NCBI RefSeq assembly: GCF_039645995.1
Contig: NZ_CP147920.1
Coordinates: 1,178,001 to 1,242,000 of the forward strand
Length of the DNA: 64,000 nt
From: Sulfurimonas sp. HSL3-1
GTDB taxonomy: Bacteria; Campylobacterota; Campylobacteria; Campylobacterales; Sulfurimonadaceae
Reading direction: 5' to 3'
Shown: positions 1 through 64,000 of the stretch, one piece after another
Numbering within the stretch: position 1 is the stretch's first letter
Layout: every line of letters starts with the position of its first letter
The notes under the pieces: generated by a model
Seen by the model: the letters and a program-made list of their open reading frames with translations, nothing else
What the model was told of the DNA's origin: nothing
Database searches by the model: none
Translations under genes and position numbers: made by a program

Positions 1-482
1 TACAGTTTCTTTTCCCAAAACTGCGCGCTTCCCGCTTTGGGGTCAAGCTCGTAGGCGGCGAAGCCGAATTTCCTGTAGGCACCCTGGGCGACTGCGTTAT
101 TGCCAAGCACTTCCAGGGTAATTTTGCAGCAGCCTTTTTCAGCGGCGATCTCTTCGACTTTTTCCAGCAGTTTCTGGCTGATGCCCAGCCCTCTGTATTT
201 GGGAAGGACGGTGATGTCGTGGATGTTGACGAGGGGTTTGCAGGCGAAGGTGGAAAACCCCTCGAAACAGTTGGCCACTCCCGCCGGCTCTCCGTCGGCG
301 TAGGCGATGACGGAGAAGGCGTAGGGGCGTGTTGAAAGCTCTGAGACCAGGTTGTGTTTTACCACTTCATCCAGAGGCTTTCCGCCGCCCATAGGGTCAC
401 GCGCATAGGCGTCGAGCATCATGGGGATCTCTGCTTTGTGCTTTTCACTGGAATAATCTGCTTTGACGACTTGAATGTTCAT
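1..482 (-). CDS. GNAT-family N-acetyltransferase (3' end cut by window edge)
   Basis: Reading from an ATG at 482 toward the window start gives about 160 residues of a GNAT acetyltransferase, which transfers an acetyl group from acetyl-CoA to an amine; the substrate cannot be told. The second half carries the fold's hallmarks: a beta-4 strand (LVNIHDITVLP) followed by the pyrophosphate-binding loop YRGLGISQKLL, then an Asn/Gly-rich beta-5 with ALGNNAVAQ-like wording (VLGNNAVAQGAYRKFGF), typical of the CoA-binding end. The final visible bases are CTG TA, so the protein probably ends one base beyond the window. It is divergently arranged with the gene starting near 576. No neighbour suggests a substrate. 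Confidence 0.85.
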   Translation of the reverse strand, partial: MNIQVVKADYSSEKHKAEIPMMLDAYARDPMGGGKPLDEVVKHNLVSELSTRPYAFSVIAYADGEPAGVANCFEGFSTFACKPLVNIHDITVLPKYRGLGISQKLLEKVEEIAAEKGCCKITLEVLGNNAVAQGAYRKFGFAAYELDPKAGSAQFWEKKL

Positions 483-575
483 ATTTTGCCTTGTGATCGG
501 AGTAATGGATGTTAAATTATGTGCACGCGAATATGTTATGCATATTTTAGTGCAACGAAAGTAAAAAGGAAACTA

Positions 576-902
576 ATGACCTGCAAACTCCACGAGGTAA
601 TCGATTTTGTCCGTCAGTACCACCTGCTCGACGACCTGAGCGATGAAGATATCGAAGGCTACTTCCACACCTTTCACCACGCCTGCAAATGGGATAAAGA
701 GATCCACTCCCACGACATCGACTGCGACGAGATCGGGATTATCGTCGACAAGACGAAAGAGGTGCTTGACGAAGCTTACGAGCACGAATATACCCTGCCG
801 CAGATCTTTGAGGTCGCCAAGGCGTTCTGCGGCGTTTTCGAAGCGGCAAAGGCCCCTAAAGCGCCTGTGCCGTTTGTCATTGTCCTGCTGACCAGACTCT
901 AA
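576..902 (+). CDS. Small conserved-looking protein of unknown function
   Basis: A 108-residue, acidic, His- and Cys-containing protein that I do not recognise. I chose the ATG at 576 because an AAAAGGAAA ribosome site lies just in front; an in-frame ATG at 519 would add a poor leader. Visible features are an Asp/Glu/His-rich first half (HTFHHACKW, EIHSHDIDCDE) that could bind metal, and an Ala/Pro-rich tail ending in a hydrophobic stretch (PVPFVIVLLTRL). It converges on exonuclease III with a hairpin between them. No function is assigned; it is judged real from its start signal and codon use. Confidence 0.6.
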   Translation: MTCKLHEVIDFVRQYHLLDDLSDEDIEGYFHTFHHACKWDKEIHSHDIDCDEIGIIVDKTKEVLDEAYEHEYTLPQIFEVAKAFCGVFEAAKAPKAPVPFVIVLLTRL

Positions 903-924
903 GCTGCACTTTCATACGAAACAG

Positions 925-940
925 GCCCCCTTTCGGGGGC
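925..940. terminator. Hairpin between convergent genes
   Basis: GCCCCC-TTTC-GGGGGC forms a perfect 6-bp stem with a 4-base loop, placed between the ends of two convergent genes (902 and 986). Neither side has a strong T-run, so it is a probable bidirectional terminator rather than a textbook one. Confidence 0.5.
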
Positions 941-985
941 TGCTCCACAAAATTATTTAGCGAAATATATAACCGGTGTGAAGCA

Positions 986-1762
986 CTACAGCGCGAGGCG
1001 GATGCCGACGGGGCAGTGGTCGGAGCCTTCGATGTCCTGGAGGATGAAGGCGTCTTCAAGTACCTCGGTCAGGTCGTCGGAGATGAAGAAATAGTCGATC
1101 CGCCACCCCACGTTCTTCGTGCGGGCGCTGAAACGGTAGGACCACCAGCTGTACTCCTCCTCAATGTCGCCGTGCACGTAACGGAAAGTGTCGATGTAAC
1201 CGTGTTCGACGAGCTTATCGATCCACGCGCGCTCTTCGGGCAGAAAGCCGGAGGTCTTGGCATTGGACTTGGGGTTTTTCAGGTCGATCTCGCGGTGTGC
1301 CGTGTTAACGTCCCCGCAGATGACGATGCTTTTTCCTTCGTCGCGCAGCGCGTCGCAGTAGGTGAGGAACTTCTCGTAAAAGGCCATCTTGTACGCGAGG
1401 CGCTCATCGTCCTTCTGGCCGTTGGGGAAGTAGACGTTAAAGAGGGTGAAATCGTCGTAGTCATGCTGGATGATGCGCCCTTCGTGCTCGCTGTCGATGT
1501 CGAGGCAGAACTCGGAGGAGTCGGGAACGAGGTGTGAGAAGGTTGCCGTACCGGAGTAGCCTTTTCGCTCGCCGCTATTGATGGTCAGCGTCGCGTAGTT
1601 GGTATCGAAGAGGTCGTCGGGGAACTGGGACGCTGTGGCTTTGATCTCCTGGAGACAGAGAATATCCGGACGGCGTTCATCGACCCATTTGAGTGCCTGC
1701 TTGTTGGCGACGGCGCGGATACCGTTGACGTTCCATGAAAGTATTTCGATTGTATCGGACAT
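986..1762 (-). CDS. xth: Exodeoxyribonuclease III (AP endonuclease)
   Basis: A 258-residue enzyme of the ExoIII/APE1 family, which cuts DNA at abasic sites and trims 3' blocking groups in base excision repair. All family blocks are visible: SWNVNGIRA at the start, LCLQEIK with the metal-binding Glu near residue 39, NVYFPNGQ, the catalytic GDVNTAH block near residue 150, and the C-terminal GSDHCPVGI with the catalytic Asp-His. Length is normal for the family. It lies 54 bases behind sdhE on the same strand and may be read through from that operon, although a functional link is not evident. Confidence 0.95.
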   Translation of the reverse strand: MSDTIEILSWNVNGIRAVANKQALKWVDERRPDILCLQEIKATASQFPDDLFDTNYATLTINSGERKGYSGTATFSHLVPDSSEFCLDIDSEHEGRIIQHDYDDFTLFNVYFPNGQKDDERLAYKMAFYEKFLTYCDALRDEGKSIVICGDVNTAHREIDLKNPKSNAKTSGFLPEERAWIDKLVEHGYIDTFRYVHGDIEEEYSWWSYRFSARTKNVGWRIDYFFISDDLTEVLEDAFILQDIEGSDHCPVGIRLAL

Positions 1763-1816
1763 TGAATGTACCTTGTGAGAGCAGGGGAGAGGCGCAGGCA
1801 GCGCCCCGTGTAGTCG

Positions 1817-2701
1817 TTAGACGAAGTTGACCTTGGAGACGTGGTGCTTGAGACCGAGTTCGGCCGGCGTGCAGCCCAGGGCCAGGCCGACCATCTGCTG
1901 CATGTGTAGGACCGGCATCTTGACGTCGCGGCCGACGGCGTGGCCGGCGTGCTCGTACTGGGTGTCGAGTTTCAGGTGGCACAGCGGGCAGGGTGTGACC
2001 ATCCAGTCCGCGTTGGCATCCATGGCACCCATCAGGGCTTTACCGGTGAGCAGGGCAGCCGTTTTCGGCGCCTGGAGCTCCGCGTGGAATCCGCAGCACT
2101 TGTTCTTCTCTTCGTAGTCGACGTTGACGCCGCCCAGGGTGACAATGAGGTCATCCAGAGAGTTCGGGTTGTACGGGTTCTCCGCTTTGCCGTGCGTTTC
2201 GTTCTGCAGCTCGGAAGGGCGGATGTTGTGACAGCCGTAGAAGGGAGCGATATTGAACTGAGAGAGCGGCGTGACAACCTTCTCTTTGAGCGTCTCGAGA
2301 CCGAAGTCGTCGATGATCGCGTAGAGGAAGTGGGTGATCTCGGAGGTACCTTTGTACTCCAGGCCGACTTCGGCGAGCTTCTCGTTGACGCGGGCTTTGA
2401 GCTCCGGGTCGTTGTCGAGGCGGTGCTTCGTCATCGCCGTGTTGAGCTGGCAGGTATTACAGATGGTGACCATCGTCATCCCACGGGATTCCGCGTAGCA
2501 GATGTTGCGCGCGTTGAGGACAAGCGACAGGAAATCGTCATAGTCCTGCAGGTGGGACGCGCCGCAGCAGGTCGCTTCGGAAAGCTCAACGAGTTCGATA
2601 CCGAGCTTTTCGGCGACGGCGTACGTCGACATCAACTGCTCCGGCGTACTCTCCTTGGCGGTACATCCTGTAAAAAGGGCGTATGTGAGTTTCTTTTCCA
2701 T
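1817..2701 (-). CDS. sdhE: HdrB-like CCG subunit of succinate dehydrogenase/fumarate reductase (SdhE/MfrE)
   Basis: A 294-residue protein with two CCG domains, the replacement for the cytochrome b anchor in non-classical SdhABE/MfrABE complexes. The cysteines are plain: C13, CCG at 45-47 and CxxC at 81-84 in the first domain; C157, CCG at 202-204 and CPLC at 238-241 in the second. By family knowledge these bind a noncubane or 4Fe-4S cluster and pass electrons between the quinone pool and the iron-sulfur subunit. It has no transmembrane helix, so it would sit on the membrane surface. It is last in the sdhA-sdhB-sdhE operon, 9 bases after sdhB. Confidence 0.92.
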   Translation of the reverse strand: MEKKLTYALFTGCTAKESTPEQLMSTYAVAEKLGIELVELSEATCCGASHLQDYDDFLSLVLNARNICYAESRGMTMVTICNTCQLNTAMTKHRLDNDPELKARVNEKLAEVGLEYKGTSEITHFLYAIIDDFGLETLKEKVVTPLSQFNIAPFYGCHNIRPSELQNETHGKAENPYNPNSLDDLIVTLGGVNVDYEEKNKCCGFHAELQAPKTAALLTGKALMGAMDANADWMVTPCPLCHLKLDTQYEHAGHAVGRDVKMPVLHMQQMVGLALGCTPAELGLKHHVSKVNFV

Positions 2702-2710
2702 GACTTATCC

Positions 2711-3691
2711 TTAGAATTTGACCGTTGACGACGATTTGATCAGGGCCTTGACCTCGTCGAGTTTGTCCGATTTCGGCATGTTCCACGGCATGACGACTTT
2801 GCCGACCTTGAACATCTTGAATCCGACCTTGCCGTGTTTCATCAGCATCGGGACCGTACCCTCGGAGTAGCGGACGAGTTCCGCTTCATCCAGCAGACCG
2901 TGCTTCTTGATGGAGTGTGCGAAGCCGACGGCGTGGCGCGTCGCGACGTTGTTGATGGCAACGCCGTTCTCGAAGACCTGGTTATGCAGCTTCGTGATCT
3001 TTTCGATCGGGTTGACCTCTTTGGGACAGACCTCCTGGCACTCGAAACATTTGACACAGTCCCAGACACCCTGGTCCGGCGCATTGACGATGTCAAGACG
3101 ATCGAGGGTCGCTTTGTCGCGCACGTCGGCGTTAAAGCGGTAGGCGGCGGCAAACGCGGCAGGCCCGATGTAGGATTCGTTGTTCTCAAGCGACGGACAG
3201 GAGTAGTGGCACAGACCGCACTGGATACAGTAGTCGGCCTCGAGCAACTGCGCTTCCTCTTTCGGTGTGACGAGGTTTTCGCTCTCCGGGTGTTCGTCGA
3301 TCTCGTCGATGAGATAGGGTTTGACCTGCTCGTGCTTCTTCCAGAAGTCCTCTTTGTCGATGATCATGTCCTTGACCGCGCGCTTGATGCTGAGCGGCTC
3401 GAGGGTCAGCTCGGTGCCGAAGAGCTCGATCAGGTCGTTCATGCGCTCTTTACAGGCCAGGACGCCTTTGCCGTTGACTTTGATGGCACAGGCGCCGCAG
3501 ATCCCGTGGCGGCAGCTGCGGCGGTAGCTGAAGCTACCGTCGACGTCCCACTTGATGCGGTTGAGGATATCGAGGACGACCTCTTCGGAGGTGACCTCCA
3601 TCTCGATCGTCTTGTAGTGGGGAAGGTAGTCCGTTTCGGCGTTGAAGCGGAACACGTTGAATGTAATGGTTTGTGTTGTAATAGTCGTCAT
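2711..3691 (-). CDS. sdhB: Succinate dehydrogenase/fumarate reductase iron-sulfur subunit
   Basis: A 326-residue electron-transfer subunit. Cysteines 60, 65, 68 and 80 form the plant-type [2Fe-2S] site (CRHGICGAC then C80); C155/158/161/165 (CIQCGLCHYSCP) fit a 4Fe-4S cluster; C212/215/218/222 (CVKCFECQEVCP) fit the third cluster. The C-terminal region is longer than in E. coli SdhB, as is usual for SdhABE/MfrB proteins. Two ATGs stand in tandem after AAGGGGAAG; I take the second (3691) because its spacing to the ribosome site is better. The sdhA stop at 3702 lies within the ribosome-binding site region, so the genes are translationally coupled. Confidence 0.93.
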   Translation of the reverse strand: MTTITTQTITFNVFRFNAETDYLPHYKTIEMEVTSEEVVLDILNRIKWDVDGSFSYRRSCRHGICGACAIKVNGKGVLACKERMNDLIELFGTELTLEPLSIKRAVKDMIIDKEDFWKKHEQVKPYLIDEIDEHPESENLVTPKEEAQLLEADYCIQCGLCHYSCPSLENNESYIGPAAFAAAYRFNADVRDKATLDRLDIVNAPDQGVWDCVKCFECQEVCPKEVNPIEKITKLHNQVFENGVAINNVATRHAVGFAHSIKKHGLLDEAELVRYSEGTVPMLMKHGKVGFKMFKVGKVVMPWNMPKSDKLDEVKALIKSSSTVKF

Positions 3692-3701
3692 CATCTTCCC
3701 C

Positions 3702-5414
3702 TTAGTATGTACGCTCTTGCGGTTCGAATTTGCCCGGTGTGACCGCCATGTAGTCGAGGCTGATCTCACCGTTTGCATCCATGTACGCCATAGTGTGCTT
3801 CATGAAGGCTTCGTCGTCGCGTGTCGTGAAGTCCTCGCGGTAGTGCGCGCCGCGGCTCTCTTTGCGCGCCAGGGCGCTTTCAACGATGAAGAGGGCATAG
3901 TCAAGCATGTGGCCCAGTTCGATCGCTTCTTGGAGGTCCGTGTTGAAGATCTTGGACTTGTCGTCGATACGGATGTTTTCGAAGCGCTTGCGCAGTGCTT
4001 TGACGATCTCGACCTGCTTGGAGAGGGTCTCCTCGGTACGGAAGACGCCGGCATTGTCGGTCATGCTCTGCTGCAGTTCGTTACGCAGGCCCGGTACCGT
4101 CTCTTTGCCGTTATTGGTGAGGATACGCTCCATCTCTGTGATCATCGTGTCGGCATCGGACTGTTCCGCCTCGCGGAGGTAGAGCGTCTCGATGTCATTG
4201 ACCATGCTCTGACCGACGTGGCGGCCGAAGAGCAGGGCTTCGAGGACGGAGTTGGCACCGAGGCGGTTCGCACCGTGGACGCTGACGCAGGCACATTCAC
4301 CCGCCGCGTAGAAGCCTTCGACGAGTTCGTCGTTGTTCTTGCGGACGTGTCCGTCGATATCGACCGGGATACCGCCCATGGAGTAGTGCGCCGTCGCGGA
4401 GATAAGAATGGGCTCTTTGATCATGTCGAGGCCGAGGAAGGTGATAGCCAGGTCGCGCAGCTCGGGCAGGCGCTCCATGATCTTCTCTTTGCCCAGGTGG
4501 GTCAGGTCGATGTAGACGGCGTCTTTGCGCGGTCCGACCCCGCGCCCTTCACGGATCTCGTTGATGATGGCGCGGGCGACGACGTCGCGGGAAGCCAGTT
4601 CAAGCTTGTTCGGCGCGTAGCGCTCCATGAAGCGCTCGCCTTCGGAGTTGAGCAGTTTTCCGCCTTCGCCGCGGGCCGCCTCGGAGATGAGGATACCGCT
4701 GCCCGAAAGGCCTGACGGGTGGAACTGGACGAATTCCATGTCCTCCAGCGGGAGGCCGTGGCGCGCAACGATGGAGAGGCCGTCACCGGTATTGGCGTGG
4801 GCGTTGGAGCTGATCTTGAACGCGCGGGCGTAACCGCCGGTGGCGAACATAACGGCCTTGGCGTTGAAGATCGCCTTTTCCTGGTTACGAATATTGAAGG
4901 CGACGACACCGCTGACCTTGCCGTCTTCGTAAATAATGTCGGCGGCGTACCACTCGTCGATGAAGTCGACGCCGACGCGCAGCGCCTGCTCGTAGATCGT
5001 CTGAAGCAGGGTCAGACCCGTACGGTCTTTCGCGAAACAGGCGCGCGGGGAGGACTGGCCTCCGAAGGGGCGCTGGGCGATCTTACCGTCGTCGGTACGG
5101 CTGAAGGCCGCTCCCATGCGCTCTGCCCAGCGGATCGTTTCCGGGGCTTTCTGACACATCAGCTCAACCGCGTCCTGGTCGGCGAGGTAGTCCGCACCCT
5201 TGACGGTGTCGAATTCGTGCAGCTCGATGCTGTCGACATCGCTGAGCGCAGCGTTGATACCGCCCTGCGCCGCACCGGAGTGCGAACGCAGCGGGTGGAG
5301 TTTGGTAATGACGGCGACGTTCTTGCCGGCTTGTTTCAGCTCTCTGGCAGCCGCAGAACCTGCCAGACCGGAACCGACGATTACCGCATCATAAGTATAA
5401 ATAGGAATACTCAT
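3702..5414 (-). CDS. sdhA: Succinate dehydrogenase/fumarate reductase flavoprotein subunit
   Basis: A 570-residue flavoprotein that interconverts succinate and fumarate. The Rossmann motif [15 protein letters not shown] is at residues 11-25; H45 in [10 protein letters not shown] matches the histidine that carries covalent FAD in this family; HPSG and EAARGEGG blocks line the active site; the C-terminal capping region is complete. The protein begins directly at the FAD domain with no Tat signal, unlike periplasmic MfrA of Campylobacter, so I infer a cytoplasmic-facing enzyme. Direction in the cell (succinate oxidation or fumarate respiration) cannot be read from sequence. GGAAGG precedes the ATG and a TATAAT box lies at 5447-5452. 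Confidence 0.94.
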
Positions 5415-5446
5415 AACCTTCCTTCGTAAACGTAAATATGCGTCAG

Positions 5447-5452
5447 ATTATA
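5447..5452 (-). promoter_or_regulatory. -10 box of the sdhABE operon
   Basis: A perfect TATAAT on the minus strand, about 33 bases upstream of the sdhA ATG, with a purine-rich ribosome site in between. No clear -35 is seen, which is normal for this phylum. Confidence 0.6.
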
Positions 5453-5528
5453 GCGATTGAAAGGGTAGGTTTCGGTTAAACGGTTCTGGCTGGAGAGCGG
5501 AAGGGAAAGGTGTTACAAAATGAACCAG

Positions 5529-5551
5529 AAAGGCCCACAAATGGGGCCTTT
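5529..5551 (-). terminator. Hairpin after the degenerate GGDEF gene
   Basis: AAAGGCCC and GGGCCTTT pair over 8 bp around a 7-base loop, 12 bases downstream of the stop of the minus-strand gene ending at 5563. On the minus strand it is followed by TTTCTGG, a weak T-tract. It separates this gene from the sdhABE promoter. Confidence 0.6.
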
Positions 5552-5562
5552 GGAGGGAAAAT

Positions 5563-6765
5563 CTATAACATTTTCGTATTGTTATTCGTATCGGAAACGC
5601 AGTTACCGCCCTTCTCCTGAGCCATTCTCAGGCGCTCTTTGGCGTTTTTGACGGCATCGTCGAGGGTCTGGGAGGCGGTTTTTGAGGCAAAGCCGCCGCT
5701 GAGCGTGATGGGGAAGGAGTCGTGTGGCATTTTGAAACGGTTCTCTTCGATCATCTGTCTGATATGGTTACACTCTTCCAGCGCTTTATGTTTGTCGCTG
5801 CGCAGCAGTACGGCAATGAACTGGCCGCCGTGGATGCGTCCGATCTGGTCATTTTGCATTTTGTGCAGTTTCATGATGGAGGTGATCTTGATCAAAATCG
5901 GGTCGATGACGCTCTGCGGGAAATGGTTGACAAGCTTGGAATAGTTGTCGATCTCGAAGATGCAGACGAAGGCGTGCATATCCTTGGAGGCTTTCGGCCG
6001 GCGGTCAAAGCCGATTTTCACCCCTTCGTAGTTGGGGAGCTGCGTCACCTCATCCTTCTTGCCGTTGGCGGAAGCTGCGTCACCGCTCTCCTGGCGTATT
6101 TTCAAAGCGATGGTGTTGATCTCGGTCGTTTTGAACTTGACCGAGGCGCGGGTGGCTCCCTCCTGGGGATGAAGCGCATAAATGTCACCCAGAATCGTTT
6201 TAGAGGCGTTGCGGGCAGCGGTCATGACGACGAAGCCCCAAAGCAGGACCAGGATCAGCATCGCGCCTACGAGCAGGCTGTACTGGTAGAGGGTGTTGTT
6301 CTGCAGCTTGGTCAGCGGGTAGAAGAGCGTGGTATAGTTTTCGACGGCTCTGAGCATGTCGTCGCGTCTGGAAGGGGAATCGACGCTGGCGTTGAAATAG
6401 GCCGAGGCCGATGCGTTCAGGACTCTGTCACGTTCGCGGAGCAGGTTGGTGTATTTGCTGCGGGTTTTCGCCTCTCTGAAGATAAGGCTGTTGGCGATCT
6501 CGTAGACGTTCTCGCTGTCGAGGGCGTCGATCAGGATCGGCAGGCGGCTGAGGACGCCGCTGGCGCGGATACGGTCGAGGGCGGGGTCCGCACGGTCCAT
6601 CTTTGCGAGGGAGTGGACGAGCCTCTCCTGCTCAGCCATATTGTCGATCCGCTTGTAGGTAGCATAGGAACTGGCGAGGAGCAATCCGCTCAGAAGGGTG
6701 AACAGTATGAGCAGCGTTGCGTTGAACTGCACCGAACTTAGGAGCTTCTTGATCGACGTTTTCAT
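5563..6765 (-). CDS. Membrane protein with degenerate GGDEF domain
   Basis: A 400-residue protein: helix in membrane at 13-34, a periplasmic sensor-like region of about 125 residues, a second membrane helix at 162-184, a linker, and a GGDEF-fold domain from about 240. The catalytic loop, normally GG(D/E)EF, reads HGGQF at 312-316, so the key acidic residue is replaced by Gln and diguanylate cyclase activity is unlikely. By family precedent such domains often act as GTP or c-di-GMP sensors or as signalling scaffolds. The extracytoplasmic half has no domain I recognise. It is a single-gene unit, divergent from thiL. Confidence 0.85.
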   Translation of the reverse strand: MKTSIKKLLSSVQFNATLLILFTLLSGLLLASSYATYKRIDNMAEQERLVHSLAKMDRADPALDRIRASGVLSRLPILIDALDSENVYEIANSLIFREAKTRSKYTNLLRERDRVLNASASAYFNASVDSPSRRDDMLRAVENYTTLFYPLTKLQNNTLYQYSLLVGAMLILVLLWGFVVMTAARNASKTILGDIYALHPQEGATRASVKFKTTEINTIALKIRQESGDAASANGKKDEVTQLPNYEGVKIGFDRRPKASKDMHAFVCIFEIDNYSKLVNHFPQSVIDPILIKITSIMKLHKMQNDQIGRIHGGQFIAVLLRSDKHKALEECNHIRQMIEENRFKMPHDSFPITLSGGFASKTASQTLDDAVKNAKERLRMAQEKGGNCVSDTNNNTKML

Positions 6766-6864
6766 TGATGTCCTGTATGTGGTTTTTTACTAATTTTAAT
6801 TGGTGTTTTATTAAGTGACACTTATGACACTCCCTGCGTAAAGGCGCCGCAAGCGAGAGTGGAG

Positions 6865-6870
6865 TAAAAT
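6865..6870 (+). promoter_or_regulatory. Candidate -10 box of thiL
   Basis: TAAAAT lies 12 bases before the thiL ATG. A start site 6-7 bases downstream would leave only a handful of untranslated bases and no Shine-Dalgarno sequence, suggesting a nearly leaderless transcript. Confidence 0.4.
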
Positions 6871-6882
6871 TCTCCTCTTATT

Positions 6883-7707
6883 ATGGATCTGGAAAAACGT
6901 TTTATCGCTTCCGTCTCCGCTGCGTCAAAGCAGATCGGGGATGACGGGGCCGTGATCGGTTCTACTGTCTATTCGAACGATGCATTCATCGAGGGGACGC
7001 ATTTCAAACGCGCATGGATGACGCCGCGCCAGATCGCCTACAAGGCATTCGCGGTCAACATCTCGGATGCCGTGGCGATGAATGCAGTGCCGCGTTACGC
7101 ACTGCTTGCAATCGGTATTCCATCCTCGTTCACTGCGGGCGAGGCAGATGCCCTGGCGGCGGGATTCGTCGAGGCCTCGGCGGCCTTCGGATGCGAACTC
7201 ATCGGCGGGGATACCGTCAAAAGCGAGCGGCTCATCATTTCGCTGACCATCGTCTCGGAAACGCGGCGTCCGCTGCGACGCAGCGGGATTAAGAGGGGCG
7301 ATCTGCTGGCCTTCACGGGCAGCGTCGGCAAAGCAAAGCGGGAGCTGCAGTATCTGCTGGCGGGCCGCAGGGCGCACGCGCAGTCGCACTATGTGCGGCC
7401 GCGGCTGCGCCGGGAGTTCATCGCCGATGCCGCGCCATATCTACGGGCGGGGATGGACATCTCGGACGGGATCTACACCGACCTGCAGCGCCTGGCCGAC
7501 CTCAACCGGACAGGCTTCTCCTTTTTCCGCCCCCTCGGCAAATCGGCGGGGTGCAGCGGGGAGGAGTACGAGATGCTCGTCGCTTTCCCGCCGCGGATGC
7601 GAAAGCGCGTCGAGTATCTGGCGCGCAAACACCGAACGCCATTGACCGTTTTCGCCCGGGCCGCACGGACCCGCTACAAAAACCCGTGCAAATCACACCA
7701 CTTTTAA
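6883..7707 (+). CDS. thiL: Thiamine-monophosphate kinase
   Basis: A 274-residue ThiL/PurM-fold ATP-dependent kinase that phosphorylates thiamine phosphate to the active cofactor thiamine diphosphate. Family signatures: IGDDGAVIG near the start, the LIGGDTVKS loop that binds ATP and metal near residue 105, and MDISDGIYTDL near residue 190. It is shorter than E. coli ThiL (about 325), which is common in this phylum. The end is basic and Ser/His-rich. truD starts 8 bases after the stop, so thiL-truD-psd is an operon. No other thiamine gene is nearby. Confidence 0.88.
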   Translation: MDLEKRFIASVSAASKQIGDDGAVIGSTVYSNDAFIEGTHFKRAWMTPRQIAYKAFAVNISDAVAMNAVPRYALLAIGIPSSFTAGEADALAAGFVEASAAFGCELIGGDTVKSERLIISLTIVSETRRPLRRSGIKRGDLLAFTGSVGKAKRELQYLLAGRRAHAQSHYVRPRLRREFIADAAPYLRAGMDISDGIYTDLQRLADLNRTGFSFFRPLGKSAGCSGEEYEMLVAFPPRMRKRVEYLARKHRTPLTVFARAARTRYKNPCKSHHF

Positions 7708-7715
7708 AGAGTACC

Positions 7716-8804
7716 ATGGACCGTTTCTACTACCTGCAGCATGCACCGATCCCCTTCGTTTTCAAACAGAGCGTACGCGACTTTGTCGTCAACGAAATTC
7801 CGCTTTACCCTTTTACGGGCAACGGCGAACACCTCATCTTGCATGTGCGCAAAAAGAACCTCTCCACCTGGGACCTCATCTCCCTGCTGGCGAAGTACCT
7901 CGGCATCAAAGGCAAGGAGATCGGGTATGCCGGTCTCAAAGACAAGAACGCGATGACGACGCAGTACATCTCGCTGCCGAAGAAGTTTGAGAAGAAACTG
8001 GAGGGGTTCAGCCACGAGAACGTGAAGATTCTCGAGAAGACCTACCACAAGAACAAGATCCACATGGGACACCTCAAGGGGAACCGCTTTTTTATTCGTC
8101 TCAAGAAGGTGACGCCGACGGCGGCCAAGAAGATCGACGAGGCGCTGAAACAGATAGCCGCCTACGGCATGCCGAACTTTTTCGGCTATCAGCGGTTCGG
8201 CATCGGCGGGGAGAACTGGAAGAAGGGTGAGGCCCTGCTGCGCGGGAAGATCAAGGAGCGCAACGTCAAGCTGAAACGGCTTTATATTAATGCATATCAA
8301 AGCCACCTCTTCAACCTCTGGCTGAGCCGCCGCATCGAGGTGAGCACGCTGATCGGCAACTTTGATGCCAAAGAGATATCGCCGCTGCTCAACATCCCCG
8401 AAGATCAGCTGCAAAAGCTGGCGCAGCAGCCGCACCCCTACAAGCTCATCGAGGGGGACGTCATGATGCACTACCCGCACGGCCGCCCTTTCGAATTCGA
8501 CGGTGACGCGGAGGATATCGAACGCTTCAACGAGCGCGACATTGTTCCGACGGGCCTGCTGGTCGGCAAACGGGCCAAACGCTCCACGGGGCTCTCCCGG
8601 GACTTCGAAAAGGCGTATGACGCCGTCCACGAGATCGACGGTCAGCGCCGCTATGCCTGGGTTTTTCCCGAAGAGGTTGAGGGCAAATACCGTGAGGAGG
8701 AAGCCTGGTACGAACTGCACTTTACGCTCCCCAAAGGCTCCTACGCGACCGTACTGATCGAAGAGATCGCCAAACGCAAAATTGACAACGACGAGGAAGC
8801 ATGA
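7716..8804 (+). CDS. truD: tRNA pseudouridine(13) synthase TruD
   Basis: A 362-residue pseudouridine synthase that modifies U13 of tRNAGlu. The characteristic GYAGLKDKNAMTTQ block near residues 69-82 holds the catalytic Asp; NFFGYQRFGIGG follows near residue 160, also a TruD signature. I start it at the ATG at 7716 because upstream in-frame sequence lies inside thiL and because MDRFYYLQ is a natural family start. The stop overlaps the psd start (ATGA). Confidence 0.94.
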   Translation: MDRFYYLQHAPIPFVFKQSVRDFVVNEIPLYPFTGNGEHLILHVRKKNLSTWDLISLLAKYLGIKGKEIGYAGLKDKNAMTTQYISLPKKFEKKLEGFSHENVKILEKTYHKNKIHMGHLKGNRFFIRLKKVTPTAAKKIDEALKQIAAYGMPNFFGYQRFGIGGENWKKGEALLRGKIKERNVKLKRLYINAYQSHLFNLWLSRRIEVSTLIGNFDAKEISPLLNIPEDQLQKLAQQPHPYKLIEGDVMMHYPHGRPFEFDGDAEDIERFNERDIVPTGLLVGKRAKRSTGLSRDFEKAYDAVHEIDGQRRYAWVFPEEVEGKYREEEAWYELHFTLPKGSYATVLIEEIAKRKIDNDEEA

Positions 8805-9619
8805 CACGCCATATCACCAACACCATTTCGCAGCAGTTCGGACGGTTCGCGTCCAAAGAGTTTCCCCGCTGGTTCCAAAAAATCGTCAACCAGGGGTACG
8901 TCAGCATCATGGGACTGGACATGAGCGAGTTCTACGCACCCTCCACCTATCGTTCCCTCAACGCGCTCTTCACCCGCACTCTCAAGGCCTCGCGCCATTT
9001 CTCTAATGACGCAGACGACCTTATCTCACCGTGCGACAGCCTGATCACCGAATGCGGGGACCTCGATGCGACGCGGGCGCTGCAGATCAAGGGGATGTCC
9101 TACTGCGTCCGGGAGCTGCTAGGGAGCGAGATCGACGATGCGAACAAGGACCGCATCGAGCACGGACAGTTCATGAACTTCTACCTCTCGCCCCGCGACT
9201 ACCACCGCTATCACGTGCCGACGAATATGAAGGTGCTTAAGGCGGTGCATATCCCCGGCAAGCTCTACCCTGTCAATATGCCTTCGCTCAACAAGCGTGC
9301 CGACCTCTTTATCGAAAACGAGCGGGTCGTCCTGGAGTGCGAGAACCAGCAGGGGCGGCTCTTTTACCTTGTCCTTGTGGGTGCGCTCAACGTCGGGAAG
9401 ATGCAGGTCAGTTTCGAGCCGCGCATCCAGACGAATGCGGACGCCCAGCAGCCGACCGCGTACGCCTTTGATGATCTCTATCTGAAAAAAGGGGACGATT
9501 TCGGCTGCTTCGAGATGGGATCGACCATTGTCATGATCACCGAAAAAGCGGGGATGGCGTTAAGCGTGGAAGCTGGCCGGAAGGTCCGCTTCGGCGATAC
9601 GATTGCGAAACTCTCCTAA
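8801..9619 (+). CDS. psd: Phosphatidylserine decarboxylase proenzyme
   Basis: A 272-residue inner-membrane enzyme that makes phosphatidylethanolamine. The protein should cleave itself at the MGST motif: S241 in FEMGSTIVMI becomes the pyruvoyl group. The DYHRYHVP stretch near residue 133 is also characteristic. The start overlaps the truD stop by four bases. No pssA is visible in the window. The last gene of the operon; it converges on the HD-GYP gene with 16 bases between the stops. Confidence 0.94.
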   Translation: MTRHITNTISQQFGRFASKEFPRWFQKIVNQGYVSIMGLDMSEFYAPSTYRSLNALFTRTLKASRHFSNDADDLISPCDSLITECGDLDATRALQIKGMSYCVRELLGSEIDDANKDRIEHGQFMNFYLSPRDYHRYHVPTNMKVLKAVHIPGKLYPVNMPSLNKRADLFIENERVVLECENQQGRLFYLVLVGALNVGKMQVSFEPRIQTNADAQQPTAYAFDDLYLKKGDDFGCFEMGSTIVMITEKAGMALSVEAGRKVRFGDTIAKLS

Positions 9620-9635
9620 AACGGCTGCCGGCGCT

Positions 9636-12278
9636 TCAGTTTAACGTGATGAGCGGTGATTCCGTTGAGAACTCGAACCCCTTCTCCATAAAGAGGCGGA
9701 CACAGGCTTCGACCGCCTCGGGGTCGAAGGCGCTTCCCTTACCCTCCTGAATTTCCCGCATCGCCGTCTCAATACCCCGTGCCGAACGGTAAGGCCGGTG
9801 AGACGAGATGGCGTCGACCGTATCAGCGATGGCGATGATCTTCGCTTCAAGCAAGATGGCATCGCCTTTCAGCCCCTGGGGATAGCCGCTGCCGTCAAGA
9901 CGCTCGTGATGCTGCAAAATGATCTGCGCGATCGGCCAGGGGAAGTTGACGTCTTTGACGATGTCGTATCCGGCTTCCGGGTGGGTCTGGATCAACTGGT
10001 ACTCGATATTGCTCAGTCTGCCGGGTTTCGAGAGGATCTCTGCGGGGATATGGATCTTGCCGAGATCGTGTATGATTCCGGCGAAACCGATTCCGCGGAT
10101 CCGCTCATCATCCAGCCCCATCTCCCGGGCGATCGCCGTGGCAAGCTCGGCGACGCGATTTTGATGCCCGGCGGTGTATGGGTCGCGTGATTCGACCGTC
10201 GCGGCGATGGCCTGGATGGATTGCTCCAGACTTTCGCGCAGCAGGGCTTCGTGGCGGTCATGCGCCGCACGCGTGCGCAGATTGAGGATCCCGTAGGCGA
10301 GGTCTCCGGCAAGCTCTTCGAGCAGAGAGACTTCATCATTGTCAAAGGGCTCCGAAAGGGTTGAATAGATGCTCAGAGACCCGAATACCCTGCCGTCGTC
10401 AAAAAGGGGAAGGGCAATATTTGAAACGTAGCCTTGCATGGCGGCAGCTTGTTTCCATTCGGGATAGCAGTCGCTGCTCCCGATGTCCCGACAGATATTC
10501 GTCTTCCTCTCCCGGACCGCCGTGCCGGCCGGGAAACGCCCCCGATCCGTCGCGTCACAACGCTGATCTTCAATCCAGTACTCCTGTTTTTTGTAGCCGG
10601 CCCAGGCGACGGGATTTAGCCGTTTGTAGGGACCGTTTTCAACATAATGGACAACGGCTAGGCTGTAGCCGCCGTATTCGACGATCACACTTGTGGCATC
10701 GCGAAGAAGCATTTTTTCATCCGTCGCACGTACCAGAGCAAGATTGCCCTCTGATAGCGTTCGAAGGGCACGGTTGGCTCTGTTCAGTGCGGCTTCGGAC
10801 GCCTTTGCTTCACTGATGTCGCGTACGATGGCAAGGAAATAGGGTTTATCGACTTTCGTGATCGAAATACTGACCTCTACGGGAAAAGTCGAACCGTCTC
10901 TCCGGCGGTTGATGCTTTCAAAACGCATATTGTCGTCTTGATCTATACCTGCTATGATGCTTTTGGTCCGTTCCGGGGTGATGTTGGGGTCGATGTCAAG
11001 TACGGACTTCTTCATCAATGTCTCGCGGCTGTAGCCGAGTTGGCGGCAAGCCGTTTCATTAATATCCAGAAAGCGCATTGTTTCCGGGTCGACGATGTGA
11101 ACGGCATCCATCGATTTGTCAAAAAGAGAGTGGAAAAGTTCAAGCTGTTCCAGGAGTTTCCGCTGCTCTGTAATATCCATACCGATCGAAAGAAGCCCCT
11201 CCGTATTACCATGGGCGTCCTGGAGTCTTTTGTCGTACCATTCGATCTGGCGGGCTTCCCCTTCCCGTGTCATAATGGCATTGCTGTAACCGTTTGTTGG
11301 CAGATCAGACAGCGCATGCTGAAAAAGGTTTTCGGCATGTTCCCGGTCTGTTTCCGGTATGAAGAGTTCGAACCACGACCGGTCCTTCACCTCATCGAAT
11401 GCATAGCCTGACAGCGTTTCCATATATCGGTTGAAACGGGTAATCCGCCCTTTCAAGTCGCGTACCAATATGATCGCCGGCGCGGTTTCGACAAGATCGC
11501 GATTGAAATCCCGTTCGCGGAGGATCTGCCGCTCAACATTTTTACGTTTGGTGATGTCGATGCCGATGCCGATAATGGCATCGCCGCCGGGCAATACGAC
11601 TTGCTTGGTTGTCAGGGCATAGTGGCGGATGCCGTTTTTTGTCAGCAGGCGGGCTTCGGATGTGCTGTTACCGTCCGCGAGGGTTTCGGAGAGACGGTGC
11701 TTTACCTGCTCTTTGTCCCCGTAATGAACAAATTGCAGTGCACTGGAATGCCGCAGTTGTTCGGGCGCTATACCCATCAGCTGTTCTACCCGTTTATTCC
11801 ACTGAATAAGACGCCCCTGCTTGTCGATCAGGAAAAAGATGTCGGGAATACTCTCGATCAGCTTTTCGGAGAAGCGCTTTTCTTGGCGGAGCATATGCTC
11901 TGCATGTTTTTGATCCGTTATGTTCTCAAGAATATGAATAGAATAGAGGTAGGTTCCGGCCTCACTGTTCACGACGTAGGAACGGGACCGGAACAGGGTG
12001 CTTCCGACCCGGACCTCATCTTCTGCCGAATCGGTATGTGCATCCTCTTTTGCTCGTCTGCAATGAGGCAACGGGCCGTCGTTTATCGGGAAAACGTCAT
12101 AGTAGAATTGACCGATAATTTGCGGGTAGGAGAGACCGGCATAGTGTTGATAGGCTTTATTACAGCGTATGATGCGAAAGTCTTTGTCGTGGAGAAAGAT
12201 GGGATCCTGGATGACATCGAGTGCTGTAATCCATTCGCTAAGGGCACGCTCAATTTGCTCTGCAGGCGGGTATTCCAT
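9636..12278 (-). CDS. Multi-PAS, GAF and HD-GYP cyclic-di-GMP phosphodiesterase
   Basis: An 880-residue signalling protein. Four PAS domains can be placed at about 5-125, 135-255, 262-380 and 385-500, each ending in an ITDQK/ITKRK/ITEQR/ISEAK-type linker, then a GAF domain at about 515-670 and an HD-GYP domain at 690-870. The HD-GYP residues are intact: HD at 737-738, HH at 790-791 and GYP at 798-800, so hydrolysis of c-di-GMP is expected. There is no transmembrane helix or signal peptide, so it should sense an internal cue. The ATG follows AAGGAGATAA, a strong ribosome site. It stands alone, 235 bases from the next gene upstream. Confidence 0.93.
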   Translation of the reverse strand: MEYPPAEQIERALSEWITALDVIQDPIFLHDKDFRIIRCNKAYQHYAGLSYPQIIGQFYYDVFPINDGPLPHCRRAKEDAHTDSAEDEVRVGSTLFRSRSYVVNSEAGTYLYSIHILENITDQKHAEHMLRQEKRFSEKLIESIPDIFFLIDKQGRLIQWNKRVEQLMGIAPEQLRHSSALQFVHYGDKEQVKHRLSETLADGNSTSEARLLTKNGIRHYALTTKQVVLPGGDAIIGIGIDITKRKNVERQILRERDFNRDLVETAPAIILVRDLKGRITRFNRYMETLSGYAFDEVKDRSWFELFIPETDREHAENLFQHALSDLPTNGYSNAIMTREGEARQIEWYDKRLQDAHGNTEGLLSIGMDITEQRKLLEQLELFHSLFDKSMDAVHIVDPETMRFLDINETACRQLGYSRETLMKKSVLDIDPNITPERTKSIIAGIDQDDNMRFESINRRRDGSTFPVEVSISITKVDKPYFLAIVRDISEAKASEAALNRANRALRTLSEGNLALVRATDEKMLLRDATSVIVEYGGYSLAVVHYVENGPYKRLNPVAWAGYKKQEYWIEDQRCDATDRGRFPAGTAVRERKTNICRDIGSSDCYPEWKQAAAMQGYVSNIALPLFDDGRVFGSLSIYSTLSEPFDNDEVSLLEELAGDLAYGILNLRTRAAHDRHEALLRESLEQSIQAIAATVESRDPYTAGHQNRVAELATAIAREMGLDDERIRGIGFAGIIHDLGKIHIPAEILSKPGRLSNIEYQLIQTHPEAGYDIVKDVNFPWPIAQIILQHHERLDGSGYPQGLKGDAILLEAKIIAIADTVDAISSHRPYRSARGIETAMREIQEGKGSAFDPEAVEACVRLFMEKGFEFSTESPLITLN

Positions 12279-12512
12279 TTATCTCCTTCCACATACCATA
12301 TACGCATATGTATTCTTAAATGTGCGAAACAGTTTTCATCCATTATACTTCATTGGCAATTTAAAATGAAATAGTGGTGATGAGAAGTTGATGTCATTGA
12401 GGCTGCGGGGTGACTGATGCTATGATAGATTTGGGTCGACCGTCGTGATGATCACGATAAAACGGCGAAATGTCGGCGGTTCCGAAAGTGCGGTTGTCCC
12501 CGCCCGGGGAAA
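12279..12512. other. Intergenic spacer with only a short hairpin
   Basis: This gap holds the promoter region of the HD-GYP gene (AT-rich near 12300-12370) and the 3' end of the TonB-receptor gene. Near 12498-12510 TCCCC and GGGGA pair around GCCC, a possible weak minus-strand terminator. I see no ORF with a credible start or any tRNA. Confidence 0.4.
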
Positions 12513-14609
12513 TTAGAAGCGGTAGCGCATACCGGCGTAGAACGCCCGGGGAGGGGCGACCCTGACCGTGGCGTCTTCCGCCATCGTCGCCAATGCGGAT
12601 GAATTGATGTTGACGAACTGGTAGTATTTTCTATCCAGCAGGTTGTCGAATCGTGCGAACATTTCAAAAGCGTCGCTGAAGCGGTATTCGCCGATCAGGT
12701 TAACGACCTCGTATCCGCTCAGTTTGTGCGCATTGACCTCATCCGCAAAATAACTGCTTTTTGCCAGCAGCTCCGTGATAAGTGTCGCTTTGGAGTTCGG
12801 CTGGTAATAGAGCGTCAGTTTGACGGTGTGTTTGGGCGTTCTCGGCACCTGGTTGCCGGAGAGGTCTATGCGTTCGAAGTCGCCCGTGAGCGGCCCTCTG
12901 CCGTCGGGGTCCGCGGTGACCTGCTGGGAGAGCCAGTAGCGTGTAAAGACCGCGTCGAGGTAGGTATAGGCCAGGTCAAACGCGACCGTTTTGCTCCGGT
13001 CACTCTGCACGGAGAGCTCGAAGCCCCTGCTGCGCATATCCCCGACGTTGTCGTAGTTGCTTTCGTTCTCATCGTCGGAGGTGATATAGCTCCCGGCGAT
13101 TCTTCCGATGTAATCTTTCCGGTCGAGTTGGTAGACCGATGCGTTATAGGTGAGTCCGGCATACCGGCCGCGCAGGCCGATCTCATAGTTGTAGGATGTC
13201 TCTATACCGATCTTCGAGGGAATATCCACAGCCGGATTCTCCCGCAGGGTCGCCTGGTTGTTGCTCATCTGGCGTACCGTCGGGGTCCTGAAACCGGTGG
13301 AAACACTGGCGTAAAGCGCATTGTTTTTGGAAAGAGCGTAGTTGAAACCGGCCCGGTAGGAGACGACGTCATAGGAGGGTTTGACGTTGTTGGCGCTCTC
13401 TTGATGGTCGATGTACCGCTGCTGGATGTTGTCGTAGCGGATATTGAAAGTGGTTGTCAGGTCCTTGACCACTTCGAGTTTCATCTCGCCGTACAGCGCG
13501 TTGATATCCTCCTCTGTCGCGTAATCGGACTGGAGGCTGCCGTCGGCCGCGAGGTATGCCCGTTCATCGGTGGTGTTTCTTTGGAGGTCGAATCCGGTCA
13601 TGAGACCCAGGATGTCAAAGGCCGTGCGGTATTCGCCTTTGGCGCCGTTCTGGTTCCAGATTTCATTCTTGTCCGTTTTCGTCCGTGCCGTTTTATAGGT
13701 CTTGTCATCGATGTAGGTATGGACATTGAGCATCAGGTTCGAATCTTCACCGAAGGAGTTGGAGTAGGTGACGAACCCTTTGGTCAGGTCGGTCTTGTAG
13801 TAGCCGCTGTACGAATACTCGTTTTCGCTCCGGGGGTCGGTTTTCGCCGCGAGGGTCCCGTGGACGCTGTTGCCGTCACCCGTTTCGCGTTTGGTATAGT
13901 CAAGCCCCAGCGTTATGTCGCTGGTGTCATTGAGGTAATAGGAGTATTTCCCGTTGATCGATTTAACCGAGACGTAGGATTCATCCCAGTAGCCGTCACT
14001 GCCCCTGTAGCTTCCCTGCAGCTGGAGCGCGGAGTTTTCGAAGCTCTGATTGGTCGTTGCCATCAGGCGTTTCGAGTTGAAGCTTCCGGCTTCCGCTTCG
14101 GCTTTCGACGAAGAGACGGCTTTAGCTTTCTTGGTCGTGATGATGACCGCGCCGGCGAGGGCGTCGTTGCCGTAGAGGTAAGACGCGCCCCCCTTGATGA
14201 CTTTGATCGATTCGATATTGTCCAGGTCGATGTTGATCTTGCCCGAGGTCTCCTGGACCGGGACGCCGTCGATGACGATGGCGACGCCGGGCTGTTCGCC
14301 CATGTACATCTGGTTCTCGATTCCCCGGATATGGACTTTGACGCTGTCGGTGCCGACGTTGGAGAGGGTGACACCCGGTACGCTGTTCAGGATGTCCGTA
14401 ATGGTGTGCGGGTTGATCTTTTCAACCTCTTCGCCCGTAATGGTCATGGTGTTTGAAACGCCCGTTTTTGAATCGACGCCGTCGTCGATCGTCGTAGACT
14501 CGACGGTCACGGCACCGATTGCGATGCTCTCGTCAGCATGGATTGCGGCGCTGTTTCCGAGCAGGAAACAAAGCAGTGCCGTATGTTTTGCCAGATGGTT
14601 TATATTCAT
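12513..14609 (-). CDS. TonB-dependent outer-membrane receptor
   Basis: A 698-residue receptor. A signal peptide occupies residues 1-25 (ends NSAAIHA). The plug follows, with ITGEEVEKINPHTITDIL, the VHIRGIENQ strand and IESIKVIKGGASYLYG; a 22-strand barrel with many Tyr/Asp/Asn-rich loops fills the rest and the protein ends in Phe (GMRYRF), the barrel-insertion signal. I start at 14609 rather than the ATG at 14627 because GAAAGAGAG stands at ribosome-site distance. The TonB box may be the ESIAIGAVTVES segment after cleavage. The ligand is unknown; the RND permease and polyferredoxin genes upstream suggest a metal or metal chelate. Confidence 0.92.
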   Translation of the reverse strand: MNINHLAKHTALLCFLLGNSAAIHADESIAIGAVTVESTTIDDGVDSKTGVSNTMTITGEEVEKINPHTITDILNSVPGVTLSNVGTDSVKVHIRGIENQMYMGEQPGVAIVIDGVPVQETSGKINIDLDNIESIKVIKGGASYLYGNDALAGAVIITTKKAKAVSSSKAEAEAGSFNSKRLMATTNQSFENSALQLQGSYRGSDGYWDESYVSVKSINGKYSYYLNDTSDITLGLDYTKRETGDGNSVHGTLAAKTDPRSENEYSYSGYYKTDLTKGFVTYSNSFGEDSNLMLNVHTYIDDKTYKTARTKTDKNEIWNQNGAKGEYRTAFDILGLMTGFDLQRNTTDERAYLAADGSLQSDYATEEDINALYGEMKLEVVKDLTTTFNIRYDNIQQRYIDHQESANNVKPSYDVVSYRAGFNYALSKNNALYASVSTGFRTPTVRQMSNNQATLRENPAVDIPSKIGIETSYNYEIGLRGRYAGLTYNASVYQLDRKDYIGRIAGSYITSDDENESNYDNVGDMRSRGFELSVQSDRSKTVAFDLAYTYLDAVFTRYWLSQQVTADPDGRGPLTGDFERIDLSGNQVPRTPKHTVKLTLYYQPNSKATLITELLAKSSYFADEVNAHKLSGYEVVNLIGEYRFSDAFEMFARFDNLLDRKYYQFVNINSSALATMAEDATVRVAPPRAFYAGMRYRF

Positions 14610-14677
14610 AGCTCTCTTTCTGTTCATTGTGTTAATGCGGATTGTTGCAACAGAGTGTTAATTAAATATTAAATTAA

Positions 14678-14696
14678 ATATATTTATTAAATATAT
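14678..14696. promoter_or_regulatory. 19-bp AT-rich inverted repeat before the TonB-receptor gene
   Basis: ATATATTTA-T-TAAATATAT is a perfect 9-1-9 inverted repeat centred about 78 bases upstream of the receptor start, inside an AT-rich tract (14657-14700) in otherwise GC-rich DNA. The 9-1-9 geometry matches that of Fur boxes, but the bases do not match the Fur consensus closely. Confidence 0.45.
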
Positions 14697-14734
14697 ATGA
14701 TAAGAATGTGTAGAAACGACCGCTATGCCCTGCG

Positions 14735-17700
14735 TCACGAGGGGACGCGCTGCTTATGGACATAGCTGTACATGACGGGCAGGTAGAAGAGGTTCAAGAC
14801 GGTGCCCCACGCCAGACCGAATCCCAGCGAGACCGCGAGAGGCTGGAAGGTGGCGGCCTGGCCCGAGGCGAAGAAGATCAGGGAGGAGAGCCCCACGAGA
14901 GTCGTCAGCGACGTCAGGATGATCGGCCTGAAGCGCCTGCCGGCCAGGAGGTGGATCTCGTCGGCGCTGCCGGCATGCCGGAGCGTGGACATCATGATGA
15001 TGCCGTCATTGACGATAACGCCGGCGAGGCCGAGCGCGCCGATCAGCGAGGGCATGGAGAGGTTCAGCCCCATGAGGGCGTGCCCCATCAAGACCCCCAG
15101 GAGGGAAAAGGGGATGACGGAGACAACGATCAGCGTCTCGCGGATCGAATTAAAGAGGTAAAGGATGGCGATAAAAATCAGGATGACCGACAGGACCGTC
15201 GCCAGCACGAGATCGGTCTCCAGGGCTTTCTTCTGTTCCGCTTCGCCTTTGAATTTCAAACGGACCCCCTCCGCCTTGAGCCTGCTGAGGGTCGGTTTGA
15301 GCTTCTGAAGCGCTTCGGAGGCGGTGATGATTTTCGAGTCGACATTGGCAAAGACGAAAAAGGTGGTCTCACCGTCATCCTTGACAAGCCGCTCCAGTGC
15401 GGTGATCACCTCGAAATCGCAGACATCCCGGAGGCGGACGATCTGTCCGTTCTTCAGCGGCACGCCGAGGGATTCGAAAAACGCAAAATCGTCCTGGTAG
15501 GCGGAGCGGACCTTGATATCGAGCAGGCTCTGACCGTCGAAGATCACGCCGATGCGTTTGGAGAGATAGAGGTCCGAGACAAAATTGCCCAGATAGGCAT
15601 CGGTGATGCCGAGCTGTTCGCCGTAGGCGTTGACCTTGATCTTGATCTCGTCGATCCCCCGTTTGATGTTGTCGCCGGCATACTTGATGCCATCGATTGC
15701 GCCGAGCTCTGTTTCAAGCATTTTGACCGCCCGGATCGCCTGCTGGTAATCGTCGCTCATCAGCCCGATACGGATATCCGCTTTGGCGTAGCCCATCCCC
15801 TTTTCGACGACCATCAGCTCTTCGAGTCCGTAATGCTCCTTGTAGCCCTGGGATACGAGCCATGCCCGCAGATCCCTCGAGATGGCTTTGGAGGAGCGTT
15901 CGCGCACGCTGTCGCGCCGGCTGTCGTAGAAACTGAGGTAGGGGGTAATGTAGCTGTCCATAAAGTTGTCGGGTTTTTTCTTCTGCAGTTCGACGCCGAT
16001 GTACCCGACGGAGGGGAACATCTCGGTGTCTCCCGTGGCGCTGCGCCGGTATCCTGCCGTCGACGTGACATTTTCGACGCCGAAACGGCCGCGCTCCTTG
16101 AGAAGGTCCTTCTCGATGGCCTGTACGATGGCGAGGGACTCCTCGAGGGTCGTCGTCGGGGCCGCTTTGAAGGTGATGTTCAGGGCGGTGGCGTCGAAGG
16201 GCTGGAACATCTGGAATTTTGCGTGTTTGAAACCGCTGTAGATCAGCAGCGGGATGATGATGACAAAGAGCAGCAAAAAGGTTTTCTGATACCGCATCAG
16301 CAGCCGGAGGGCTGCCGAATAGCGTCGGTTGACTCCCTCCCAGGAGAGGGTGCGCGAGGCGGGGCTGAGCAGGTGCACCGCATGGATCGGCAGGAAGATG
16401 AACGACTCGAGCAGAGACGCGATGACCAGAGCGCTGAAGGCGATGGGGATCATCTGCACGATCTCGCCGAGCCGGCCGCTGATCATCAGCAGCGGGATAA
16501 AGGAGAAGAGTGTGGTGGCCGAGGCGATGGTGACGGGCTTGGCCATCTCCCGCGTCCCGAGGAAGGCCGCCTTTGCCGGTGCGTACCCTTTTTCGATGTA
16601 CTGCTGGATGTTCTCGCTGACGACGATGGCGTCGTCGACGATGATACCGATGGCGATGATGACCCCGATCAGGGAATTGATATTGATGCTGTACCCGGTG
16701 AAGTAGAAATAGATGCTCCCCAGCACAAAGGAGGTCGGGATGCCCAGCGCGATGATGAAGGCCATGCGCGCATTGATCAGGGCAAAGGTCATCAGGGTGA
16801 TGAGGATGATCCCGAAGAGGATATTTGAGATGACGATATTGAGGCGCTCCTGGATGATCGTCGTCTGGTCCTGCCTGACATCGTAATCGACGCCGTCGAC
16901 CTTCATGCTCTCGAGGAGTTTATAGATCTGTTCCCCAATGGCGATGGCATCTCCTTTCGGGTTCTGCGAAAGCGAAAGGGTAATGGCGGTTTTGCCGTTC
17001 ATGCTCGCCAGCGTCGAAGCGTCTTCGTAGCGTTTAGTGACCGTGGCGATGTCCCTGAGCGCGATCTGGCGGTCGCCGATATTGAGCACGGTCTGTTCAA
17101 ATGCGTCCACGAACTTCTTCTGGTTTCCGACGGAGAGGAAATACTGGGCCTTGGCGTCGTCGATCTTGCCGAGGGGGTAGATATAGGAGAGTTCCGAGAT
17201 GGTTTTGAGCACTTCCGTATGTGACAGTCCGTAGGCGTCGATGCGCCGCTCGTCAAGCATGATCTCGTAGAAAAGGTCGGAATCGCCGAAGATCGTGACG
17301 TCCGAAACGCCGGGAATCGCCATCAGCCGGGATTTCAGCTTCTGTGCGAGTTCCCTGAGCCTGTCCAGGCCGACCCGGTCCGAACGCACCGATACCTGCA
17401 TCAACCCCCGCGCATGGGCCACGTTCCTGACCGCAGGCTCGTCCATATCGGAGGGGAGTGTCGGCACGACCAGGGCGATGGCGTCGCGGATCGATTCGGC
17501 CATCTCCGCTTTGTCGGCTCCTTTATCGAGCTCGAGGCGTACGGAGAAGCTGCCCGGGGAGATGACCGAGGTGACGCTCTCGACGCCGACCAGGTTTTTG
17601 GTCTCCTCTTCGAGCGGCGTCACGACCATGCGGTTGAGGACATCGACGGAGGCGCCGCCGTAGCTGCCGCGGATCGTCATGGTATCGGGTTCGATCTCGG

Positions 17701-17878
17701 GGGAGATCTCCTTGGGGATCATTGTATAGGTATAGATCCCGGCGGCGAAAAGAAGGAAAAAGAGCGTGTAGTTGATTTTATAGTTTTCAATAAAAAAATT
17801 CAGCAGTTTGTCAAACAGGGTGTTCTCACTCTCTGGGAGGGGCGTCTGCTCCGGGGCGGTTAACTTGCTTTTGTTCAC
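14735..17878 (-). CDS. RND-family efflux permease
   Basis: A 1047-residue inner-membrane permease of the resistance-nodulation-division family. Membrane helices fall at about 33-52, a group at 345-480, 540-560, a group at 865-960 and 985-1040, with two large periplasmic loops between, as in AcrB. The proton-relay acids of helix 4 are present (IGIIVDDAIVV) and the second half carries the matching GLAGVIVNDGIIM. The cytoplasmic start is 30 residues longer than in AcrB. It begins with GTG. No membrane-fusion protein or outer-membrane channel gene lies beside it, so its partners are elsewhere or it works without them. It follows the polyferredoxin gene by 74 bases. Confidence 0.92.
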   Translation of the reverse strand: MNKSKLTAPEQTPLPESENTLFDKLLNFFIENYKINYTLFFLLFAAGIYTYTMIPKEISPEIEPDTMTIRGSYGGASVDVLNRMVVTPLEEETKNLVGVESVTSVISPGSFSVRLELDKGADKAEMAESIRDAIALVVPTLPSDMDEPAVRNVAHARGLMQVSVRSDRVGLDRLRELAQKLKSRLMAIPGVSDVTIFGDSDLFYEIMLDERRIDAYGLSHTEVLKTISELSYIYPLGKIDDAKAQYFLSVGNQKKFVDAFEQTVLNIGDRQIALRDIATVTKRYEDASTLASMNGKTAITLSLSQNPKGDAIAIGEQIYKLLESMKVDGVDYDVRQDQTTIIQERLNIVISNILFGIILITLMTFALINARMAFIIALGIPTSFVLGSIYFYFTGYSININSLIGVIIAIGIIVDDAIVVSENIQQYIEKGYAPAKAAFLGTREMAKPVTIASATTLFSFIPLLMISGRLGEIVQMIPIAFSALVIASLLESFIFLPIHAVHLLSPASRTLSWEGVNRRYSAALRLLMRYQKTFLLLFVIIIPLLIYSGFKHAKFQMFQPFDATALNITFKAAPTTTLEESLAIVQAIEKDLLKERGRFGVENVTSTAGYRRSATGDTEMFPSVGYIGVELQKKKPDNFMDSYITPYLSFYDSRRDSVRERSSKAISRDLRAWLVSQGYKEHYGLEELMVVEKGMGYAKADIRIGLMSDDYQQAIRAVKMLETELGAIDGIKYAGDNIKRGIDEIKIKVNAYGEQLGITDAYLGNFVSDLYLSKRIGVIFDGQSLLDIKVRSAYQDDFAFFESLGVPLKNGQIVRLRDVCDFEVITALERLVKDDGETTFFVFANVDSKIITASEALQKLKPTLSRLKAEGVRLKFKGEAEQKKALETDLVLATVLSVILIFIAILYLFNSIRETLIVVSVIPFSLLGVLMGHALMGLNLSMPSLIGALGLAGVIVNDGIIMMSTLRHAGSADEIHLLAGRRFRPIILTSLTTLVGLSSLIFFASGQAATFQPLAVSLGFGLAWGTVLNLFYLPVMYSYVHKQRVPS

Positions 17879-17893
17879 GCTATGCCTATTTCT

Positions 17894-17912
17894 GCCTGCC
17901 GGCCGGGCAGGC
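17894..17912. other. Perfect hairpin between polyferredoxin and RND genes
   Basis: GCCTGCC and GGCAGGC form a 7-bp all-but-one G/C stem around a 5-base loop, in the 74-base gap just before the RND ribosome site. It could attenuate or stabilise the downstream transcript; there is no T-run on the coding side. Confidence 0.4.
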
Positions 17913-17952
17913 GTATTTTATTTGGTGCCGTTTTGCCACGGCGCGGCAGGGT

Positions 17953-19443
17953 CTACAGCCTGCCTGCAGGGTGTTCTGCGGCAGGTCCGGCCGTCACACG
18001 CATTGCCTGCGGTGCGTTTTTAGAAAACTTTTCCGTGGGGACGCTGTGGTTGTGGTGCCCGCGCTGCGCACGGCCGTAGGTGTCGAGGATGTAGCCTCGG
18101 TAGAGGTTGACGGCGACAAAAAAGATGATCAGCGATGCCGCAAACGGGAAGGCCAGGATTTTGGCGCGCTTTTTCGCCTCGATCAGACCGAAGCGTTTGT
18201 AGAGGATAACGAGTGCCCAGGCCACCCCGACGTACCGCAGGTAGGAGAAGAGGTGCACCCATGCATCCTTTCGGCTTGCCGGCGAGGTGAAGTCGCTCTG
18301 CACGCCGAAGCCGTAGGCGAACCCGTCGACGATCTTTTCCATCCCGCTGACAAAGAACATCTCTAGCGTATGCGAAAGCGACCCGAAGATGAACAGCGGC
18401 GCGAAGGCATACCCGAGGGTGTAGAAAACGGTGGTGTACTCTTTTTGAAGGATTTTGGACGCGACGAACATCCCCGCCGTGGCCGCAACAACCGAGAAGA
18501 GCACGGCGTATAAAAAGGCAAACAGTCCGACAGTATCCATACCGCCCAGGCCGGCGATCCCCTGAAGCGCCGCCGCCGTTTTCGCCCAGATGAATTCGTC
18601 GGCGATCGCGCTGCGTCCCATGCCGTGGTGGAACGCCATGGTGATGGGGATGGCCGCGACGATCAGGATGTAGGCCCAGACTTCCGCTTTTTCGATCTTG
18701 AAGTGCGAAAAGAGCGAAAACGAGGGCTTGGTCAGGCGGAAGCTGACCGCTTCGCAGGCGTCCGAGCAGTCCATGCAGAGCGTACAGTCTCCCATCGAGT
18801 TCTTTTTGTCAAAGTTGAAGGGACTCAGGCCATGTGTACATGCTTTGGCACAGTCAAAGGTTTTGCACTCGCTGCAGGCGCTCTGGTAGGTTCCTAGCCA
18901 CGTGAAGGAGAGCTTCTCGTAGGCCCGAGTCAGGGTGCCGATGGGGCAGATGTATTTGCAGTAGCTCATCTCTTTATAGACGAGATAGAAGACAAAAGAG
19001 AGCAGGGTCATGACAGTGAAGAGCACGGCCGAACCGAAAGGGGTATGGTACACGGAGGGGAAGCTGTAGTAAACACCCCACCAGCCGACCATGAGCAGCG
19101 TCACGCCGATGAAACGGTTTTCAAGCCATTTGGGCATACGCTTGTTCAGGCCGAATTTCGTGAGATAGTGTCCCAGGAATCCGTGGGGACAGATCCCGCA
19201 GAAGATGCGCCCGAAGGTCGGCAGCGACACGACAATGAAGAGTGACCAGAAAATCCCCCAGAAGAGTGCCGGCGTATAGAGGTTCTCTTTCCCAGGTACG
19301 GCGAAGCCCAGGGCGATCGCGTAAAAGAAGAGGGCCGTCACGGCCAGCCGTAACAGAAAAAGAAAGCGTTGGTTCTTGAAGAGGTATCCCAGCAGCGGCA
19401 TGCCGTAGAGGTCGTTTCGGTCGCGTTTGATATGATCTACCAT
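17953..19443 (-). CDS. Polyferredoxin-type membrane protein (NapH/NosR/CcoG-like 4Fe-4S protein)
   Basis: A 496-residue polytopic membrane protein with iron-sulfur sites. N-terminal helices (about 28-50 and 60-80) are followed by FCGICPHG (C82, C85), then YCKYICPIG near residue 166, and a soluble di-cluster ferredoxin segment with CSECKTFDCAKAC and CTLCMDCSDAC near 190-235. About six more helices follow, and the tail ends in a His-rich stretch (RGHHNHS). NapH, NosR and CcoG relatives carry electrons across or to the membrane; CcoG handles copper reduction. Here the neighbouring RND pump and TonB receptor make metal reduction or a redox-linked transport role plausible, but this is inference. 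Confidence 0.85.
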   Translation of the reverse strand: MVDHIKRDRNDLYGMPLLGYLFKNQRFLFLLRLAVTALFFYAIALGFAVPGKENLYTPALFWGIFWSLFIVVSLPTFGRIFCGICPHGFLGHYLTKFGLNKRMPKWLENRFIGVTLLMVGWWGVYYSFPSVYHTPFGSAVLFTVMTLLSFVFYLVYKEMSYCKYICPIGTLTRAYEKLSFTWLGTYQSACSECKTFDCAKACTHGLSPFNFDKKNSMGDCTLCMDCSDACEAVSFRLTKPSFSLFSHFKIEKAEVWAYILIVAAIPITMAFHHGMGRSAIADEFIWAKTAAALQGIAGLGGMDTVGLFAFLYAVLFSVVAATAGMFVASKILQKEYTTVFYTLGYAFAPLFIFGSLSHTLEMFFVSGMEKIVDGFAYGFGVQSDFTSPASRKDAWVHLFSYLRYVGVAWALVILYKRFGLIEAKKRAKILAFPFAASLIIFFVAVNLYRGYILDTYGRAQRGHHNHSVPTEKFSKNAPQAMRVTAGPAAEHPAGRL

Positions 19444-19472
19444 TGAATTCCTGCGTTGATGACAAACATCAT

Positions 19473-19485
19473 ATAATTAAATTAT
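19473..19485. promoter_or_regulatory. AT-rich inverted repeat before the polyferredoxin gene
   Basis: ATAATT-A-AATTAT is a perfect 6-1-6 inverted repeat 30-42 bases upstream of the ATG at 19443, overlapping where a -10 box would lie. It resembles in style the longer repeat in front of the TonB-receptor gene. Confidence 0.4.
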
Positions 19486-19566
19486 TTTTAAGTTAAGGAT
19501 GTAATTTTAATAGCTTAGTGTTAAGGGAGTGTTAAAGGGAGGGGATATCCCGCGCAAAACGGGCCT

Positions 19567-19602
19567 GTTCCGGGGGAACCGGGCAGAGAGGGAATGCCCT
19601 CT
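19567..19602. terminator. Hairpins after ychF
   Basis: Just past the ychF stop, AGAGGG-AATG-CCCTCT (19587-19602) and GTTCC-GGG-GGAAC (19567-19579) form two consecutive short stems. T-runs are poor on the minus strand, so termination is uncertain. Confidence 0.35.
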
Positions 19603-19603
19603 T

Positions 19604-20704
19604 TTATACGTTGAAACGGAAGTGCATGACATCGCCGTCCTGGACGATGTACTCCTTGCCTTCCAGGCGCATTTTGCCGGCCTCTTTGGCACCGGCCTCG
19701 CCGTTGCAGGCGACGAAGTCCTCGTAGCCGATCACCTCGGCGCGGATGAACCCCTTTTCGAAGTCGTTGTGGATGACGGCGGCGGCCTTGGGCGCCGTCG
19801 TGTTCTTGCGGATCGTCCAGGCGCGGACTTCCTTGACACCGGCCGTGAAGTAGCTCATCAGGCCCAGCTTGTCGAAGCCTTTGCGGATGATCTGTTCAAG
19901 GCCAGACTCCTCGACGCCGAGGTCGCGCAGGAATTCGTCGCGTTCGTCGTCTTCGAGGCCGACCAGCTCTTCCTCGATCTTCGCGCAGAGCTTGATGACT
20001 TCGCAGTTCTGCTCCTCGGCATGGGCCGCGAGACGCTGAACATACTCGTTGTCTTCAAGCAGGCCGTCTTCATCCGTGTTGGCACCGTACATAATCTCCT
20101 TGGCCGTCAGCAGGCGCAGGTCCTTGTTGAGTTCGGCGAAACGGTCGTCGTCGATTTCGGGGAAGCTGCGGGCAAGGTTGCCCTGGTCGAGGTGGTCGAG
20201 CAGGGTCTGGGCGAAGTCGACCATCGCCTGCGCCTTCTTGTCCGCCTTGGCCTGTTTCTTGAGACGTTCGATACGGTTCTGCAGCATTTCGACGTCGGCG
20301 AGGATCAGTTCGGTCTCGATGATCTCGACGTCGCGGAGCGGGTCGATGCTTCCTTCGGTATGGACGACGTTCTCGTCGGCGAAACAGCGCACGATCTGCA
20401 GGATCACTTCCGTTTCGCGGATATTGGCGAGGAATTTATTTCCCAGACCCTCACCCTTGCTGGCACCCTTGACGAGGCCGGCGATGTCGACGAAGTCGAG
20501 GGTGGAGTGCTGGATGCGCTCGGGGTTGACGATCTTGGCCAGGGCGTCCAGGCGCGGATCCGGGACGGGGACGACCGCCTTGTTCGGTTCGATGGTACAG
20601 AAGGGGTAGTTGGCCGCTTCCGCGTTCTGCGCCTTGGTCAGCGCGTTAAAAGTAGTTGATTTTCCGACGTTCGGCAGCCCGACGAGTCCGATGGCTAATC
20701 CCAT
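19604..20704 (-). CDS. ychF: Redox-regulated ATPase YchF
   Basis: A 366-residue Obg-family P-loop protein. The G1 loop GLPNVGKST is at residues 8-16, DIAGLVKGASKGEG is the G3/switch II region, and the C-terminal TGS-like domain ends ...QDGDVMHFRFNV, the usual YchF end. It binds ATP in preference to GTP and associates with ribosomes by family knowledge. Single-gene unit; TACAAT at 20737-20742 is a good -10 box. Confidence 0.96.
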   Translation of the reverse strand: MGLAIGLVGLPNVGKSTTFNALTKAQNAEAANYPFCTIEPNKAVVPVPDPRLDALAKIVNPERIQHSTLDFVDIAGLVKGASKGEGLGNKFLANIRETEVILQIVRCFADENVVHTEGSIDPLRDVEIIETELILADVEMLQNRIERLKKQAKADKKAQAMVDFAQTLLDHLDQGNLARSFPEIDDDRFAELNKDLRLLTAKEIMYGANTDEDGLLEDNEYVQRLAAHAEEQNCEVIKLCAKIEEELVGLEDDERDEFLRDLGVEESGLEQIIRKGFDKLGLMSYFTAGVKEVRAWTIRKNTTAPKAAAVIHNDFEKGFIRAEVIGYEDFVACNGEAGAKEAGKMRLEGKEYIVQDGDVMHFRFNV

Positions 20705-20736
20705 AGTGGTTTCCTGTCTGTAGTAATAAGTCCGAC

Positions 20737-20742
20737 ATTGTA
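20737..20742 (-). promoter_or_regulatory. -10 box of ychF
   Basis: TACAAT on the minus strand, 33 bases before the ychF ATG, in the 92-base gap separating ychF from the cation ATPase. Confidence 0.45.
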
Positions 20743-20796
20743 CTCTCTCGGGGGTTAGGGATGGGTTAGGGGAAGAGCGAAGCTTCCATGACAGCC

Positions 20797-23352
20797 CTAG
20801 GAAAAGCGGATGCCGCGAAGCAGTTTAAAAAGTTCGAACCAGGCGACACTGGCGATACCGGCAACGACGGCCAGCAGAAGGCCTGCGATGTCTGCTTCCC
20901 CGAATCGGAAGAGTTGGCGAAGCTGCGGCTCGAAGAGCGCGAGTGCCAAAAAGAGAAGAGCGCCACCGGTAATCCACCAAACGGCGCGGTTCGGGATATG
21001 CAGGGATGCGAAGAGCGTACGCTTCCAGGATCGGTTGGCAAAAATAAGCGTGATGTTTGCTATGACCAGCGCCGTGAAGGCCAGTGCCCTTGCATCCTCT
21101 GCCGTGGCGCCGCGGGACAGGACTATACCGTAGAGGGCAATTGCCCAGATGAGCACACCGGTGCCTTGTAGCAGGCTTAGCCCTAGGTTCCACACGCCGA
21201 AAAGCGGCTCGTCCAGAGGACGTGGAGGGCGTAGCATGGCATCGGTCTCTTCCCGTTCCGCTTCGAAGACGACGGAGCAGGCCGGATCGATGATAAACTG
21301 TAAAAAAGCGATATGGACCGGGAAAAAGATCAGGGGCCATCCGAAAAAGACGGGCAGCAGTGCCATGCCGGCGATCGGAACATGAATGGCAAGAATATAG
21401 GCCATCGCCTTGCGAAGATTGTCGTAGATACGCCGGCCCAGCCGGATGGCCTCGACAATGGAGGTGAAATCGTCGTCAAGCAGCACTAGCGAAGCGGCTT
21501 CGCGCGCGACATCCGTCCCACGTCCGCCCATCGCGATACCGATATGGGATGCCTTGAGTGCCGGGGCGTCGTTGACACCGTCACCGGTCATTGCCACGAC
21601 TTCACCGTCAGCTTTGAGGGCATTGACGATTTTGAGTTTGTGTTCGGGCACGACACGTGCAAAGATATTGATCGTTCTTATGCGCGCGGCCAGTTCCGCT
21701 TCATCGCAGCCGTCGATTTCACTTCCCGTCATCAGCGTATCGGCTCTCAGCCCTGCCTCCCGGGCGATGGTATGTGCAGTGCCGGGATAGTCCCCGGTCA
21801 TCATGACGACACGTATCCCTGCGGCATGACACCGGGCAATAGCAGAAGGCACGGCGGGGCGTAACGGGTCGGCAAGGGCGATCAGGCCGAGCAGACGAAA
21901 GGCGAAGTCGTGCTGGATGCTCGGCCACTCTTTGCCGGAGTAGCGGGCGTCCGCGACACCGAGCACCCTCAGGCCTTGCGATGAAAGCGCTTCGACCTGC
22001 TGCGCAAGTTGCGCTGACGATGCAGCATCGAGATGACAAAGGTCCGCGATCGATTCGGGCGCACCTTTCGAGGCGACGACGTACTCGTCACCGTGGGTGG
22101 AGCGCCAGACATGGGAGATGGCATGCATTTCGGCCGAAAGGGGATACTCGTAGACCAGTTCCCAGTCGTCGTGCAGGTGCTCTGTACCGGAGAGATAGCG
22201 TTGCGCGAGGGCGTGCATCGCCTTTTCCATCGGATCGAAGGGGTCGGCTTCGCTGGCAAGGATCCCGAATTCGAGCAGTTCGTGAAAAGTCTCGGGCAAC
22301 GGAGCCGTGTCTGTTACGTCGGGGACGCGGAAGAGCGCTTCGCCGGTGACAATCGTATGGACGTTCATGCTGTTTTGCGTCAGCGTACCGGTTTTGTCGA
22401 CGCACAGAACCGTTGCCGAACCGAGGGTTTCGATCGCCGGAACGCGGCGGGTCAGCACGCGGCGCCGGGAAATACGCCAGGCCCCGAGTGCGAGGAAGAC
22501 GGTGAGGACGACGGGGAACTCTTCGGGGAGCGTTGCCATGGCGAGGGTAATCCCCGCGAGCAGGCCGTCGAGCCAGTCGCCGCGCGTCAAGCCGTAGACG
22601 ACGATGAGCAGGGCGCACAGTAGCAGACCGAGAGCGGCGAGCAGACGCACCATCTTTCCTGTCTGAAGCTGCAGCGGGGTTTTCTCGGTCTCGATGCCCT
22701 GCAGGGACTTTCCGATGGTGCCAATGGTGCTTTTTGGACCGGTAGCGTTGACCTCCGCAATGGCCGTTCCCTGTACAACAAGGGTGCCGGAGTAGACATA
22801 GGGCTGATCCTCGCCCCCGGGTTGAAGGCGTAGATCCCCGTCCAACCAATGACGCTTTCCGACAGGGACCGATTCGCCGGTCAATAGGGATTCGTCGACC
22901 TGAAGGTTCCGCTGTGCCAGGATGACGGCATCAGCGGGGACACGGTCTCCCTCAACCAGAACAAGCATATCGCCCCGCACCACTTCGCGTCCGGGGATAC
23001 GCTGCTGCCCGCCGCCGCGTACAACGAGAGCGCGGGGACTCGTCATATCCCGCAGGGCTTCCAGGACGCGCTCTGTGCGATGTTCCTGATAAACGGTTGA
23101 CCCTATGACAACGATGACGAAACTGAGGAGAATGGAAGCCTCGGCGTTGTCCCCCAGGAGGAAATAGATCGCTGCTGCAGCCAGTAGCAGAATAAACATG
23201 GGCTCGGTCATAACGTCGCGTACGATCACGGTCAATGTGCGCCGTCGCGCGCCCGGTATTTCGTTATACCCATCAATGCGCAGCCGTGCCGCCGCCTCGG
23301 TGTCGGTCAGCCCCTCAACGTCATGCCAATCAGGTCTGTCGGGTTTGAGCAT
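20797..23352 (-). CDS. P-type cation-transporting ATPase
   Basis: An 851-residue P2-like ATPase. In order: N-terminal cation_ATPase_N region, helices 1-2, actuator domain with LLTGES, helices 3-4 with PEEFPVVLT, the phosphorylation site DKTGTLTQN with D319, a nucleotide-binding domain with KGAPES, the hinge MTGDGVNDAPALK, and six C-terminal helices. The helix-4 PEEFPV wording and overall form are like bacterial Ca2+/Mn2+-type pumps, but the ion cannot be fixed. A TTG at 23370 is possible; I prefer the ATG at 23352, which has GGAG at the right distance. The -10 box TACAAT is at 23374-23379. Confidence 0.93.
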   Translation of the reverse strand: MLKPDRPDWHDVEGLTDTEAAARLRIDGYNEIPGARRRTLTVIVRDVMTEPMFILLLAAAAIYFLLGDNAEASILLSFVIVVIGSTVYQEHRTERVLEALRDMTSPRALVVRGGGQQRIPGREVVRGDMLVLVEGDRVPADAVILAQRNLQVDESLLTGESVPVGKRHWLDGDLRLQPGGEDQPYVYSGTLVVQGTAIAEVNATGPKSTIGTIGKSLQGIETEKTPLQLQTGKMVRLLAALGLLLCALLIVVYGLTRGDWLDGLLAGITLAMATLPEEFPVVLTVFLALGAWRISRRRVLTRRVPAIETLGSATVLCVDKTGTLTQNSMNVHTIVTGEALFRVPDVTDTAPLPETFHELLEFGILASEADPFDPMEKAMHALAQRYLSGTEHLHDDWELVYEYPLSAEMHAISHVWRSTHGDEYVVASKGAPESIADLCHLDAASSAQLAQQVEALSSQGLRVLGVADARYSGKEWPSIQHDFAFRLLGLIALADPLRPAVPSAIARCHAAGIRVVMMTGDYPGTAHTIAREAGLRADTLMTGSEIDGCDEAELAARIRTINIFARVVPEHKLKIVNALKADGEVVAMTGDGVNDAPALKASHIGIAMGGRGTDVAREAASLVLLDDDFTSIVEAIRLGRRIYDNLRKAMAYILAIHVPIAGMALLPVFFGWPLIFFPVHIAFLQFIIDPACSVVFEAEREETDAMLRPPRPLDEPLFGVWNLGLSLLQGTGVLIWAIALYGIVLSRGATAEDARALAFTALVIANITLIFANRSWKRTLFASLHIPNRAVWWITGGALLFLALALFEPQLRQLFRFGEADIAGLLLAVVAGIASVAWFELFKLLRGIRFS

Positions 23353-23373
23353 CTCTTTCTCCAGTGTCAAGTA

Positions 23374-23379
23374 ATTGTA
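23374..23379 (-). promoter_or_regulatory. -10 box of the P-type ATPase gene
   Basis: TACAAT on the minus strand, 21 bases before the chosen ATG. A transcript starting about 7 bases downstream would exclude the upstream TTG from a leadered position, supporting the ATG at 23352. Confidence 0.45.
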
Positions 23380-23580
23380 CAGTGATCGTTATCGAAGATG
23401 CAAACATACTCATTCTGCTACATCGCGGGAAATGAAGCGGAGCAGGTGTTATAGGGCCTTGGAAAAAGATATGGAAGTGTTGTATGGTGATTAAATATTT
23501 AAAATTAATTATTTTGTAACGAAATGACGTTAGACTACTGTCGGCTTTGAATCGAAGTCAATTCCATCGAAAGTAGACCC

Positions 23581-23883
23581 ATGGAGCGCCACTGGATCAT
23601 TTCAATTGCACTATTCGCAATCGTCGCGGGCATGACGGCTGTTTTTTATGAAGCTAACGCGTTCACTTCAATCGCGCTGTCAGCGTCGGAACAGCCGGAA
23701 ATGGTTGTAGACGCCGGCACTGCAGAGGAAACCCTAGAGACCTCTACGGGCATCCGTGAGTTCCTCACCTCAAACCTCATGGAGCTCTGGAGTGTGGTCA
23801 GAAGTGATGGAATACTCTCGACAGCGGCAAGTGCGGCGGGGATTATGCTGGGATTGCTGCTGCTGTTTATGAATGGTTCCTGA
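23581..23883 (+). CDS. Small putative membrane protein, unknown
   Basis: A 100-residue ORF with an N-terminal hydrophobic helix (about 5-24), an acidic middle (EQPEMVVDAGTAEETLE) and a C-terminal helix (about 78-97) of Ala/Gly/Leu. The ribosome site is weak (GAAAG 9 bases before ATG), and I know no family. It is divergent from the cation ATPase across a 210-base gap that is AT-rich near 23490-23520. It could be an accessory membrane peptide of the pump, but nothing but proximity supports that. It may be a chance ORF. Confidence 0.4.
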   Translation: MERHWIISIALFAIVAGMTAVFYEANAFTSIALSASEQPEMVVDAGTAEETLETSTGIREFLTSNLMELWSVVRSDGILSTAASAAGIMLGLLLLFMNGS

Positions 23884-23920
23884 CAAACGAACCTGTTTGC
23901 CGGGAAGGTGAGGGAAGCGC

Positions 23921-25357
23921 CTACTTTTCTGCTAGCGTGCGCAGGAGGGCGACGGTCGTGCGAACACCGGCACCGGTTCCGCCGTGGGGGTTGACGCCCC
24001 AGCCGGATTCCGTGTAGGCCGGACCGGCAATGTCGAAGTGCATCCACTTCTCTTTCATCCCGTCGGTAATGAAGTGGTCAAGGAACATCGCCGCCGTAAT
24101 AGCGCCGCCGTAGGGGATGTTGCTGATGTTGCTAACATCGGCGATTTCGCTTTTGAGGGCTTTTTTCAGATGCGGGTTGAAAGGCAGCGCGCCGACGAGT
24201 TCCCCCGCGCGCTCCGCCGCACCGTAGATGGTGTGTTTGAGGGCGCTGCTGTGGCCCATGATGCCCGTCGTATAGGGACCGAGTGCGACGACGCAGGCGC
24301 CGGTCAGCGTCGCATAGTCGAAGAGGTAGTCCGCTTCGACATTGTCCTGGGCGTAGGAGAGGACGTCGGCAAGGACCAACCGTCCCTCGGCATCGGTATT
24401 GCGTACCTCGATCGTCTTGCCGTTGCGGGCGAAGAGGACGTCATCGGGCTTGTAGGCGTTGCCGCCGATCATGTTCTCCACCGCCCCGACAAAGCCGTGG
24501 ACAGCGACGGGCAGCTTCAGCTCGCTGACGGCTTTCATGATCCCAAGCACCGCACAGGCGCCGGCCTTGTCCATTTTCATCGTGACCATGGACGTAGAGG
24601 GTTTGAGGCTCAGTCCGCCGCTGTCGTAGGTGAGCCCTTTGCCGACGAGCGAGACGGTCGCCACAGGGTTTTCCGGAACATAGGAGAGATGGATCATGCG
24701 GGGTTTGTGTGCCGAGGCGCGGGCGACCATCAGCATCGCCTGCATCTTCTCCTCTTCCAGCGCGTGCTCGTCGAAGATCTCGCAGCCCAGGTCGTTGGCG
24801 TCAGCGAGATCCTGGGCAATGATGGCCAGGTCGGCGGGGACCATGTCGTCAGGGGTCGTATTGACGAGGTCGCGGGCGAAGTTCGTGGCTGTCGCAAGGA
24901 TAACGGCGCCGTCGACGGCGGTTTTCAGAGCATCGGTATCGAGTGCACTGCCGTCGTAATTCGCACCGGCAACGTAAAAGGTTTTGAGCTTGGAGGGTTT
25001 GGCGTCGGATTTGTAGCGCGTGTATTTGTAGCTTCCAAGTATGATGCCCTCGACAAGGGCGGCGGCGTTTTCAAGGCCGTACTGCGCGATTTTGGCGCTC
25101 TCATAGGCAAACCCGCTGAGGCTTTTGGCGGTGGCGGCCATTGCGTCCCGGATGGCGTCGGGTTCAAAGGCGGTGACGGCGGCGACGTATTCGGCGCCTT
25201 CGTGCAGCATGCAGCTCTGCCCCTCTTTGGCTTCGAATCCGGCCTGTTCGAGGACGGATTTTTTCGGGTGTGAGGCCAGCGTCTCCGGCGTCAGAAGGGT
25301 GACGGTCAGGGCCGCGTCGATGGACTCAACAGGTTGCGTTTCGAGCTTGACGAGCAT
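23921..25357 (-). CDS. pepA: Leucyl aminopeptidase (M17)
   Basis: A 478-residue di-metal aminopeptidase that removes N-terminal residues from peptides. The signature NTDAEGRLVLADVL is present, as are VGKGLTYDSGG and the metal-binding KMDKAGACAV segment. I start at the ATG at 25357, preceded by GGAGAAACAAC; this puts the first 32 bases inside the end of the dedA gene. A longer in-frame ORF reaching 25441 lies in dedA and is not credible. It is the last gene of the folD-to-pepA operon. Confidence 0.95.
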   Translation of the reverse strand: MLVKLETQPVESIDAALTVTLLTPETLASHPKKSVLEQAGFEAKEGQSCMLHEGAEYVAAVTAFEPDAIRDAMAATAKSLSGFAYESAKIAQYGLENAAALVEGIILGSYKYTRYKSDAKPSKLKTFYVAGANYDGSALDTDALKTAVDGAVILATATNFARDLVNTTPDDMVPADLAIIAQDLADANDLGCEIFDEHALEEEKMQAMLMVARASAHKPRMIHLSYVPENPVATVSLVGKGLTYDSGGLSLKPSTSMVTMKMDKAGACAVLGIMKAVSELKLPVAVHGFVGAVENMIGGNAYKPDDVLFARNGKTIEVRNTDAEGRLVLADVLSYAQDNVEADYLFDYATLTGACVVALGPYTTGIMGHSSALKHTIYGAAERAGELVGALPFNPHLKKALKSEIADVSNISNIPYGGAITAAMFLDHFITDGMKEKWMHFDIAGPAYTESGWGVNPHGGTGAGVRTTVALLRTLAEK

Positions 25358-25931
25358 GTTGTTTCTCCAGCATTTGATTTTCGATTCGTTTGAACAGGGT
25401 CGTGATGCCGTACAGCGCGGCACCGGCGAGCGGTAGGGCAAAATACCAGTGGGTTTTTCCCCACTCGAGCACCTGCAAGATCTGTTCCCCCAGCAGGTAG
25501 GCGGGGATAATCGTGATCGCCGCCCAGACCCAGGCGCTGAGCAGGTTGATGAGGGCGAATTTTTTCGAGGAGTATTTTGTGATCCCGATGCTCATCGGGA
25601 TGACAGTGCGCAGTCCGTAGAGGTAGCGCTGCACGAAGATAAGGGGCCAGCCGTACTTTTTAAGCAGCAGGTGGGCAATGGCGAACTTGCGGCGCTGCGC
25701 ATGGAATTTCCGTTGGATGAAGCCTTTGTTGAAACGGCCGATGTAGAAGTAAATCTGATCGCCGGCAAAACCGCCGAGCCCGGCGACGAAGATGGCGATG
25801 GGCACGTTCATATGTCCCGTTGTAGCCATGATGCCGGCCATCAGCAGTCCCATCTCCCCCTCCAGGATACTCCAGACGAAAAGGATGATGTAACCGTACT
25901 CCTGCAGCAGTTCCAGTAAATAAGCTTCCAC
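25326..25931 (-). CDS. DedA-family membrane protein
   Basis: A 201-residue inner-membrane protein of the DedA/SNARE-associated (PF09335) family, some of which flip undecaprenyl phosphate or affect membrane homeostasis. The family block GGFAGDQIYFYIGRF, the EGEMGLLMAG acid near residue 22 and the FVQRYLYGLRTVIPMSIG loop with two arginines are all present. GTG start after GGAGC. Its end overlaps pepA by 32 bases and it follows trpB by 9 bases. Confidence 0.92.
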   Translation of the reverse strand: MEAYLLELLQEYGYIILFVWSILEGEMGLLMAGIMATTGHMNVPIAIFVAGLGGFAGDQIYFYIGRFNKGFIQRKFHAQRRKFAIAHLLLKKYGWPLIFVQRYLYGLRTVIPMSIGITKYSSKKFALINLLSAWVWAAITIIPAYLLGEQILQVLEWGKTHWYFALPLAGAALYGITTLFKRIENQMLEKQHARQARNATC

Positions 25932-25940
25932 GCGCGCTCC

Positions 25941-27140
25941 TTAGTCGAAGTGTAGCATGTCTTTGGCCTGGATCATATCTTTGTCCCCGCGGCCGGAGAG
26001 GTTGACGATGACCAGTTTACCTGCGATGTCGGGCATCTTTTTCAGGTAGGCGACGGCGTGGGAGCTCTCGAAGGCTGGGATAATCCCCTCTTTGCGGCTG
26101 AGCCAGACGAAGGCTTCCAGAGCTTCATCGTCGGTGATGGTATCGTAGGCCACCGTCCCGTTCTCCTTATGGAAAGCGTGTTCCGGCCCGATCCCGGGAT
26201 AGTCCAGACCGGCGGAGATGGAGTGCGCTTCGAGGATCTGGCCATCATCATCCTGGAGCAGGTAGCTCATCTGGCCGTGCAGGACCCCGGGGCGTCCTTT
26301 AAGCAGGGAGGCGCCGTGTTTGTCCGTTTCGGTTCCGAGACCTCCCGCCTCGATGCCGACGCACTGTACCTCCTTGTCTTCGAGGAAGTGCTGGAACATG
26401 CCGATGGCGTTGGAGCCGCCGCCGATGCAGGCGACAACCGTGTCGGGGAGGCGTCCCTCTTTTTCCAAAATCTGCGCGCGGGCTTCCCAGCCGATGATCG
26501 CCTGGAAGTCACGGACCATCATCGGGTAGGGGTGGGGTCCTGCGACGGTGCCGATGATGTAGAAGGTGTCTCGGGCATGGGTGACCCAGTGGCGGATGGC
26601 GTCGTTCATGGCGTCTTTGAGGGTACGCGAGCCGCTCTCGACGGCATGCACCTTAGCCCCCAGCAGTTTCATGCGGAAGACGTTGAGCTCCTGGCGGGCG
26701 ACATCCTTTGCCCCCATAAAGATTTCGCACTCGAGCCCCAGCAGGGCGGCGATCGTTGCGGTGGCGACGCCATGCTGCCCCGCGCCGGTCTCCGCGATAA
26801 CCTTCTGTTTGCCGAGTTTCTTGGCCAGCAGCCCCTGGGCAATGACGTTGTTGACCTTATGCGCACCGGTGTGGTTCAGGTCCTCGCGCTTGATGTAGAC
26901 CTTCGCGCCGAGCTCTTCGGAGACATTTGCCGCGTAATAGAGCGGGGAAGGGCGGCCGACATAGTCTTTGAGGTAGCCGTCCACCTCGCTCCAGAAGGTT
27001 TCGTCGAAACGGTTCTGTTCATACGCTTTTTCAAGCTCCAGCAGGGCCGGCATCAGGGTTTCGGGAACATAGCGGCCGCCGAAGATGCCAAAATGGCCGT
27101 TGGTATCGGGATCGAACGTGGAGGGTTCGGGGATGTACAT
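25941..27140 (-). CDS. trpB: Tryptophan synthase beta chain
   Basis: A 399-residue PLP enzyme that joins indole and serine to make tryptophan. K95 in HTGAHKVNN binds PLP, and GGGSNAIG holds its phosphate; the start [16 protein letters not shown] is the TrpB1 signature. I use the ATG at 27140, which overlaps the apt stop (TGATG) with GGAGTGG in front; a TTG one codon earlier is possible. No trpA or other trp gene is adjacent, so this trpB is dispersed from the pathway, sitting in a housekeeping operon. Confidence 0.96.
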
Positions 27141-27688
27141 CAATCCACTCCTATAACGGTATAAACGGGGGTGAGTTCGGTCAGGCTGTCGATGCCCGGC
27201 AGGAACTCAAGCCCGAGGATAAAACAGGCTTCGACGCAGTGCGCGCCGACTTTTTCAATCAGGGAGGCTGCGGCCTTCGCCGTTCCGCCCGTGGCGATCA
27301 GGTCGTCGATGAGGAGCACCTTGGCACCTTTGTCCGAGCCGAAAGCGTCCATATGCACTTCGACCTCGTCAAAACCGTATTCAAGGGAGTACTTCTCCGA
27401 CACGGTCGTGGAGGGGAGTTTCCCTTTCTTGCGAATGGGGACGAAACCGACACCCAGCATCTGCGCCAGGGCCGCGCCGAAAATAAAGCCGCGCGCGTCG
27501 ATCCCCGCGACAAAATCAAGGTTATAAGATTCGTAACGCGTCTTGAGATGCGTCATCAGCGTGCTGAACGCCTCGGCGTTGTTCAGCAGCGTCGTGATGT
27601 CTTTAAAGATGATGCCCGGCTTGGGGAAGTCGGGAATATCGCGGATCGCACTTTCAAGCAGGGCTTTTTGATCGACGGTCAGGGACAT
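27140..27688 (-). CDS. apt: Adenine phosphoribosyltransferase
   Basis: A 182-residue purine-salvage enzyme converting adenine and PRPP to AMP. The PRPP loop [14 protein letters not shown] is at about residues 123-136, and the [15 protein letters not shown] start and [12 protein letters not shown] loop are typical Apt features. Eight bases separate it from rpiB; its stop overlaps the trpB start. Confidence 0.96.
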
Positions 27689-27696
27689 GGGCGGCC

Positions 27697-28152
27697 TTAC
27701 AGTGTGGCCGAGCAGCCGCCGACGGCTTCGATCTTTGCAACGCGATCGGCGTGGCGGCCGCCCTCGAAGGCAGCCGTGACCCAGGCGTCGATGATGGATT
27801 CCGCGACCCCGCGGCCCACGACACGCTCGCCGAAGCAGAGGACATTGGCATCGTTGTGCGCGCGGGCCATGGTCGCCGTGTAGGCGTCGTGGCAGAGGGC
27901 GGCACGGATACCGGAGAATCGGTTGGCGGCCATGCTCATCCCCAGACCCGAACCGCAGATCAGGATACCGTCGGCATCCTCCTCGTCGGTGAGCACGGCG
28001 TTACAGACTTTGACGGCAAAGTCGGGGTAGTCGACGCGGTCTTTGCTGTGGGGGCCGAGATCGACGACCTCATGGCCTTTGGCTTTCAGCAGTTCAACGG
28101 TGTAGTCTTTCAGGTCGAGTCCGGCGTGGTCGGTGGCAATGTAGAATTTCAT
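27697..28152 (-). CDS. rpiB: Ribose-5-phosphate isomerase B
   Basis: A 151-residue RpiB/LacAB-type isomerase of the pentose phosphate pathway. [11 protein letters not shown] at the start, the [13 protein letters not shown] anion loop with catalytic Cys near residue 66, and [15 protein letters not shown] near 100 are the family motifs. The start is the ATG at 28152 behind GGAGTACTCC; a longer in-frame ORF to 28290 lies inside the M50 gene. Confidence 0.95.
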
Positions 28153-28169
28153 GGAGTACTCCTTCGGTT

Positions 28170-28847
28170 TTAAGATAATAGCAGATGCAGCACGTACTGG
28201 ACGGGCATGAAAAGTACATACTCTCTCAGCGGCGTGATCAAGATGATGATGACGATGAACATGCCGTAGGGTTCCAGGCGCTGGAACCACATGGCAATGT
28301 TGTTCAGGCCGTACTTCAGCGAGAGGAACATCAAAAAATGCGCCCCGTCGAACTGAGGGATCGGCAGCAGATTAAAGACGGCGAGCAGCACGTTGATGAA
28401 GACCAGCTGCATGACGACAAGGTAGAGGAAAATATAGCCCAGCCCGTCGCTCTGAAGCGGCTGGTGTATTCCCGTCAGCACGACGGCGAAGAGGGAAGCG
28501 AGGGCAAAGTTGTAGGCGATGCCGGCAAGGCTGACCTGCATGGCGGCACTGTAGCCGCCGTTGGCAATGACGGTGCGCATGTTGACCGGGACCGGCTTGG
28601 CCCAGCCGAAGAGGAAACCGCCGCCCATGCCGAGCAGCATGGGGATGAAATACATCATCAGTGGCACAAGGATTGTCCCGACAGGGTCGATGTGGATCAG
28701 AGGGTTGATCGAGAGGCGCCCGGCGTGTTTCGCCGTCGTGTCGCCGTAGCGGTAGGCGACCCAGCCGTGCATGATCTCGTGGCCGATGATGGCAATGGCC
28801 AGCGCGATGACGGATGAAGCGATTTTCAGCAGATCAATAGAGTCCAC
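28170..28847 (-). CDS. Site-2 protease family membrane metalloprotease (M50)
   Basis: A 225-residue membrane protein with about five helices. The zinc motif HEIMHG is in helix 1 (residues 23-28), and the second metal motif, NLLPIPQFDGAHF, lies near residue 165 with the expected Asp. Rhomboid-like SREBP/M50B homologues cut membrane-bound substrates; the natural substrate here is unknown. It begins with GTG and overlaps the end of lepB by 14 bases. Confidence 0.9.
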   Translation of the reverse strand: MDSIDLLKIASSVIALAIAIIGHEIMHGWVAYRYGDTTAKHAGRLSINPLIHIDPVGTILVPLMMYFIPMLLGMGGGFLFGWAKPVPVNMRTVIANGGYSAAMQVSLAGIAYNFALASLFAVVLTGIHQPLQSDGLGYIFLYLVVMQLVFINVLLAVFNLLPIPQFDGAHFLMFLSLKYGLNNIAMWFQRLEPYGMFIVIIILITPLREYVLFMPVQYVLHLLLS

Positions 28848-29655
28848 GGTCTTGGCCCTCTTCGCGCTGGCGTTCGGCTACCGCGCGCTCCAGGTAGGGG
28901 GACTGTTCGAGGTCCTCGGGAGTTTTGAACATGCGGTCCCAGCGGATCTCGTAGTTGTCGTCCATGCTGAAGTAGATGAACCAGGGTGTGCCCTCGACGA
29001 GGCCGTAGGGTACGGCGCCCCAGAAGCGGCTGTCGTTGGAGTGATCGCGGTTATCGCCCATCATGAAGTAGCGCCCTTCGGGGACCTGGACCGGTCCGAA
29101 ATTGAAGATGGGCTGCGGATAGCGGCCGTCATCAATAATGGAGGGATCGTGGTGGATGCCAGGGTGATCCTTCATATAGGGGTTCTTGACCCAGAGACGG
29201 CCGTCGAACTCCTTGAGTTCGTGGGTGAAGGTGTAGTGCTGGCGAATATACTCGTCCCCTTCGACCGGGTGGAGGTAGAGATCCTTGTTGAAGACGAAGA
29301 GCTCGTCCCCCGGGGTCGCGATGCAGCGTTTGACGTAGTGCAGGGTCGTGTTGTTGGGGTAGCGGAAGATCACGATGTCGCCGCGCTGAGGGGTGTCGCC
29401 GTCGACGATATGCCCGTCGGTGCCCGGAATAAGCGGGATCTCCAGAAACGGGATGTGCGGGGTAGAGATGCCGTAGGCGAACTTTTTGGCGAAGAGGTGG
29501 TCGCCGATAAGCAGGGAGTCTTTCATGGAACCGCTTGGGATGCGAAAAGCCTGGGCGACGAAAAAGATGACGAAGAGAACGATGATGACCGTTCCCGTCC
29601 AGCTGTTGGAGAAGCGGTAGGCCGCTTTGGCGGCGTGTTTGACCTTCGTCTTCAT
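28834..29655 (-). CDS. lepB: Signal peptidase I
   Basis: A 273-residue leader peptidase with one N-terminal helix (about 18-40). The catalytic Ser is in PSGSMKDSL near residue 47 and the catalytic Lys in YVKRCIATPGDE near residue 119; the C-terminal GDNRDHSNDSRFWG box is complete. It removes signal peptides from exported proteins at the outer face of the inner membrane. The start overlaps folD by four bases. Confidence 0.96.
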   Translation of the reverse strand: MKTKVKHAAKAAYRFSNSWTGTVIIVLFVIFFVAQAFRIPSGSMKDSLLIGDHLFAKKFAYGISTPHIPFLEIPLIPGTDGHIVDGDTPQRGDIVIFRYPNNTTLHYVKRCIATPGDELFVFNKDLYLHPVEGDEYIRQHYTFTHELKEFDGRLWVKNPYMKDHPGIHHDPSIIDDGRYPQPIFNFGPVQVPEGRYFMMGDNRDHSNDSRFWGAVPYGLVEGTPWFIYFSMDDNYEIRWDRMFKTPEDLEQSPYLERAVAERQREEGQDRGLY

Positions 29656-30509
29656 TGGCGCTCTTGTGCGTGCATCTCGGCCGCTTTAAGAGTGTTTTTC
29701 AGCAGCATGGCGATGGTCATCGGGCCGACGCCGCCGGGCACAGGCGTGATGTAGGAGCATTTGGGCGCGACGTTCTCGTAATCGACGTCACCGACGAGGC
29801 GGCCGTCCGGCGCGCGGTTGATACCGATGTCGATAACGATAGCCCCCTCTTTGACCATGTCCTCCTTGATCAGGTTGATGACCCCGGCCCCGACCAGGAC
29901 GATGTCGGCGTTCTGGGTGTGGGCTTTGAGGTCTTTGGTGTGGATATGGGTGATGGTAACGGTCGCGTTGGCATTGAGCAGCAGGGCCGCCATCGGTTTG
30001 CCGACGATGTTGGAGGCACCGACGACGACGGCGTCTTTGCCCGTGAGATCGATCTCGTACTCGGCGAAGAGCTCCATGACGCCCAGCGGGGTACAGGGGA
30101 CGAAACCGTCCAGTCCCGTCATCAGGCGGCCGGCATTATAGGGGTGGAAGCCGTCGACGTCCTTGTGCGGGGCGACGAGTTCGAGCAGGCGGGTCGTGTC
30201 GATATGCGGCGGAAGCGGCAGCTGTACAAGAATGCCGTCGATGTTGGGGTTGCCGTTCATCATTTCGATGGTCTGTTCGATCGCCTCCTGGGAGATCGTT
30301 TCAGGCATCTCGTGGGTGACGGAGTAGAAACCGGCGCGGTCGCAGGCCTTCTTTTTCATGCCGACGTAGGCATGGGAAGCGGGGTCGTTCCCGACGAGGA
30401 TGACGGCGAGGCCCGGGACGCGACCGGTCCGTTCCTTGAGTTCGGAGGCCGCGGTGGCGACACCTTCTTCAATCTTCTTGGAAAGCGCTTTTCCGTCGAG
30501 TATCTGCAT
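29652..30509 (-). CDS. folD: Bifunctional methylene-THF dehydrogenase / methenyl-THF cyclohydrolase
   Basis: A 285-residue FolD, supplying formyl-tetrahydrofolate for purines and initiator tRNA. VGNDPASHAYVGMKKKACD carries the catalytic Lys, DGILVQLPLPPHID and the NADP site VVGASNIVGKPMA follow, and PVPGGVGPMTIA ends the protein. First gene of the minus-strand operon running to pepA; it is divergent from the cytochrome gene. Confidence 0.97.
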   Translation of the reverse strand: MQILDGKALSKKIEEGVATAASELKERTGRVPGLAVILVGNDPASHAYVGMKKKACDRAGFYSVTHEMPETISQEAIEQTIEMMNGNPNIDGILVQLPLPPHIDTTRLLELVAPHKDVDGFHPYNAGRLMTGLDGFVPCTPLGVMELFAEYEIDLTGKDAVVVGASNIVGKPMAALLLNANATVTITHIHTKDLKAHTQNADIVLVGAGVINLIKEDMVKEGAIVIDIGINRAPDGRLVGDVDYENVAPKCSYITPVPGGVGPMTIAMLLKNTLKAAEMHAQERQ

Positions 30510-30570
30510 TTCAACTGACCTAATAATTTTTTTGATAATATACCCCTACTTCAATAAAAAGGTGCTTTTA

Positions 30571-30909
30571 ATGGCCCGTTGGCTCCTGTTTTTGGCGACC
30601 TTGCTTGCGGCGGAGGAGTCCTTCATCACCCCGCAGGAATACGCCGCGCAGCTCTATCACAATCCAAGGGGGATCGGCTGCAATCTCTGCCACGGCGAAC
30701 ACGGCGAGGGGAAGGTGATCGCCCATTATACCGACAAGGGCGTTCGCAAATCGTTTACCGCTCCGGCGATCAATGTTATCGGCTTCGAGGATTTCGACCG
30801 GGCCCTCAACGGCCGCGTCAAAGGGATGCCGCGCTACTTCCTGACCGAGGAGGAGCGCCGTACCCTCTACCGTTACCTGCACCCAAAGGATGCCAATGTT
30901 CCAAACTGA
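30571..30909 (+). CDS. Small monoheme c-type cytochrome
   Basis: A 112-residue protein with a short leader (about 14 residues, cut near LLAAEESF) and one haem motif CNLCH at 37-41; M86 in GMPRY may be the sixth ligand. It looks like a periplasmic class I cytochrome c, carrying one electron. The ATG at 30571 follows AAAGG. The coding end overlaps the CitE-like gene by 20 bases, an unusual partner. The promoter region at 30520-30550 is AT-rich. Confidence 0.88.
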   Translation: MARWLLFLATLLAAEESFITPQEYAAQLYHNPRGIGCNLCHGEHGEGKVIAHYTDKGVRKSFTAPAINVIGFEDFDRALNGRVKGMPRYFLTEEERRTLYRYLHPKDANVPN

Positions 30910-31831
30910 CCTTCCCGAATTGGAGCGGGCCGCGGAGACCCTCGACACCGGTGCGCTTGACGCGCTGCTCTCACCGCGCCGCCGCACCCTGAACGGCTCT
31001 GCCGCGTTTCACGCGCCGCTGATGCTCTCCGCCCACCGCGTCAAGCATCTCTCGAAGATTCCGCGGCTGTCCGCCGACGCGGTGATGTTCAACCTCGAAG
31101 ACGGGGTGTCGGCTGAACAGAAGCCGGTGGCGCTGCGTCTGTGCGCCCTCGCGCTTTCGCGCCTGCCGCAAAGCAGCAAGAAACTGATCGTCCGGGTTAA
31201 CCCCCTTGACGAGGGCGGGGTGGAGGAGATCGCATTTCTCGCCCCCTATATGCCCGACGCCATCCGCGTCCCGAAGGTCCGCACGGCGGAGGAGGTGGAG
31301 CGGATCATTTCACTGGTACCCGCACCGATCGAAGTCCACCTTTCCATTGAGACGAAAGAGGCGTGGCTCGCCCTCGCTTCACTGCGGACCGATTCGCGGG
31401 TGTGCACCTTCTACCTCGGGATCCTCGACCTCTTCGCCGACCTGGGGCTCGACCAGGCGCTGATCGCTCCGGAGAACCCGACCCTGCGTTACCTGCTGTC
31501 GCACTTTTTCGTCACCTGTCGCGCTCTCGGCGTCAAACCCGTCTCCTTCGTCTACCAGGATTACCGTAACGTGGCTGGCTTTGCCGCCTGGCTCGCGCTG
31601 GAAAGCGAGATGGGGTTCGACGCCAAGGGGTGCATTGCGCCGAAACAGGCCGAGCAGGTGATGGCGGCCTTCGGCCGGGACGAGGCGGCACTGTCGCGGG
31701 CGCGGGAGATCGTTGCACTCTTTGAGGCCGAACGCGCGAAAGGGGTGACGGGCTTCACGCACGAGGTGTACGGTTTCGTCGACGAGCCGATCTACAAGGG
31801 GGCGCTCGCCCTGCTGAAGGGTACGGAGTGA
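30890..31831 (+). CDS. CitE-like aldolase/lyase (HpcH/HpaI superfamily)
   Basis: A 313-residue TIM-barrel protein of the citrate lyase beta-subunit family. SADAVMFNLEDGVSAEQK near residue 65, LIVRVNPLD near 103, IEVHLSIETKEAWLAL near 147 with the metal-binding Glu, and YLGILDLFADLGL near 165 fit CitE-like enzymes that cleave or form CoA thioesters of malate- or citramalate-type acids. No citD or citF is present, so it is not part of citrate lyase; substrate unknown. The next gene is a dicarboxylate-type symporter, which hints at a C4/C5 acid. Confidence 0.82.
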   Translation: MPMFQTDLPELERAAETLDTGALDALLSPRRRTLNGSAAFHAPLMLSAHRVKHLSKIPRLSADAVMFNLEDGVSAEQKPVALRLCALALSRLPQSSKKLIVRVNPLDEGGVEEIAFLAPYMPDAIRVPKVRTAEEVERIISLVPAPIEVHLSIETKEAWLALASLRTDSRVCTFYLGILDLFADLGLDQALIAPENPTLRYLLSHFFVTCRALGVKPVSFVYQDYRNVAGFAAWLALESEMGFDAKGCIAPKQAEQVMAAFGRDEAALSRAREIVALFEAERAKGVTGFTHEVYGFVDEPIYKGALALLKGTE

Positions 31832-33072
31832 CGCAGCTGCGCGCGGCGCTCGCGTCGACGAACGGGCTCATCCTCGCCGGGATCGTTCTGGGAGCGCTTT
31901 TTGGCGCGTTCTTCCCCGAACTGGCCCTGGCGCAGCGGATCATCGGACAGATGTTCGTCGCCCTGCTGAAAATGCTCGTCGTCCCGCTGGTCTTTGCCAG
32001 CATCTTTGTCGCCATCGCCGGGCTGGGGACGCTGCACCATCTCAAAAATATGGGCCTGCGCACGATCGGGCTCTACCTGCTCACGACGGCGCTGTCAGTC
32101 CTGCTGGCGATCGTCGTCATGAACGTTCTCGGCATCGGCGAAGCGGTCTCCGCCGAAGGGATCGCGTTCGCGCAGGCGCACGAGATCAAACCCTTCTCAT
32201 TCGAAGCGATGCTGCTCGGCTTCATTCCGACAAACGTTTTCGCCTCCCTGACGAACGGGGCGATGATGCAGGTGATCGTCTTCTCCATCCTCTTCGCGAT
32301 CGCCAGTCTCTACCTCAGCGACCACCACCAAGGATTGATGCTCGACTTCTTTACCGGCGTCAACAACGCCATGCTCAAGATGGCCGAATGGGTTATCAAA
32401 CTGACGCCCCTGGGCGTCTTCAGCCTGATCGCCTATGTCGTTGCCGACGAGGGGGTCGACGTTATTCTCGGGCTCTGGAAATATATGCTCGTCGTCATCG
32501 GAGTGATTCTGCTGCACGGGCTGGTGACGTTGCCGTCGCTTGTCGCTTTCTTCGCACGGGTCAACCCCTACCATTATATGGGGCAGGTCAAGGAAGCGAT
32601 TCTGCTCGCATTTTCCACCGCCTCCAGCGCGGCGACACTGCCGGTCTCCATCGAGGTGAGCGAGCATAAAGGCGGGGTGCGTCGGGAGAGCGCAGGGTTC
32701 GTGCTGCCGCTGGGGGCGACGGTCTCCATGGACGGGACGGCGGCCTACCTGGTCGTGGCGGTGCTTTACATCGCGACCCTCGCTGGAGTGGAGCTCTCTT
32801 TCGGCGACCAGGTACTGCTGGGGGTCACCGTCGTGGCGCTCTCCGTCGGCGTCGCGGCGCTGCCAAGCGCCTCGCTGGTGATGATGGTCGTCATCCTGAA
32901 CCAGATCGGTCTGCCGGCGGACTATATCGGCCTAATCGTTGCCGTCGACCGTGTCCTCGACATGTTCCGGACCTCCCTCAACGTCACTTCGGATCTGATG
33001 GTCACGAAGATCGTCGACGTCACGACGCGCAAAGAGGCGCTTGGGGAAGCGGCCCAGGAGCGCAGCGCTTAA
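31828..33072 (+). CDS. Dicarboxylate/amino acid:cation symporter (DAACS)
   Basis: A 414-residue GltP/DctA-type transporter. The re-entrant loop 1 SSAATLPVS, the helix-7 MDGTA motif and the substrate-binding end VDRVLDMFRTSLNVTSD are clear; the Arg/Asp arrangement fits an acidic substrate such as glutamate, aspartate or a dicarboxylate. Starts with GTG overlapping the CitE-like stop (GTGA), so the pair is co-translated. The end overlaps the end of tonB by four bases on the other strand. Confidence 0.93.
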   Translation: MTQLRAALASTNGLILAGIVLGALFGAFFPELALAQRIIGQMFVALLKMLVVPLVFASIFVAIAGLGTLHHLKNMGLRTIGLYLLTTALSVLLAIVVMNVLGIGEAVSAEGIAFAQAHEIKPFSFEAMLLGFIPTNVFASLTNGAMMQVIVFSILFAIASLYLSDHHQGLMLDFFTGVNNAMLKMAEWVIKLTPLGVFSLIAYVVADEGVDVILGLWKYMLVVIGVILLHGLVTLPSLVAFFARVNPYHYMGQVKEAILLAFSTASSAATLPVSIEVSEHKGGVRRESAGFVLPLGATVSMDGTAAYLVVAVLYIATLAGVELSFGDQVLLGVTVVALSVGVAALPSASLVMMVVILNQIGLPADYIGLIVAVDRVLDMFRTSLNVTSDLMVTKIVDVTTRKEALGEAAQERSA

Positions 33073-33983
33073 TAGCCGCGCAGGTAGTAGCCGAATTTGT
33101 AGCGCACCAGGGTCTTCTGCTCCGGGCGGGGATACTTCCAGTAGACTGACTCTATCGTCTCTTTGGTTACCTCGTCAAGGAGGAAGAAGCCGCTGTTGCG
33201 CACGGTGCGGAAATCGGTCATCCGCCCGTCGGGGTGGAGATAGAACTCGACGATGTTGTAGTCGTTGACGCGCATGTTGTTGGGGATCATCGTGCTGCCG
33301 GTGGCGTTGAGCTGGGTCTGGGTGAGGCGTCGCATGATCTCCTGGTTGTCAAGCAGGTATTTCTGTTCCCCTTCGCTCAGTTTCCCGAACGCATCGCCGT
33401 AGGCCTCGCGGATATCATCGGGGATACGGCTTTCGCGCCGCGCGGTCGCTGATTTGGCGGCAGCTTTCTGTTCGACGTTCTTCTGTTTCTGCGACAGTTT
33501 GGCAAAGAGGTTTTTATGTTCCGTCGGCACCGCGGTGGCATTGGCCTCGGCCGTTTTCGGCTCGGGTGTTTTCATAAAAGGGATATAGGGCTTTTCAGGC
33601 GGCACGGGTTCCGTTTTGGCGACCCGCTTCTGCGGCTCGGCGATCTTTGTGGGCGTCGGGATCTTCTGCTGCGGTTTGACCGGTGTCGGCTGCGTGACGG
33701 GCAGCTGCTGCTGCGGCTGCGGGAGCGGTTGGGCCTTGGGAAGTTTTTCGAGCTGCTTGCCTTTGGGCATCGGGGGGATTTTCTCCGCCGGCGGGCGCTT
33801 GTTCGGGAGCGCGGCGTTTGCTTTGGCTTTCGGGCGCTCCTTGAGCGAGACCTTGATGCGGTGCTCCTGGACCTTTGGCTCGACCGGCTCGGTAACGAAA
33901 AGAAAGCCCAGGAGCAGTAAAAGCACCAGGATGAGCAGATGGAAGAGTACGGCAATAATGAGGGCGGCGGTACTTCGGCTCAT
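33069..33983 (-). CDS. tonB: Energy transducer TonB
   Basis: A 304-residue protein: one N-terminal helix (about 7-30), a long Pro/Lys-rich periplasmic linker (about 40-165), and a TonB C-terminal domain from about 215 ending in [10 protein letters not shown]. It would pass energy from ExbB-ExbD to outer-membrane receptors such as the one at 12513-14609. No exbB or exbD is adjacent. Start at 33983 after GGAAACACC; the -10 TATAAT is at 34044-34049. Confidence 0.85.
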
Positions 33984-34043
33984 CGGGTCGGTGTTTCCTT
34001 CCAGCCGCGCTGCGCTCTGTCGGCCTTGTTGTAAAGTGGGGGA

Positions 34044-34065
34044 ATTATAACCCATTTGCTATAAT
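34044..34065. promoter_or_regulatory. Back-to-back -10 boxes of tonB and hemL
   Basis: Minus-strand TATAAT (34044-34049) serves tonB and plus-strand TATAAT (34060-34065) serves hemL; the two boxes are only ten bases apart, so polymerases would exclude each other. Confidence 0.55.
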
Positions 34066-34129
34066 GGCGGGAAAATTCAGGGGCTTTTGCGCGTCAGCGC
34101 CGCGTACGCGCCCCTTTTACGGACGGTCA

Positions 34130-35412
<1,283 letters not shown>

Positions 35413-35413
<1 letters not shown>

Positions 35414-35769
35414 TGGCGGACAAGCACCTGACGGGCCTGACCCCGGAGAACGGAGAACCCGAAGAGCGCAAGCCGCGCCTCAAGCCGATTGTCGAGGGGG
35501 CGGAAACGCTCTCGCTCGGTATTTCGATGGTCGTGGCCGTGCTGATCGGGGTGGCGCTCGGCATCGGTCTCAAAAAGCTGACGGGTATCACCTGGCTGCT
35601 CTGGGTCGGTGTCGTTATCGGGATCGCCGCGGCCTTCCTGAACGTCTTCAAGGCCTACTCGAAACAGTACAAAGAGTTCGAAGAGCTCTCCAAAAACCCG
35701 CGCTACAACCCCAAAACCCTTGAAGGTGACGACGACGATGACGATGACGACGCTGCGAAGCACTATTAG
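35413..35769 (+). CDS. AtpZ/AtpI-family protein
   Basis: A 118-residue protein with two helices (about 33-53 and 60-79), the pattern of the F0F1 ATPase gene-1/AtpZ family, thought to aid Mg2+ uptake or ATP synthase assembly. LSLGISMVVAVLIGVALG and WVGVVIGIAAAF fit. It lies behind hemL, away from any atp gene, as often found in this phylum. The tail carries eight consecutive Asp residues (106-113), encoded by a GAY repeat that overlaps the next gene. Confidence 0.75.
35728..35751 (+). repeat. GAC/GAT trinucleotide run
   Basis: Eight tandem GAY codons encode the Asp run of the AtpZ-like protein. The ATG of the next gene, in another frame, lies inside this run, so slippage here would affect both. 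Confidence 0.8.
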
Positions 35770-36265
35770 TCCCTTTCTCGCTGTCCACATCCTTCTGTAC
35801 GGTTTGCTCGCCGTCTCCAAGGCGGCCTTTCTCAATGCCCAGATTGCCTTCGTCTCCGCGTTTTTGATCCTGCTGGGGTCGCTTTACAGTTACCGTAAAC
35901 TCGTGCAGCGCAATCTGGAAAACGAAACGGCGATCCACCAGGAGGACCTGGTCGAGAAGATCGACGACCCTTATGACCTTTACAGCGAGAGCGAAGAGGA
36001 GGTTGAAGAGGAGAAGCCACTCAAGGATGTCATTAAGGAGGAGAAGGCGCGCCTGAAGGCGAACAAGGCGACCGTACGCAACGTCTCCAAATCGACGCCG
36101 GCGCTGCTCTCCGTCTACCGCCTGGTGCCCTACGGCATCCTGGTGCTGGGATTTATCGCGCTCAAGAACAACAACATGCTTTCACTCTGGTATTTTCTGC
36201 CGGGTCTGGCTGCGGGAATCGTGGCGGGATTTCTGAGCGGAAAGGCGCTTTTCGCCTCCCGCTGA
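35738..36265 (+). CDS. Membrane protein of unknown function
   Basis: About 175 residues, with two N-terminal helices near 8-45 (SPFLAVHILLYGLLAVSK and AFVSAFLILLGSLYSY), a highly acidic middle (DLYSESEEEVEEEKP) and a Lys-rich turn, then two C-terminal helices (LVPYGILVLGFIAL and YFLPGLAAGIVAGFLSG). I do not recognise the family. I start at the ATG at 35738 since GAAGGTGA lies 8 bases before it; a TTG at 35720 is also open. It overlaps the AtpZ-like gene by 32 bases in another frame. Confidence 0.75.
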   Translation: MTMTTLRSTISPFLAVHILLYGLLAVSKAAFLNAQIAFVSAFLILLGSLYSYRKLVQRNLENETAIHQEDLVEKIDDPYDLYSESEEEVEEEKPLKDVIKEEKARLKANKATVRNVSKSTPALLSVYRLVPYGILVLGFIALKNNNMLSLWYFLPGLAAGIVAGFLSGKALFASR

Positions 36266-36273
36266 TTCACCCT

Positions 36274-36960
36274 TTACTGGTTGATGATGGGGATGTTGAC
36301 CGTTACGGCCTTCTTGCCGACCTCGCAGAAGAGGTGGTTCTTCTTGCACATCTGCTCAATCGCCGACTTATAGACTTCGTCGAAAACGTTCCCGCTCACC
36401 TTGAGGGAGAAGAAGGTGTACTTCTTCTCCTCGTAGAGGATGTACTCTCCGATTCGGAAGGCGAGCTTCGTCGTGATCGTTTCGCTGCCGCCGAAGGATT
36501 CGTACATCTTGTTGAGCAGGCGGATGAACTGGTCGGTGTTGAGCCGCGTCTCGGGCATCGTCGGGTCCAGGTCCTTCTGGAAGGCGGATTTGCTGCCGAT
36601 GGAGTTCGTCGCGATACAGAGGTCGATGAGGGAGTAGATGTTGACCAGCTCGCCTTCGATCTCCGGGCGGGAGAACTGGAAAGAGGGGGTCTGGAAAAAG
36701 CGGATCCCGATCTCCTCCTCGTTGACGTAGCCGACCATGATGCCGAAGATCTTGAAGCGGCCGTATTCCAGCTCCATAAAGGTCGTTTTAAACCCGAAAG
36801 AGGGGCTGGCGTAGGTCGTGGCAAGTTCAAAAAGCGTCAGACGGTCGACGGCACCGAGCAGGTACTGTCCTTCCGCGTTGACGGAGAGGACCTTGCCCCC
36901 GGCGCTGAAGAGAATATAGGGGTTGAAATCGTATTCGATCCACTGCTGTTCGAAGGTCAT
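36274..36960 (-). CDS. Unknown protein translationally coupled to rpoD
   Basis: A 228-residue protein whose ATG overlaps the rpoD stop by one base (TAATG), so it is made from the same message. The first 45 residues read like a PAS core (NPYILFSAGGKVLSVNAEGQYLLG); the middle (FIRLLNKMYESFGG) resembles a helical hairpin; and the last 90 residues (TTKLAFRIGEYILYEEKKY and on) could be a GHKL-like or PAS-like fold. No His box or nucleotide motif is intact. I have no known function for it. Coupling to the main sigma factor hints at a regulatory or stress-sensing role, as inference only. Confidence 0.8.
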   Translation of the reverse strand: MTFEQQWIEYDFNPYILFSAGGKVLSVNAEGQYLLGAVDRLTLFELATTYASPSFGFKTTFMELEYGRFKIFGIMVGYVNEEEIGIRFFQTPSFQFSRPEIEGELVNIYSLIDLCIATNSIGSKSAFQKDLDPTMPETRLNTDQFIRLLNKMYESFGGSETITTKLAFRIGEYILYEEKKYTFFSLKVSGNVFDEVYKSAIEQMCKKNHLFCEVGKKAVTVNIPIINQ

Positions 36961-38813
36961 TATTCCTCGATATAGTTCTTGAGTTTGCGGCCGACTTTAG
37001 GGTGCTTGAGCTTTTTGATCGCGCTGCTTTCGATCTGGCGGACGCGTTCGCGGGTGACGTTGAGCTCTTTACCGATCTCCTCGAGGGTGCGGTCGCTTTC
37101 GTCGTCCATGATCCCGAAACGCATCTTGATAACGGCTTTTTCGCGCTCGTTGAGTTGCTCGAGCACACCTTCGATCTGGACCTTGAGGTCATCTTTGAGG
37201 ATCGCGTCGGAAGGCGAGAGCGAGGTGCGGTCTTCGATGAAGTCGCCGAAACGGCCGTCCTCTTCGCTGCCGATCGGTGCCTCGAGGGAGATCGGCTCTT
37301 TGGTGATCTTGATGACGTTCTTGACCTTCTCGACGGAGAGGCCGACCTCTTCGGCGATCGTCTCGACATCCGGCTCTTTCCCGTTTTCCTGCAGGTATTT
37401 GCGCATGATCTTGTTGATACGGTTGATCGTCTCGATCATGTGGATCGGGATACGGATCGTACGCGCCTGGTCTGCGATGGCGCGGCTGATCGCCTGCCGG
37501 ATCCACCAGGTGGCGTAGGTGGAGAACTTGTACCCCTTCTGGTATTCGAACTTGTCGACCGCTTTCATCAGGCCGATGTTCCCCTCCTGGATCAGGTCGA
37601 GGAAGGGGAGTCCACGGTTCGTGTAGCGCTTGGCGATGGAGACGACGAGGCGGAGGTTCGATTTCGCCATCCGTGTCTTGGCCGTCTCGGAGATCGCCTT
37701 ACCGCGCTTGATCTGCTCGAGGATGTCCGAGAGCTTTTCCGGTTCCATATTGAAGCCGCCCTTGGAGGCCTCTTTGGTCTGGATCAGCTTCTTGATCTCC
37801 ATATAGGTGCCGACCATGGTCGCTTCGGGGACCCGCGCCGCGATATCCTCTTTGGAGAGCTCGGTAATGTTGTCGAGGATCTCTCTGTGGTTCTTGCGGA
37901 GCAGATCGTTGAAGAGCGGAAGCTTGTACTCGAGACGCTTGAGCTCTTTTTCAAACCCTTCGTCGCTCTTGAGGGAGGTCTCCATCGATTTGACGAGCTC
38001 GTTGATCAGCTTGGAAGTCGGTCCGAGGTCAAGCAGCTTCTCTTTGAGAATCTTCTTTTTGAAGCTTGCCGTCAGGAAGAAGTGGACGATCTCTTCATTC
38101 ATGTCGCCGTTCTCGACCCCTTCAGGCAGTTTTTCGGAGGCTTTCTGCCACTCTTTTTTCGCCTTTTCGAGGGCCTTGAAGCTGCTAACGACGAGATCGA
38201 CGCGCTTTTTATCTTTCGCGCTGACTTTCTTTTCGCCGGCCTCATCGTCATCGCTGTCATTGTCGTCGTCGCCGTCGTCTTTTTCGTCTTCAAAGCTTTT
38301 GAAGAGCTCTTTGACACGGCGTTCGCGATTGATGAGCGGCTCTTTATAGTCAAGGATGAAGTCGATCAGGTAGGGGACGGAACAGATCGCGTCGATGATG
38401 ATGCTCTCACCGAATTCGATCTTCTTCGAGATCTCGATCTCCTCCTCTTTGGTCAGGAGCGGGATCTGTCCCATTTCGCGCAGGTACATCCGTACCGGGG
38501 AGTCGGAGCGGGACCACTCCATCAGCTCGTGCTGCTTGAGGATGTCGAAATCCTCGCCGCTGGCGTTTTCGATCAGTTTGCGCTGGGCATCGCGCCGCGC
38601 TTCGGCTTCCTGCTCGTTCATGAGCTTGGCGTGCTCCGAAGCGGTGTAGAGGCAGCGTTTGTTCTTTTCGGCAAGTTTCAGGACGCTTTTTGCCTGGGCG
38701 GATGTCGGGTTCTTCTCAAAAAGCTCCGCGATTGTTTCGTAGGTGATACAATTCTCGGATTGGTGTTCGACAAAAAGGGTTTCAAGGGCTTTATTGAGTT
38801 CTTTTGCGGTCAT
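36960..38813 (-). CDS. rpoD: RNA polymerase primary sigma factor (sigma-70)
   Basis: A 617-residue group 1 sigma factor. Region 1.1 starts at the N-terminus; region 1.2 is at [17 protein letters not shown]; a long non-conserved insert contains an acidic run of Asp around residue 195; region 2 is [28 protein letters not shown]; region 3 is [18 protein letters not shown]; region 4 ends [20 protein letters not shown] start at ATG 38813 ([11 protein letters not shown]), the usual form in this phylum, although the Shine-Dalgarno is weak; an ATG at 38870 adds an unlikely leader. TATAAT at 38914-38919. Confidence 0.97.
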
Positions 38814-38913
38814 CGGGTGAAAAGCTCCTGGAATTAGTAGTATTGGGGCGTATCGGCTTATCCCCTCCATCGGGGTGGGCCAGGCCTCGTGGGTTTTTTG
38901 AGTTAAGTGGGGA

Positions 38914-38919
38914 TTATAC
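38914..38919 (-). promoter_or_regulatory. -10 box of rpoD
   Basis: A perfect TATAAT on the minus strand, about 100 bases before the rpoD ATG. No clear -35; T-rich tracts lie upstream. Confidence 0.55.
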
Positions 38920-39025
38920 TTTATGATGGCTTAGTCTTTGCTTTCCTTCATGGGGACGGAAAGAAATAAAGAATATATATTATTTAATATATCCCTTCAT
39001 TCAACCCCCTTTGAGGGATTTTGGA

Positions 39026-39031
39026 TATAAT
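39026..39031 (+). promoter_or_regulatory. -10 box of the leuD-leuB-purU operon
   Basis: TATAAT preceded by a TTTTGGA stretch, 27 bases before the leuD ATG; the leader holds GCAGGA as the ribosome site. The 245-base gap between rpoD and leuD contains these two divergent promoters and AT-rich DNA (about 38960-38990), with no other feature seen. Confidence 0.55.
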
Positions 39032-39057
39032 CGCACCAAAAAACTGCAGGATCTTCT

Positions 39058-39564
39058 ATGAGCACACTCGAAGGAAAAGTCTGGCGGTTCGGTCAGGATG
39101 TCGATACGGACCTGATCATCGCCGCACGCTATCTTAATACTTCCGATCCCAAGGAACTCGCGAAGCATGTAATGGAGGACGCCGATCCAGATTTCGTTTC
39201 GAAAATGGCACCGGGCGACATCATCGTCGCCGGCAACAACTTCGGCTGCGGCTCGTCACGCGAACATGCCCCGATTGCCCTGAAAGCCGCCGGGATCGCC
39301 GCAGTGATTGCCCCGACATTTGCCCGCATCTTCTACCGCAACGCCTTTAATATGGGACTGCCGATCTTCGAACTCGAAGAGAGCGCCGAGATTGCCGAAG
39401 GCGATATCGTCTCCGTCGACATGGATAAAGGGACGGTCACAGATAAGACGACCGGCAAGAGCTATGCCTTTACGCCGATCCCGCCGTTTATGCAGGAGCT
39501 GCTCTCTGCCGGTGGCCTGATGAACTATGCCGAAGAAGAGATCAAAGCAGGAGGAAAAGCATGA
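39058..39564 (+). CDS. leuD: 3-isopropylmalate dehydratase small subunit
   Basis: A 168-residue LeuD, the swivel subunit of isopropylmalate isomerase in leucine biosynthesis. [22 protein letters not shown] is unmistakable, as is RYLNTSDP near the start. Its stop overlaps leuB by four bases. leuC and leuA are not in the window. Confidence 0.97.
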
Positions 39565-40631
39565 AAACCTATAACATTGCCCTGATCAAAGGGGACGGGA
39601 TCGGTCCCGAGATCATCGACGAAGCGGTCAAGGTGCTCGATGCCGTTGCCGCCCGGTTCGATTTCTCCATGCGTTATGAAGAGGTCCTGATGGGCGGAAG
39701 CGCCTACGACGTGACCGGCGATCCGCTGCCCCAGGAGACGATCAATGTCTCCTTGAATGCCGACGCGGTCCTTTTCGGCGCCATCGGCGGTGAAAAGTGG
39801 GACAACCTGCCGCGCGAAAAGCGCCCGGAGAGCGGCCTGCTGCGTTTCCGCAAAGAGCTCGGCGTTTTCGCCAACCTGCGCCCGGCCGTCGTCTACGACG
39901 AACTGGTCAACGCCAGCTCCCTCAAGCCCGAAGTCGTCAAAGGCGTCGACCTGATGGTCGTGCGTGAACTGATCGGCGGTATCTATTTCGGCGAACCCAA
40001 AGGTTGGGAAGGGGACAAGGCCTACAACACGATGGTCTATACGAAGCCGGAGGTTGTGCGCATCGCCCACACGGCGTTCAAGATTGCGATGGAACGCGGC
40101 AAAAAGGTCTGCTCCGTCGACAAGGCGAACGTCCTCGACGTCTCCCAGATGTGGCGCGAGACCGTCGAAGAGGTCGCCAAAGAGTACCCGGAAGTCTCCC
40201 TGTCGCACATGTACGTCGATAATGCCGCGATGCAGCTGATCCGCGACCCGAAACAATTCGACGTCATCCTGACGGGGAACATTTTCGGCGACATCCTCAG
40301 CGACGAGGCGAGCATGCTCTCGGGCTCTATCGGGCTGCTCCCCTCCGCCTCTGTCGGCGCGAAGATCGGCGTCTATGAGCCGATCCACGGTTCGGCACCG
40401 GACATCGCGGGGCAGGGGATCGCCAACCCGATCGCGACGATCGCCAGCGCGTCGATGATGCTCCGATTCGCCCTGGGCGAAAACGAGGCGGCGGACCGTA
40501 TCGACGCGGCTATCAAGCATGCCCTCAAAGACGGCTACCGTACGCGCGACCTCGCCAACTACGATGCCAAAGAGCTCTGCTCCACCAGTGAAATGGGTGA
40601 CATCATCGCCAACTACGCGGCCAAAGAATGA
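39561..40631 (+). CDS. leuB: 3-isopropylmalate dehydrogenase
   Basis: A 356-residue NAD-dependent decarboxylating dehydrogenase of leucine biosynthesis. GDGIGPEI at the start, the substrate Arg/Tyr/Lys region [15 protein letters not shown] and the NAD-site [16 protein letters not shown] support it; [12 protein letters not shown] binds the metal. RBS AGGAGG-like. Overlaps leuD upstream and purU downstream. Confidence 0.97.
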
Positions 40632-41464
40632 AAGAGTACCGGGTACTGATCGATTGTCGTGACGAAAAAGGGCTCGTCTATAAAGTTTCGAGCATCTTTT
40701 TCAAGTACGACCTGAACATCCTCTCCAACAGCGAGTTTGTCGACAGCGAAACGAACCTCTTCTTTATGCGCAGCGTCGTCAGCGGTTTCATCGACGGCAA
40801 CGACCTGGAGAAGGAGCTGCGCGCCGTGCTGCCGGAAAAGGCGAACCTGCGTATCGTTTCCCCGGAGAAGAAGAACATTGTTTTGATGGTCACAAAGGAG
40901 TCCCACGCCCTGGGGGACCTGCTGATCCGCTACGAGGCCGGCGAACTCGACGCCAATATCCTCGGGGTCGTTTCCAACTACGATCTGCTCGAACCGCTGA
41001 TCGAAAAATTTGGCATCCCTTTCTATACGGTGTCGCACGAGGGGCTCAGCCGTGACGATCACGAACAGAAGGTGCTCGAGTGCCTGGCCGCTTTCGGCGA
41101 GATCGACTATATCGTCCTGGCGAAGTACATGCGTATCCTCACGCCGAACTTCGTCGAGGTCTACGCCAACAAGATCCTTAACATCCACCACTCTTTCCTG
41201 CCGGCGTTTATCGGGGCGAACCCCTACAAACAGGCGTATGAGCGCGGGGTGAAGATCATCGGGGCGACGGCGCACTTCGTCAACAACGACCTCGACGAAG
41301 GGCCGATCATCTCCCAGGACGTCAAGCATGTCGACCATGCCCACAACTGGCAGGAGATGCAGCGTCTCGGACGCGATATCGAGAAGATCGTCCTTTCCCG
41401 GGCCGTACGCCTGGCCCTCGAGGACCGTATCTTCGTCTACGGGAACCGGACCGTTATTTTTTAA
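40628..41464 (+). CDS. purU: Formyltetrahydrofolate deformylase
   Basis: A 278-residue enzyme releasing formate from 10-formyl-THF. An N-terminal ACT domain (about 3-80) is followed by a formyltransferase-like domain with [16 protein letters not shown] at about 192-207 and the [17 protein letters not shown] block with the catalytic Asn-His-Asp. It overlaps leuB by four bases, so it is part of the leucine operon although not part of the pathway. Confidence 0.95.
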
Positions 41465-41472
41465 CTAAACGC

Positions 41473-41547
41473 CAAATGAACAAAGTCCATTTGTCTACGC
41501 TGCCGCTAAGGCTACTTCGGCAGTAGGCCCACGCGCTTTGCGCTTTT
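41473..41547 (+). terminator. Hairpin-rich spacer between purU and trmL
   Basis: Three inverted repeats stand in the 93-base gap: CAAATG..CATTTG (41473-41493, 9-base loop), CTGCCG..CGGCAG (41500-41523, 12-base loop) and GCGC-TTT-GCGC followed by TTTT (41533-41547). The last looks like a weak terminator of the leu operon. Confidence 0.45.
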
Positions 41548-41557
41548 AAAGGCACTC

Positions 41558-42028
41558 ATGTTTAACATCGTTCTTGTCCATCCGCAGATCCCCAACAACA
41601 CCGGCGCCATCGGGCGCCTCTGCGTCAACACGGGTGCCACGCTGCACCTGATCGAGCCGCTGGGATTCGATATCAGCGAAAAGGCGGTCCGGCGGGCGGG
41701 GCTGGATTACTGGCACAAGATCGACCTGCATGTCTGGGAGAGCCTGGAGGCGTTTACCGCAGCGCACCCCGATGCCGCGCGGTACCACCTGGCGACGACC
41801 AAGACGGAGCAGCCCTATTTCGAGCATACCTTCCGGGAAGGGGACTACCTCTTTTTCGGCAGCGAGACCGCCGGGATCCCCGCCGAGCTTCTCAACGCGC
41901 ATCCGGAAGCCTGCATGACAATCCCCATGACGCGGGAGGGGCGCAGCCTCAACCTGGCGATCAGCTGTGGGATTATCCTCTATAAGGCGATTGAACAGAA
42001 CTTTGAGACCTATAAGGAGATGATGTGA
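41558..42028 (+). CDS. trmL: tRNA (cytidine/uridine-34-2'-O)-methyltransferase
   Basis: A 156-residue SPOUT methyltransferase of the TrmL group, acting on the wobble base of tRNALeu species. The trefoil-knot blocks NTGAIGRLC, LIEPLGF, LFFGSETAGIP and IPMTREGRSLNLAISCGI are all present. Short length, with no extra RNA-binding domain, fits TrmL. AAAGG is at ribosome-site distance. The stop overlaps the next small gene. Confidence 0.94.
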   Translation: MFNIVLVHPQIPNNTGAIGRLCVNTGATLHLIEPLGFDISEKAVRRAGLDYWHKIDLHVWESLEAFTAAHPDAARYHLATTKTEQPYFEHTFREGDYLFFGSETAGIPAELLNAHPEACMTIPMTREGRSLNLAISCGIILYKAIEQNFETYKEMM

Positions 42029-42183
42029 ACGGGGTAATCGATACGATCATGCTGATCCTCTTTGTGCTTTTCATGTTTATGATTTTCGGCGGTTACCATC
42101 GCCAGAAATTCGAAGAGCGCGAAAAAGAGGAAAAACGCAAAGAGGCGGAGGAAGAATCCGCGTCATCCGATACAAAGGCCTAG
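42025..42183 (+). CDS. 52-residue single-pass membrane protein
   Basis: A GTG at 42025, overlapping the trmL stop (GTGA), opens 52 residues: a helix of very hydrophobic residues (about 5-24, MLILFVLFMFMIFGG) and a strongly charged Glu/Lys/Arg-rich tail (REKEEKRKEAEEE). The coupling to trmL and AAGGAG in front suggest a real gene. Function unknown; the form is that of small inner-membrane proteins that bind larger partners. Confidence 0.7.
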   Translation: MNGVIDTIMLILFVLFMFMIFGGYHRQKFEEREKEEKRKEAEEESASSDTKA

Positions 42184-42185
42184 GC

Positions 42186-42269
42186 TCAGAGCAGCCTGTC
42201 GGCCAATCTTTCCAGAGAGTGTTCAAACTTCTCAAACCATGATTCCGCTTTTCTGATCATCTGTGCCAT
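42186..42269 (-). CDS. Candidate 27-residue amphipathic peptide
   Basis: A mini-ORF, on the strand opposite to the S24 repressor, with ATG at 42269 five bases behind AAAGGGAG and a TACAAT -10 box at 42300-42305. The peptide (starting MAQMIRKAESWF and ending in LLE-free ADRLL) has hydrophobic residues spaced about 3-4 apart (I5, W11, F12, F15, L19, L22, L26, L27), as an amphipathic helix. I know no family. It converges on the small membrane protein ending at 42183. Confidence 0.45.
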   Translation of the reverse strand: MAQMIRKAESWFEKFEHSLERLADRLL

Positions 42270-42299
42270 GGGAGCTCCCTTTGTCATTCGATTTGACCT

Positions 42300-42305
42300 A
42301 TTGTA
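42300..42305 (-). promoter_or_regulatory. -10 box of the 27-residue ORF
   Basis: TACAAT on the minus strand, 31 bases before the mini-ORF ATG; TTGAAA 20 bases further upstream could be a -35. Confidence 0.4.
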
Positions 42306-42372
42306 GGACTGCATGACATCTTTCTTTTCAAATATTGCAATTTGACATATAATTTTGCTACGATCTTACATC

Positions 42373-42393
42373 GCTATACCATTATGCTATACA
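42373..42393 (+). promoter_or_regulatory. Direct repeats over the repressor -10 box
   Basis: GCTATAC occurs twice (42373-42379 and 42386-42392), 13 bases apart; the second overlaps an extended -10 box (TGCTATACA). This is a good site for autorepression of the gene at 42422. Another near-repeat, ATTTGACCTA / ATTTGACATA, lies at 42291-42300 and 42340-42349. Confidence 0.45.
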
Positions 42394-42421
42394 AAACAAC
42401 GCGTAAAAGAAGGAGCTGAAG

Positions 42422-43081
42422 ATGAAAGAGTTTGCCGACATCGTCGAGGAGATCAAAGATATCGTTTCCGGCGAGCTTCCTGGGAAAAAAGTGTTCGACA
42501 AGGATGTCGCCTCCCTGCTCGGGATCTCGCAAATGAACTTTGCCACCCTGAAAAAACGCAACAAGATCCCCTATGAGGAGCTGCTGAACTTCTGCGCCAA
42601 ACGCTCCATCGCGATCAACTGGCTGCTCTTCGGCCAGTCGCCCGAAAGCCTGATCGAACCGACCAACAAGTTCTATATGGTCCGCTATTTCAGCGAGATC
42701 AGCGCCTCGGCCGGCGGCGGGGCGGACGTGTTCGACGAGGGCTCCGAACCGATGATGCTGAGCGGGAATTTCGTGCAGACCCTCGGCGGGGAGCAGGAGC
42801 TTCGCTTCATCGAGGCGATCAATGTCAGCGGGGATTCGATGGAACCGACCTTCAGCTACGGCGACATCATCTTTGTCAACCGCAGCAAAAAGGATATCGG
42901 CCGGGGCGGGATTTTTACCATCAATACCGAAGGCGGCCTTTTCATCAAACGCCTCCACAAGCGAATAGATGGTAAAATCGACATTATTTCTGACAATAAA
43001 GAGTACCCCGTCCAGACCGCCGCTCCCGATGCCATCGAGATCATCGGACGCGTTGTCGGGCGGTTCGGTCAGGTCGATTAA
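42422..43081 (+). CDS. S24-family (LexA/CI-like) transcriptional repressor
   Basis: A 219-residue protein. The N-terminal helix-turn-helix (about 22-70, DKDVASLLGISQMNFATLKKR) is like CI-type repressors. The C-terminal half is an S24 peptidase: cleavable A97-G98 in a SASAGGGA linker, nucleophile S139 in VSGDSMEP and K176 in LFIKRLH. Such proteins cut themselves when RecA is activated. The gene has a strong AAGGAG site. It sits alone, with no phage genes nearby. Campylobacterota generally lack LexA, so it could be a SOS-like or stress regulator. Confidence 0.88.
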   Translation: MKEFADIVEEIKDIVSGELPGKKVFDKDVASLLGISQMNFATLKKRNKIPYEELLNFCAKRSIAINWLLFGQSPESLIEPTNKFYMVRYFSEISASAGGGADVFDEGSEPMMLSGNFVQTLGGEQELRFIEAINVSGDSMEPTFSYGDIIFVNRSKKDIGRGGIFTINTEGGLFIKRLHKRIDGKIDIISDNKEYPVQTAAPDAIEIIGRVVGRFGQVD

Positions 43082-43110
43082 CCGTCCCAGGGGCGGGAAC
43101 CGGAGAGAAG

Positions 43111-44457
43111 ATGTTTTCCCACCCACGCCCTTTGACCGCCCTGGCGGCAGCCCTCCTGGCCCTGTCGCTGGGCGGCTGTACCCCCAAAATGCTCCGGGAC
43201 ACGGCGGCCGAAACGCCGCTTCCCCCTCTCGCCGGCGTCGAGGACCTTCAGCGTTTCCCCCAGACGATCGATCCCTACCTTATCCGGCTGCAGGAGCGCA
43301 ACGCAACGCTGCCGGTACAACAAGGGTACGAAAGCACCTATTACAAGGTGTGGGACGACGCGTATACGCCCGAAGCGCTCGAAGAGGTCAAGTGGCCCTT
43401 TGATGTCTACCGTCCCGAAAACGCCTACGGACAGAACCTCCAGCCCCTCTCGCAGGCATGGTTCTATGCGATGCTGCGCGAAGCGAACTGGCAGGCGTAC
43501 GGCAGCACTGCCGGCCGTGCCGTGGCGCTGCGCCGCCTGGATCTGCGCAACTTCCCGACGGAGAAGCCCCTGTTTCGCGACCCCTCGGTGGCCGGGGAGG
43601 GGTTCCCCTTTGATTACCTGCAGAACAGTACCGTTTTCGCTGGCGAACCGCTCTATATTTCGCACTACTCCCGAAGCGGGGCATGGGCCTACGTCATGAC
43701 CTCCTACGCGACGGGCTGGGTCCCCGTCGACCGCATTGCCCCCGTCGGCAGAGCGGAGCGGGAGGTCCTGCGGGCACAGCCTCTGCTGGGGCTGCTCGAA
43801 GACCGCATGCCGATCCACTCCCTGCGGGGACGCTATATGTTCGAAGGGTATGTGGGCATGGTCCTGCCGCTGCAGCAAAAAAGCGCGGCGCAGTGGCGCG
43901 TCGACCCGGCGGGCCACGCCGGGACCGCAGAGATCCGGCGGGAAGCAGCGGCGCCGCTCCCGCTCACCTTCACCCGCGAAAACATGCGCCGGGTCATTGC
44001 GCCGATGATGCAGACAAAATACGGCTGGGGCGGGCTGTACGGCGAGCGGGACTGCTCCTCGACGCTGCGGGACATCTTCGCCCCCTTCGGCCTCTGGTTG
44101 CCGCGAAACTCCTACAAGCAGTCCAGGCTCGGGAAGGTTATCTCGTTCGAAGGCCTTGACGACGCCGCGAAACTCGCCAAGATCGCTGCGGAGGGGAGAC
44201 CCTTCGAGACGCTGCTCTACCTCAAAGGGCACATCCTGCTCTACCTGGGCGTCTACGACGGCGAGCCTGCGGTCCTTCACACGGTCTGGGGCGTCAAAAC
44301 CGTTGACGACGAGGGGAACTTCGGCCGCCACATTATCGGCAAGACCGTCATCTCATCCCTGCGCCTGGGTCACGAACTGGAAGGGTACAGCGACGAATAC
44401 TCTCTGCTGCATAAAGTGGAAAGTATGAATTTCGTTTTTGAAGAGGAAGAGGAGTAG
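43111..44457 (+). CDS. NlpC/P60-type lipoprotein with SH3 domain
   Basis: A 448-residue lipoprotein: signal peptide with lipobox LGGC (C23), a middle SH3-like region (about 170-210, YVMTSYATGWVPVDRI) and a C-terminal NlpC/P60 domain. The catalytic Cys is C315 in GERDCSS, and the His is at about 374 in LKGHILLYLGVYDG. It likely cuts peptidoglycan peptides at the outer face. The start has GGAGAGAAG. Adjacent to the S24 repressor gene by 29 bases on the same strand. Confidence 0.9.
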   Translation: MFSHPRPLTALAAALLALSLGGCTPKMLRDTAAETPLPPLAGVEDLQRFPQTIDPYLIRLQERNATLPVQQGYESTYYKVWDDAYTPEALEEVKWPFDVYRPENAYGQNLQPLSQAWFYAMLREANWQAYGSTAGRAVALRRLDLRNFPTEKPLFRDPSVAGEGFPFDYLQNSTVFAGEPLYISHYSRSGAWAYVMTSYATGWVPVDRIAPVGRAEREVLRAQPLLGLLEDRMPIHSLRGRYMFEGYVGMVLPLQQKSAAQWRVDPAGHAGTAEIRREAAAPLPLTFTRENMRRVIAPMMQTKYGWGGLYGERDCSSTLRDIFAPFGLWLPRNSYKQSRLGKVISFEGLDDAAKLAKIAAEGRPFETLLYLKGHILLYLGVYDGEPAVLHTVWGVKTVDDEGNFGRHIIGKTVISSLRLGHELEGYSDEYSLLHKVESMNFVFEEEEE

Positions 44458-44475
44458 GTACCGCGGAAGCGGTAC

Positions 44476-45672
44476 CTAGTGAAGGTCGGCGTTGAGCTTG
44501 ACCTCGCGGCGGGAGCGCAGGGCGATCATCTCGCCGGTAAAGGAGTCCTGGCGGTAGTGGATGCCGTTGAGACCGGCAAGCTCTTTCCCTTTGAACCAGT
44601 CGCCTTCGAGCTCGACGCCCGGATTGGCGGCTTTGATCTTCTCGAGCTCTTCGTATTCGATAAGGAACTTCGTCCCTTCGAGGATCGCGATACCCGCATC
44701 GATGATACAGGCGTCTCCCAGCGGGATGCCGCAGACGGAGTTGGCGCCGAGGAGGCAGTTCTTGCCGATGGAAATCGGGTTGCCGTCGGTGCCGCTGAGG
44801 ACACCGAGGATGGAAGCGCCGCCGCCCACATCGGAACCGTCGCCGACGACCGCGGAGCTGGAGATGCGCCCCTCGACCATGCTCACGCCCGTCGTACCGG
44901 CATTGAAGTTGATGTAGCTTGCCCCCGGCATAACGGTCGTACCGGCATGCAGCTGGGCACCGAAGCGGACTTTGGACGTTTCAAGGATACGGGTATTGTC
45001 CGCCGGGATGATGTGCTGCAGGAAGCGCGGGAATTTGTCGACGAAGTCGATGTGCGGGTACTGGCCGGAGAACTTGAGCTCGATCTCGTTTTCGCGGAGC
45101 CAGTCGAGTTCGATCGGCTGGCCGTCGCTCCAGGCGACGTTCGGCAGGGCGCCGAACGCGCCGTTCAGGTTGATGCTGCGCAGGGCAACCTTGCCCAGGG
45201 ACATCGCGTAGAGCTTCAGGTAGGTTGCCTCGACGCTCTGGCACGGCGCATCATTGAAAATGAAGACAACGCGGAACTCGCCGTCGCGCATGCCGCTCTC
45301 TTTGATCTGGTTGTACAGCGCAGAGATCACCTGGATGTTCTTGTGGGCATCGCCGTAGGCCTCGTCCGCATAAGGCGTGAAGGCGTTGAGACAGCTCTCG
45401 AGGAAAGGCAGGGTGACGTTGCAGATCGCTTCGTCGCCGCTGATATCCACCGGGCAGCCGCTCTCTTTGAGCGCCTCCATGAAGATCGCCGCGCTGCCGA
45501 AGTTCTCGTCCCAGTTGACGACCGGGTAGGTCGCCTGCAGGATCTTGTCGGTGTTCAGTTGTCCGAAATCGACCCGGCAGATACCGAAGGCGACCGGTGC
45601 CTTGTACCCTTCGCCGTTTTGAATGTCAGCCACTTTGGCCTTGAATGCGTCTGCAGTTTCAATCATTTCCAT
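44476..45672 (-). CDS. dapD: Tetrahydrodipicolinate N-succinyltransferase
   Basis: A 398-residue DapD, long form, an enzyme of lysine/meso-DAP biosynthesis. An extended N-terminal region is followed by a left-handed beta helix (about 235-340) with the hexapeptide repeats TTVMPGASYINFNAG and SVCGIPLGDACIID. Long DapD is typical of Campylobacterota (E. coli's is about 274). It is a lone gene, divergent from the ankyrin gene. Confidence 0.93.
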   Translation of the reverse strand: MEMIETADAFKAKVADIQNGEGYKAPVAFGICRVDFGQLNTDKILQATYPVVNWDENFGSAAIFMEALKESGCPVDISGDEAICNVTLPFLESCLNAFTPYADEAYGDAHKNIQVISALYNQIKESGMRDGEFRVVFIFNDAPCQSVEATYLKLYAMSLGKVALRSINLNGAFGALPNVAWSDGQPIELDWLRENEIELKFSGQYPHIDFVDKFPRFLQHIIPADNTRILETSKVRFGAQLHAGTTVMPGASYINFNAGTTGVSMVEGRISSSAVVGDGSDVGGGASILGVLSGTDGNPISIGKNCLLGANSVCGIPLGDACIIDAGIAILEGTKFLIEYEELEKIKAANPGVELEGDWFKGKELAGLNGIHYRQDSFTGEMIALRSRREVKLNADLH

Positions 45673-45818
45673 TCACTCTATCCTTGAATTTTTTCGGAAT
45701 TCTAACACAGACCAGCTCTGATAACCCTGCATCTGACTTGGCAGCGGGATTTTCTAAGGCGCGTATTAAGGCGCTTCATTGATGCAAAACCGAAGCTGTC
45801 GGTTAGAAGTTGCGGTGT

Positions 45819-45824
45819 TATACT
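45819..45824 (+). promoter_or_regulatory. -10 box of the ankyrin-htpX operon
   Basis: TATACT lies 20 bases before the ATG at 45844, with AAAGGA in between; the leader would be only about 13 bases. Confidence 0.45.
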
Positions 45825-45843
45825 TTCGCAAAGGATTGAAGCA

Positions 45844-46323
45844 ATGAGCAACTGGTCGACGTTACTGCAGTCGGATGACTATCTCGGTGTCAAGAAGAGC
45901 CTCAAAGAGGGCGCCGACGTCAATGAAAAAAGCGAGCACGGGGAGTCGGTGATCGCCCAGGCGCTGCGCCTGCGCTGCAGCGATGAGCTGCTGGAACTAC
46001 TGGTCGGGGCGGGCGCGGACCTCTTTGATGCCGATGATGAGGGTGTGAGCGTTTTTGATGTCGCGATCACCTATAACAACCCGGCAATGGTGCGCAAGAT
46101 CATCGCTGAAGGGGTCGACGTCAACGAGACCCGCCGGGCCAGCGGCTTTACCCCGCTGATGGCCGCCGTCTGCTATAACCGCAAAGAGATCGTCGAGCTT
46201 CTCATGGCGAACGGAGCGGATACCGCCATAACGGACAAGCTGGGGCTGACCGGCGCCGATTACGCCCGCAAAACCCATCGCAAACAGATGCTCGGCCTGT
46301 TGGGGGAAGAGGGGGCAGAGTGA
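45844..46323 (+). CDS. Ankyrin-repeat protein
   Basis: A 159-residue protein made of about four ankyrin repeats, for example [20 protein letters not shown] (about 20-39) and [27 protein letters not shown] (in two halves near 100-125). Such proteins bind a partner protein. It has no signal peptide and is cytoplasmic. Stop overlaps the htpX start, so it may act on or with HtpX. Confidence 0.9.
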
Positions 46324-47195
46324 TGGAACAGATCAAAACCGTCTTTCTTCTCTCCTCGCTGGCGGTGCTGTTCGTGATGCTCGGCGGCTATTTCGGCGGC
46401 ATGAACGGGGCGCTGATCGGCCTGCTGCTTGCCGGCGGGATGAATTTCTACGCCTATTTTTATTCGGACAAGATGCTGCTGCGGCACTACCACGCCGAAC
46501 CGGTCACGCCGGAGCAGAACCCTCGCCTCTACCGCATCATCAGCTCCCTCGCGCACAAGGCGGACCTTCCGGTCCCGGCGATGTATATCATCCGCGAGCA
46601 GACCCCGAATGCCTTTGCCACGGGGCGCGATCCGGCACACGCCGCCGTCGCGATTACCGAGGGATTGCTGCAGATGCTTGACGATGAGGAGGTCGAAGCC
46701 GTTATGGCCCATGAGCTCTCCCACGTCAAACACCGGGATATGCTCATTGCCACGGTGGCCGCCTCCATTGCCGGTGCCATTGCGATGATCGCCAATATGA
46801 TGCAGTTCGGGGCGATGTTCGGCAACAACCGCGGGCGCAACCCCATCGTCATGATCGCATTGGCGCTACTGCTGCCCCTGGCGGCCAGCGTCATCCAGAT
46901 GACCATAAGCCGCTCCCGGGAGTTTATGGCCGATGCCGGCTCCGCGCGGATCACGGGGCACCCCGAGTGGCTGCAGCGGGCCTTGCGCAAACTGGAGACC
47001 TACAACACCCGCGGCAGCGTACAGGGCGCGACCCCGGAGAACGCCCACCTCTTTATCGTCTCACCCTTCGGCGGCAAACGGCTCTCTTTCGGGGAGCTAT
47101 TCCGCACCCACCCGACGACGGAGCAGCGCATCGCCCGCCTTGAACTCCTCAAAACGGGGAACAGTCCGAAACCTTTCGAGCGCCACTACCGCTAA
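46323..47195 (+). CDS. htpX: HtpX-type M48 membrane metalloprotease
   Basis: A 290-residue zinc protease with two N-terminal helices (about 8-50), the metal motif HELSH (130-134) in [13 protein letters not shown], two more helices (about 140-190) and a third ligand Glu in [11 protein letters not shown]. It degrades damaged inner-membrane proteins. The start is the ATG at 46323, overlapping the ankyrin stop (TGATG); a GTG one codon earlier is possible. The end overlaps the RHH gene by four bases. Confidence 0.94.
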
Positions 47196-47380
47196 AAAAG
47201 CTTCTCCTGCCGCTCGTTCTCGAGGGGCTTGCGTTTTTCCTTGCTCAACCACTCTTCTAGCAGGTGCTCGACGACTTTGCTCAGGCTCATCTTATAGCGC
47301 TGCCGCGCGTATTTCATGCTTTCGTTCCAGACCTCTTTGTCGACGATGAGCGAGCGGGTTATCTCATTTTTCGGCTTCAT
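47192..47380 (-). CDS. Orphan ribbon-helix-helix-like protein
   Basis: A 62-residue protein, starting at ATG 47380 (RBS GGATGAT; TTG at 47392 is also open). An N-terminal strand ([13 protein letters not shown]) and two helices ([11 protein letters not shown] and [16 protein letters not shown]) fit the CopG/RHH DNA-binding fold. No toxin gene is beside it: htpX lies on one side and a DUF6394-like gene on the other. It may be a lone regulator. Confidence 0.65.
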
Positions 47381-47396
47381 GATATCATCCAATATT

Positions 47397-47417
47397 AATT
47401 ATATACAAAATTATATA
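47397..47417 (-). promoter_or_regulatory. Direct repeats over the RHH promoter
   Basis: AATTATATA occurs at 47397-47405 and 47409-47417 (12-base period). On the minus strand each repeat contains TATAAT, the nearer one 18 bases before the RHH ATG. Likely an autoregulatory operator. Confidence 0.45.
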
Positions 47418-47503
47418 GTAATTTTTAGGATGCGTCAAATAGGGGATGACGGTTAAAGCCTTTTTAAAAAAGGGGAGAATAGAATGGTTGCCAAGGAGTG
47501 TCT

Positions 47504-47881
47504 ATGAACCTGTCCAACGTTATCTCCGGCTTCTTCATTATCCTCGCACTGACGACGAACTTCGGTTTCTTTTACGGTGATCCGACGGTCATTGACGAGC
47601 ACAGCCGGTATGAGCTTTTCGCGGCGATTATCTTCAACCTGATCGCGACCGTCTACAAACTGGGGGACAAGACGCAGATCGGCGCCGTATTGCTGGCGAC
47701 GAGCCTGGTGGCCGATATCCAGCTCATCAGCTCCGCGTCGGTCTGGGCCTTCGGCGAATACGTCGTCGGCATGAACACGGAGGTGGTCGTCGCGATCATC
47801 TCGCTCTCGGGCGGGGCCATGATCGCCAATATCGTTTCCGTCATCCTCTTCACAGCGGAAACCATCAAATCGAAGCGCTGA
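47504..47881 (+). CDS. Small membrane protein (DUF6394-like)
   Basis: A 125-residue inner-membrane protein with three or four helices (about 5-25, 38-55, 62-85, 93-118), start ATG at 47504 after AAGGAG. FGFFYGDPTVIDEHSRYELFAAIIFNLIATV is the start of a family I recall as DUF6394, found in Campylobacterota; the recall is not certain. The K+ channel gene begins 5 bases after its stop, so they are made together and it could be an auxiliary subunit. Confidence 0.7.
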   Translation: MNLSNVISGFFIILALTTNFGFFYGDPTVIDEHSRYELFAAIIFNLIATVYKLGDKTQIGAVLLATSLVADIQLISSASVWAFGEYVVGMNTEVVVAIISLSGGAMIANIVSVILFTAETIKSKR

Positions 47882-47885
47882 GGCC

Positions 47886-49586
47886 GTGGACAATACCGCG
47901 CTTTTCCTGATCATCCGGCGCCTGCGGGTGCCGATGTTCGTGCTGATCACGACCTTTGGCATCTCCATCCTGGGCATGGTGCTTATCCCCGGCGTGGACG
48001 AGCAGGGACGGCCCTACCATCTGACTTTCTTTGACGCCTTCTATTTTGTCACCTATACCGCGTCGACGATCGGTTTCGGGGAGACGCCCTACAGCTTTAC
48101 CTACCCGCAGCGTCTCTGGGTCTCTTTTTCCATCTACCTCTCCGTCATCGGGTGGTTCTACGCCATCGGCGCCATCGTTGCCCTGATGCAGGACAAGGTG
48201 CTCGCATCCCAGATCGACCTCTCGAAGTTCAAAGGCAAAATCCACGGCATCCGCGAACCTTTCATCATCTTCGTCGGCTACAACCTCCTGGCCAAAAGCA
48301 TTATCCGCAAACTGAGCGACGAAGGGATCCAGTCCGTCGTTATCGAGAACGACGCGATGCGCATCGACGAAATGGTCCTGGCGAACTACACGCTGGAGAT
48401 CCCGGCGCTGCACGGCGACATCAACGACCCGGACGTGCTACGCATGGCCGGTGTCAACAAGCCCCTGTGCCAGGCGGTTGTCTCCCTCTCCAGCGACGAT
48501 GCGATGAACCTGCATACGGCCATGGCGGCCAAACTGCTCAATCCCCACGTGAAGGTGATCGTCGAGGCGACCTACGAGGAGTATGCGGAGAACCTCAATA
48601 CCATCGGGATCGAGATCGTCGAAAACCCTTTCAAAATCGTGGCCAAGCGGCTGTACATGGGGCTGCGCGCCCCCTCGCTGCTGATGCTGGAGCAGTGGAT
48701 CTACGGCGAACCGCTGCAGCTGCACCCCCGTGACATGATCCCCACCGAGGGCAAATACATTGTCTGCGGCTACGGCCGGATGGGCAAGGCGCTGCGCATC
48801 GCGCTCAAGCGTGCCGGCATCGAGTACGTCTTTATCGAAACGAACCCAAAAAAGGTGCGCCAGATGCGCAAGGACGATGTCCACATCATGGTGGGGGAGG
48901 GGCAGGACAAAAAACTCCTGCTCGATGCCGGGGTCAAAGAGGCCTCCTGCATCATCGCCGGCATGAACGACGACTTTATCAACCTGAGCATCGTGATGGC
49001 GGCGAAGAAACTGAACCCCAACATCTTTACGGTTGCCCGTCAGAACAACATCCACGACGACAGCGTCTTCAAAGCCGCAGACATCGACCGGGTGACGATC
49101 GTCAAGAACCTGCTGATCAATCAGACCTATATCGCCATCGCGCGGCCGCTCAGCGAACGGTTCCTGCAGCTGATCAAGAACAAGGGGGCGGAGTGGGGCG
49201 ACGGCCTCATCATCACCCTCAAACAGATCATCGGCGACAATCCCGACAAGCTGGAGACCGTCGTCGACGAAGAGCATGCATACGCGCTCTGCCGCCACCT
49301 GGAAAAAGGGGAAACGGCGGAGCTGGAGATCCTGCTCCGCAGCCGTAAAGATCACCGCTACTGCAACCGCGCCGTTGCGCTCTACCTGCGGCGCGGCGAT
49401 GAGGATTTTCTGCTTCCGGACCCGGGGATGCCACTTCAAATCGGCGACCAGCTGCTGTTTGCCGGGGACAGGGAGTCATTCGAGGATATCGCCTACAGCA
49501 TGGAGAATCTCTATGAGCTGCAGTATGTTCTCGAGGGTAAAAGCTGTGCCACCTCCGTCAGCTGCCGCCTGCATACGGGACGCTGA
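47886..49586 (+). CDS. K+ channel with two RCK (TrkA-N) domains
   Basis: A 566-residue protein, GTG start. Two membrane helices (about 15-38 and 75-100) flank a pore loop with TIGFGE (about 62-67), a potassium selectivity filter. Then come two RCK regions: PFIIFVGYNLLAKSII (degenerate nucleotide loop) and KYIVCGYGRMGKALRI (intact GxGxxG), with TrkA-C-like regions at 425-566. One chain thus carries both RCK domains, as in Kch-like or TrkH-independent channels. Co-transcribed with the DUF6394-like gene. Confidence 0.9.
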   Translation: MDNTALFLIIRRLRVPMFVLITTFGISILGMVLIPGVDEQGRPYHLTFFDAFYFVTYTASTIGFGETPYSFTYPQRLWVSFSIYLSVIGWFYAIGAIVALMQDKVLASQIDLSKFKGKIHGIREPFIIFVGYNLLAKSIIRKLSDEGIQSVVIENDAMRIDEMVLANYTLEIPALHGDINDPDVLRMAGVNKPLCQAVVSLSSDDAMNLHTAMAAKLLNPHVKVIVEATYEEYAENLNTIGIEIVENPFKIVAKRLYMGLRAPSLLMLEQWIYGEPLQLHPRDMIPTEGKYIVCGYGRMGKALRIALKRAGIEYVFIETNPKKVRQMRKDDVHIMVGEGQDKKLLLDAGVKEASCIIAGMNDDFINLSIVMAAKKLNPNIFTVARQNNIHDDSVFKAADIDRVTIVKNLLINQTYIAIARPLSERFLQLIKNKGAEWGDGLIITLKQIIGDNPDKLETVVDEEHAYALCRHLEKGETAELEILLRSRKDHRYCNRAVALYLRRGDEDFLLPDPGMPLQIGDQLLFAGDRESFEDIAYSMENLYELQYVLEGKSCATSVSCRLHTGR

Positions 49587-50708
49587 TCAGACGATATCGA
49601 TCACGCTGATCTCACTGGGGGCGAGCACCCGCAGCGGGGGTCCCCAGTAGCCCGTGCCCCGGCTGACATAGATCTGTTTGTCCGCATCGACGCGGTAGCG
49701 CCCCGCGAGGTAGGGCTGGTCGATCATCACCAGCAGGCCGAAGGGGAAAATCTGCCCGCCGTGGGTGTGGCCGCTAAGCATCAGGTCGTACGCCTTGTGC
49801 TGCATGACCCGCGTACTTTTGGGCTGATGGGAGAGGACGATCGTTTTCAAGGCGGGGTCACACTCCGCAAAAGCGGCTTCGACGTCGTAGGGCATTACCC
49901 CCATCCGTTTGGAGATCAGGTCGTTGACGCCGACGAGGTTGAACCGCTCGGCGATCTTCACGCTCTCATTGTCAAGCACGGTAATACCCAGTGCATCGCG
50001 CAGGTGCGCCACAATGGCCTCCACGCCGTGGAAATATTCGTGATTCCCGGTAATGAAGAAGGTCCCGAAGCGGGACTGCAGCGCTTTGAGGGGTTCGAGT
50101 TCCGCGGCAACGTGTTCGATCTTCCTGTCGACAAGGTCGCCGGTGATGACGACCATGTCGGGGCGCAGTGCATTGGTGCGCGTCACGCACGATTCAACGA
50201 ACTCCCTGCGGATGTCCAGGCCGATGTGCATATCGCTGAGTTGGACGATACGGAAGGGCTCCGCATCCGTTTCGCCCAGTGCGATCTGTTCAAAACGGAG
50301 CATCGGGCGGCGCAGACCGCCGATCAGCCCATCAAGAAGGTAACTGACGGCGGCGATGATCATCGTGAGATCAAAGCCGATCTTGATGAAGCGGCGGCGT
50401 TCGGGCTGAAAAGGGATGCGCTCCGCGGCCGTATGCATCAGGTCATAGACGAGGGCGACGAAGAAGAGGATGAAGGTAACGCCGACGCTGCTGCTGAGCA
50501 GGTAATAGAGCAGCGGCGAATCGGGCAGGAGGTGGGTCAGGGTCTGAAAAACGAAAAAGACCTCGACGATGAAGAGGAAAAGCGCGGCGGCCCTCCACGC
50601 CCCGGGCGTTCCGAAGTGAAGTCGTCGCAAGAAACGGCGGTAGGCGTAGAGGTTCAGCGCGCCCATGACGGCGGTGAACACGAAGCCGAAAAGCAAAAAG
50701 CGTATCAT
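49587..50708 (-). CDS. Metallophosphoesterase (YkuE-like)
   Basis: A 373-residue protein, with four N-terminal helices (about 1-140) and a C-terminal calcineurin-like domain. Metal-site blocks are LSDMHIGLD, GDLVDRK, GNHEYF and SGHTHGGQ. Related membrane MPEs act on lipid phosphates or cyclic nucleotides, but the substrate here is unknown. The start overlaps the CinA-like gene by four bases, and its stop abuts the channel gene's stop. Confidence 0.9.
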   Translation of the reverse strand: MIRFLLFGFVFTAVMGALNLYAYRRFLRRLHFGTPGAWRAAALFLFIVEVFFVFQTLTHLLPDSPLLYYLLSSSVGVTFILFFVALVYDLMHTAAERIPFQPERRRFIKIGFDLTMIIAAVSYLLDGLIGGLRRPMLRFEQIALGETDAEPFRIVQLSDMHIGLDIRREFVESCVTRTNALRPDMVVITGDLVDRKIEHVAAELEPLKALQSRFGTFFITGNHEYFHGVEAIVAHLRDALGITVLDNESVKIAERFNLVGVNDLISKRMGVMPYDVEAAFAECDPALKTIVLSHQPKSTRVMQHKAYDLMLSGHTHGGQIFPFGLLVMIDQPYLAGRYRVDADKQIYVSRGTGYWGPPLRVLAPSEISVIDIV

Positions 50709-51445
50709 GTGATCTGGAAGGCGATCTCTGCGTCGTGCAGAAAGTCGGTAAAGAGCGCGAACGCATCGTCAACGTCGGGGGTTTCGCTGCCGGCGACGGA
50801 GATCTCGACACGGGCGACACCGTCTCGTAGCATCGGAAGCGAAGAGAACTCGATCGCCTCCGGCACCTTTTTCATGACGTCGATCAGCGTGTTTTCGCTT
50901 GTCTCGGCGATCAATGTTCGGCGATGGAGGTGTTTGGGCTGGGAGAAGTGTCCTTTGATGGCGGCTTCGATCATAGGGTGTGCCATCTCCGGGAAGCCCG
51001 GTACGAAAAAGTAGCGGTTCTCCAGGGCAAAACCGGACATATTGTTGACGGGGTTTTTGAGCAGGGTGACGCCGACGGGCAGGTCCGCCATACGGATGCG
51101 GTGGGGACGGGCCTCGTCGCCGAAACGCTCGATAATGTCCTGCTCGAACTGGAAGTGGCGCCGCAGCGGCTTATCGGTAAAGACCTTCGCCGCGATGGGA
51201 CGGGTCAGGTCGTCGGGGGTCGAACCGATCCCGCCGAAACTAAACAGTACGGCATCCGGATCGGCGAGGACCATGCGATAGGTGGCTTCGATCAGGGAAG
51301 CGTCGTCTTTGATGACCAGCGAGGCGTATAGGGCGTGCCCGTACGAGCCCAGGGCCTCTTTGAGAAAAGCAAAGTGCCTGTCGTTGCGGCGGCCGTTGAG
51401 GATCTCGGTCCCGATAATGACAGCATAGAAGTGTGGCGTATTCAT
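50705..51445 (-). CDS. CinA N-terminal/MoaB-like molybdopterin-binding domain protein
   Basis: A 246-residue protein with an MoCF_biosynth domain: VIIGTEILNGRRND at the start, FSFGGIGSTPDDLTRPIAAK near 85-105 and FFVPGFPEMAHPMIE near 150. CinA proper also has a C-terminal deamidase domain, absent here. Relatives include nucleotide-repair ADP-ribose pyrophosphatases. Function uncertain. Overlaps the metallophosphoesterase gene; 50 bases downstream of the adk pair. Confidence 0.88.
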   Translation of the reverse strand: MNTPHFYAVIIGTEILNGRRNDRHFAFLKEALGSYGHALYASLVIKDDASLIEATYRMVLADPDAVLFSFGGIGSTPDDLTRPIAAKVFTDKPLRRHFQFEQDIIERFGDEARPHRIRMADLPVGVTLLKNPVNNMSGFALENRYFFVPGFPEMAHPMIEAAIKGHFSQPKHLHRRTLIAETSENTLIDVMKKVPEAIEFSSLPMLRDGVARVEISVAGSETPDVDDAFALFTDFLHDAEIAFQIT

Positions 51446-51495
51446 AGAGGTATTATAGCGTCTGAAAGGGGAAGGAGGGCGGAGCCGCCCGGCGC

Positions 51496-52726
<1,231 letters not shown>

Positions 52727-52730
<4 letters not shown>

Positions 52731-54487
52731 GACTGGCTTTTGGATTCTCTGGTGCGGATATGCAGTTCACGCAGCTGGGCGTTGTCGACGCTGCTCGGAG
52801 CCTGGGTAAGCAGACAGGAGGCCTTCTGGGTTTTCGGGAAGGCGATGACGTCGCGGATGCTGTCCTTTTTGGCGAGCAGCATGATGAGGCGGTCGAAACC
52901 GATCGCGAAACCGCCGTGCGGCGGCGCACCGAACTTGAGAGCGTCGAGGAGGAAACCGAATTTCTCCTGGGCTTCCTCCTCCTCGATGCCGAGGAGTTTG
53001 AAGATCTCCTCCTGGACATCCTGCTTGTGGATACGGATGGAACCGCCGCCCAGCTCGACACCGTTGAGGACGATGTCGTAGGCGATGGATTCGATGTCTT
53101 CGACGTGCTCGTGGTTAAGGTCTTTAGGCATCGTGAAGGGGTGGTGCAGGGCTTTGACGCGTCCTTCGTCGATCTCGAACATCGGGAAGTCGACGACCCA
53201 GAGGAATTCGAAACGGTCTTTGTCGACGAGGTTCATCTTCTCGTGCTCGGCGATAAAGATACGGAAGCGCCCCATGTAGTCCCAGACGGTGTGCTTATCG
53301 CCGGCGCCGAAGAAGACGACGTCGCCGACTTCAAGCTCGGTACGGTCGATGATCGCCTGGATATCTTCGTCTGAGAAGAACTTCGTCAGCGGTCCCTTGA
53401 GGCCGTCCTCTTTCATCTGGAAGTAGCCAAGACCCTTCGCGCCGAATTTGCGGACGTAATCCTCGAAACTTTTCATCTCGCGCTTGGAGAAGACGAGGTC
53501 GGCGCCCGGAACGCGGAGCGCCTTGATGCGGTTGAGTTTCGGGTTCTTCGCGATGGCGGTGAAGATCTCGTTGTCGCAGCGCTCGAAGATGTCGATGACG
53601 TCGACCATCTCCAGGCCGTAGCGCATGTCGGGCTTGTCGGAACCGTACTTCTCCATCGCTTCACTGTGCGGCATGCGCGGGAAAGGGGCCTGCACGTCAT
53701 GGCCGGCGGCTTTGAACATGCCGACGATCAGCTTTTCGGCGACGGCAATGACCTCTTCCTGGTCGCAGAAGCTCATCTCGACGTCGATCTGGGTAAATTC
53801 CGGCTGGCGGTCGGCGCGGAGGTCTTCGTCACGGAAACATTTCGCGATCTGGAAGTAGCGGTCGAAGCCGCCGACCATCAGGAGCTGCTTGAAGAGCTGC
53901 GGGGACTGGGGCAGGGCGTAGAACTCGCCTTCGTGGACACGGCTGGGTACGAGGTAGTCGCGCGCACCTTCCGGGGTGGATTTCGTCAGAATCGGTGTCT
54001 CTACTTCGAGGAAACCGAGCTCGTCGAGGACGTTGCGTGCCGCGATGGCCGCTTTGGAGCGCAGTCTGAAGGTGTCAAACGAGGAAGTGGAACGCAGGTC
54101 GAGGTAGCGGTACTTGAGCTTGGTCTCTTCGCCGACGTTCTCGTCGCCGATGACAAACGGCATCGGGGCGGAGCGGTTCTCGATGACGAGTTCATCGACG
54201 ACGACCTCGATGGCCCCCGTTTTGAGGCGCGGGTTCGTCAGCCCTTCGCCGCGCAGACGGATGGTCCCTTTGGCGATCAGGACGAACTCGTCGCGGACGT
54301 CGTTGGCGATCTGGTGCGCTTCGGCGTTGTCCGCCGGGTCGCAGACGAGCTGGATCAGTCCGGTTTTGTCACGCAGGTCGATAAAGATGATGCCGCCGTG
54401 GTCACGGTAACTGTTCGCCCAGCCGGCGAGTTCGACGCGCTCGCCGACGTTGTTTTCGTTTAAATCGGTACAGTAATGGCTTCTCAA
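52727..54487 (-). CDS. aspS: Aspartyl-tRNA synthetase
   Basis: A 586-residue class IIb synthetase. The N-terminal OB fold holds [19 protein letters not shown]; class II motif 2 is [18 protein letters not shown]; motif 3 is GFDRLIML near the end. I choose TTG at 54487 (protein starts [11 protein letters not shown], read as Met) because AAGGA is 9 bases in front, the family starts there, and the upstream ATGs would give an extra 21-75 residues unlike AspS. This family often aminoacylates both tRNAAsp and tRNAAsn when AsnS is missing; not testable here. Confidence 0.94.
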
Positions 54488-54507
54488 AACGTAGGGTCCT
54501 TGCGCTC

Positions 54508-54544
54508 GCAGGAAAATCCTGCGGCAAAAATTTTCGCGATTATA
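54508..54544 (-). promoter_or_regulatory. aspS promoter and leader hairpin
   Basis: TATAAT on the minus strand at 54539-54544; the short leader holds a perfect GCAGGA-AAA-TCCTGC stem (54508-54522) before the AAGGA ribosome site and TTG start. Confidence 0.5.
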
Positions 54545-54741
54545 TCGCATAGGGGATTCAGCATTGCTAAAGGACAGGGGTAAGATGGCATTCAATGCAT
54601 GTTTCTGCCGGATCGCCGAACAAAACGGACAGTTGTGCAGGCGGCGTGAACCGTTTACGCACAAAGCCTCTACAACGATATTATCCATCCTTGGTGAAAC
54701 GTTAAGTAACAAAAAAACTAGTAAAACTTATATGTAAATGT

Positions 54742-54747
54742 TATAAT
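54742..54747 (+). promoter_or_regulatory. -10 box of the outer-membrane protein gene
   Basis: TATAAT, 90 bases before the GTG at 54837; the leader is GC-rich, with a possible GGCGG-containing stem near 54765-54800. The 350-base gap between aspS and this gene holds the two divergent promoters and nothing else I can support. Confidence 0.45.
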
Positions 54748-54836
54748 CGCCGCCACAAAGCGCTCCCGGCGGCGGTGTTGCTCGGAGTGACGACCGCCAC
54801 GTTTAGTGCGTTTACGTTGCATGCTAAAGGACCCCC

Positions 54837-55601
54837 GTGACATTTTTTTTGAAGCCAATACTGCTTTTCGCACTGTTTGCGACTGCGCTACAGGCCTTTG
54901 AAGCCGACGTAGAAACGGGGGCGGGGGTGTGGTACGCCAAGGCATCGGGGGATCTGACCTATAGCGAAAACGGGGGAAGCGTCAGCTCCGTCGGGGACCT
55001 GGGCTACAAGGATGAATACAACTTCTACATCTTTGCAGAGGTCACGCCCAGGGAAGTTTCGCCCTTCGTGCCGAGCCTCCGCCTTGCATACACGTCGATT
55101 GCCTATAACGGGCGCACAAAAAGCTCCGTGACCTGGGGACCCTTCCTCTACCAGGCGGATGCGCCGAACAAGGTGAGCGCGGAGGAGTATGACGCGACCT
55201 TCTACTATACGTTTGCGGAGATGCTCTCCTGGATATCGTTGGATGCCGGTATCAACGTCAAGTACGTCACGACGCGCTATACCATCGACGACAGCTCTTT
55301 TCACTATGATGAAAGTGACGTCACGACGCTGCCGCAGCTCTACCTGCATGCGAGCATGCCCGTCATGCAGCTGCCGGCAGCCGTTGAACTCTCCTACTAT
55401 TATTATGATGAAGGCAGTTTCACCCTCTACGATTTCCGCCTGGCGGGGCGGTACGATTTCGAGACGGTCATGCCCCATTTCAAGCCGTCGATCGAACTGG
55501 GGTATCGCATGCATCGGCTCTGGCTCCAAAAAAAGAGCTATAACACGAAGATCGATCTCCTGCTAAAGGGGTTTTACCTGGAAGGTTCGCTGCACTTTTA
55601 A
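54837..55601 (+). CDS. TIGR04219-type outer-membrane beta-barrel protein
   Basis: A 254-residue protein, GTG start after AAAGGA. A short signal peptide (about 1-19, ends ATALQA) leads to a beta-rich, Tyr-rich chain with alternating patterns (VETGAGVWYAKASGDL, ELSYYYYDEGSFTLYDFRLAG) and ending LEGSLHF, with the terminal Phe needed for barrel insertion. It resembles a family of unknown function found in Campylobacterota. Single-gene unit. Confidence 0.85.
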   Translation: MTFFLKPILLFALFATALQAFEADVETGAGVWYAKASGDLTYSENGGSVSSVGDLGYKDEYNFYIFAEVTPREVSPFVPSLRLAYTSIAYNGRTKSSVTWGPFLYQADAPNKVSAEEYDATFYYTFAEMLSWISLDAGINVKYVTTRYTIDDSSFHYDESDVTTLPQLYLHASMPVMQLPAAVELSYYYYDEGSFTLYDFRLAGRYDFETVMPHFKPSIELGYRMHRLWLQKKSYNTKIDLLLKGFYLEGSLHF

Positions 55602-55640
55602 CAATCTGACTCGAAATCACGGCGGCGATGCGCAGCGTGG

Positions 55641-55646
55641 TATAAT
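55641..55646 (+). promoter_or_regulatory. -10 box of nadK
   Basis: TATAAT ends only 7 bases before the nadK ATG at 55654, so the transcript would begin at or next to the start codon; no Shine-Dalgarno is seen. Confidence 0.5.
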
Positions 55647-55653
55647 CTGTTCC

Positions 55654-56520
55654 ATGAATGAAACAGCGCAGATTTCACTGAAAAAAGTCGGCATTATCCT
55701 GCGGCCGTCGACGCCGGAACTCAAAGAGGTTTTCTACCGGGTCAAGCAGATATTCGAGGCCCATGGCATCGAAGTGCTTATCGACAACCTCAGCGGCGGC
55801 ATGATCGGCGTTCTGGGGCAGCAGTTTGATATCCTCTGCCGGGAGAGCGATCTGCTGGCCACGATCGGCGGCGACGGGACCCTGATCTCCGCCGTGCGCC
55901 GGTCGCACAGTTTCGGCAAGCCCGTGATGGGGATCCACGCCGGGAAACTCGGCTTTCTCGCCGACGTTGCGCTCGACGAGCTCGATGAGATCCTGACGCA
56001 GATTCAGAACGGGGAGTACCGTATCGACGAACGGGCGATGCTGCAGGCGGTGATTACGACGGGGGCGGGGGAGAAGCGTGTCGTCGCCTTCAACGACATC
56101 GTCATCACGCGTCCCTCCATCTCCAAGATGATCCATGTCGAGACCTTCGTCGACGGCAAAAACTTCAACACCTATTTCGGCGACGGCGTCATCATCTCCA
56201 CCCCGACGGGTTCGACCGCTTACAACCTCTCCGCCGGGGGACCGGTCCTCTTCCCCTTGACGAAGGTCTTCGCCCTGACACCGATCTGTCCGCACTCGCT
56301 GACCCAGCGGCCGGTCGTCCTGCCCGGGCAGTACGATATCGAAGTCCGGACACCGGACCAGAGCGCGCTGGCCGTTGTTGACGGGCAGGATATGTACGAG
56401 TTCGGCGAAGGGGACAGCATCCGCATCTCTCTGGCCGATATGCCGGCCAAACTCCTGCACCGCAAAGCCTTCAACTACTTCGATGTGCTCAAGGAAAAAC
56501 TGAACTGGGGGGAAGGATGA
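55654..56520 (+). CDS. nadK: NAD kinase
   Basis: A 288-residue kinase making NADP from NAD. GGDGTLISAVRR (residues 71-82) carries the catalytic Asp, FNDIVITRPS and TPTGSTAYNLSAGGP are also diagnostic. The ATG at 55654 seems to give a leaderless transcript. Stop overlaps recN by four bases, so nadK-recN-tatD is an operon, an order seen widely in this phylum. Confidence 0.96.
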   Translation: MNETAQISLKKVGIILRPSTPELKEVFYRVKQIFEAHGIEVLIDNLSGGMIGVLGQQFDILCRESDLLATIGGDGTLISAVRRSHSFGKPVMGIHAGKLGFLADVALDELDEILTQIQNGEYRIDERAMLQAVITTGAGEKRVVAFNDIVITRPSISKMIHVETFVDGKNFNTYFGDGVIISTPTGSTAYNLSAGGPVLFPLTKVFALTPICPHSLTQRPVVLPGQYDIEVRTPDQSALAVVDGQDMYEFGEGDSIRISLADMPAKLLHRKAFNYFDVLKEKLNWGEG

Positions 56521-58076
56521 TCGAACATTTCCATCTGCGCGACTGTCTTACATTTGAAGAGGTCTCCATTGACCTCAAACCGGGGCTCATCGTCTTTTCG
56601 GGCCCCAGCGGCAGCGGAAAGTCCGTCTTTATGCGTTCCATCCTCGCCTCGTTTGGCCTTGATGACCCCATCGCGGCCCTGAGCGAATCGGTTGTCTCCT
56701 GGCAGATCGACGAAAGCGCCAGCGGGCTGCTCAATGAAAGCCCCAACGTGCTGCGGGAAGTGAAGAAAGAGAAGGCGCGCTACTTCTTTAACAGCCAGGC
56801 CATCTCCCGTGCGACGGTGGCGGAGCTCAGTAAAACCCACCTGCGCCATCTGAGCCTGAAGGATTACAGCGATTTCGATTCGGACGCGCTGCTGGGGCTG
56901 ATCGATGCGACGGTCTCCGTTTCCGATGCGAAACATACGCACCACGTCAGTCTTTATCACCAGGGCTATCTGCGGCTCAGGCATCTCGAGCAGGAGATGG
57001 AGCGCCTCAAATCGGACGAACGCAAACTCCGTGAGCAGGAGGAGTTCGCCCGTTTCGAAGTCAACAAGATCAACGAGATCGGTCCGGAACCGGGCGAATA
57101 CGACGCTTTGCTCGAGATCAAGAAGTCCCTGTCGAAAAAAGAGAAACTCGAAGAGAAGATCGGCCATGCCCAGCAGATCTTCGATTATGAGCATATCGTC
57201 AACGAAGTGCTCGAATCGCTGGACATCGACGGCGCCTTTTTCGACGATACGATGAACGAACTCCGGACCCAGTTCGATTCGGCCCAGGAGCGTTTCGATG
57301 ACCTCGAGGGCACCGATATCGAACAGGTCCTCAACCGCCTGGAGTCGCTTTCGGAACTGAAGCGGCGCTACGGCAGCATCGAGGAGGCGCTCTCCTACCG
57401 CGACAGTAAACAAAAAGAGCTCGACGTCTACGAATCCCTGGAGGAGCATGTCGAAGCGCTGCAGCAGGAACTCAATACCCTCTACACCTCCCTGACGCAG
57501 AGCGCCGCGCAGATCTCCCTTGCCCGCAGCGGCGCCTTGTACACGCTTAACGACTCCATCAACGGCTATCTGCACCAACTCTACCTTGATGGTGCGGAAG
57601 TGACACTGACCCACGGCGATTTCGGCCCGCAGGGGCAGGACCGCGCCTCCTTGCAGCTCAAGGGCGCGCCGCTGCAGCAGATCAGCGCCGGGGAGTTCAA
57701 CCGTTTGCGGCTTGCGCTCCTGGCGGTCAAGTCCGAAGGGATGCAGGGGCAGCAGGGCGTGTTGATGCTTGACGAGATCGACGCCAACCTCAGCGGCGAG
57801 GAGTCCATGAGCGTTGCCCGGGTGCTGCGGACCCTCAGCCGCCACTTTCAAATCCTTGTCATCTCCCACCAGCCCCAGCTGACCGCCATGGGCGAACAGC
57901 ACTTCATCGTCACCAAAAGCGAGCACAGCCACGTCCGGGAACTGGCCACGCAGGAAGAGCGGATGGAGGAGATCGCCCGGATCGTCAGTGGCGAATCGGT
58001 TTCGGAGAAAGCCCGCCATCTGGCCACGGAGCTGCTGGAGACGGCCCATGTCAGCGCCGAAAGGGTCGTCTCGTGA
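56517..58076 (+). CDS. recN: DNA repair protein RecN
   Basis: A 519-residue SMC-like ATPase for double-strand break repair. Walker A is SGPSGSGKSVF (about 29-39), the central part is a pair of coiled coils (about 155-345), the ABC signature is ISAGEFNRLRLALL and Walker B is LMLDEIDANLSGEES. Shorter than E. coli RecN (about 553), with reduced coiled coils. Overlaps nadK and tatD. Confidence 0.94.
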   Translation: MIEHFHLRDCLTFEEVSIDLKPGLIVFSGPSGSGKSVFMRSILASFGLDDPIAALSESVVSWQIDESASGLLNESPNVLREVKKEKARYFFNSQAISRATVAELSKTHLRHLSLKDYSDFDSDALLGLIDATVSVSDAKHTHHVSLYHQGYLRLRHLEQEMERLKSDERKLREQEEFARFEVNKINEIGPEPGEYDALLEIKKSLSKKEKLEEKIGHAQQIFDYEHIVNEVLESLDIDGAFFDDTMNELRTQFDSAQERFDDLEGTDIEQVLNRLESLSELKRRYGSIEEALSYRDSKQKELDVYESLEEHVEALQQELNTLYTSLTQSAAQISLARSGALYTLNDSINGYLHQLYLDGAEVTLTHGDFGPQGQDRASLQLKGAPLQQISAGEFNRLRLALLAVKSEGMQGQQGVLMLDEIDANLSGEESMSVARVLRTLSRHFQILVISHQPQLTAMGEQHFIVTKSEHSHVRELATQEERMEEIARIVSGESVSEKARHLATELLETAHVSAERVVS

Positions 58077-58849
58077 TCATCGACACCCATATCCATCTCG
58101 ACGATGAGCGTTACGAAGAGGACCTCGATGCGGTGCTCGAGCGCGCCGAACGCGAGGGCGTCGAGGGCCTGATCATCCCCGGCGCCGATGTCGAGACCCT
58201 GCCTCGGGCCATCGCGATCGCCGAAGCGCATGAGAACGTCTTCTTCGCCGTCGGTATTCACCCCTACGATCTTGACGGCTTTGACACGGCCTGTTTCGAC
58301 GAATTCCTCAACCACCCCAAATGCGTCGCGGTAGGCGAGTGCGGGCTTGACTATTTCCGGCTCGAAGGTAGTGAGGAGGAGCAGGCCGAAGAGAAACGGA
58401 AACAGGCCGAGGTGTTCCGGGCCCAAATCCGCATCGCGCTGGCCTACGGCAAACCGCTGATTGTGCATATTCGTAACGCCAGCCATGATGCGCGCGTCAT
58501 CCTCGAAGAGGAGGGGGCATCACGTGTCGGGGGCGTCCTGCACTGCTATAACGCCGACGAAGAGCTTCTGGTGCTCGCCGGCCAGAACTTCTATTTCGGC
58601 ATCGGCGGGGTGCTGACCTTCAAGAACGCGCGCAAGCTGGTGCAGGTACTGCCAAACATCCCGAAAGAGCGCCTCCTGATCGAAACGGACGGCCCCTATC
58701 TGACGCCCCATCCGCACCGCGGCGAGCGCAACGAACCGGCCTATACGAAACTGGTTGCCGCAAAAATGGGCGAGCTGCTCGACATGCCCGTCGAGACGGT
58801 CGAGGCGGTAACGACCCGGAACGCCTCGCGGCTTTTCGGCATTTTCTAA
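58073..58849 (+). CDS. tatD: TatD-family metal-dependent hydrolase
   Basis: A 258-residue TIM-barrel DNase/hydrolase. DTHIHLDDERY at the start, GECGLDYFR (about 90), VHIRNASHDA (about 136), HCYNAD (about 161) and ETDGPYLTPHPHRG (about 203) line the metal site. GTG start overlapping the recN stop (GTGA). Confidence 0.95.
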   Translation: MIIDTHIHLDDERYEEDLDAVLERAEREGVEGLIIPGADVETLPRAIAIAEAHENVFFAVGIHPYDLDGFDTACFDEFLNHPKCVAVGECGLDYFRLEGSEEEQAEEKRKQAEVFRAQIRIALAYGKPLIVHIRNASHDARVILEEEGASRVGGVLHCYNADEELLVLAGQNFYFGIGGVLTFKNARKLVQVLPNIPKERLLIETDGPYLTPHPHRGERNEPAYTKLVAAKMGELLDMPVETVEAVTTRNASRLFGIF

Positions 58850-58865
58850 CAACAGGGCACTATGT

Positions 58866-58871
58866 TATAAT
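58866..58871 (+). promoter_or_regulatory. -10 box of mltD
   Basis: TATAAT ending 22 bases before the TTG start, with GAGGGG as the ribosome site between; it supports the TTG as start. Confidence 0.5.
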
Positions 58872-58893
58872 AAGCCAAAAAAGAGGGGATTTT

Positions 58894-60120
58894 TTGGTTA
58901 TTGGACGTATTCTTGCACCCATTTTTTTGCTGCCCGCGCTGCTTTTCGGCGCCCTGTTTTTTGATTCGGACTCGAATCGTGAGGCCGAGATCGTACGAGC
59001 GTTCGATCTGCCTCCCGCTTTTCTGAACGACCCCAAACTTCAAAAGATTATCAGCAAAAAACGCACAGAGTACCAGCGCCACGGCTTCTTTAAGAGCCTT
59101 AACCAGGCCTACCTTTTCATCCCGATGATCAAGGACATCCTTGTGCACTCGGACGTTCCTGATGAGTTCCTCTTCCTGGCGATGGCGGAGTCGGGCTTCT
59201 CCATCGATGCCTATTCCCATAAAAAAGCCTCCGGAGTATGGCAATTCATGCCCGAAACGGGGCGCACCTTCGGCCTGCAGATCAATGATTATGTCGATGA
59301 ACGCAGGGACCTTGTCAAATCGACAAAAGCCGCCATCACCTACCTGGAGACGCTCCATGCCAGGTTCAACAAATGGTACCTCGCCGCCATCGCGTACAAC
59401 TGCGGGGAAGGGCGCCTCTACCGTGCGATCAAAAAGGCGGGCACCGACAACATTTCCGTGCTGCTCGATGAAAAGAAGCGCTACCTCCCCAGGGAGAGCC
59501 GCAACTATATCCGCAAGATCGTCGCGCTGACGCTGCTGGCGTCGGATGAGGACTTCATGATCAACCAGGAGTACGCCTACTTGCTTAACCGCGCAAACGC
59601 CTACTCCATCGCGCAGGTCAAAGTGTCACGGGGCGAACGCATCAGCCGCGTCGCCAAACTGATCAACATGCCGGCATACAAGCTGACCTCGCTCAATCCC
59701 CACCTCAAGTATGACTTCGTACCGCCCAAAAACACGCAGTACACCATCTATATCCCCTATGTCAAACTGAACGAATTCCGCCAGAACTATAAACCCGCTC
59801 CGCTGGAGACCTTCTACATGCTTCACCATGTCGAAGCGGGGGACAACCTCTCGCGGATAGGGAAAAAGTACCGCGTCCCCTACAAGATGATCAAGGAGTT
59901 CAACCGTCTGCATACCAACATGCTGCGGATCGGACAGAAGCTTGTCATCCCCCTTTCCAAACCGCTGGATCTTAAAAACGGCAAATACACCGTCAAACGC
60001 GGGGACTCTCTCGAGGCGATCGCCCGTATTTTCGAGACGACGGTCTCCAGCCTGAAAAAGCTTAACAACATCAAAGGGAGCCTGATCCGCGTCGGCGACC
60101 GGTTGAGTATTTATGATTAA
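58894..60120 (+). CDS. mltD: Membrane-bound lytic transglycosylase D with LysM repeats
   Basis: A 408-residue periplasmic enzyme that cuts peptidoglycan glycan strands. TTG start; signal peptide about 1-22 (ILAPIFLLPALLFGALFF). The SLT domain (about 85-215) has catalytic E99 in AMAESGFS and KKASGVWQFMPETG. Two LysM repeats end it (about 305-350 and 362-406). It starts a new unit, and its stop overlaps rlpA, suggesting the two act together at the septum. Confidence 0.93.
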   Translation: MVIGRILAPIFLLPALLFGALFFDSDSNREAEIVRAFDLPPAFLNDPKLQKIISKKRTEYQRHGFFKSLNQAYLFIPMIKDILVHSDVPDEFLFLAMAESGFSIDAYSHKKASGVWQFMPETGRTFGLQINDYVDERRDLVKSTKAAITYLETLHARFNKWYLAAIAYNCGEGRLYRAIKKAGTDNISVLLDEKKRYLPRESRNYIRKIVALTLLASDEDFMINQEYAYLLNRANAYSIAQVKVSRGERISRVAKLINMPAYKLTSLNPHLKYDFVPPKNTQYTIYIPYVKLNEFRQNYKPAPLETFYMLHHVEAGDNLSRIGKKYRVPYKMIKEFNRLHTNMLRIGQKLVIPLSKPLDLKNGKYTVKRGDSLEAIARIFETTVSSLKKLNNIKGSLIRVGDRLSIYD

Positions 60121-60901
60121 AATCCTTCCGCTTCTCGCCCTTTTGCTCCTGATCGCCGGGTGCAGCACGCGGGGCGTATCGTCCCGCACTGCCTATGAGG
60201 CTCCTCCGGCCGTCGCCACCCGGACAACGCCGACATCGTCGACATACAAACACCCCACCATGCGCCCGTACACGGTCAACGGCCGCCGCTACTTTCCTAC
60301 GGTCGTTCAAAAGGGAGACACCTTTGACGGCCGCGCCAGCTGGTACGGTCCCGACTTCCACGGCAAACTGACCTCGAACGGCGAACGCTACGACATGTAC
60401 GCCGCCACCGCCGCGCACAAAACCCTGCCGATGAATACCATCGTGCGCGTCACCAACAGACGCAACGGACGCCAGACCATCGTACGCATCAACGACAGGG
60501 GCCCCTTCGTCGCTTCGCGGATCATCGACCTCTCCAAAAAGGCCGCCACCGATCTTCAGATGGTGGGAGTGGGGACGACCGACGTGCATCTCGAGGTGCT
60601 CGGCTTTGCCGGTAAAGGCGAGCGCGTCATCCCGTCGGCGGCGGCGCTGCGCGCCGGACCGACGGAGCAGGTCGTCAGTGCGTTCTATATTCAGATCGGT
60701 GCTTTCCGCCGTTTCGAGGGGGCCTCCATCACCCAGCAGAAATTCGATGGTTTCGAAGGGCATAAAACGATCATCAAGGATACTGAGTATAATAACGAAA
60801 GACTTTTCCGCGTCTGGCTCGGAAAGTTCAAAAGCGAGGCCGAGGCGCACGATTTTATTGCATCGTCACCTTTTGAGCACGCCTTTATCGTAAGGAAATA
60901 A
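60113..60901 (+). CDS. rlpA: Septal-ring lytic transglycosylase RlpA
   Basis: A 262-residue lipoprotein: lipobox IAGC (C17), a double-psi beta-barrel domain (about 75-165) with ASWYGPDFHGKLTSNGERYD and NDRGPFVASRIIDLSKKAA, and a SPOR domain (about 185-260) that binds denuded septal glycan. The catalytic Asp of RlpA in INDRGPF is present. Eight bases overlap with mltD. Confidence 0.95.
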   Translation: MIKILPLLALLLLIAGCSTRGVSSRTAYEAPPAVATRTTPTSSTYKHPTMRPYTVNGRRYFPTVVQKGDTFDGRASWYGPDFHGKLTSNGERYDMYAATAAHKTLPMNTIVRVTNRRNGRQTIVRINDRGPFVASRIIDLSKKAATDLQMVGVGTTDVHLEVLGFAGKGERVIPSAAALRAGPTEQVVSAFYIQIGAFRRFEGASITQQKFDGFEGHKTIIKDTEYNNERLFRVWLGKFKSEAEAHDFIASSPFEHAFIVRK

Positions 60902-60903
60902 GC

Positions 60904-61476
60904 ATGATCGTCAAAGAGCGCAATACCAAAGAGACGCAGATCCGCGTAGAGCTCGAACTCTACGGCGAGGGGAAAAGCAGCATCGAAACCGGTGTCGGTT
61001 TTTTCGACCACATGCTCGAAGCTTTCGCCAAACACGCCCTGATCGATCTGAACGTCTCCTGCCAAGGCGACACGCACATTGACGACCACCACAGCGTCGA
61101 GGATGTCGGCATCGTGATCGCCATGGCGCTGGCCGAGGCGATCTATCCGATCGAGAAGGTCGAGCGTTTCGGCAACGCCGTCGTCGTCATGGATGAGGCG
61201 AGCGTCAGCTGCGACATGGACCTGAGCAACCGTCCCTATCTCTATTACGACGTTCCCGTCAACGGCAAGGTCGGCAGCTTCGATGCTGAGCTGGCCGAAG
61301 AGTTCTTCCGGGCCGTCGTATTCAACGCACGCATCTGCGCGCATATCGTGATGCAGCGCGGCAAAAACCGCCACCACGTCATCGAGGCGGCCTTCAAAGC
61401 CTTCGCTGTGGCACTGCGCCGGGCGGTCACCCGCAACGAACGCGTCACCGTCCCGAGCACAAAGGGCGTTTTGTGA
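60904..61476 (+). CDS. hisB: Imidazoleglycerol-phosphate dehydratase
   Basis: A 190-residue monofunctional HisB of histidine biosynthesis. Metal-binding motifs GFFDHMLEAFAKHA (about 33-46) and DDHHSVEDVGI (about 60-70), then RGKNRHHVIEAAFKAFA near 155, are complete. It sits between cell-envelope genes; the link is positional, not functional. Overlaps kdsC by four bases. Confidence 0.97.
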   Translation: MIVKERNTKETQIRVELELYGEGKSSIETGVGFFDHMLEAFAKHALIDLNVSCQGDTHIDDHHSVEDVGIVIAMALAEAIYPIEKVERFGNAVVVMDEASVSCDMDLSNRPYLYYDVPVNGKVGSFDAELAEEFFRAVVFNARICAHIVMQRGKNRHHVIEAAFKAFAVALRRAVTRNERVTVPSTKGVL

Positions 61477-61970
61477 TCAAACTGATCGTTCTGGACGTGG
61501 ACGGCTGCCTGACCAACGGCCAGATCATTTACGGCGAAAGCGGTGAAGAGATCAAGGCGTTCAACGTTAAAGACGGCCTGGCGATCAAAAGCTGGATGCG
61601 CCTCGGGCACGAAGTGGCCATCATCACCGGTCGCCGTTCGGGCATCGTCAAGCGTCGCGCGGACGAACTGGGGATCCTGCACCTTTACCAGGGGGTCAAG
61701 GATAAACGCAAACGTCTGGAGATGCTCTGCAGCGATCTCGGTATCGATGCCGCGACAGAGGTGGCGGCCGTCGGTGACGACCTGAATGACCTGACAATGC
61801 TGGAGCTGGCCGCGGTCTCTTTTGCCCCCGCTGACGCGTCTTCATACATCACCGGACGCGTCGACAACGTTCTTTCCCGCCGGGGCGGCGAGGCTGCCGT
61901 ACGGGAGATGATCGAAGCGCTGATGCGCCGTAACGGCGAGGAAGAGGCCTTTCTCGCACAGTGGCAATGA
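61473..61970 (+). CDS. kdsC: 3-deoxy-D-manno-octulosonate 8-phosphate phosphatase
   Basis: A 165-residue HAD phosphatase of KDO synthesis for lipopolysaccharide. LDVDGCLTNGQIIY holds the nucleophile Asp, then KDGLAIKSWMRLG, IITGRRSGIVKRRA and GDDLNDLTML. GTG start overlapping hisB. The stop overlaps the next gene (ATGA). Confidence 0.96.
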   Translation: MIKLIVLDVDGCLTNGQIIYGESGEEIKAFNVKDGLAIKSWMRLGHEVAIITGRRSGIVKRRADELGILHLYQGVKDKRKRLEMLCSDLGIDAATEVAAVGDDLNDLTMLELAAVSFAPADASSYITGRVDNVLSRRGGEAAVREMIEALMRRNGEEEAFLAQWQ

Positions 61971-62485
61971 GCGTCACGTCCTTCTACCTCCTTATCGGGG
62001 CGGTGCTGGGGGGAATTTTCCTCTTTTTCAAACCGCTGCAGGTGGATATTGCCTCCCCGGGGGAGCTCGCACAGATCGAGCTGGATCATTTTACGGTCTA
62101 TGAGGTCGCGTCGACCGGGGTGAAAACGATACTGGCGGGGCAGCATGCATCGCGCTTTCCCGACCGCTACGAGGTGGACGATCTCAACCTCACCGACCGT
62201 TCGGAGGGGCACGTTGAGACGATGAAGGCCCGCAAAGGGATCTATAAAGAGCCGCTGATCTCCCTCGAAGGGGATGTGCGCTTCAGACGCGACGATGGGA
62301 TCACCTTTGAGACCGCGCAGGCCGATTACAACCAGAGTTCCGGGGTCGTGCGCGCGCCGGGCGCTTTCGTGCTCTTGCAGGCCCGGGACCGCGTTGACGG
62401 CAAAAACCTTTATTATAACCTCAACAGCGGCGATATCAGTGCGAAAAAGATCGTCGGAATCTATACCATGAAGGAGAAGATGTGA
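61967..62485 (+). CDS. lptC: LPS export protein LptC-like
   Basis: A 172-residue protein with one N-terminal helix (about 5-24, FYLLIGAVLGGIFLFF) and a beta-jellyroll-like region, as LptC, which bridges LptBFG and LptA. The KdsC-LptC-LptA order supports it. ATG at 61967 overlaps the kdsC stop. Low sequence conservation, so the call rests on context and topology. Confidence 0.85.
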   Translation: MSVTSFYLLIGAVLGGIFLFFKPLQVDIASPGELAQIELDHFTVYEVASTGVKTILAGQHASRFPDRYEVDDLNLTDRSEGHVETMKARKGIYKEPLISLEGDVRFRRDDGITFETAQADYNQSSGVVRAPGAFVLLQARDRVDGKNLYYNLNSGDISAKKIVGIYTMKEKM

Positions 62486-62961
62486 AGTCCGCTTTAGCCC
62501 TTATCCTGGCCACGGCAGTGGCCGGGAGCCTCTATGCAGCCGAACAGCTCAGAATCGTTGCCGACGCGTTTACGGCAAATGAAAAAAAGGGACGTTCGGT
62601 CTTTGAGGGCCATGTGCACATCAAGATGGGAAGCGACGAACTCAACGCCTCGCGCGTCGAGGTCTATACCGCGGCTGATCGTACGCCGACGAAGTACATC
62701 GCCAGCGGCGACGCCTCGTTTTTCCTCAAGGCCGACAACGGTTCCACCTACAGCGGGCGTGCGCAGAAGGTCATTTATCTGCCGCTCAAAGAGCAGTACA
62801 GTTTCTACGGAGACGTCCACCTCATGCAGCACGATGAGCACAAGCAGATCGACGGTGAAGAAGTCGTGGTCAATATCCAGGAGGGTACGGCCGCGGCCAA
62901 GGGGGCGGAGCGCCAGCCCGTTATCATGATCTTCAATCTCCCCGAGGAGAAAAAGAAGTGA
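62482..62961 (+). CDS. lptA: LPS transport periplasmic protein LptA
   Basis: A 159-residue OstA-like protein with signal peptide (about 1-20, cut after SLYAA) and a beta-jellyroll of repeats (NEKKGRSVFEGHVHIKMGSDELNASRVEVY in part, YSFYGDVHLMQHDE). It carries LPS across the periplasm. GTG start overlapping lptC by four bases. Confidence 0.92.
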   Translation: MKSALALILATAVAGSLYAAEQLRIVADAFTANEKKGRSVFEGHVHIKMGSDELNASRVEVYTAADRTPTKYIASGDASFFLKADNGSTYSGRAQKVIYLPLKEQYSFYGDVHLMQHDEHKQIDGEEVVVNIQEGTAAAKGAERQPVIMIFNLPEEKKK

Positions 62962-63581
62962 TCGAGGTCGTTGAAGCGCATTTCGAGACGAGCGCCGCGA
63001 ACATCTCCCAGTCACCGGAGAACGACACCGTCAACGAGGTGGCCTTCATGGCCCGCTCCAACGCAGGCAAAAGTTCGCTGCTCAATGCGCTGTGCAATCA
63101 CAAAAACCTTGCAAAGGTCTCCGCGACGCCGGGCAAAACGCGTCTGATCAACTATTTCGACGCCACGTTCATGGATCGGGAGAACCGCGAAAAATATCCG
63201 GCAAAACTGGTCGACCTTCCCGGGTTCGGATACGCAAAGGTCTCCAAGAGCCTCAAGAGCGACTGGGAGAAGAACCTGACCGACTTCATTACCCAACGCG
63301 AGCAAATCCGTGTCTTCGTCCATCTCGTCGATGCGCGCCACCCCGATCTCCCCATCGACCGCTCCGTCGCTGAGTACCTTGAACAGATCCGCCGCCCCGG
63401 TCAGACCGTTTTGCGCGTCTTTACCAAGGGGGACAAGCTCAACCAGAAAGAGCTTGGGGCGCTGTTGCGGGACTATCCCGGTGCACTGGTCGTCTCCAGC
63501 AGCAAAAAGCGTGGCATTTCAAAACTGGCGACACGCCTTTACGATCTCCTGACGGAGTATGATGATGGCCATACACTATAG
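62958..63581 (+). CDS. engB: Ribosome biogenesis GTP-binding protein EngB
   Basis: A 207-residue GTPase of the YsxC/YihA family, needed for 50S assembly. G1 SNAGKSSLLNAL (about 32-43), KTRLINYF, G3 LVDLPGFGYAKV, and G4-like FTKGDKLN are all present. GTG start overlapping lptA. Confidence 0.95.
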   Translation: MIEVVEAHFETSAANISQSPENDTVNEVAFMARSNAGKSSLLNALCNHKNLAKVSATPGKTRLINYFDATFMDRENREKYPAKLVDLPGFGYAKVSKSLKSDWEKNLTDFITQREQIRVFVHLVDARHPDLPIDRSVAEYLEQIRRPGQTVLRVFTKGDKLNQKELGALLRDYPGALVVSSSKKRGISKLATRLYDLLTEYDDGHTL

Positions 63582-64000
63582 AAAAGCGACCCTGGCCGAT
63601 ATCGAGGCGATGCAGCGCCTCGTCGCGCCCAAGGTCGAAGACGGCACCATCCTCGTGCGCAGCAACGACGAGCTGGCGACCAACATCCGCTCCTACATCC
63701 TCGCCTTTGACGACGAGCGCCTGATCGGCTTTACGGCCCTGCATGTGCATTCGCCGGAGCTGGCGGAGATCCGTTCGCTTATTGTCGACGAGCCCTACCG
63801 CAACCGCGGGATCGGGGCGGAACTGGTCAAACTGGAACTGGAAGAGGGCAAAAAACTCGGACTCAAACGGATCCTGGCACTTACCTATGCGGCCCGTTTT
63901 TTCGAAAAACTCTCCTTTTCCGAGATCCCAAAAGAGAGCCTGCCCGAACATAAGATCTGGGCCGACTGTATCAAATGCAAGCACTTTCCGGTATGCAACG
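63565..64000 (+). CDS. argA: N-acetylglutamate synthase-like acetyltransferase, 3' end beyond window
   Basis: About 145 residues of a GNAT enzyme (MAIHYRKATLADIEAM), the single-domain ArgA form used in this phylum for arginine biosynthesis. The CoA loop YRNRGIGAELVK is clear, and the visible C-terminus, WADCIKCKHFPVCN, is the characteristic Cys-rich end of this family. Several ATGs (63559, 63562, 63565) are in frame; I take 63565 for its spacing to GGAG. It overlaps engB by 17 bases. Only a few residues seem to be missing. Confidence 0.85.
   Translation, partial: MAIHYRKATLADIEAMQRLVAPKVEDGTILVRSNDELATNIRSYILAFDDERLIGFTALHVHSPELAEIRSLIVDEPYRNRGIGAELVKLELEEGKKLGLKRILALTYAARFFEKLSFSEIPKESLPEHKIWADCIKCKHFPVCN

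Follow-up and report, generated by a model that had tools for sequence, protein, structure and literature searches.

How Gram-negative bacteria take up copper is poorly understood. In sulfidic habitats the metal is locked away, although sulfur-oxidising, often N2O-reducing bacteria need it for cbb3 oxidase and NosZ. Several described systems resemble parts of the locus reported here. The CruR-CrtA-CrpH system of Bordetella pertussis likewise places a TonB-dependent receptor (TBDR) and a proposed copper-reducing membrane protein in one operon, with ExbBD/TonB in some relatives, copper regulation and service to heme-copper oxidases as further shared features (PMC12914433, PMC13038864). OprC/NosA are copper receptors with CxxxM-HxM ligands (PMC8610252), CcoG is a cupric reductase (PMC8267372), and the PepSY-DUF2271-DUF4198 flavinylated iron-reduction clusters also combine a transmembrane electron conduit with DUF4198, some of them with TonB genes (PMC8238504).

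In the window, a 64,000-nucleotide stretch of the Sulfurimonas sp. HSL3-1 genome, three consecutive minus-strand genes at 12513-19443 encode a polyferredoxin (PFD), an RND permease and a TBDR, as the initial annotation had described. YchF lies upstream and a PAS/GAF/HD-GYP protein downstream, and the same block is present in the sister genome G007. Across 73 non-redundant PFD loci, a TBDR adjoins PFD in 71, TonB is found in 43, and an RND lies nearby on the same strand in 19; the recurrent modules are a dedicated ExbB/ExbD/TonB set, an RND, and a pair made up of a double-cubane reductase (DCCP) and an ATP-dependent activator. The rare linkage that the initial annotation had named as counter-evidence was not found, because TBDR and PFD are nearly always linked and the RND clade is operon-specific. 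Judged by gene neighbourhood, the three genes are a system and not a chance patch, and a literature search of openly licensed papers found no report of this exact gene set.

The PFD (17953..19443, minus strand, 496 aa) is a NapH/NosR/CcoG-like membrane polyferredoxin with Fer4_5 membrane motifs (8e-13, in two stretches), ferredoxin-type cysteine motifs, and a His-containing C-terminal tail (GHHNHS), much as annotated before. Its 4Fe-4S cysteines C82/C85, C162/C166, C190-C193-C198-C202 and C220-C223-C226-C230 are invariant among 22 orthologues. PFD orthologues were found only in Campylobacterota, save on one contig that is probably mis-binned. The best NCBIfam match is NapH/MauN, yet at 25.6 bits it is far below the equivalog cut-off of 234, and a fold search in the PDB gave no significant match (best E-value 0.35). 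PFD shares the Fer4_5 motifs and two ferredoxin-like 4Fe-4S motifs with CcoG/FixG and NapH/NosR, and differs from them by sub-threshold NapH scores, by an extra conserved membrane domain with histidines, by NosL or DUF4198 fusions among its relatives, and by its place beside a TBDR. The fused NosL is found in some PFDs of related genomes; DUF4198 scores in the relatives stay under the Pfam cut-off, and the window PFD carries no DUF4198. A paralogous polyferredoxin with 43% identity, located at 37.7 kb, was considered as a plain CcoG and rejected; it likewise follows a TBDR with a one-mismatch operator. An obligatory co-occurrence of PFD with NosZ was also rejected, as this genome and several others carry PFD without NosZ.

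An 11-bp direct repeat, TTAACA-N5-TTAACA, lies at both promoters of the locus. The copy upstream of PFD (19519..19535, minus strand, TTAACACTCCCTTAACA) is one of only three exact matches in the 2.5-Mb genome, the other two preceding TBDR/DCCP loci, and the copy upstream of the TBDR (14656..14672, minus strand, TTAATATTTAATTAACA) has one mismatch. The repeat was found upstream of 82 of 91 TBDRs vs. 66 of 707 control genes, and was enriched only at the 11-bp spacing. In related genomes it precedes OprC/NosA-type receptors, NosL chaperones, NosZ, cbb3 oxidase (ccoN) and ExbBD-TonB; the OprC-like receptors among these carry CxxxM...HxM copper ligands, and in one relative (L259) the same operator precedes a TBDR and PepSY_TM pair, which is how the Bordetella copper system is built. 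An OmpR-type two-component system is linked to the operon; the orthologue of this system in the present genome is encoded together with ExbB/ExbD at about 1,902-1,905 kb. Because the other targets of the shared operator include copper receptors, chaperones and enzymes, and because PFD-NosL fusions exist, the earlier proposal of a device for a metal or metallophore is supported and can be narrowed to copper, with iron and nickel looking less likely. The three genes therefore read, with fair probability on this sequence evidence, as one representative of an operon by which Campylobacterota take up copper when it is scarce.

Compared with CrtA-CrpH by gene architecture, the system belongs to another phylum, its reductase is a 4Fe-4S polyferredoxin rather than a heme-dependent PepSY_TM, no PepSY_TM follows the window TBDR, a direct-repeat operator with a linked two-component system stands in place of CruR, and RND and double-cubane modules are added. 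In contrast to the flavinylated clusters, no PepSY, DUF2271 or ApbE was identified beside PFD in the operons read, and no Fur box was found.

The TBDR (12513..14609, minus strand, 698 aa with signal peptide; Plug 1e-18, barrel 2e-43) is counted from its signal peptide, the mechanical ORF start being 14627. It belongs to a receptor family different from OprC/NosA: TIGR01778 was not among its matches, and its mature protein has neither a cysteine nor a CxxxM-HxM site. Relatives of OprC with these ligands nevertheless share its operator, including one in this genome with a one-mismatch copy; in the receptor at L277, CxxxM and HxM align to the OprC ligands, marking it as OprC/NosA-type, and TIGR01778 is the best NCBIfam match, though below cut-off. 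Several observations stand against copper. The window TBDR is without the OprC motif, and across its family no Met, His or Cys of the mature protein is invariant; this genome lacks NosZ and NosL, and its operator matches before ccoN or the two-component system do not rise above chance; of 40 operator sites sampled, about half are followed by no clear copper gene; in other phyla DUF4198 goes with nickel or iron; and the overall Met/His content of the RND is not enriched.

The RND permease (14735..17878, minus strand, 1047 aa, GTG start) has a full-length ACR_tran domain (2e-133) and, close to residue 414 of its translation, the Asp pair of TM4 (VDDAIVV), as expected of the superfamily. Its similarity is to general drug pumps (HAE) and not to the CusA type, TIGR00914 scoring 247.6 bits against a cut-off of 701, and mapping of its residues onto CusA by sequence gave no usable alignment. 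The lack of an adjoining fusion protein or outer-membrane channel, remarked on in the initial annotation, was confirmed at the locus, but going without an adjacent fusion protein is less unusual than was implied, because several other members of this RND family, the paralogue L024 among them, likewise have none beside them. A possible but doubtful reading is that the RND is a bystander drug pump, found by chance in some operon copies; its absence from 54 of the 73 PFD loci, its HAE-type similarity and its ordinary Met/His content would fit this. However, all operon-linked RNDs of this family form one clade (SH-aLRT 100) with the clade-specific residues H155, M160 and M695, and in other lineages two unrelated RND types, each accompanied by a fusion protein and an outer channel, stand beside the operon, either in line with it (L075, L076, L119, L121) or on the opposite strand (L084, L131, L132). 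Together with the single clade, these unrelated types suggest that RND permeases were repeatedly recruited to the operon.

In the copper-uptake reading, copper limitation would switch the operon on through the OmpR-family system, and the TBDR, drawing its energy from an ExbBD-TonB set whose genes lie elsewhere in the genome, would import ligand-bound copper. The 4Fe-4S clusters of PFD could then carry low-potential electrons from the cytoplasm to reduce Cu(II) to Cu(I), in a manner likened to CcoG (on the cytoplasmic side) and CrpH (a PepSY_TM protein, proposed periplasmic), and the freed copper would pass to periplasmic chaperones of the NosL/DUF4198 type, which relatives carry as domains fused to PFD, then to cbb3 oxidase, and to NosZ where present. 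We infer redox-linked import by TBDR and PFD from family knowledge and the analogy with CrtA-CrpH, and the copper signal and chemistry from the sequence. The RND would most likely use proton-motive force to clear the periplasm of what is left after reduction, either the ligand once emptied or Cu(I) in excess, with chelator recycling or relief from Cu(I) as its putative role; for this it would need to borrow a fusion protein and an outer-membrane channel from other loci.

Strong matches to double-cubane proteins (PDB 6eno, 7yyl) were found for reductase and activator in relatives and at two loci of this genome, differing from the known proteins by their tie to TonB receptors and membrane polyferredoxins. 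The DCCP at 1590 kb scores 356 bits on NF040772 (cut-off 350) and has an adjacent BcrA-type activator (L199); a second copy (L027), at 340 bits, is just under the cut-off; and the window locus has none. A tentative extension, which we consider rather unlikely, is an ATP-powered reductive machine, in which DCCP and activator would supply very low-potential electrons via the membrane polyferredoxins to the periplasm and strip copper from tight TBDR-imported complexes, e.g., sulfide- or thiol-bound, the RND exporting the emptied ligand; in this genome the parts would be spread over three loci joined by one operator.

Ferric-siderophore uptake is unlikely. In this reading the TBDR would bring in an iron complex, PFD would reduce Fe(III) in the periplasm, Feo would take up the Fe(II), and the RND would expel the emptied siderophore (Pseudomonas pumps recycle pyoverdine). 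The best NCBIfam model of the window TBDR is a siderophore-receptor subfamily, though below cut-off, and DUF4198 proteins near TBDRs are under Fur control in Caulobacter and respond to iron in Alteromonas (PMC3751524, PMC7190382); against this, no 10/10 Fur box was found at the TBDR promoters, where the score distribution was near that of controls with no useful enrichment, and the operator's other targets and the NosL fused to PFD indicate copper. We give equally little credence to a respiratory or redox regulon, in which oxygen, nitrogen oxides or the redox state of the membrane would be the signal for the two-component system and TBDR-PFD-RND would be carried along for a purpose unrelated to metal scarcity: the operator does also precede cytochromes, a peroxidase and bd-like oxidase genes, but OprC-like receptors, NosL and ExbBD-TonB serve copper or uptake, not respiration as such. 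Nickel (or cobalt) uptake with DUF4198 as periplasmic binder is very improbable, for although one DUF4198 protein, which has TonB receptors and NikR-type genes as neighbours, binds Ni(II) with a Kd of 18 nM (PMC12537917), the window PFD has no such domain, the matches in relatives are sub-threshold, and among the sites read the operator marks genes for copper and not for nickel.

A TonB system that is coupled to a reductase and has a regulatory sequence of its own would offer a copper-scarcity regulon that can be tested in a major environmental phylum. The analysis also supplies gene context for the double-cubane reductases, which to our knowledge have no assigned natural substrate; if the ATP-powered reading were true, it would give the double-cubane proteins a physiological role.

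The window spans 1,178,001–1,242,000 of the single 2.50-Mb contig of the organism and carries, on its minus strand, three genes transcribed in the order NapH/CcoG-like membrane polyferredoxin (PFD; 17953–19443, 496 aa, Pfam Fer4_5 twice), RND permease (14735–17878, 1047 aa with a GTG start, Pfam ACR_tran at 2e-133) and TonB-dependent receptor (TBDR; 12513–14609, 698 aa, Pfam Plug and TonB barrel). They are flanked by YchF upstream and a PAS/GAF/HD-GYP protein downstream, and neither a fusion protein nor an outer channel is adjacent to the permease. The three-gene row described in the initial annotation is borne out. The PAS/GAF/HD-GYP protein (9636–12278, minus strand, 880 aa), directly downstream of the TBDR, showed no sign of membership in the conserved operon. 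A strong GC hairpin (17891–17913) inside the 74-bp PFD–RND gap could be an attenuator or a processing site. Further along the window, a 328-aa TonB_C-type protein with a proline-rich middle is encoded at 33069–34055 (minus strand), with ExbB/ExbD not nearby.

PFD relatives were found to be patchy: of 347 genomes in the class, 46 had a match, with paralogues alone in some. A wider scan, covering about 85,000 species by a single genome each, yielded 130 matches, and the 80 loci kept bore Campylobacterota titles (including Sulfurimonas, Sulfurovum, Sulfuricurvum, Sulfurospirillum, Arcobacter, Hydrogenimonas and Nitratifractor), except for a few named "bacterium" and one Petrimonas contig. The latter (L143), labelled Bacteroidota, carries a typical Campylobacterota operon, and its label is probably a binning error, not a transfer. 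Of the non-redundant loci, 73 extended 4 kb or more to either side; 71 of these had a TBDR on the same strand, 43 had TonB, 37 ExbB, 32 the double-cubane module and 19 an RND permease. Neighbours were called mechanically (longest non-overlapping ORF), with some missed, chiefly in GC-rich genomes. The typical full operon reads TBDR-ExbB-ExbD-DsbD_2-PFD-PFD2-DCCP-activator-RND-TonB, and the window holds a short form, PFD-RND-TBDR; three related genomes (G060, G354, G393) show TBDR-(ExbB-ExbD)-PFD-RND-TonB. The PFD-RND-TBDR set is a real, conserved system.

Encoded in the relatives are an HGD-D protein that matches double-cubane cluster proteins (DCCP; PDB 7yyl and 6eno, E about 1e-64; NF040772) and its BcrA-type ATP-dependent activator, together with a second NapH-like polyferredoxin (PFD2) and a DsbD_2 membrane protein. 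Longer PFD forms are frequent, namely ~780 aa with a DUF4198-like domain (under the Pfam cut-off), ~610 aa with NosL, and ~900 aa with both, as checked on one or two representatives of each class. The predicted PFD model (pLDDT 76) gave no significant match among solved structures. NosL is the chaperone that serves nitrous-oxide reductase with Cu(I) (PMC6530538). DUF4198 bound nickel in one solved case (PMC12537917) and is elsewhere tied to periplasmic iron reduction (PMC8238504, PMC3751524).

Fur-type sites showed no useful enrichment. An 11-bp direct repeat, TTAACA-N5-TTAACA, was found with at most two mismatches upstream of 82 of 91 system promoters (TBDRs plus the window PFD) vs. 66 of 707 control genes from the same loci (p about 1e-59, to be read as very strong and not literally, the related sequences not being independent), and enrichment occurred only at the 11-bp spacing; the set is apparently co-regulated. 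The exact pattern has three copies in this genome, ahead of the window PFD (19519–19535) and of two TBDR loci with a double-cubane reductase, L199 (DsbD_2-DUF4198-PFD2-DCCP-activator-TBDR, near 1,587–1,594 kb; locus positions 5896–12950) and L200 (TBDR-(secreted protein)-PFD2-DCCP-DsbD_2, near 1,407–1,413 kb; 5192–11371). Copies with one mismatch lie ahead of the window TBDR, the TBDR of L199, a TBDR-PFD paralogue pair (near 35.6–39.1 kb), an OprC-like receptor (588.6 kb) and a five-CxxCH cytochrome (822.6 kb). Exact and one-mismatch sites total 12; the reversed pattern gave one exact and six one-mismatch sites, and the one-mismatch class is therefore partly chance. The cytochrome (L217, 4624–6495) is a secreted 623-aa protein with the repeat 40 bp ahead, and at this place in a sister genome (L287) the copy is exact. 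Direct repeats of such kind typically go with OmpR/PhoB regulators. About 25 of the operons have an OmpR-type regulator and a kinase nearby. The orthologue in this genome (mostly 41–50% identity to these) is found near 1,902–1,905 kb with ExbB/ExbD, and we infer that this regulator binds the repeat.

Across 27 genomes, 100 exact sites were found vs. 25 for the reversed pattern. Forty of the 100 were read, a non-random sample mainly outside the loci already gathered, with target families confirmed on representatives. NosL-type proteins and OprC-like receptors followed six sites each, ccoNO oxidase genes three (in two cases behind an OprC-like receptor) and NosZ two, with ExbB-ExbD-TonB and a TBDR and PepSY_TM pair at one site each; several sites preceded cytochromes or bd-like oxidases, and about half had no clear copper link. 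One OprC-like receptor (L277) matched OprC structures (E 2e-32), its CxxxM and HxM aligning with the OprC copper ligands (PMC8610252). Copper is the simplest common factor of the targets. In L256 (1230–4569, the locus whose domains were checked) and L274 (293–4478), the operator stands before a row of NosL-type proteins with an ABC ATPase and an FtsX-like permease, possibly a copper-handling ABC system. Operator copies in L266 (474–3187), L291 (1910–4480) and L216 (6858–9403) are followed by membrane proteins resembling bd oxidases, in some cases fused to a cytochrome c domain; these are perhaps copper-free oxidases for copper scarcity. NosZ and NosL are absent from the Sulfurimonas genome and its ccoN promoter has no operator above chance, so in the organism itself copper is assigned on the strength of the OprC-like gene, whose operator has one mismatch, and of the relatives. 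Copper is favored, with some reserve, as the metal of the PFD-RND-TBDR system.

The part of the permease in a copper system is held with less confidence. In a tree of 43 permeases, the 23 operon-linked members of its family, window included, formed one clade (SH-aLRT 100), the closest outgroups being same-family permeases outside the operon. In the periplasmic domains, every member of the clade has H155 and M160 (vs. 3/14 and 2/14 outside), and M695 occurs in 91% of the clade and in none outside. Total Met+His in these domains was not increased (p = 0.28), and the window sequence matches general (HAE) permeases; the permease may be a bystander. A CusA/CzcA identity scored far under the cut-off. 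Two unrelated RND types, with fusion protein and outer channel, adjoin the operon in other genomes (in line in L075, L076, L119 and L121; on the opposite strand in L084, L131 and L132), so recruitment seems to have occurred more than once. As a working part, the permease would serve chelator recycling or Cu(I) relief, each compatible, with a putative direction of transport.

The polyferredoxin CcoG acts as cupric reductase in the assembly of cbb3 (PMC8267372). The nearest system is that of Bordetella, in which CrtA, a TBDR for chelated copper, is paired with CrpH, a PepSY_TM protein and proposed copper reductase. On the copper reading, the operon would most likely be induced by copper scarcity, the TBDR would bring in a copper complex as its presumed ligand, the PFD would reduce it along a putative electron path, and Cu(I) would be handed on by chaperones. 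With the same modest preference as for copper itself, the system is read as a new form of reductive copper uptake linked to TonB.
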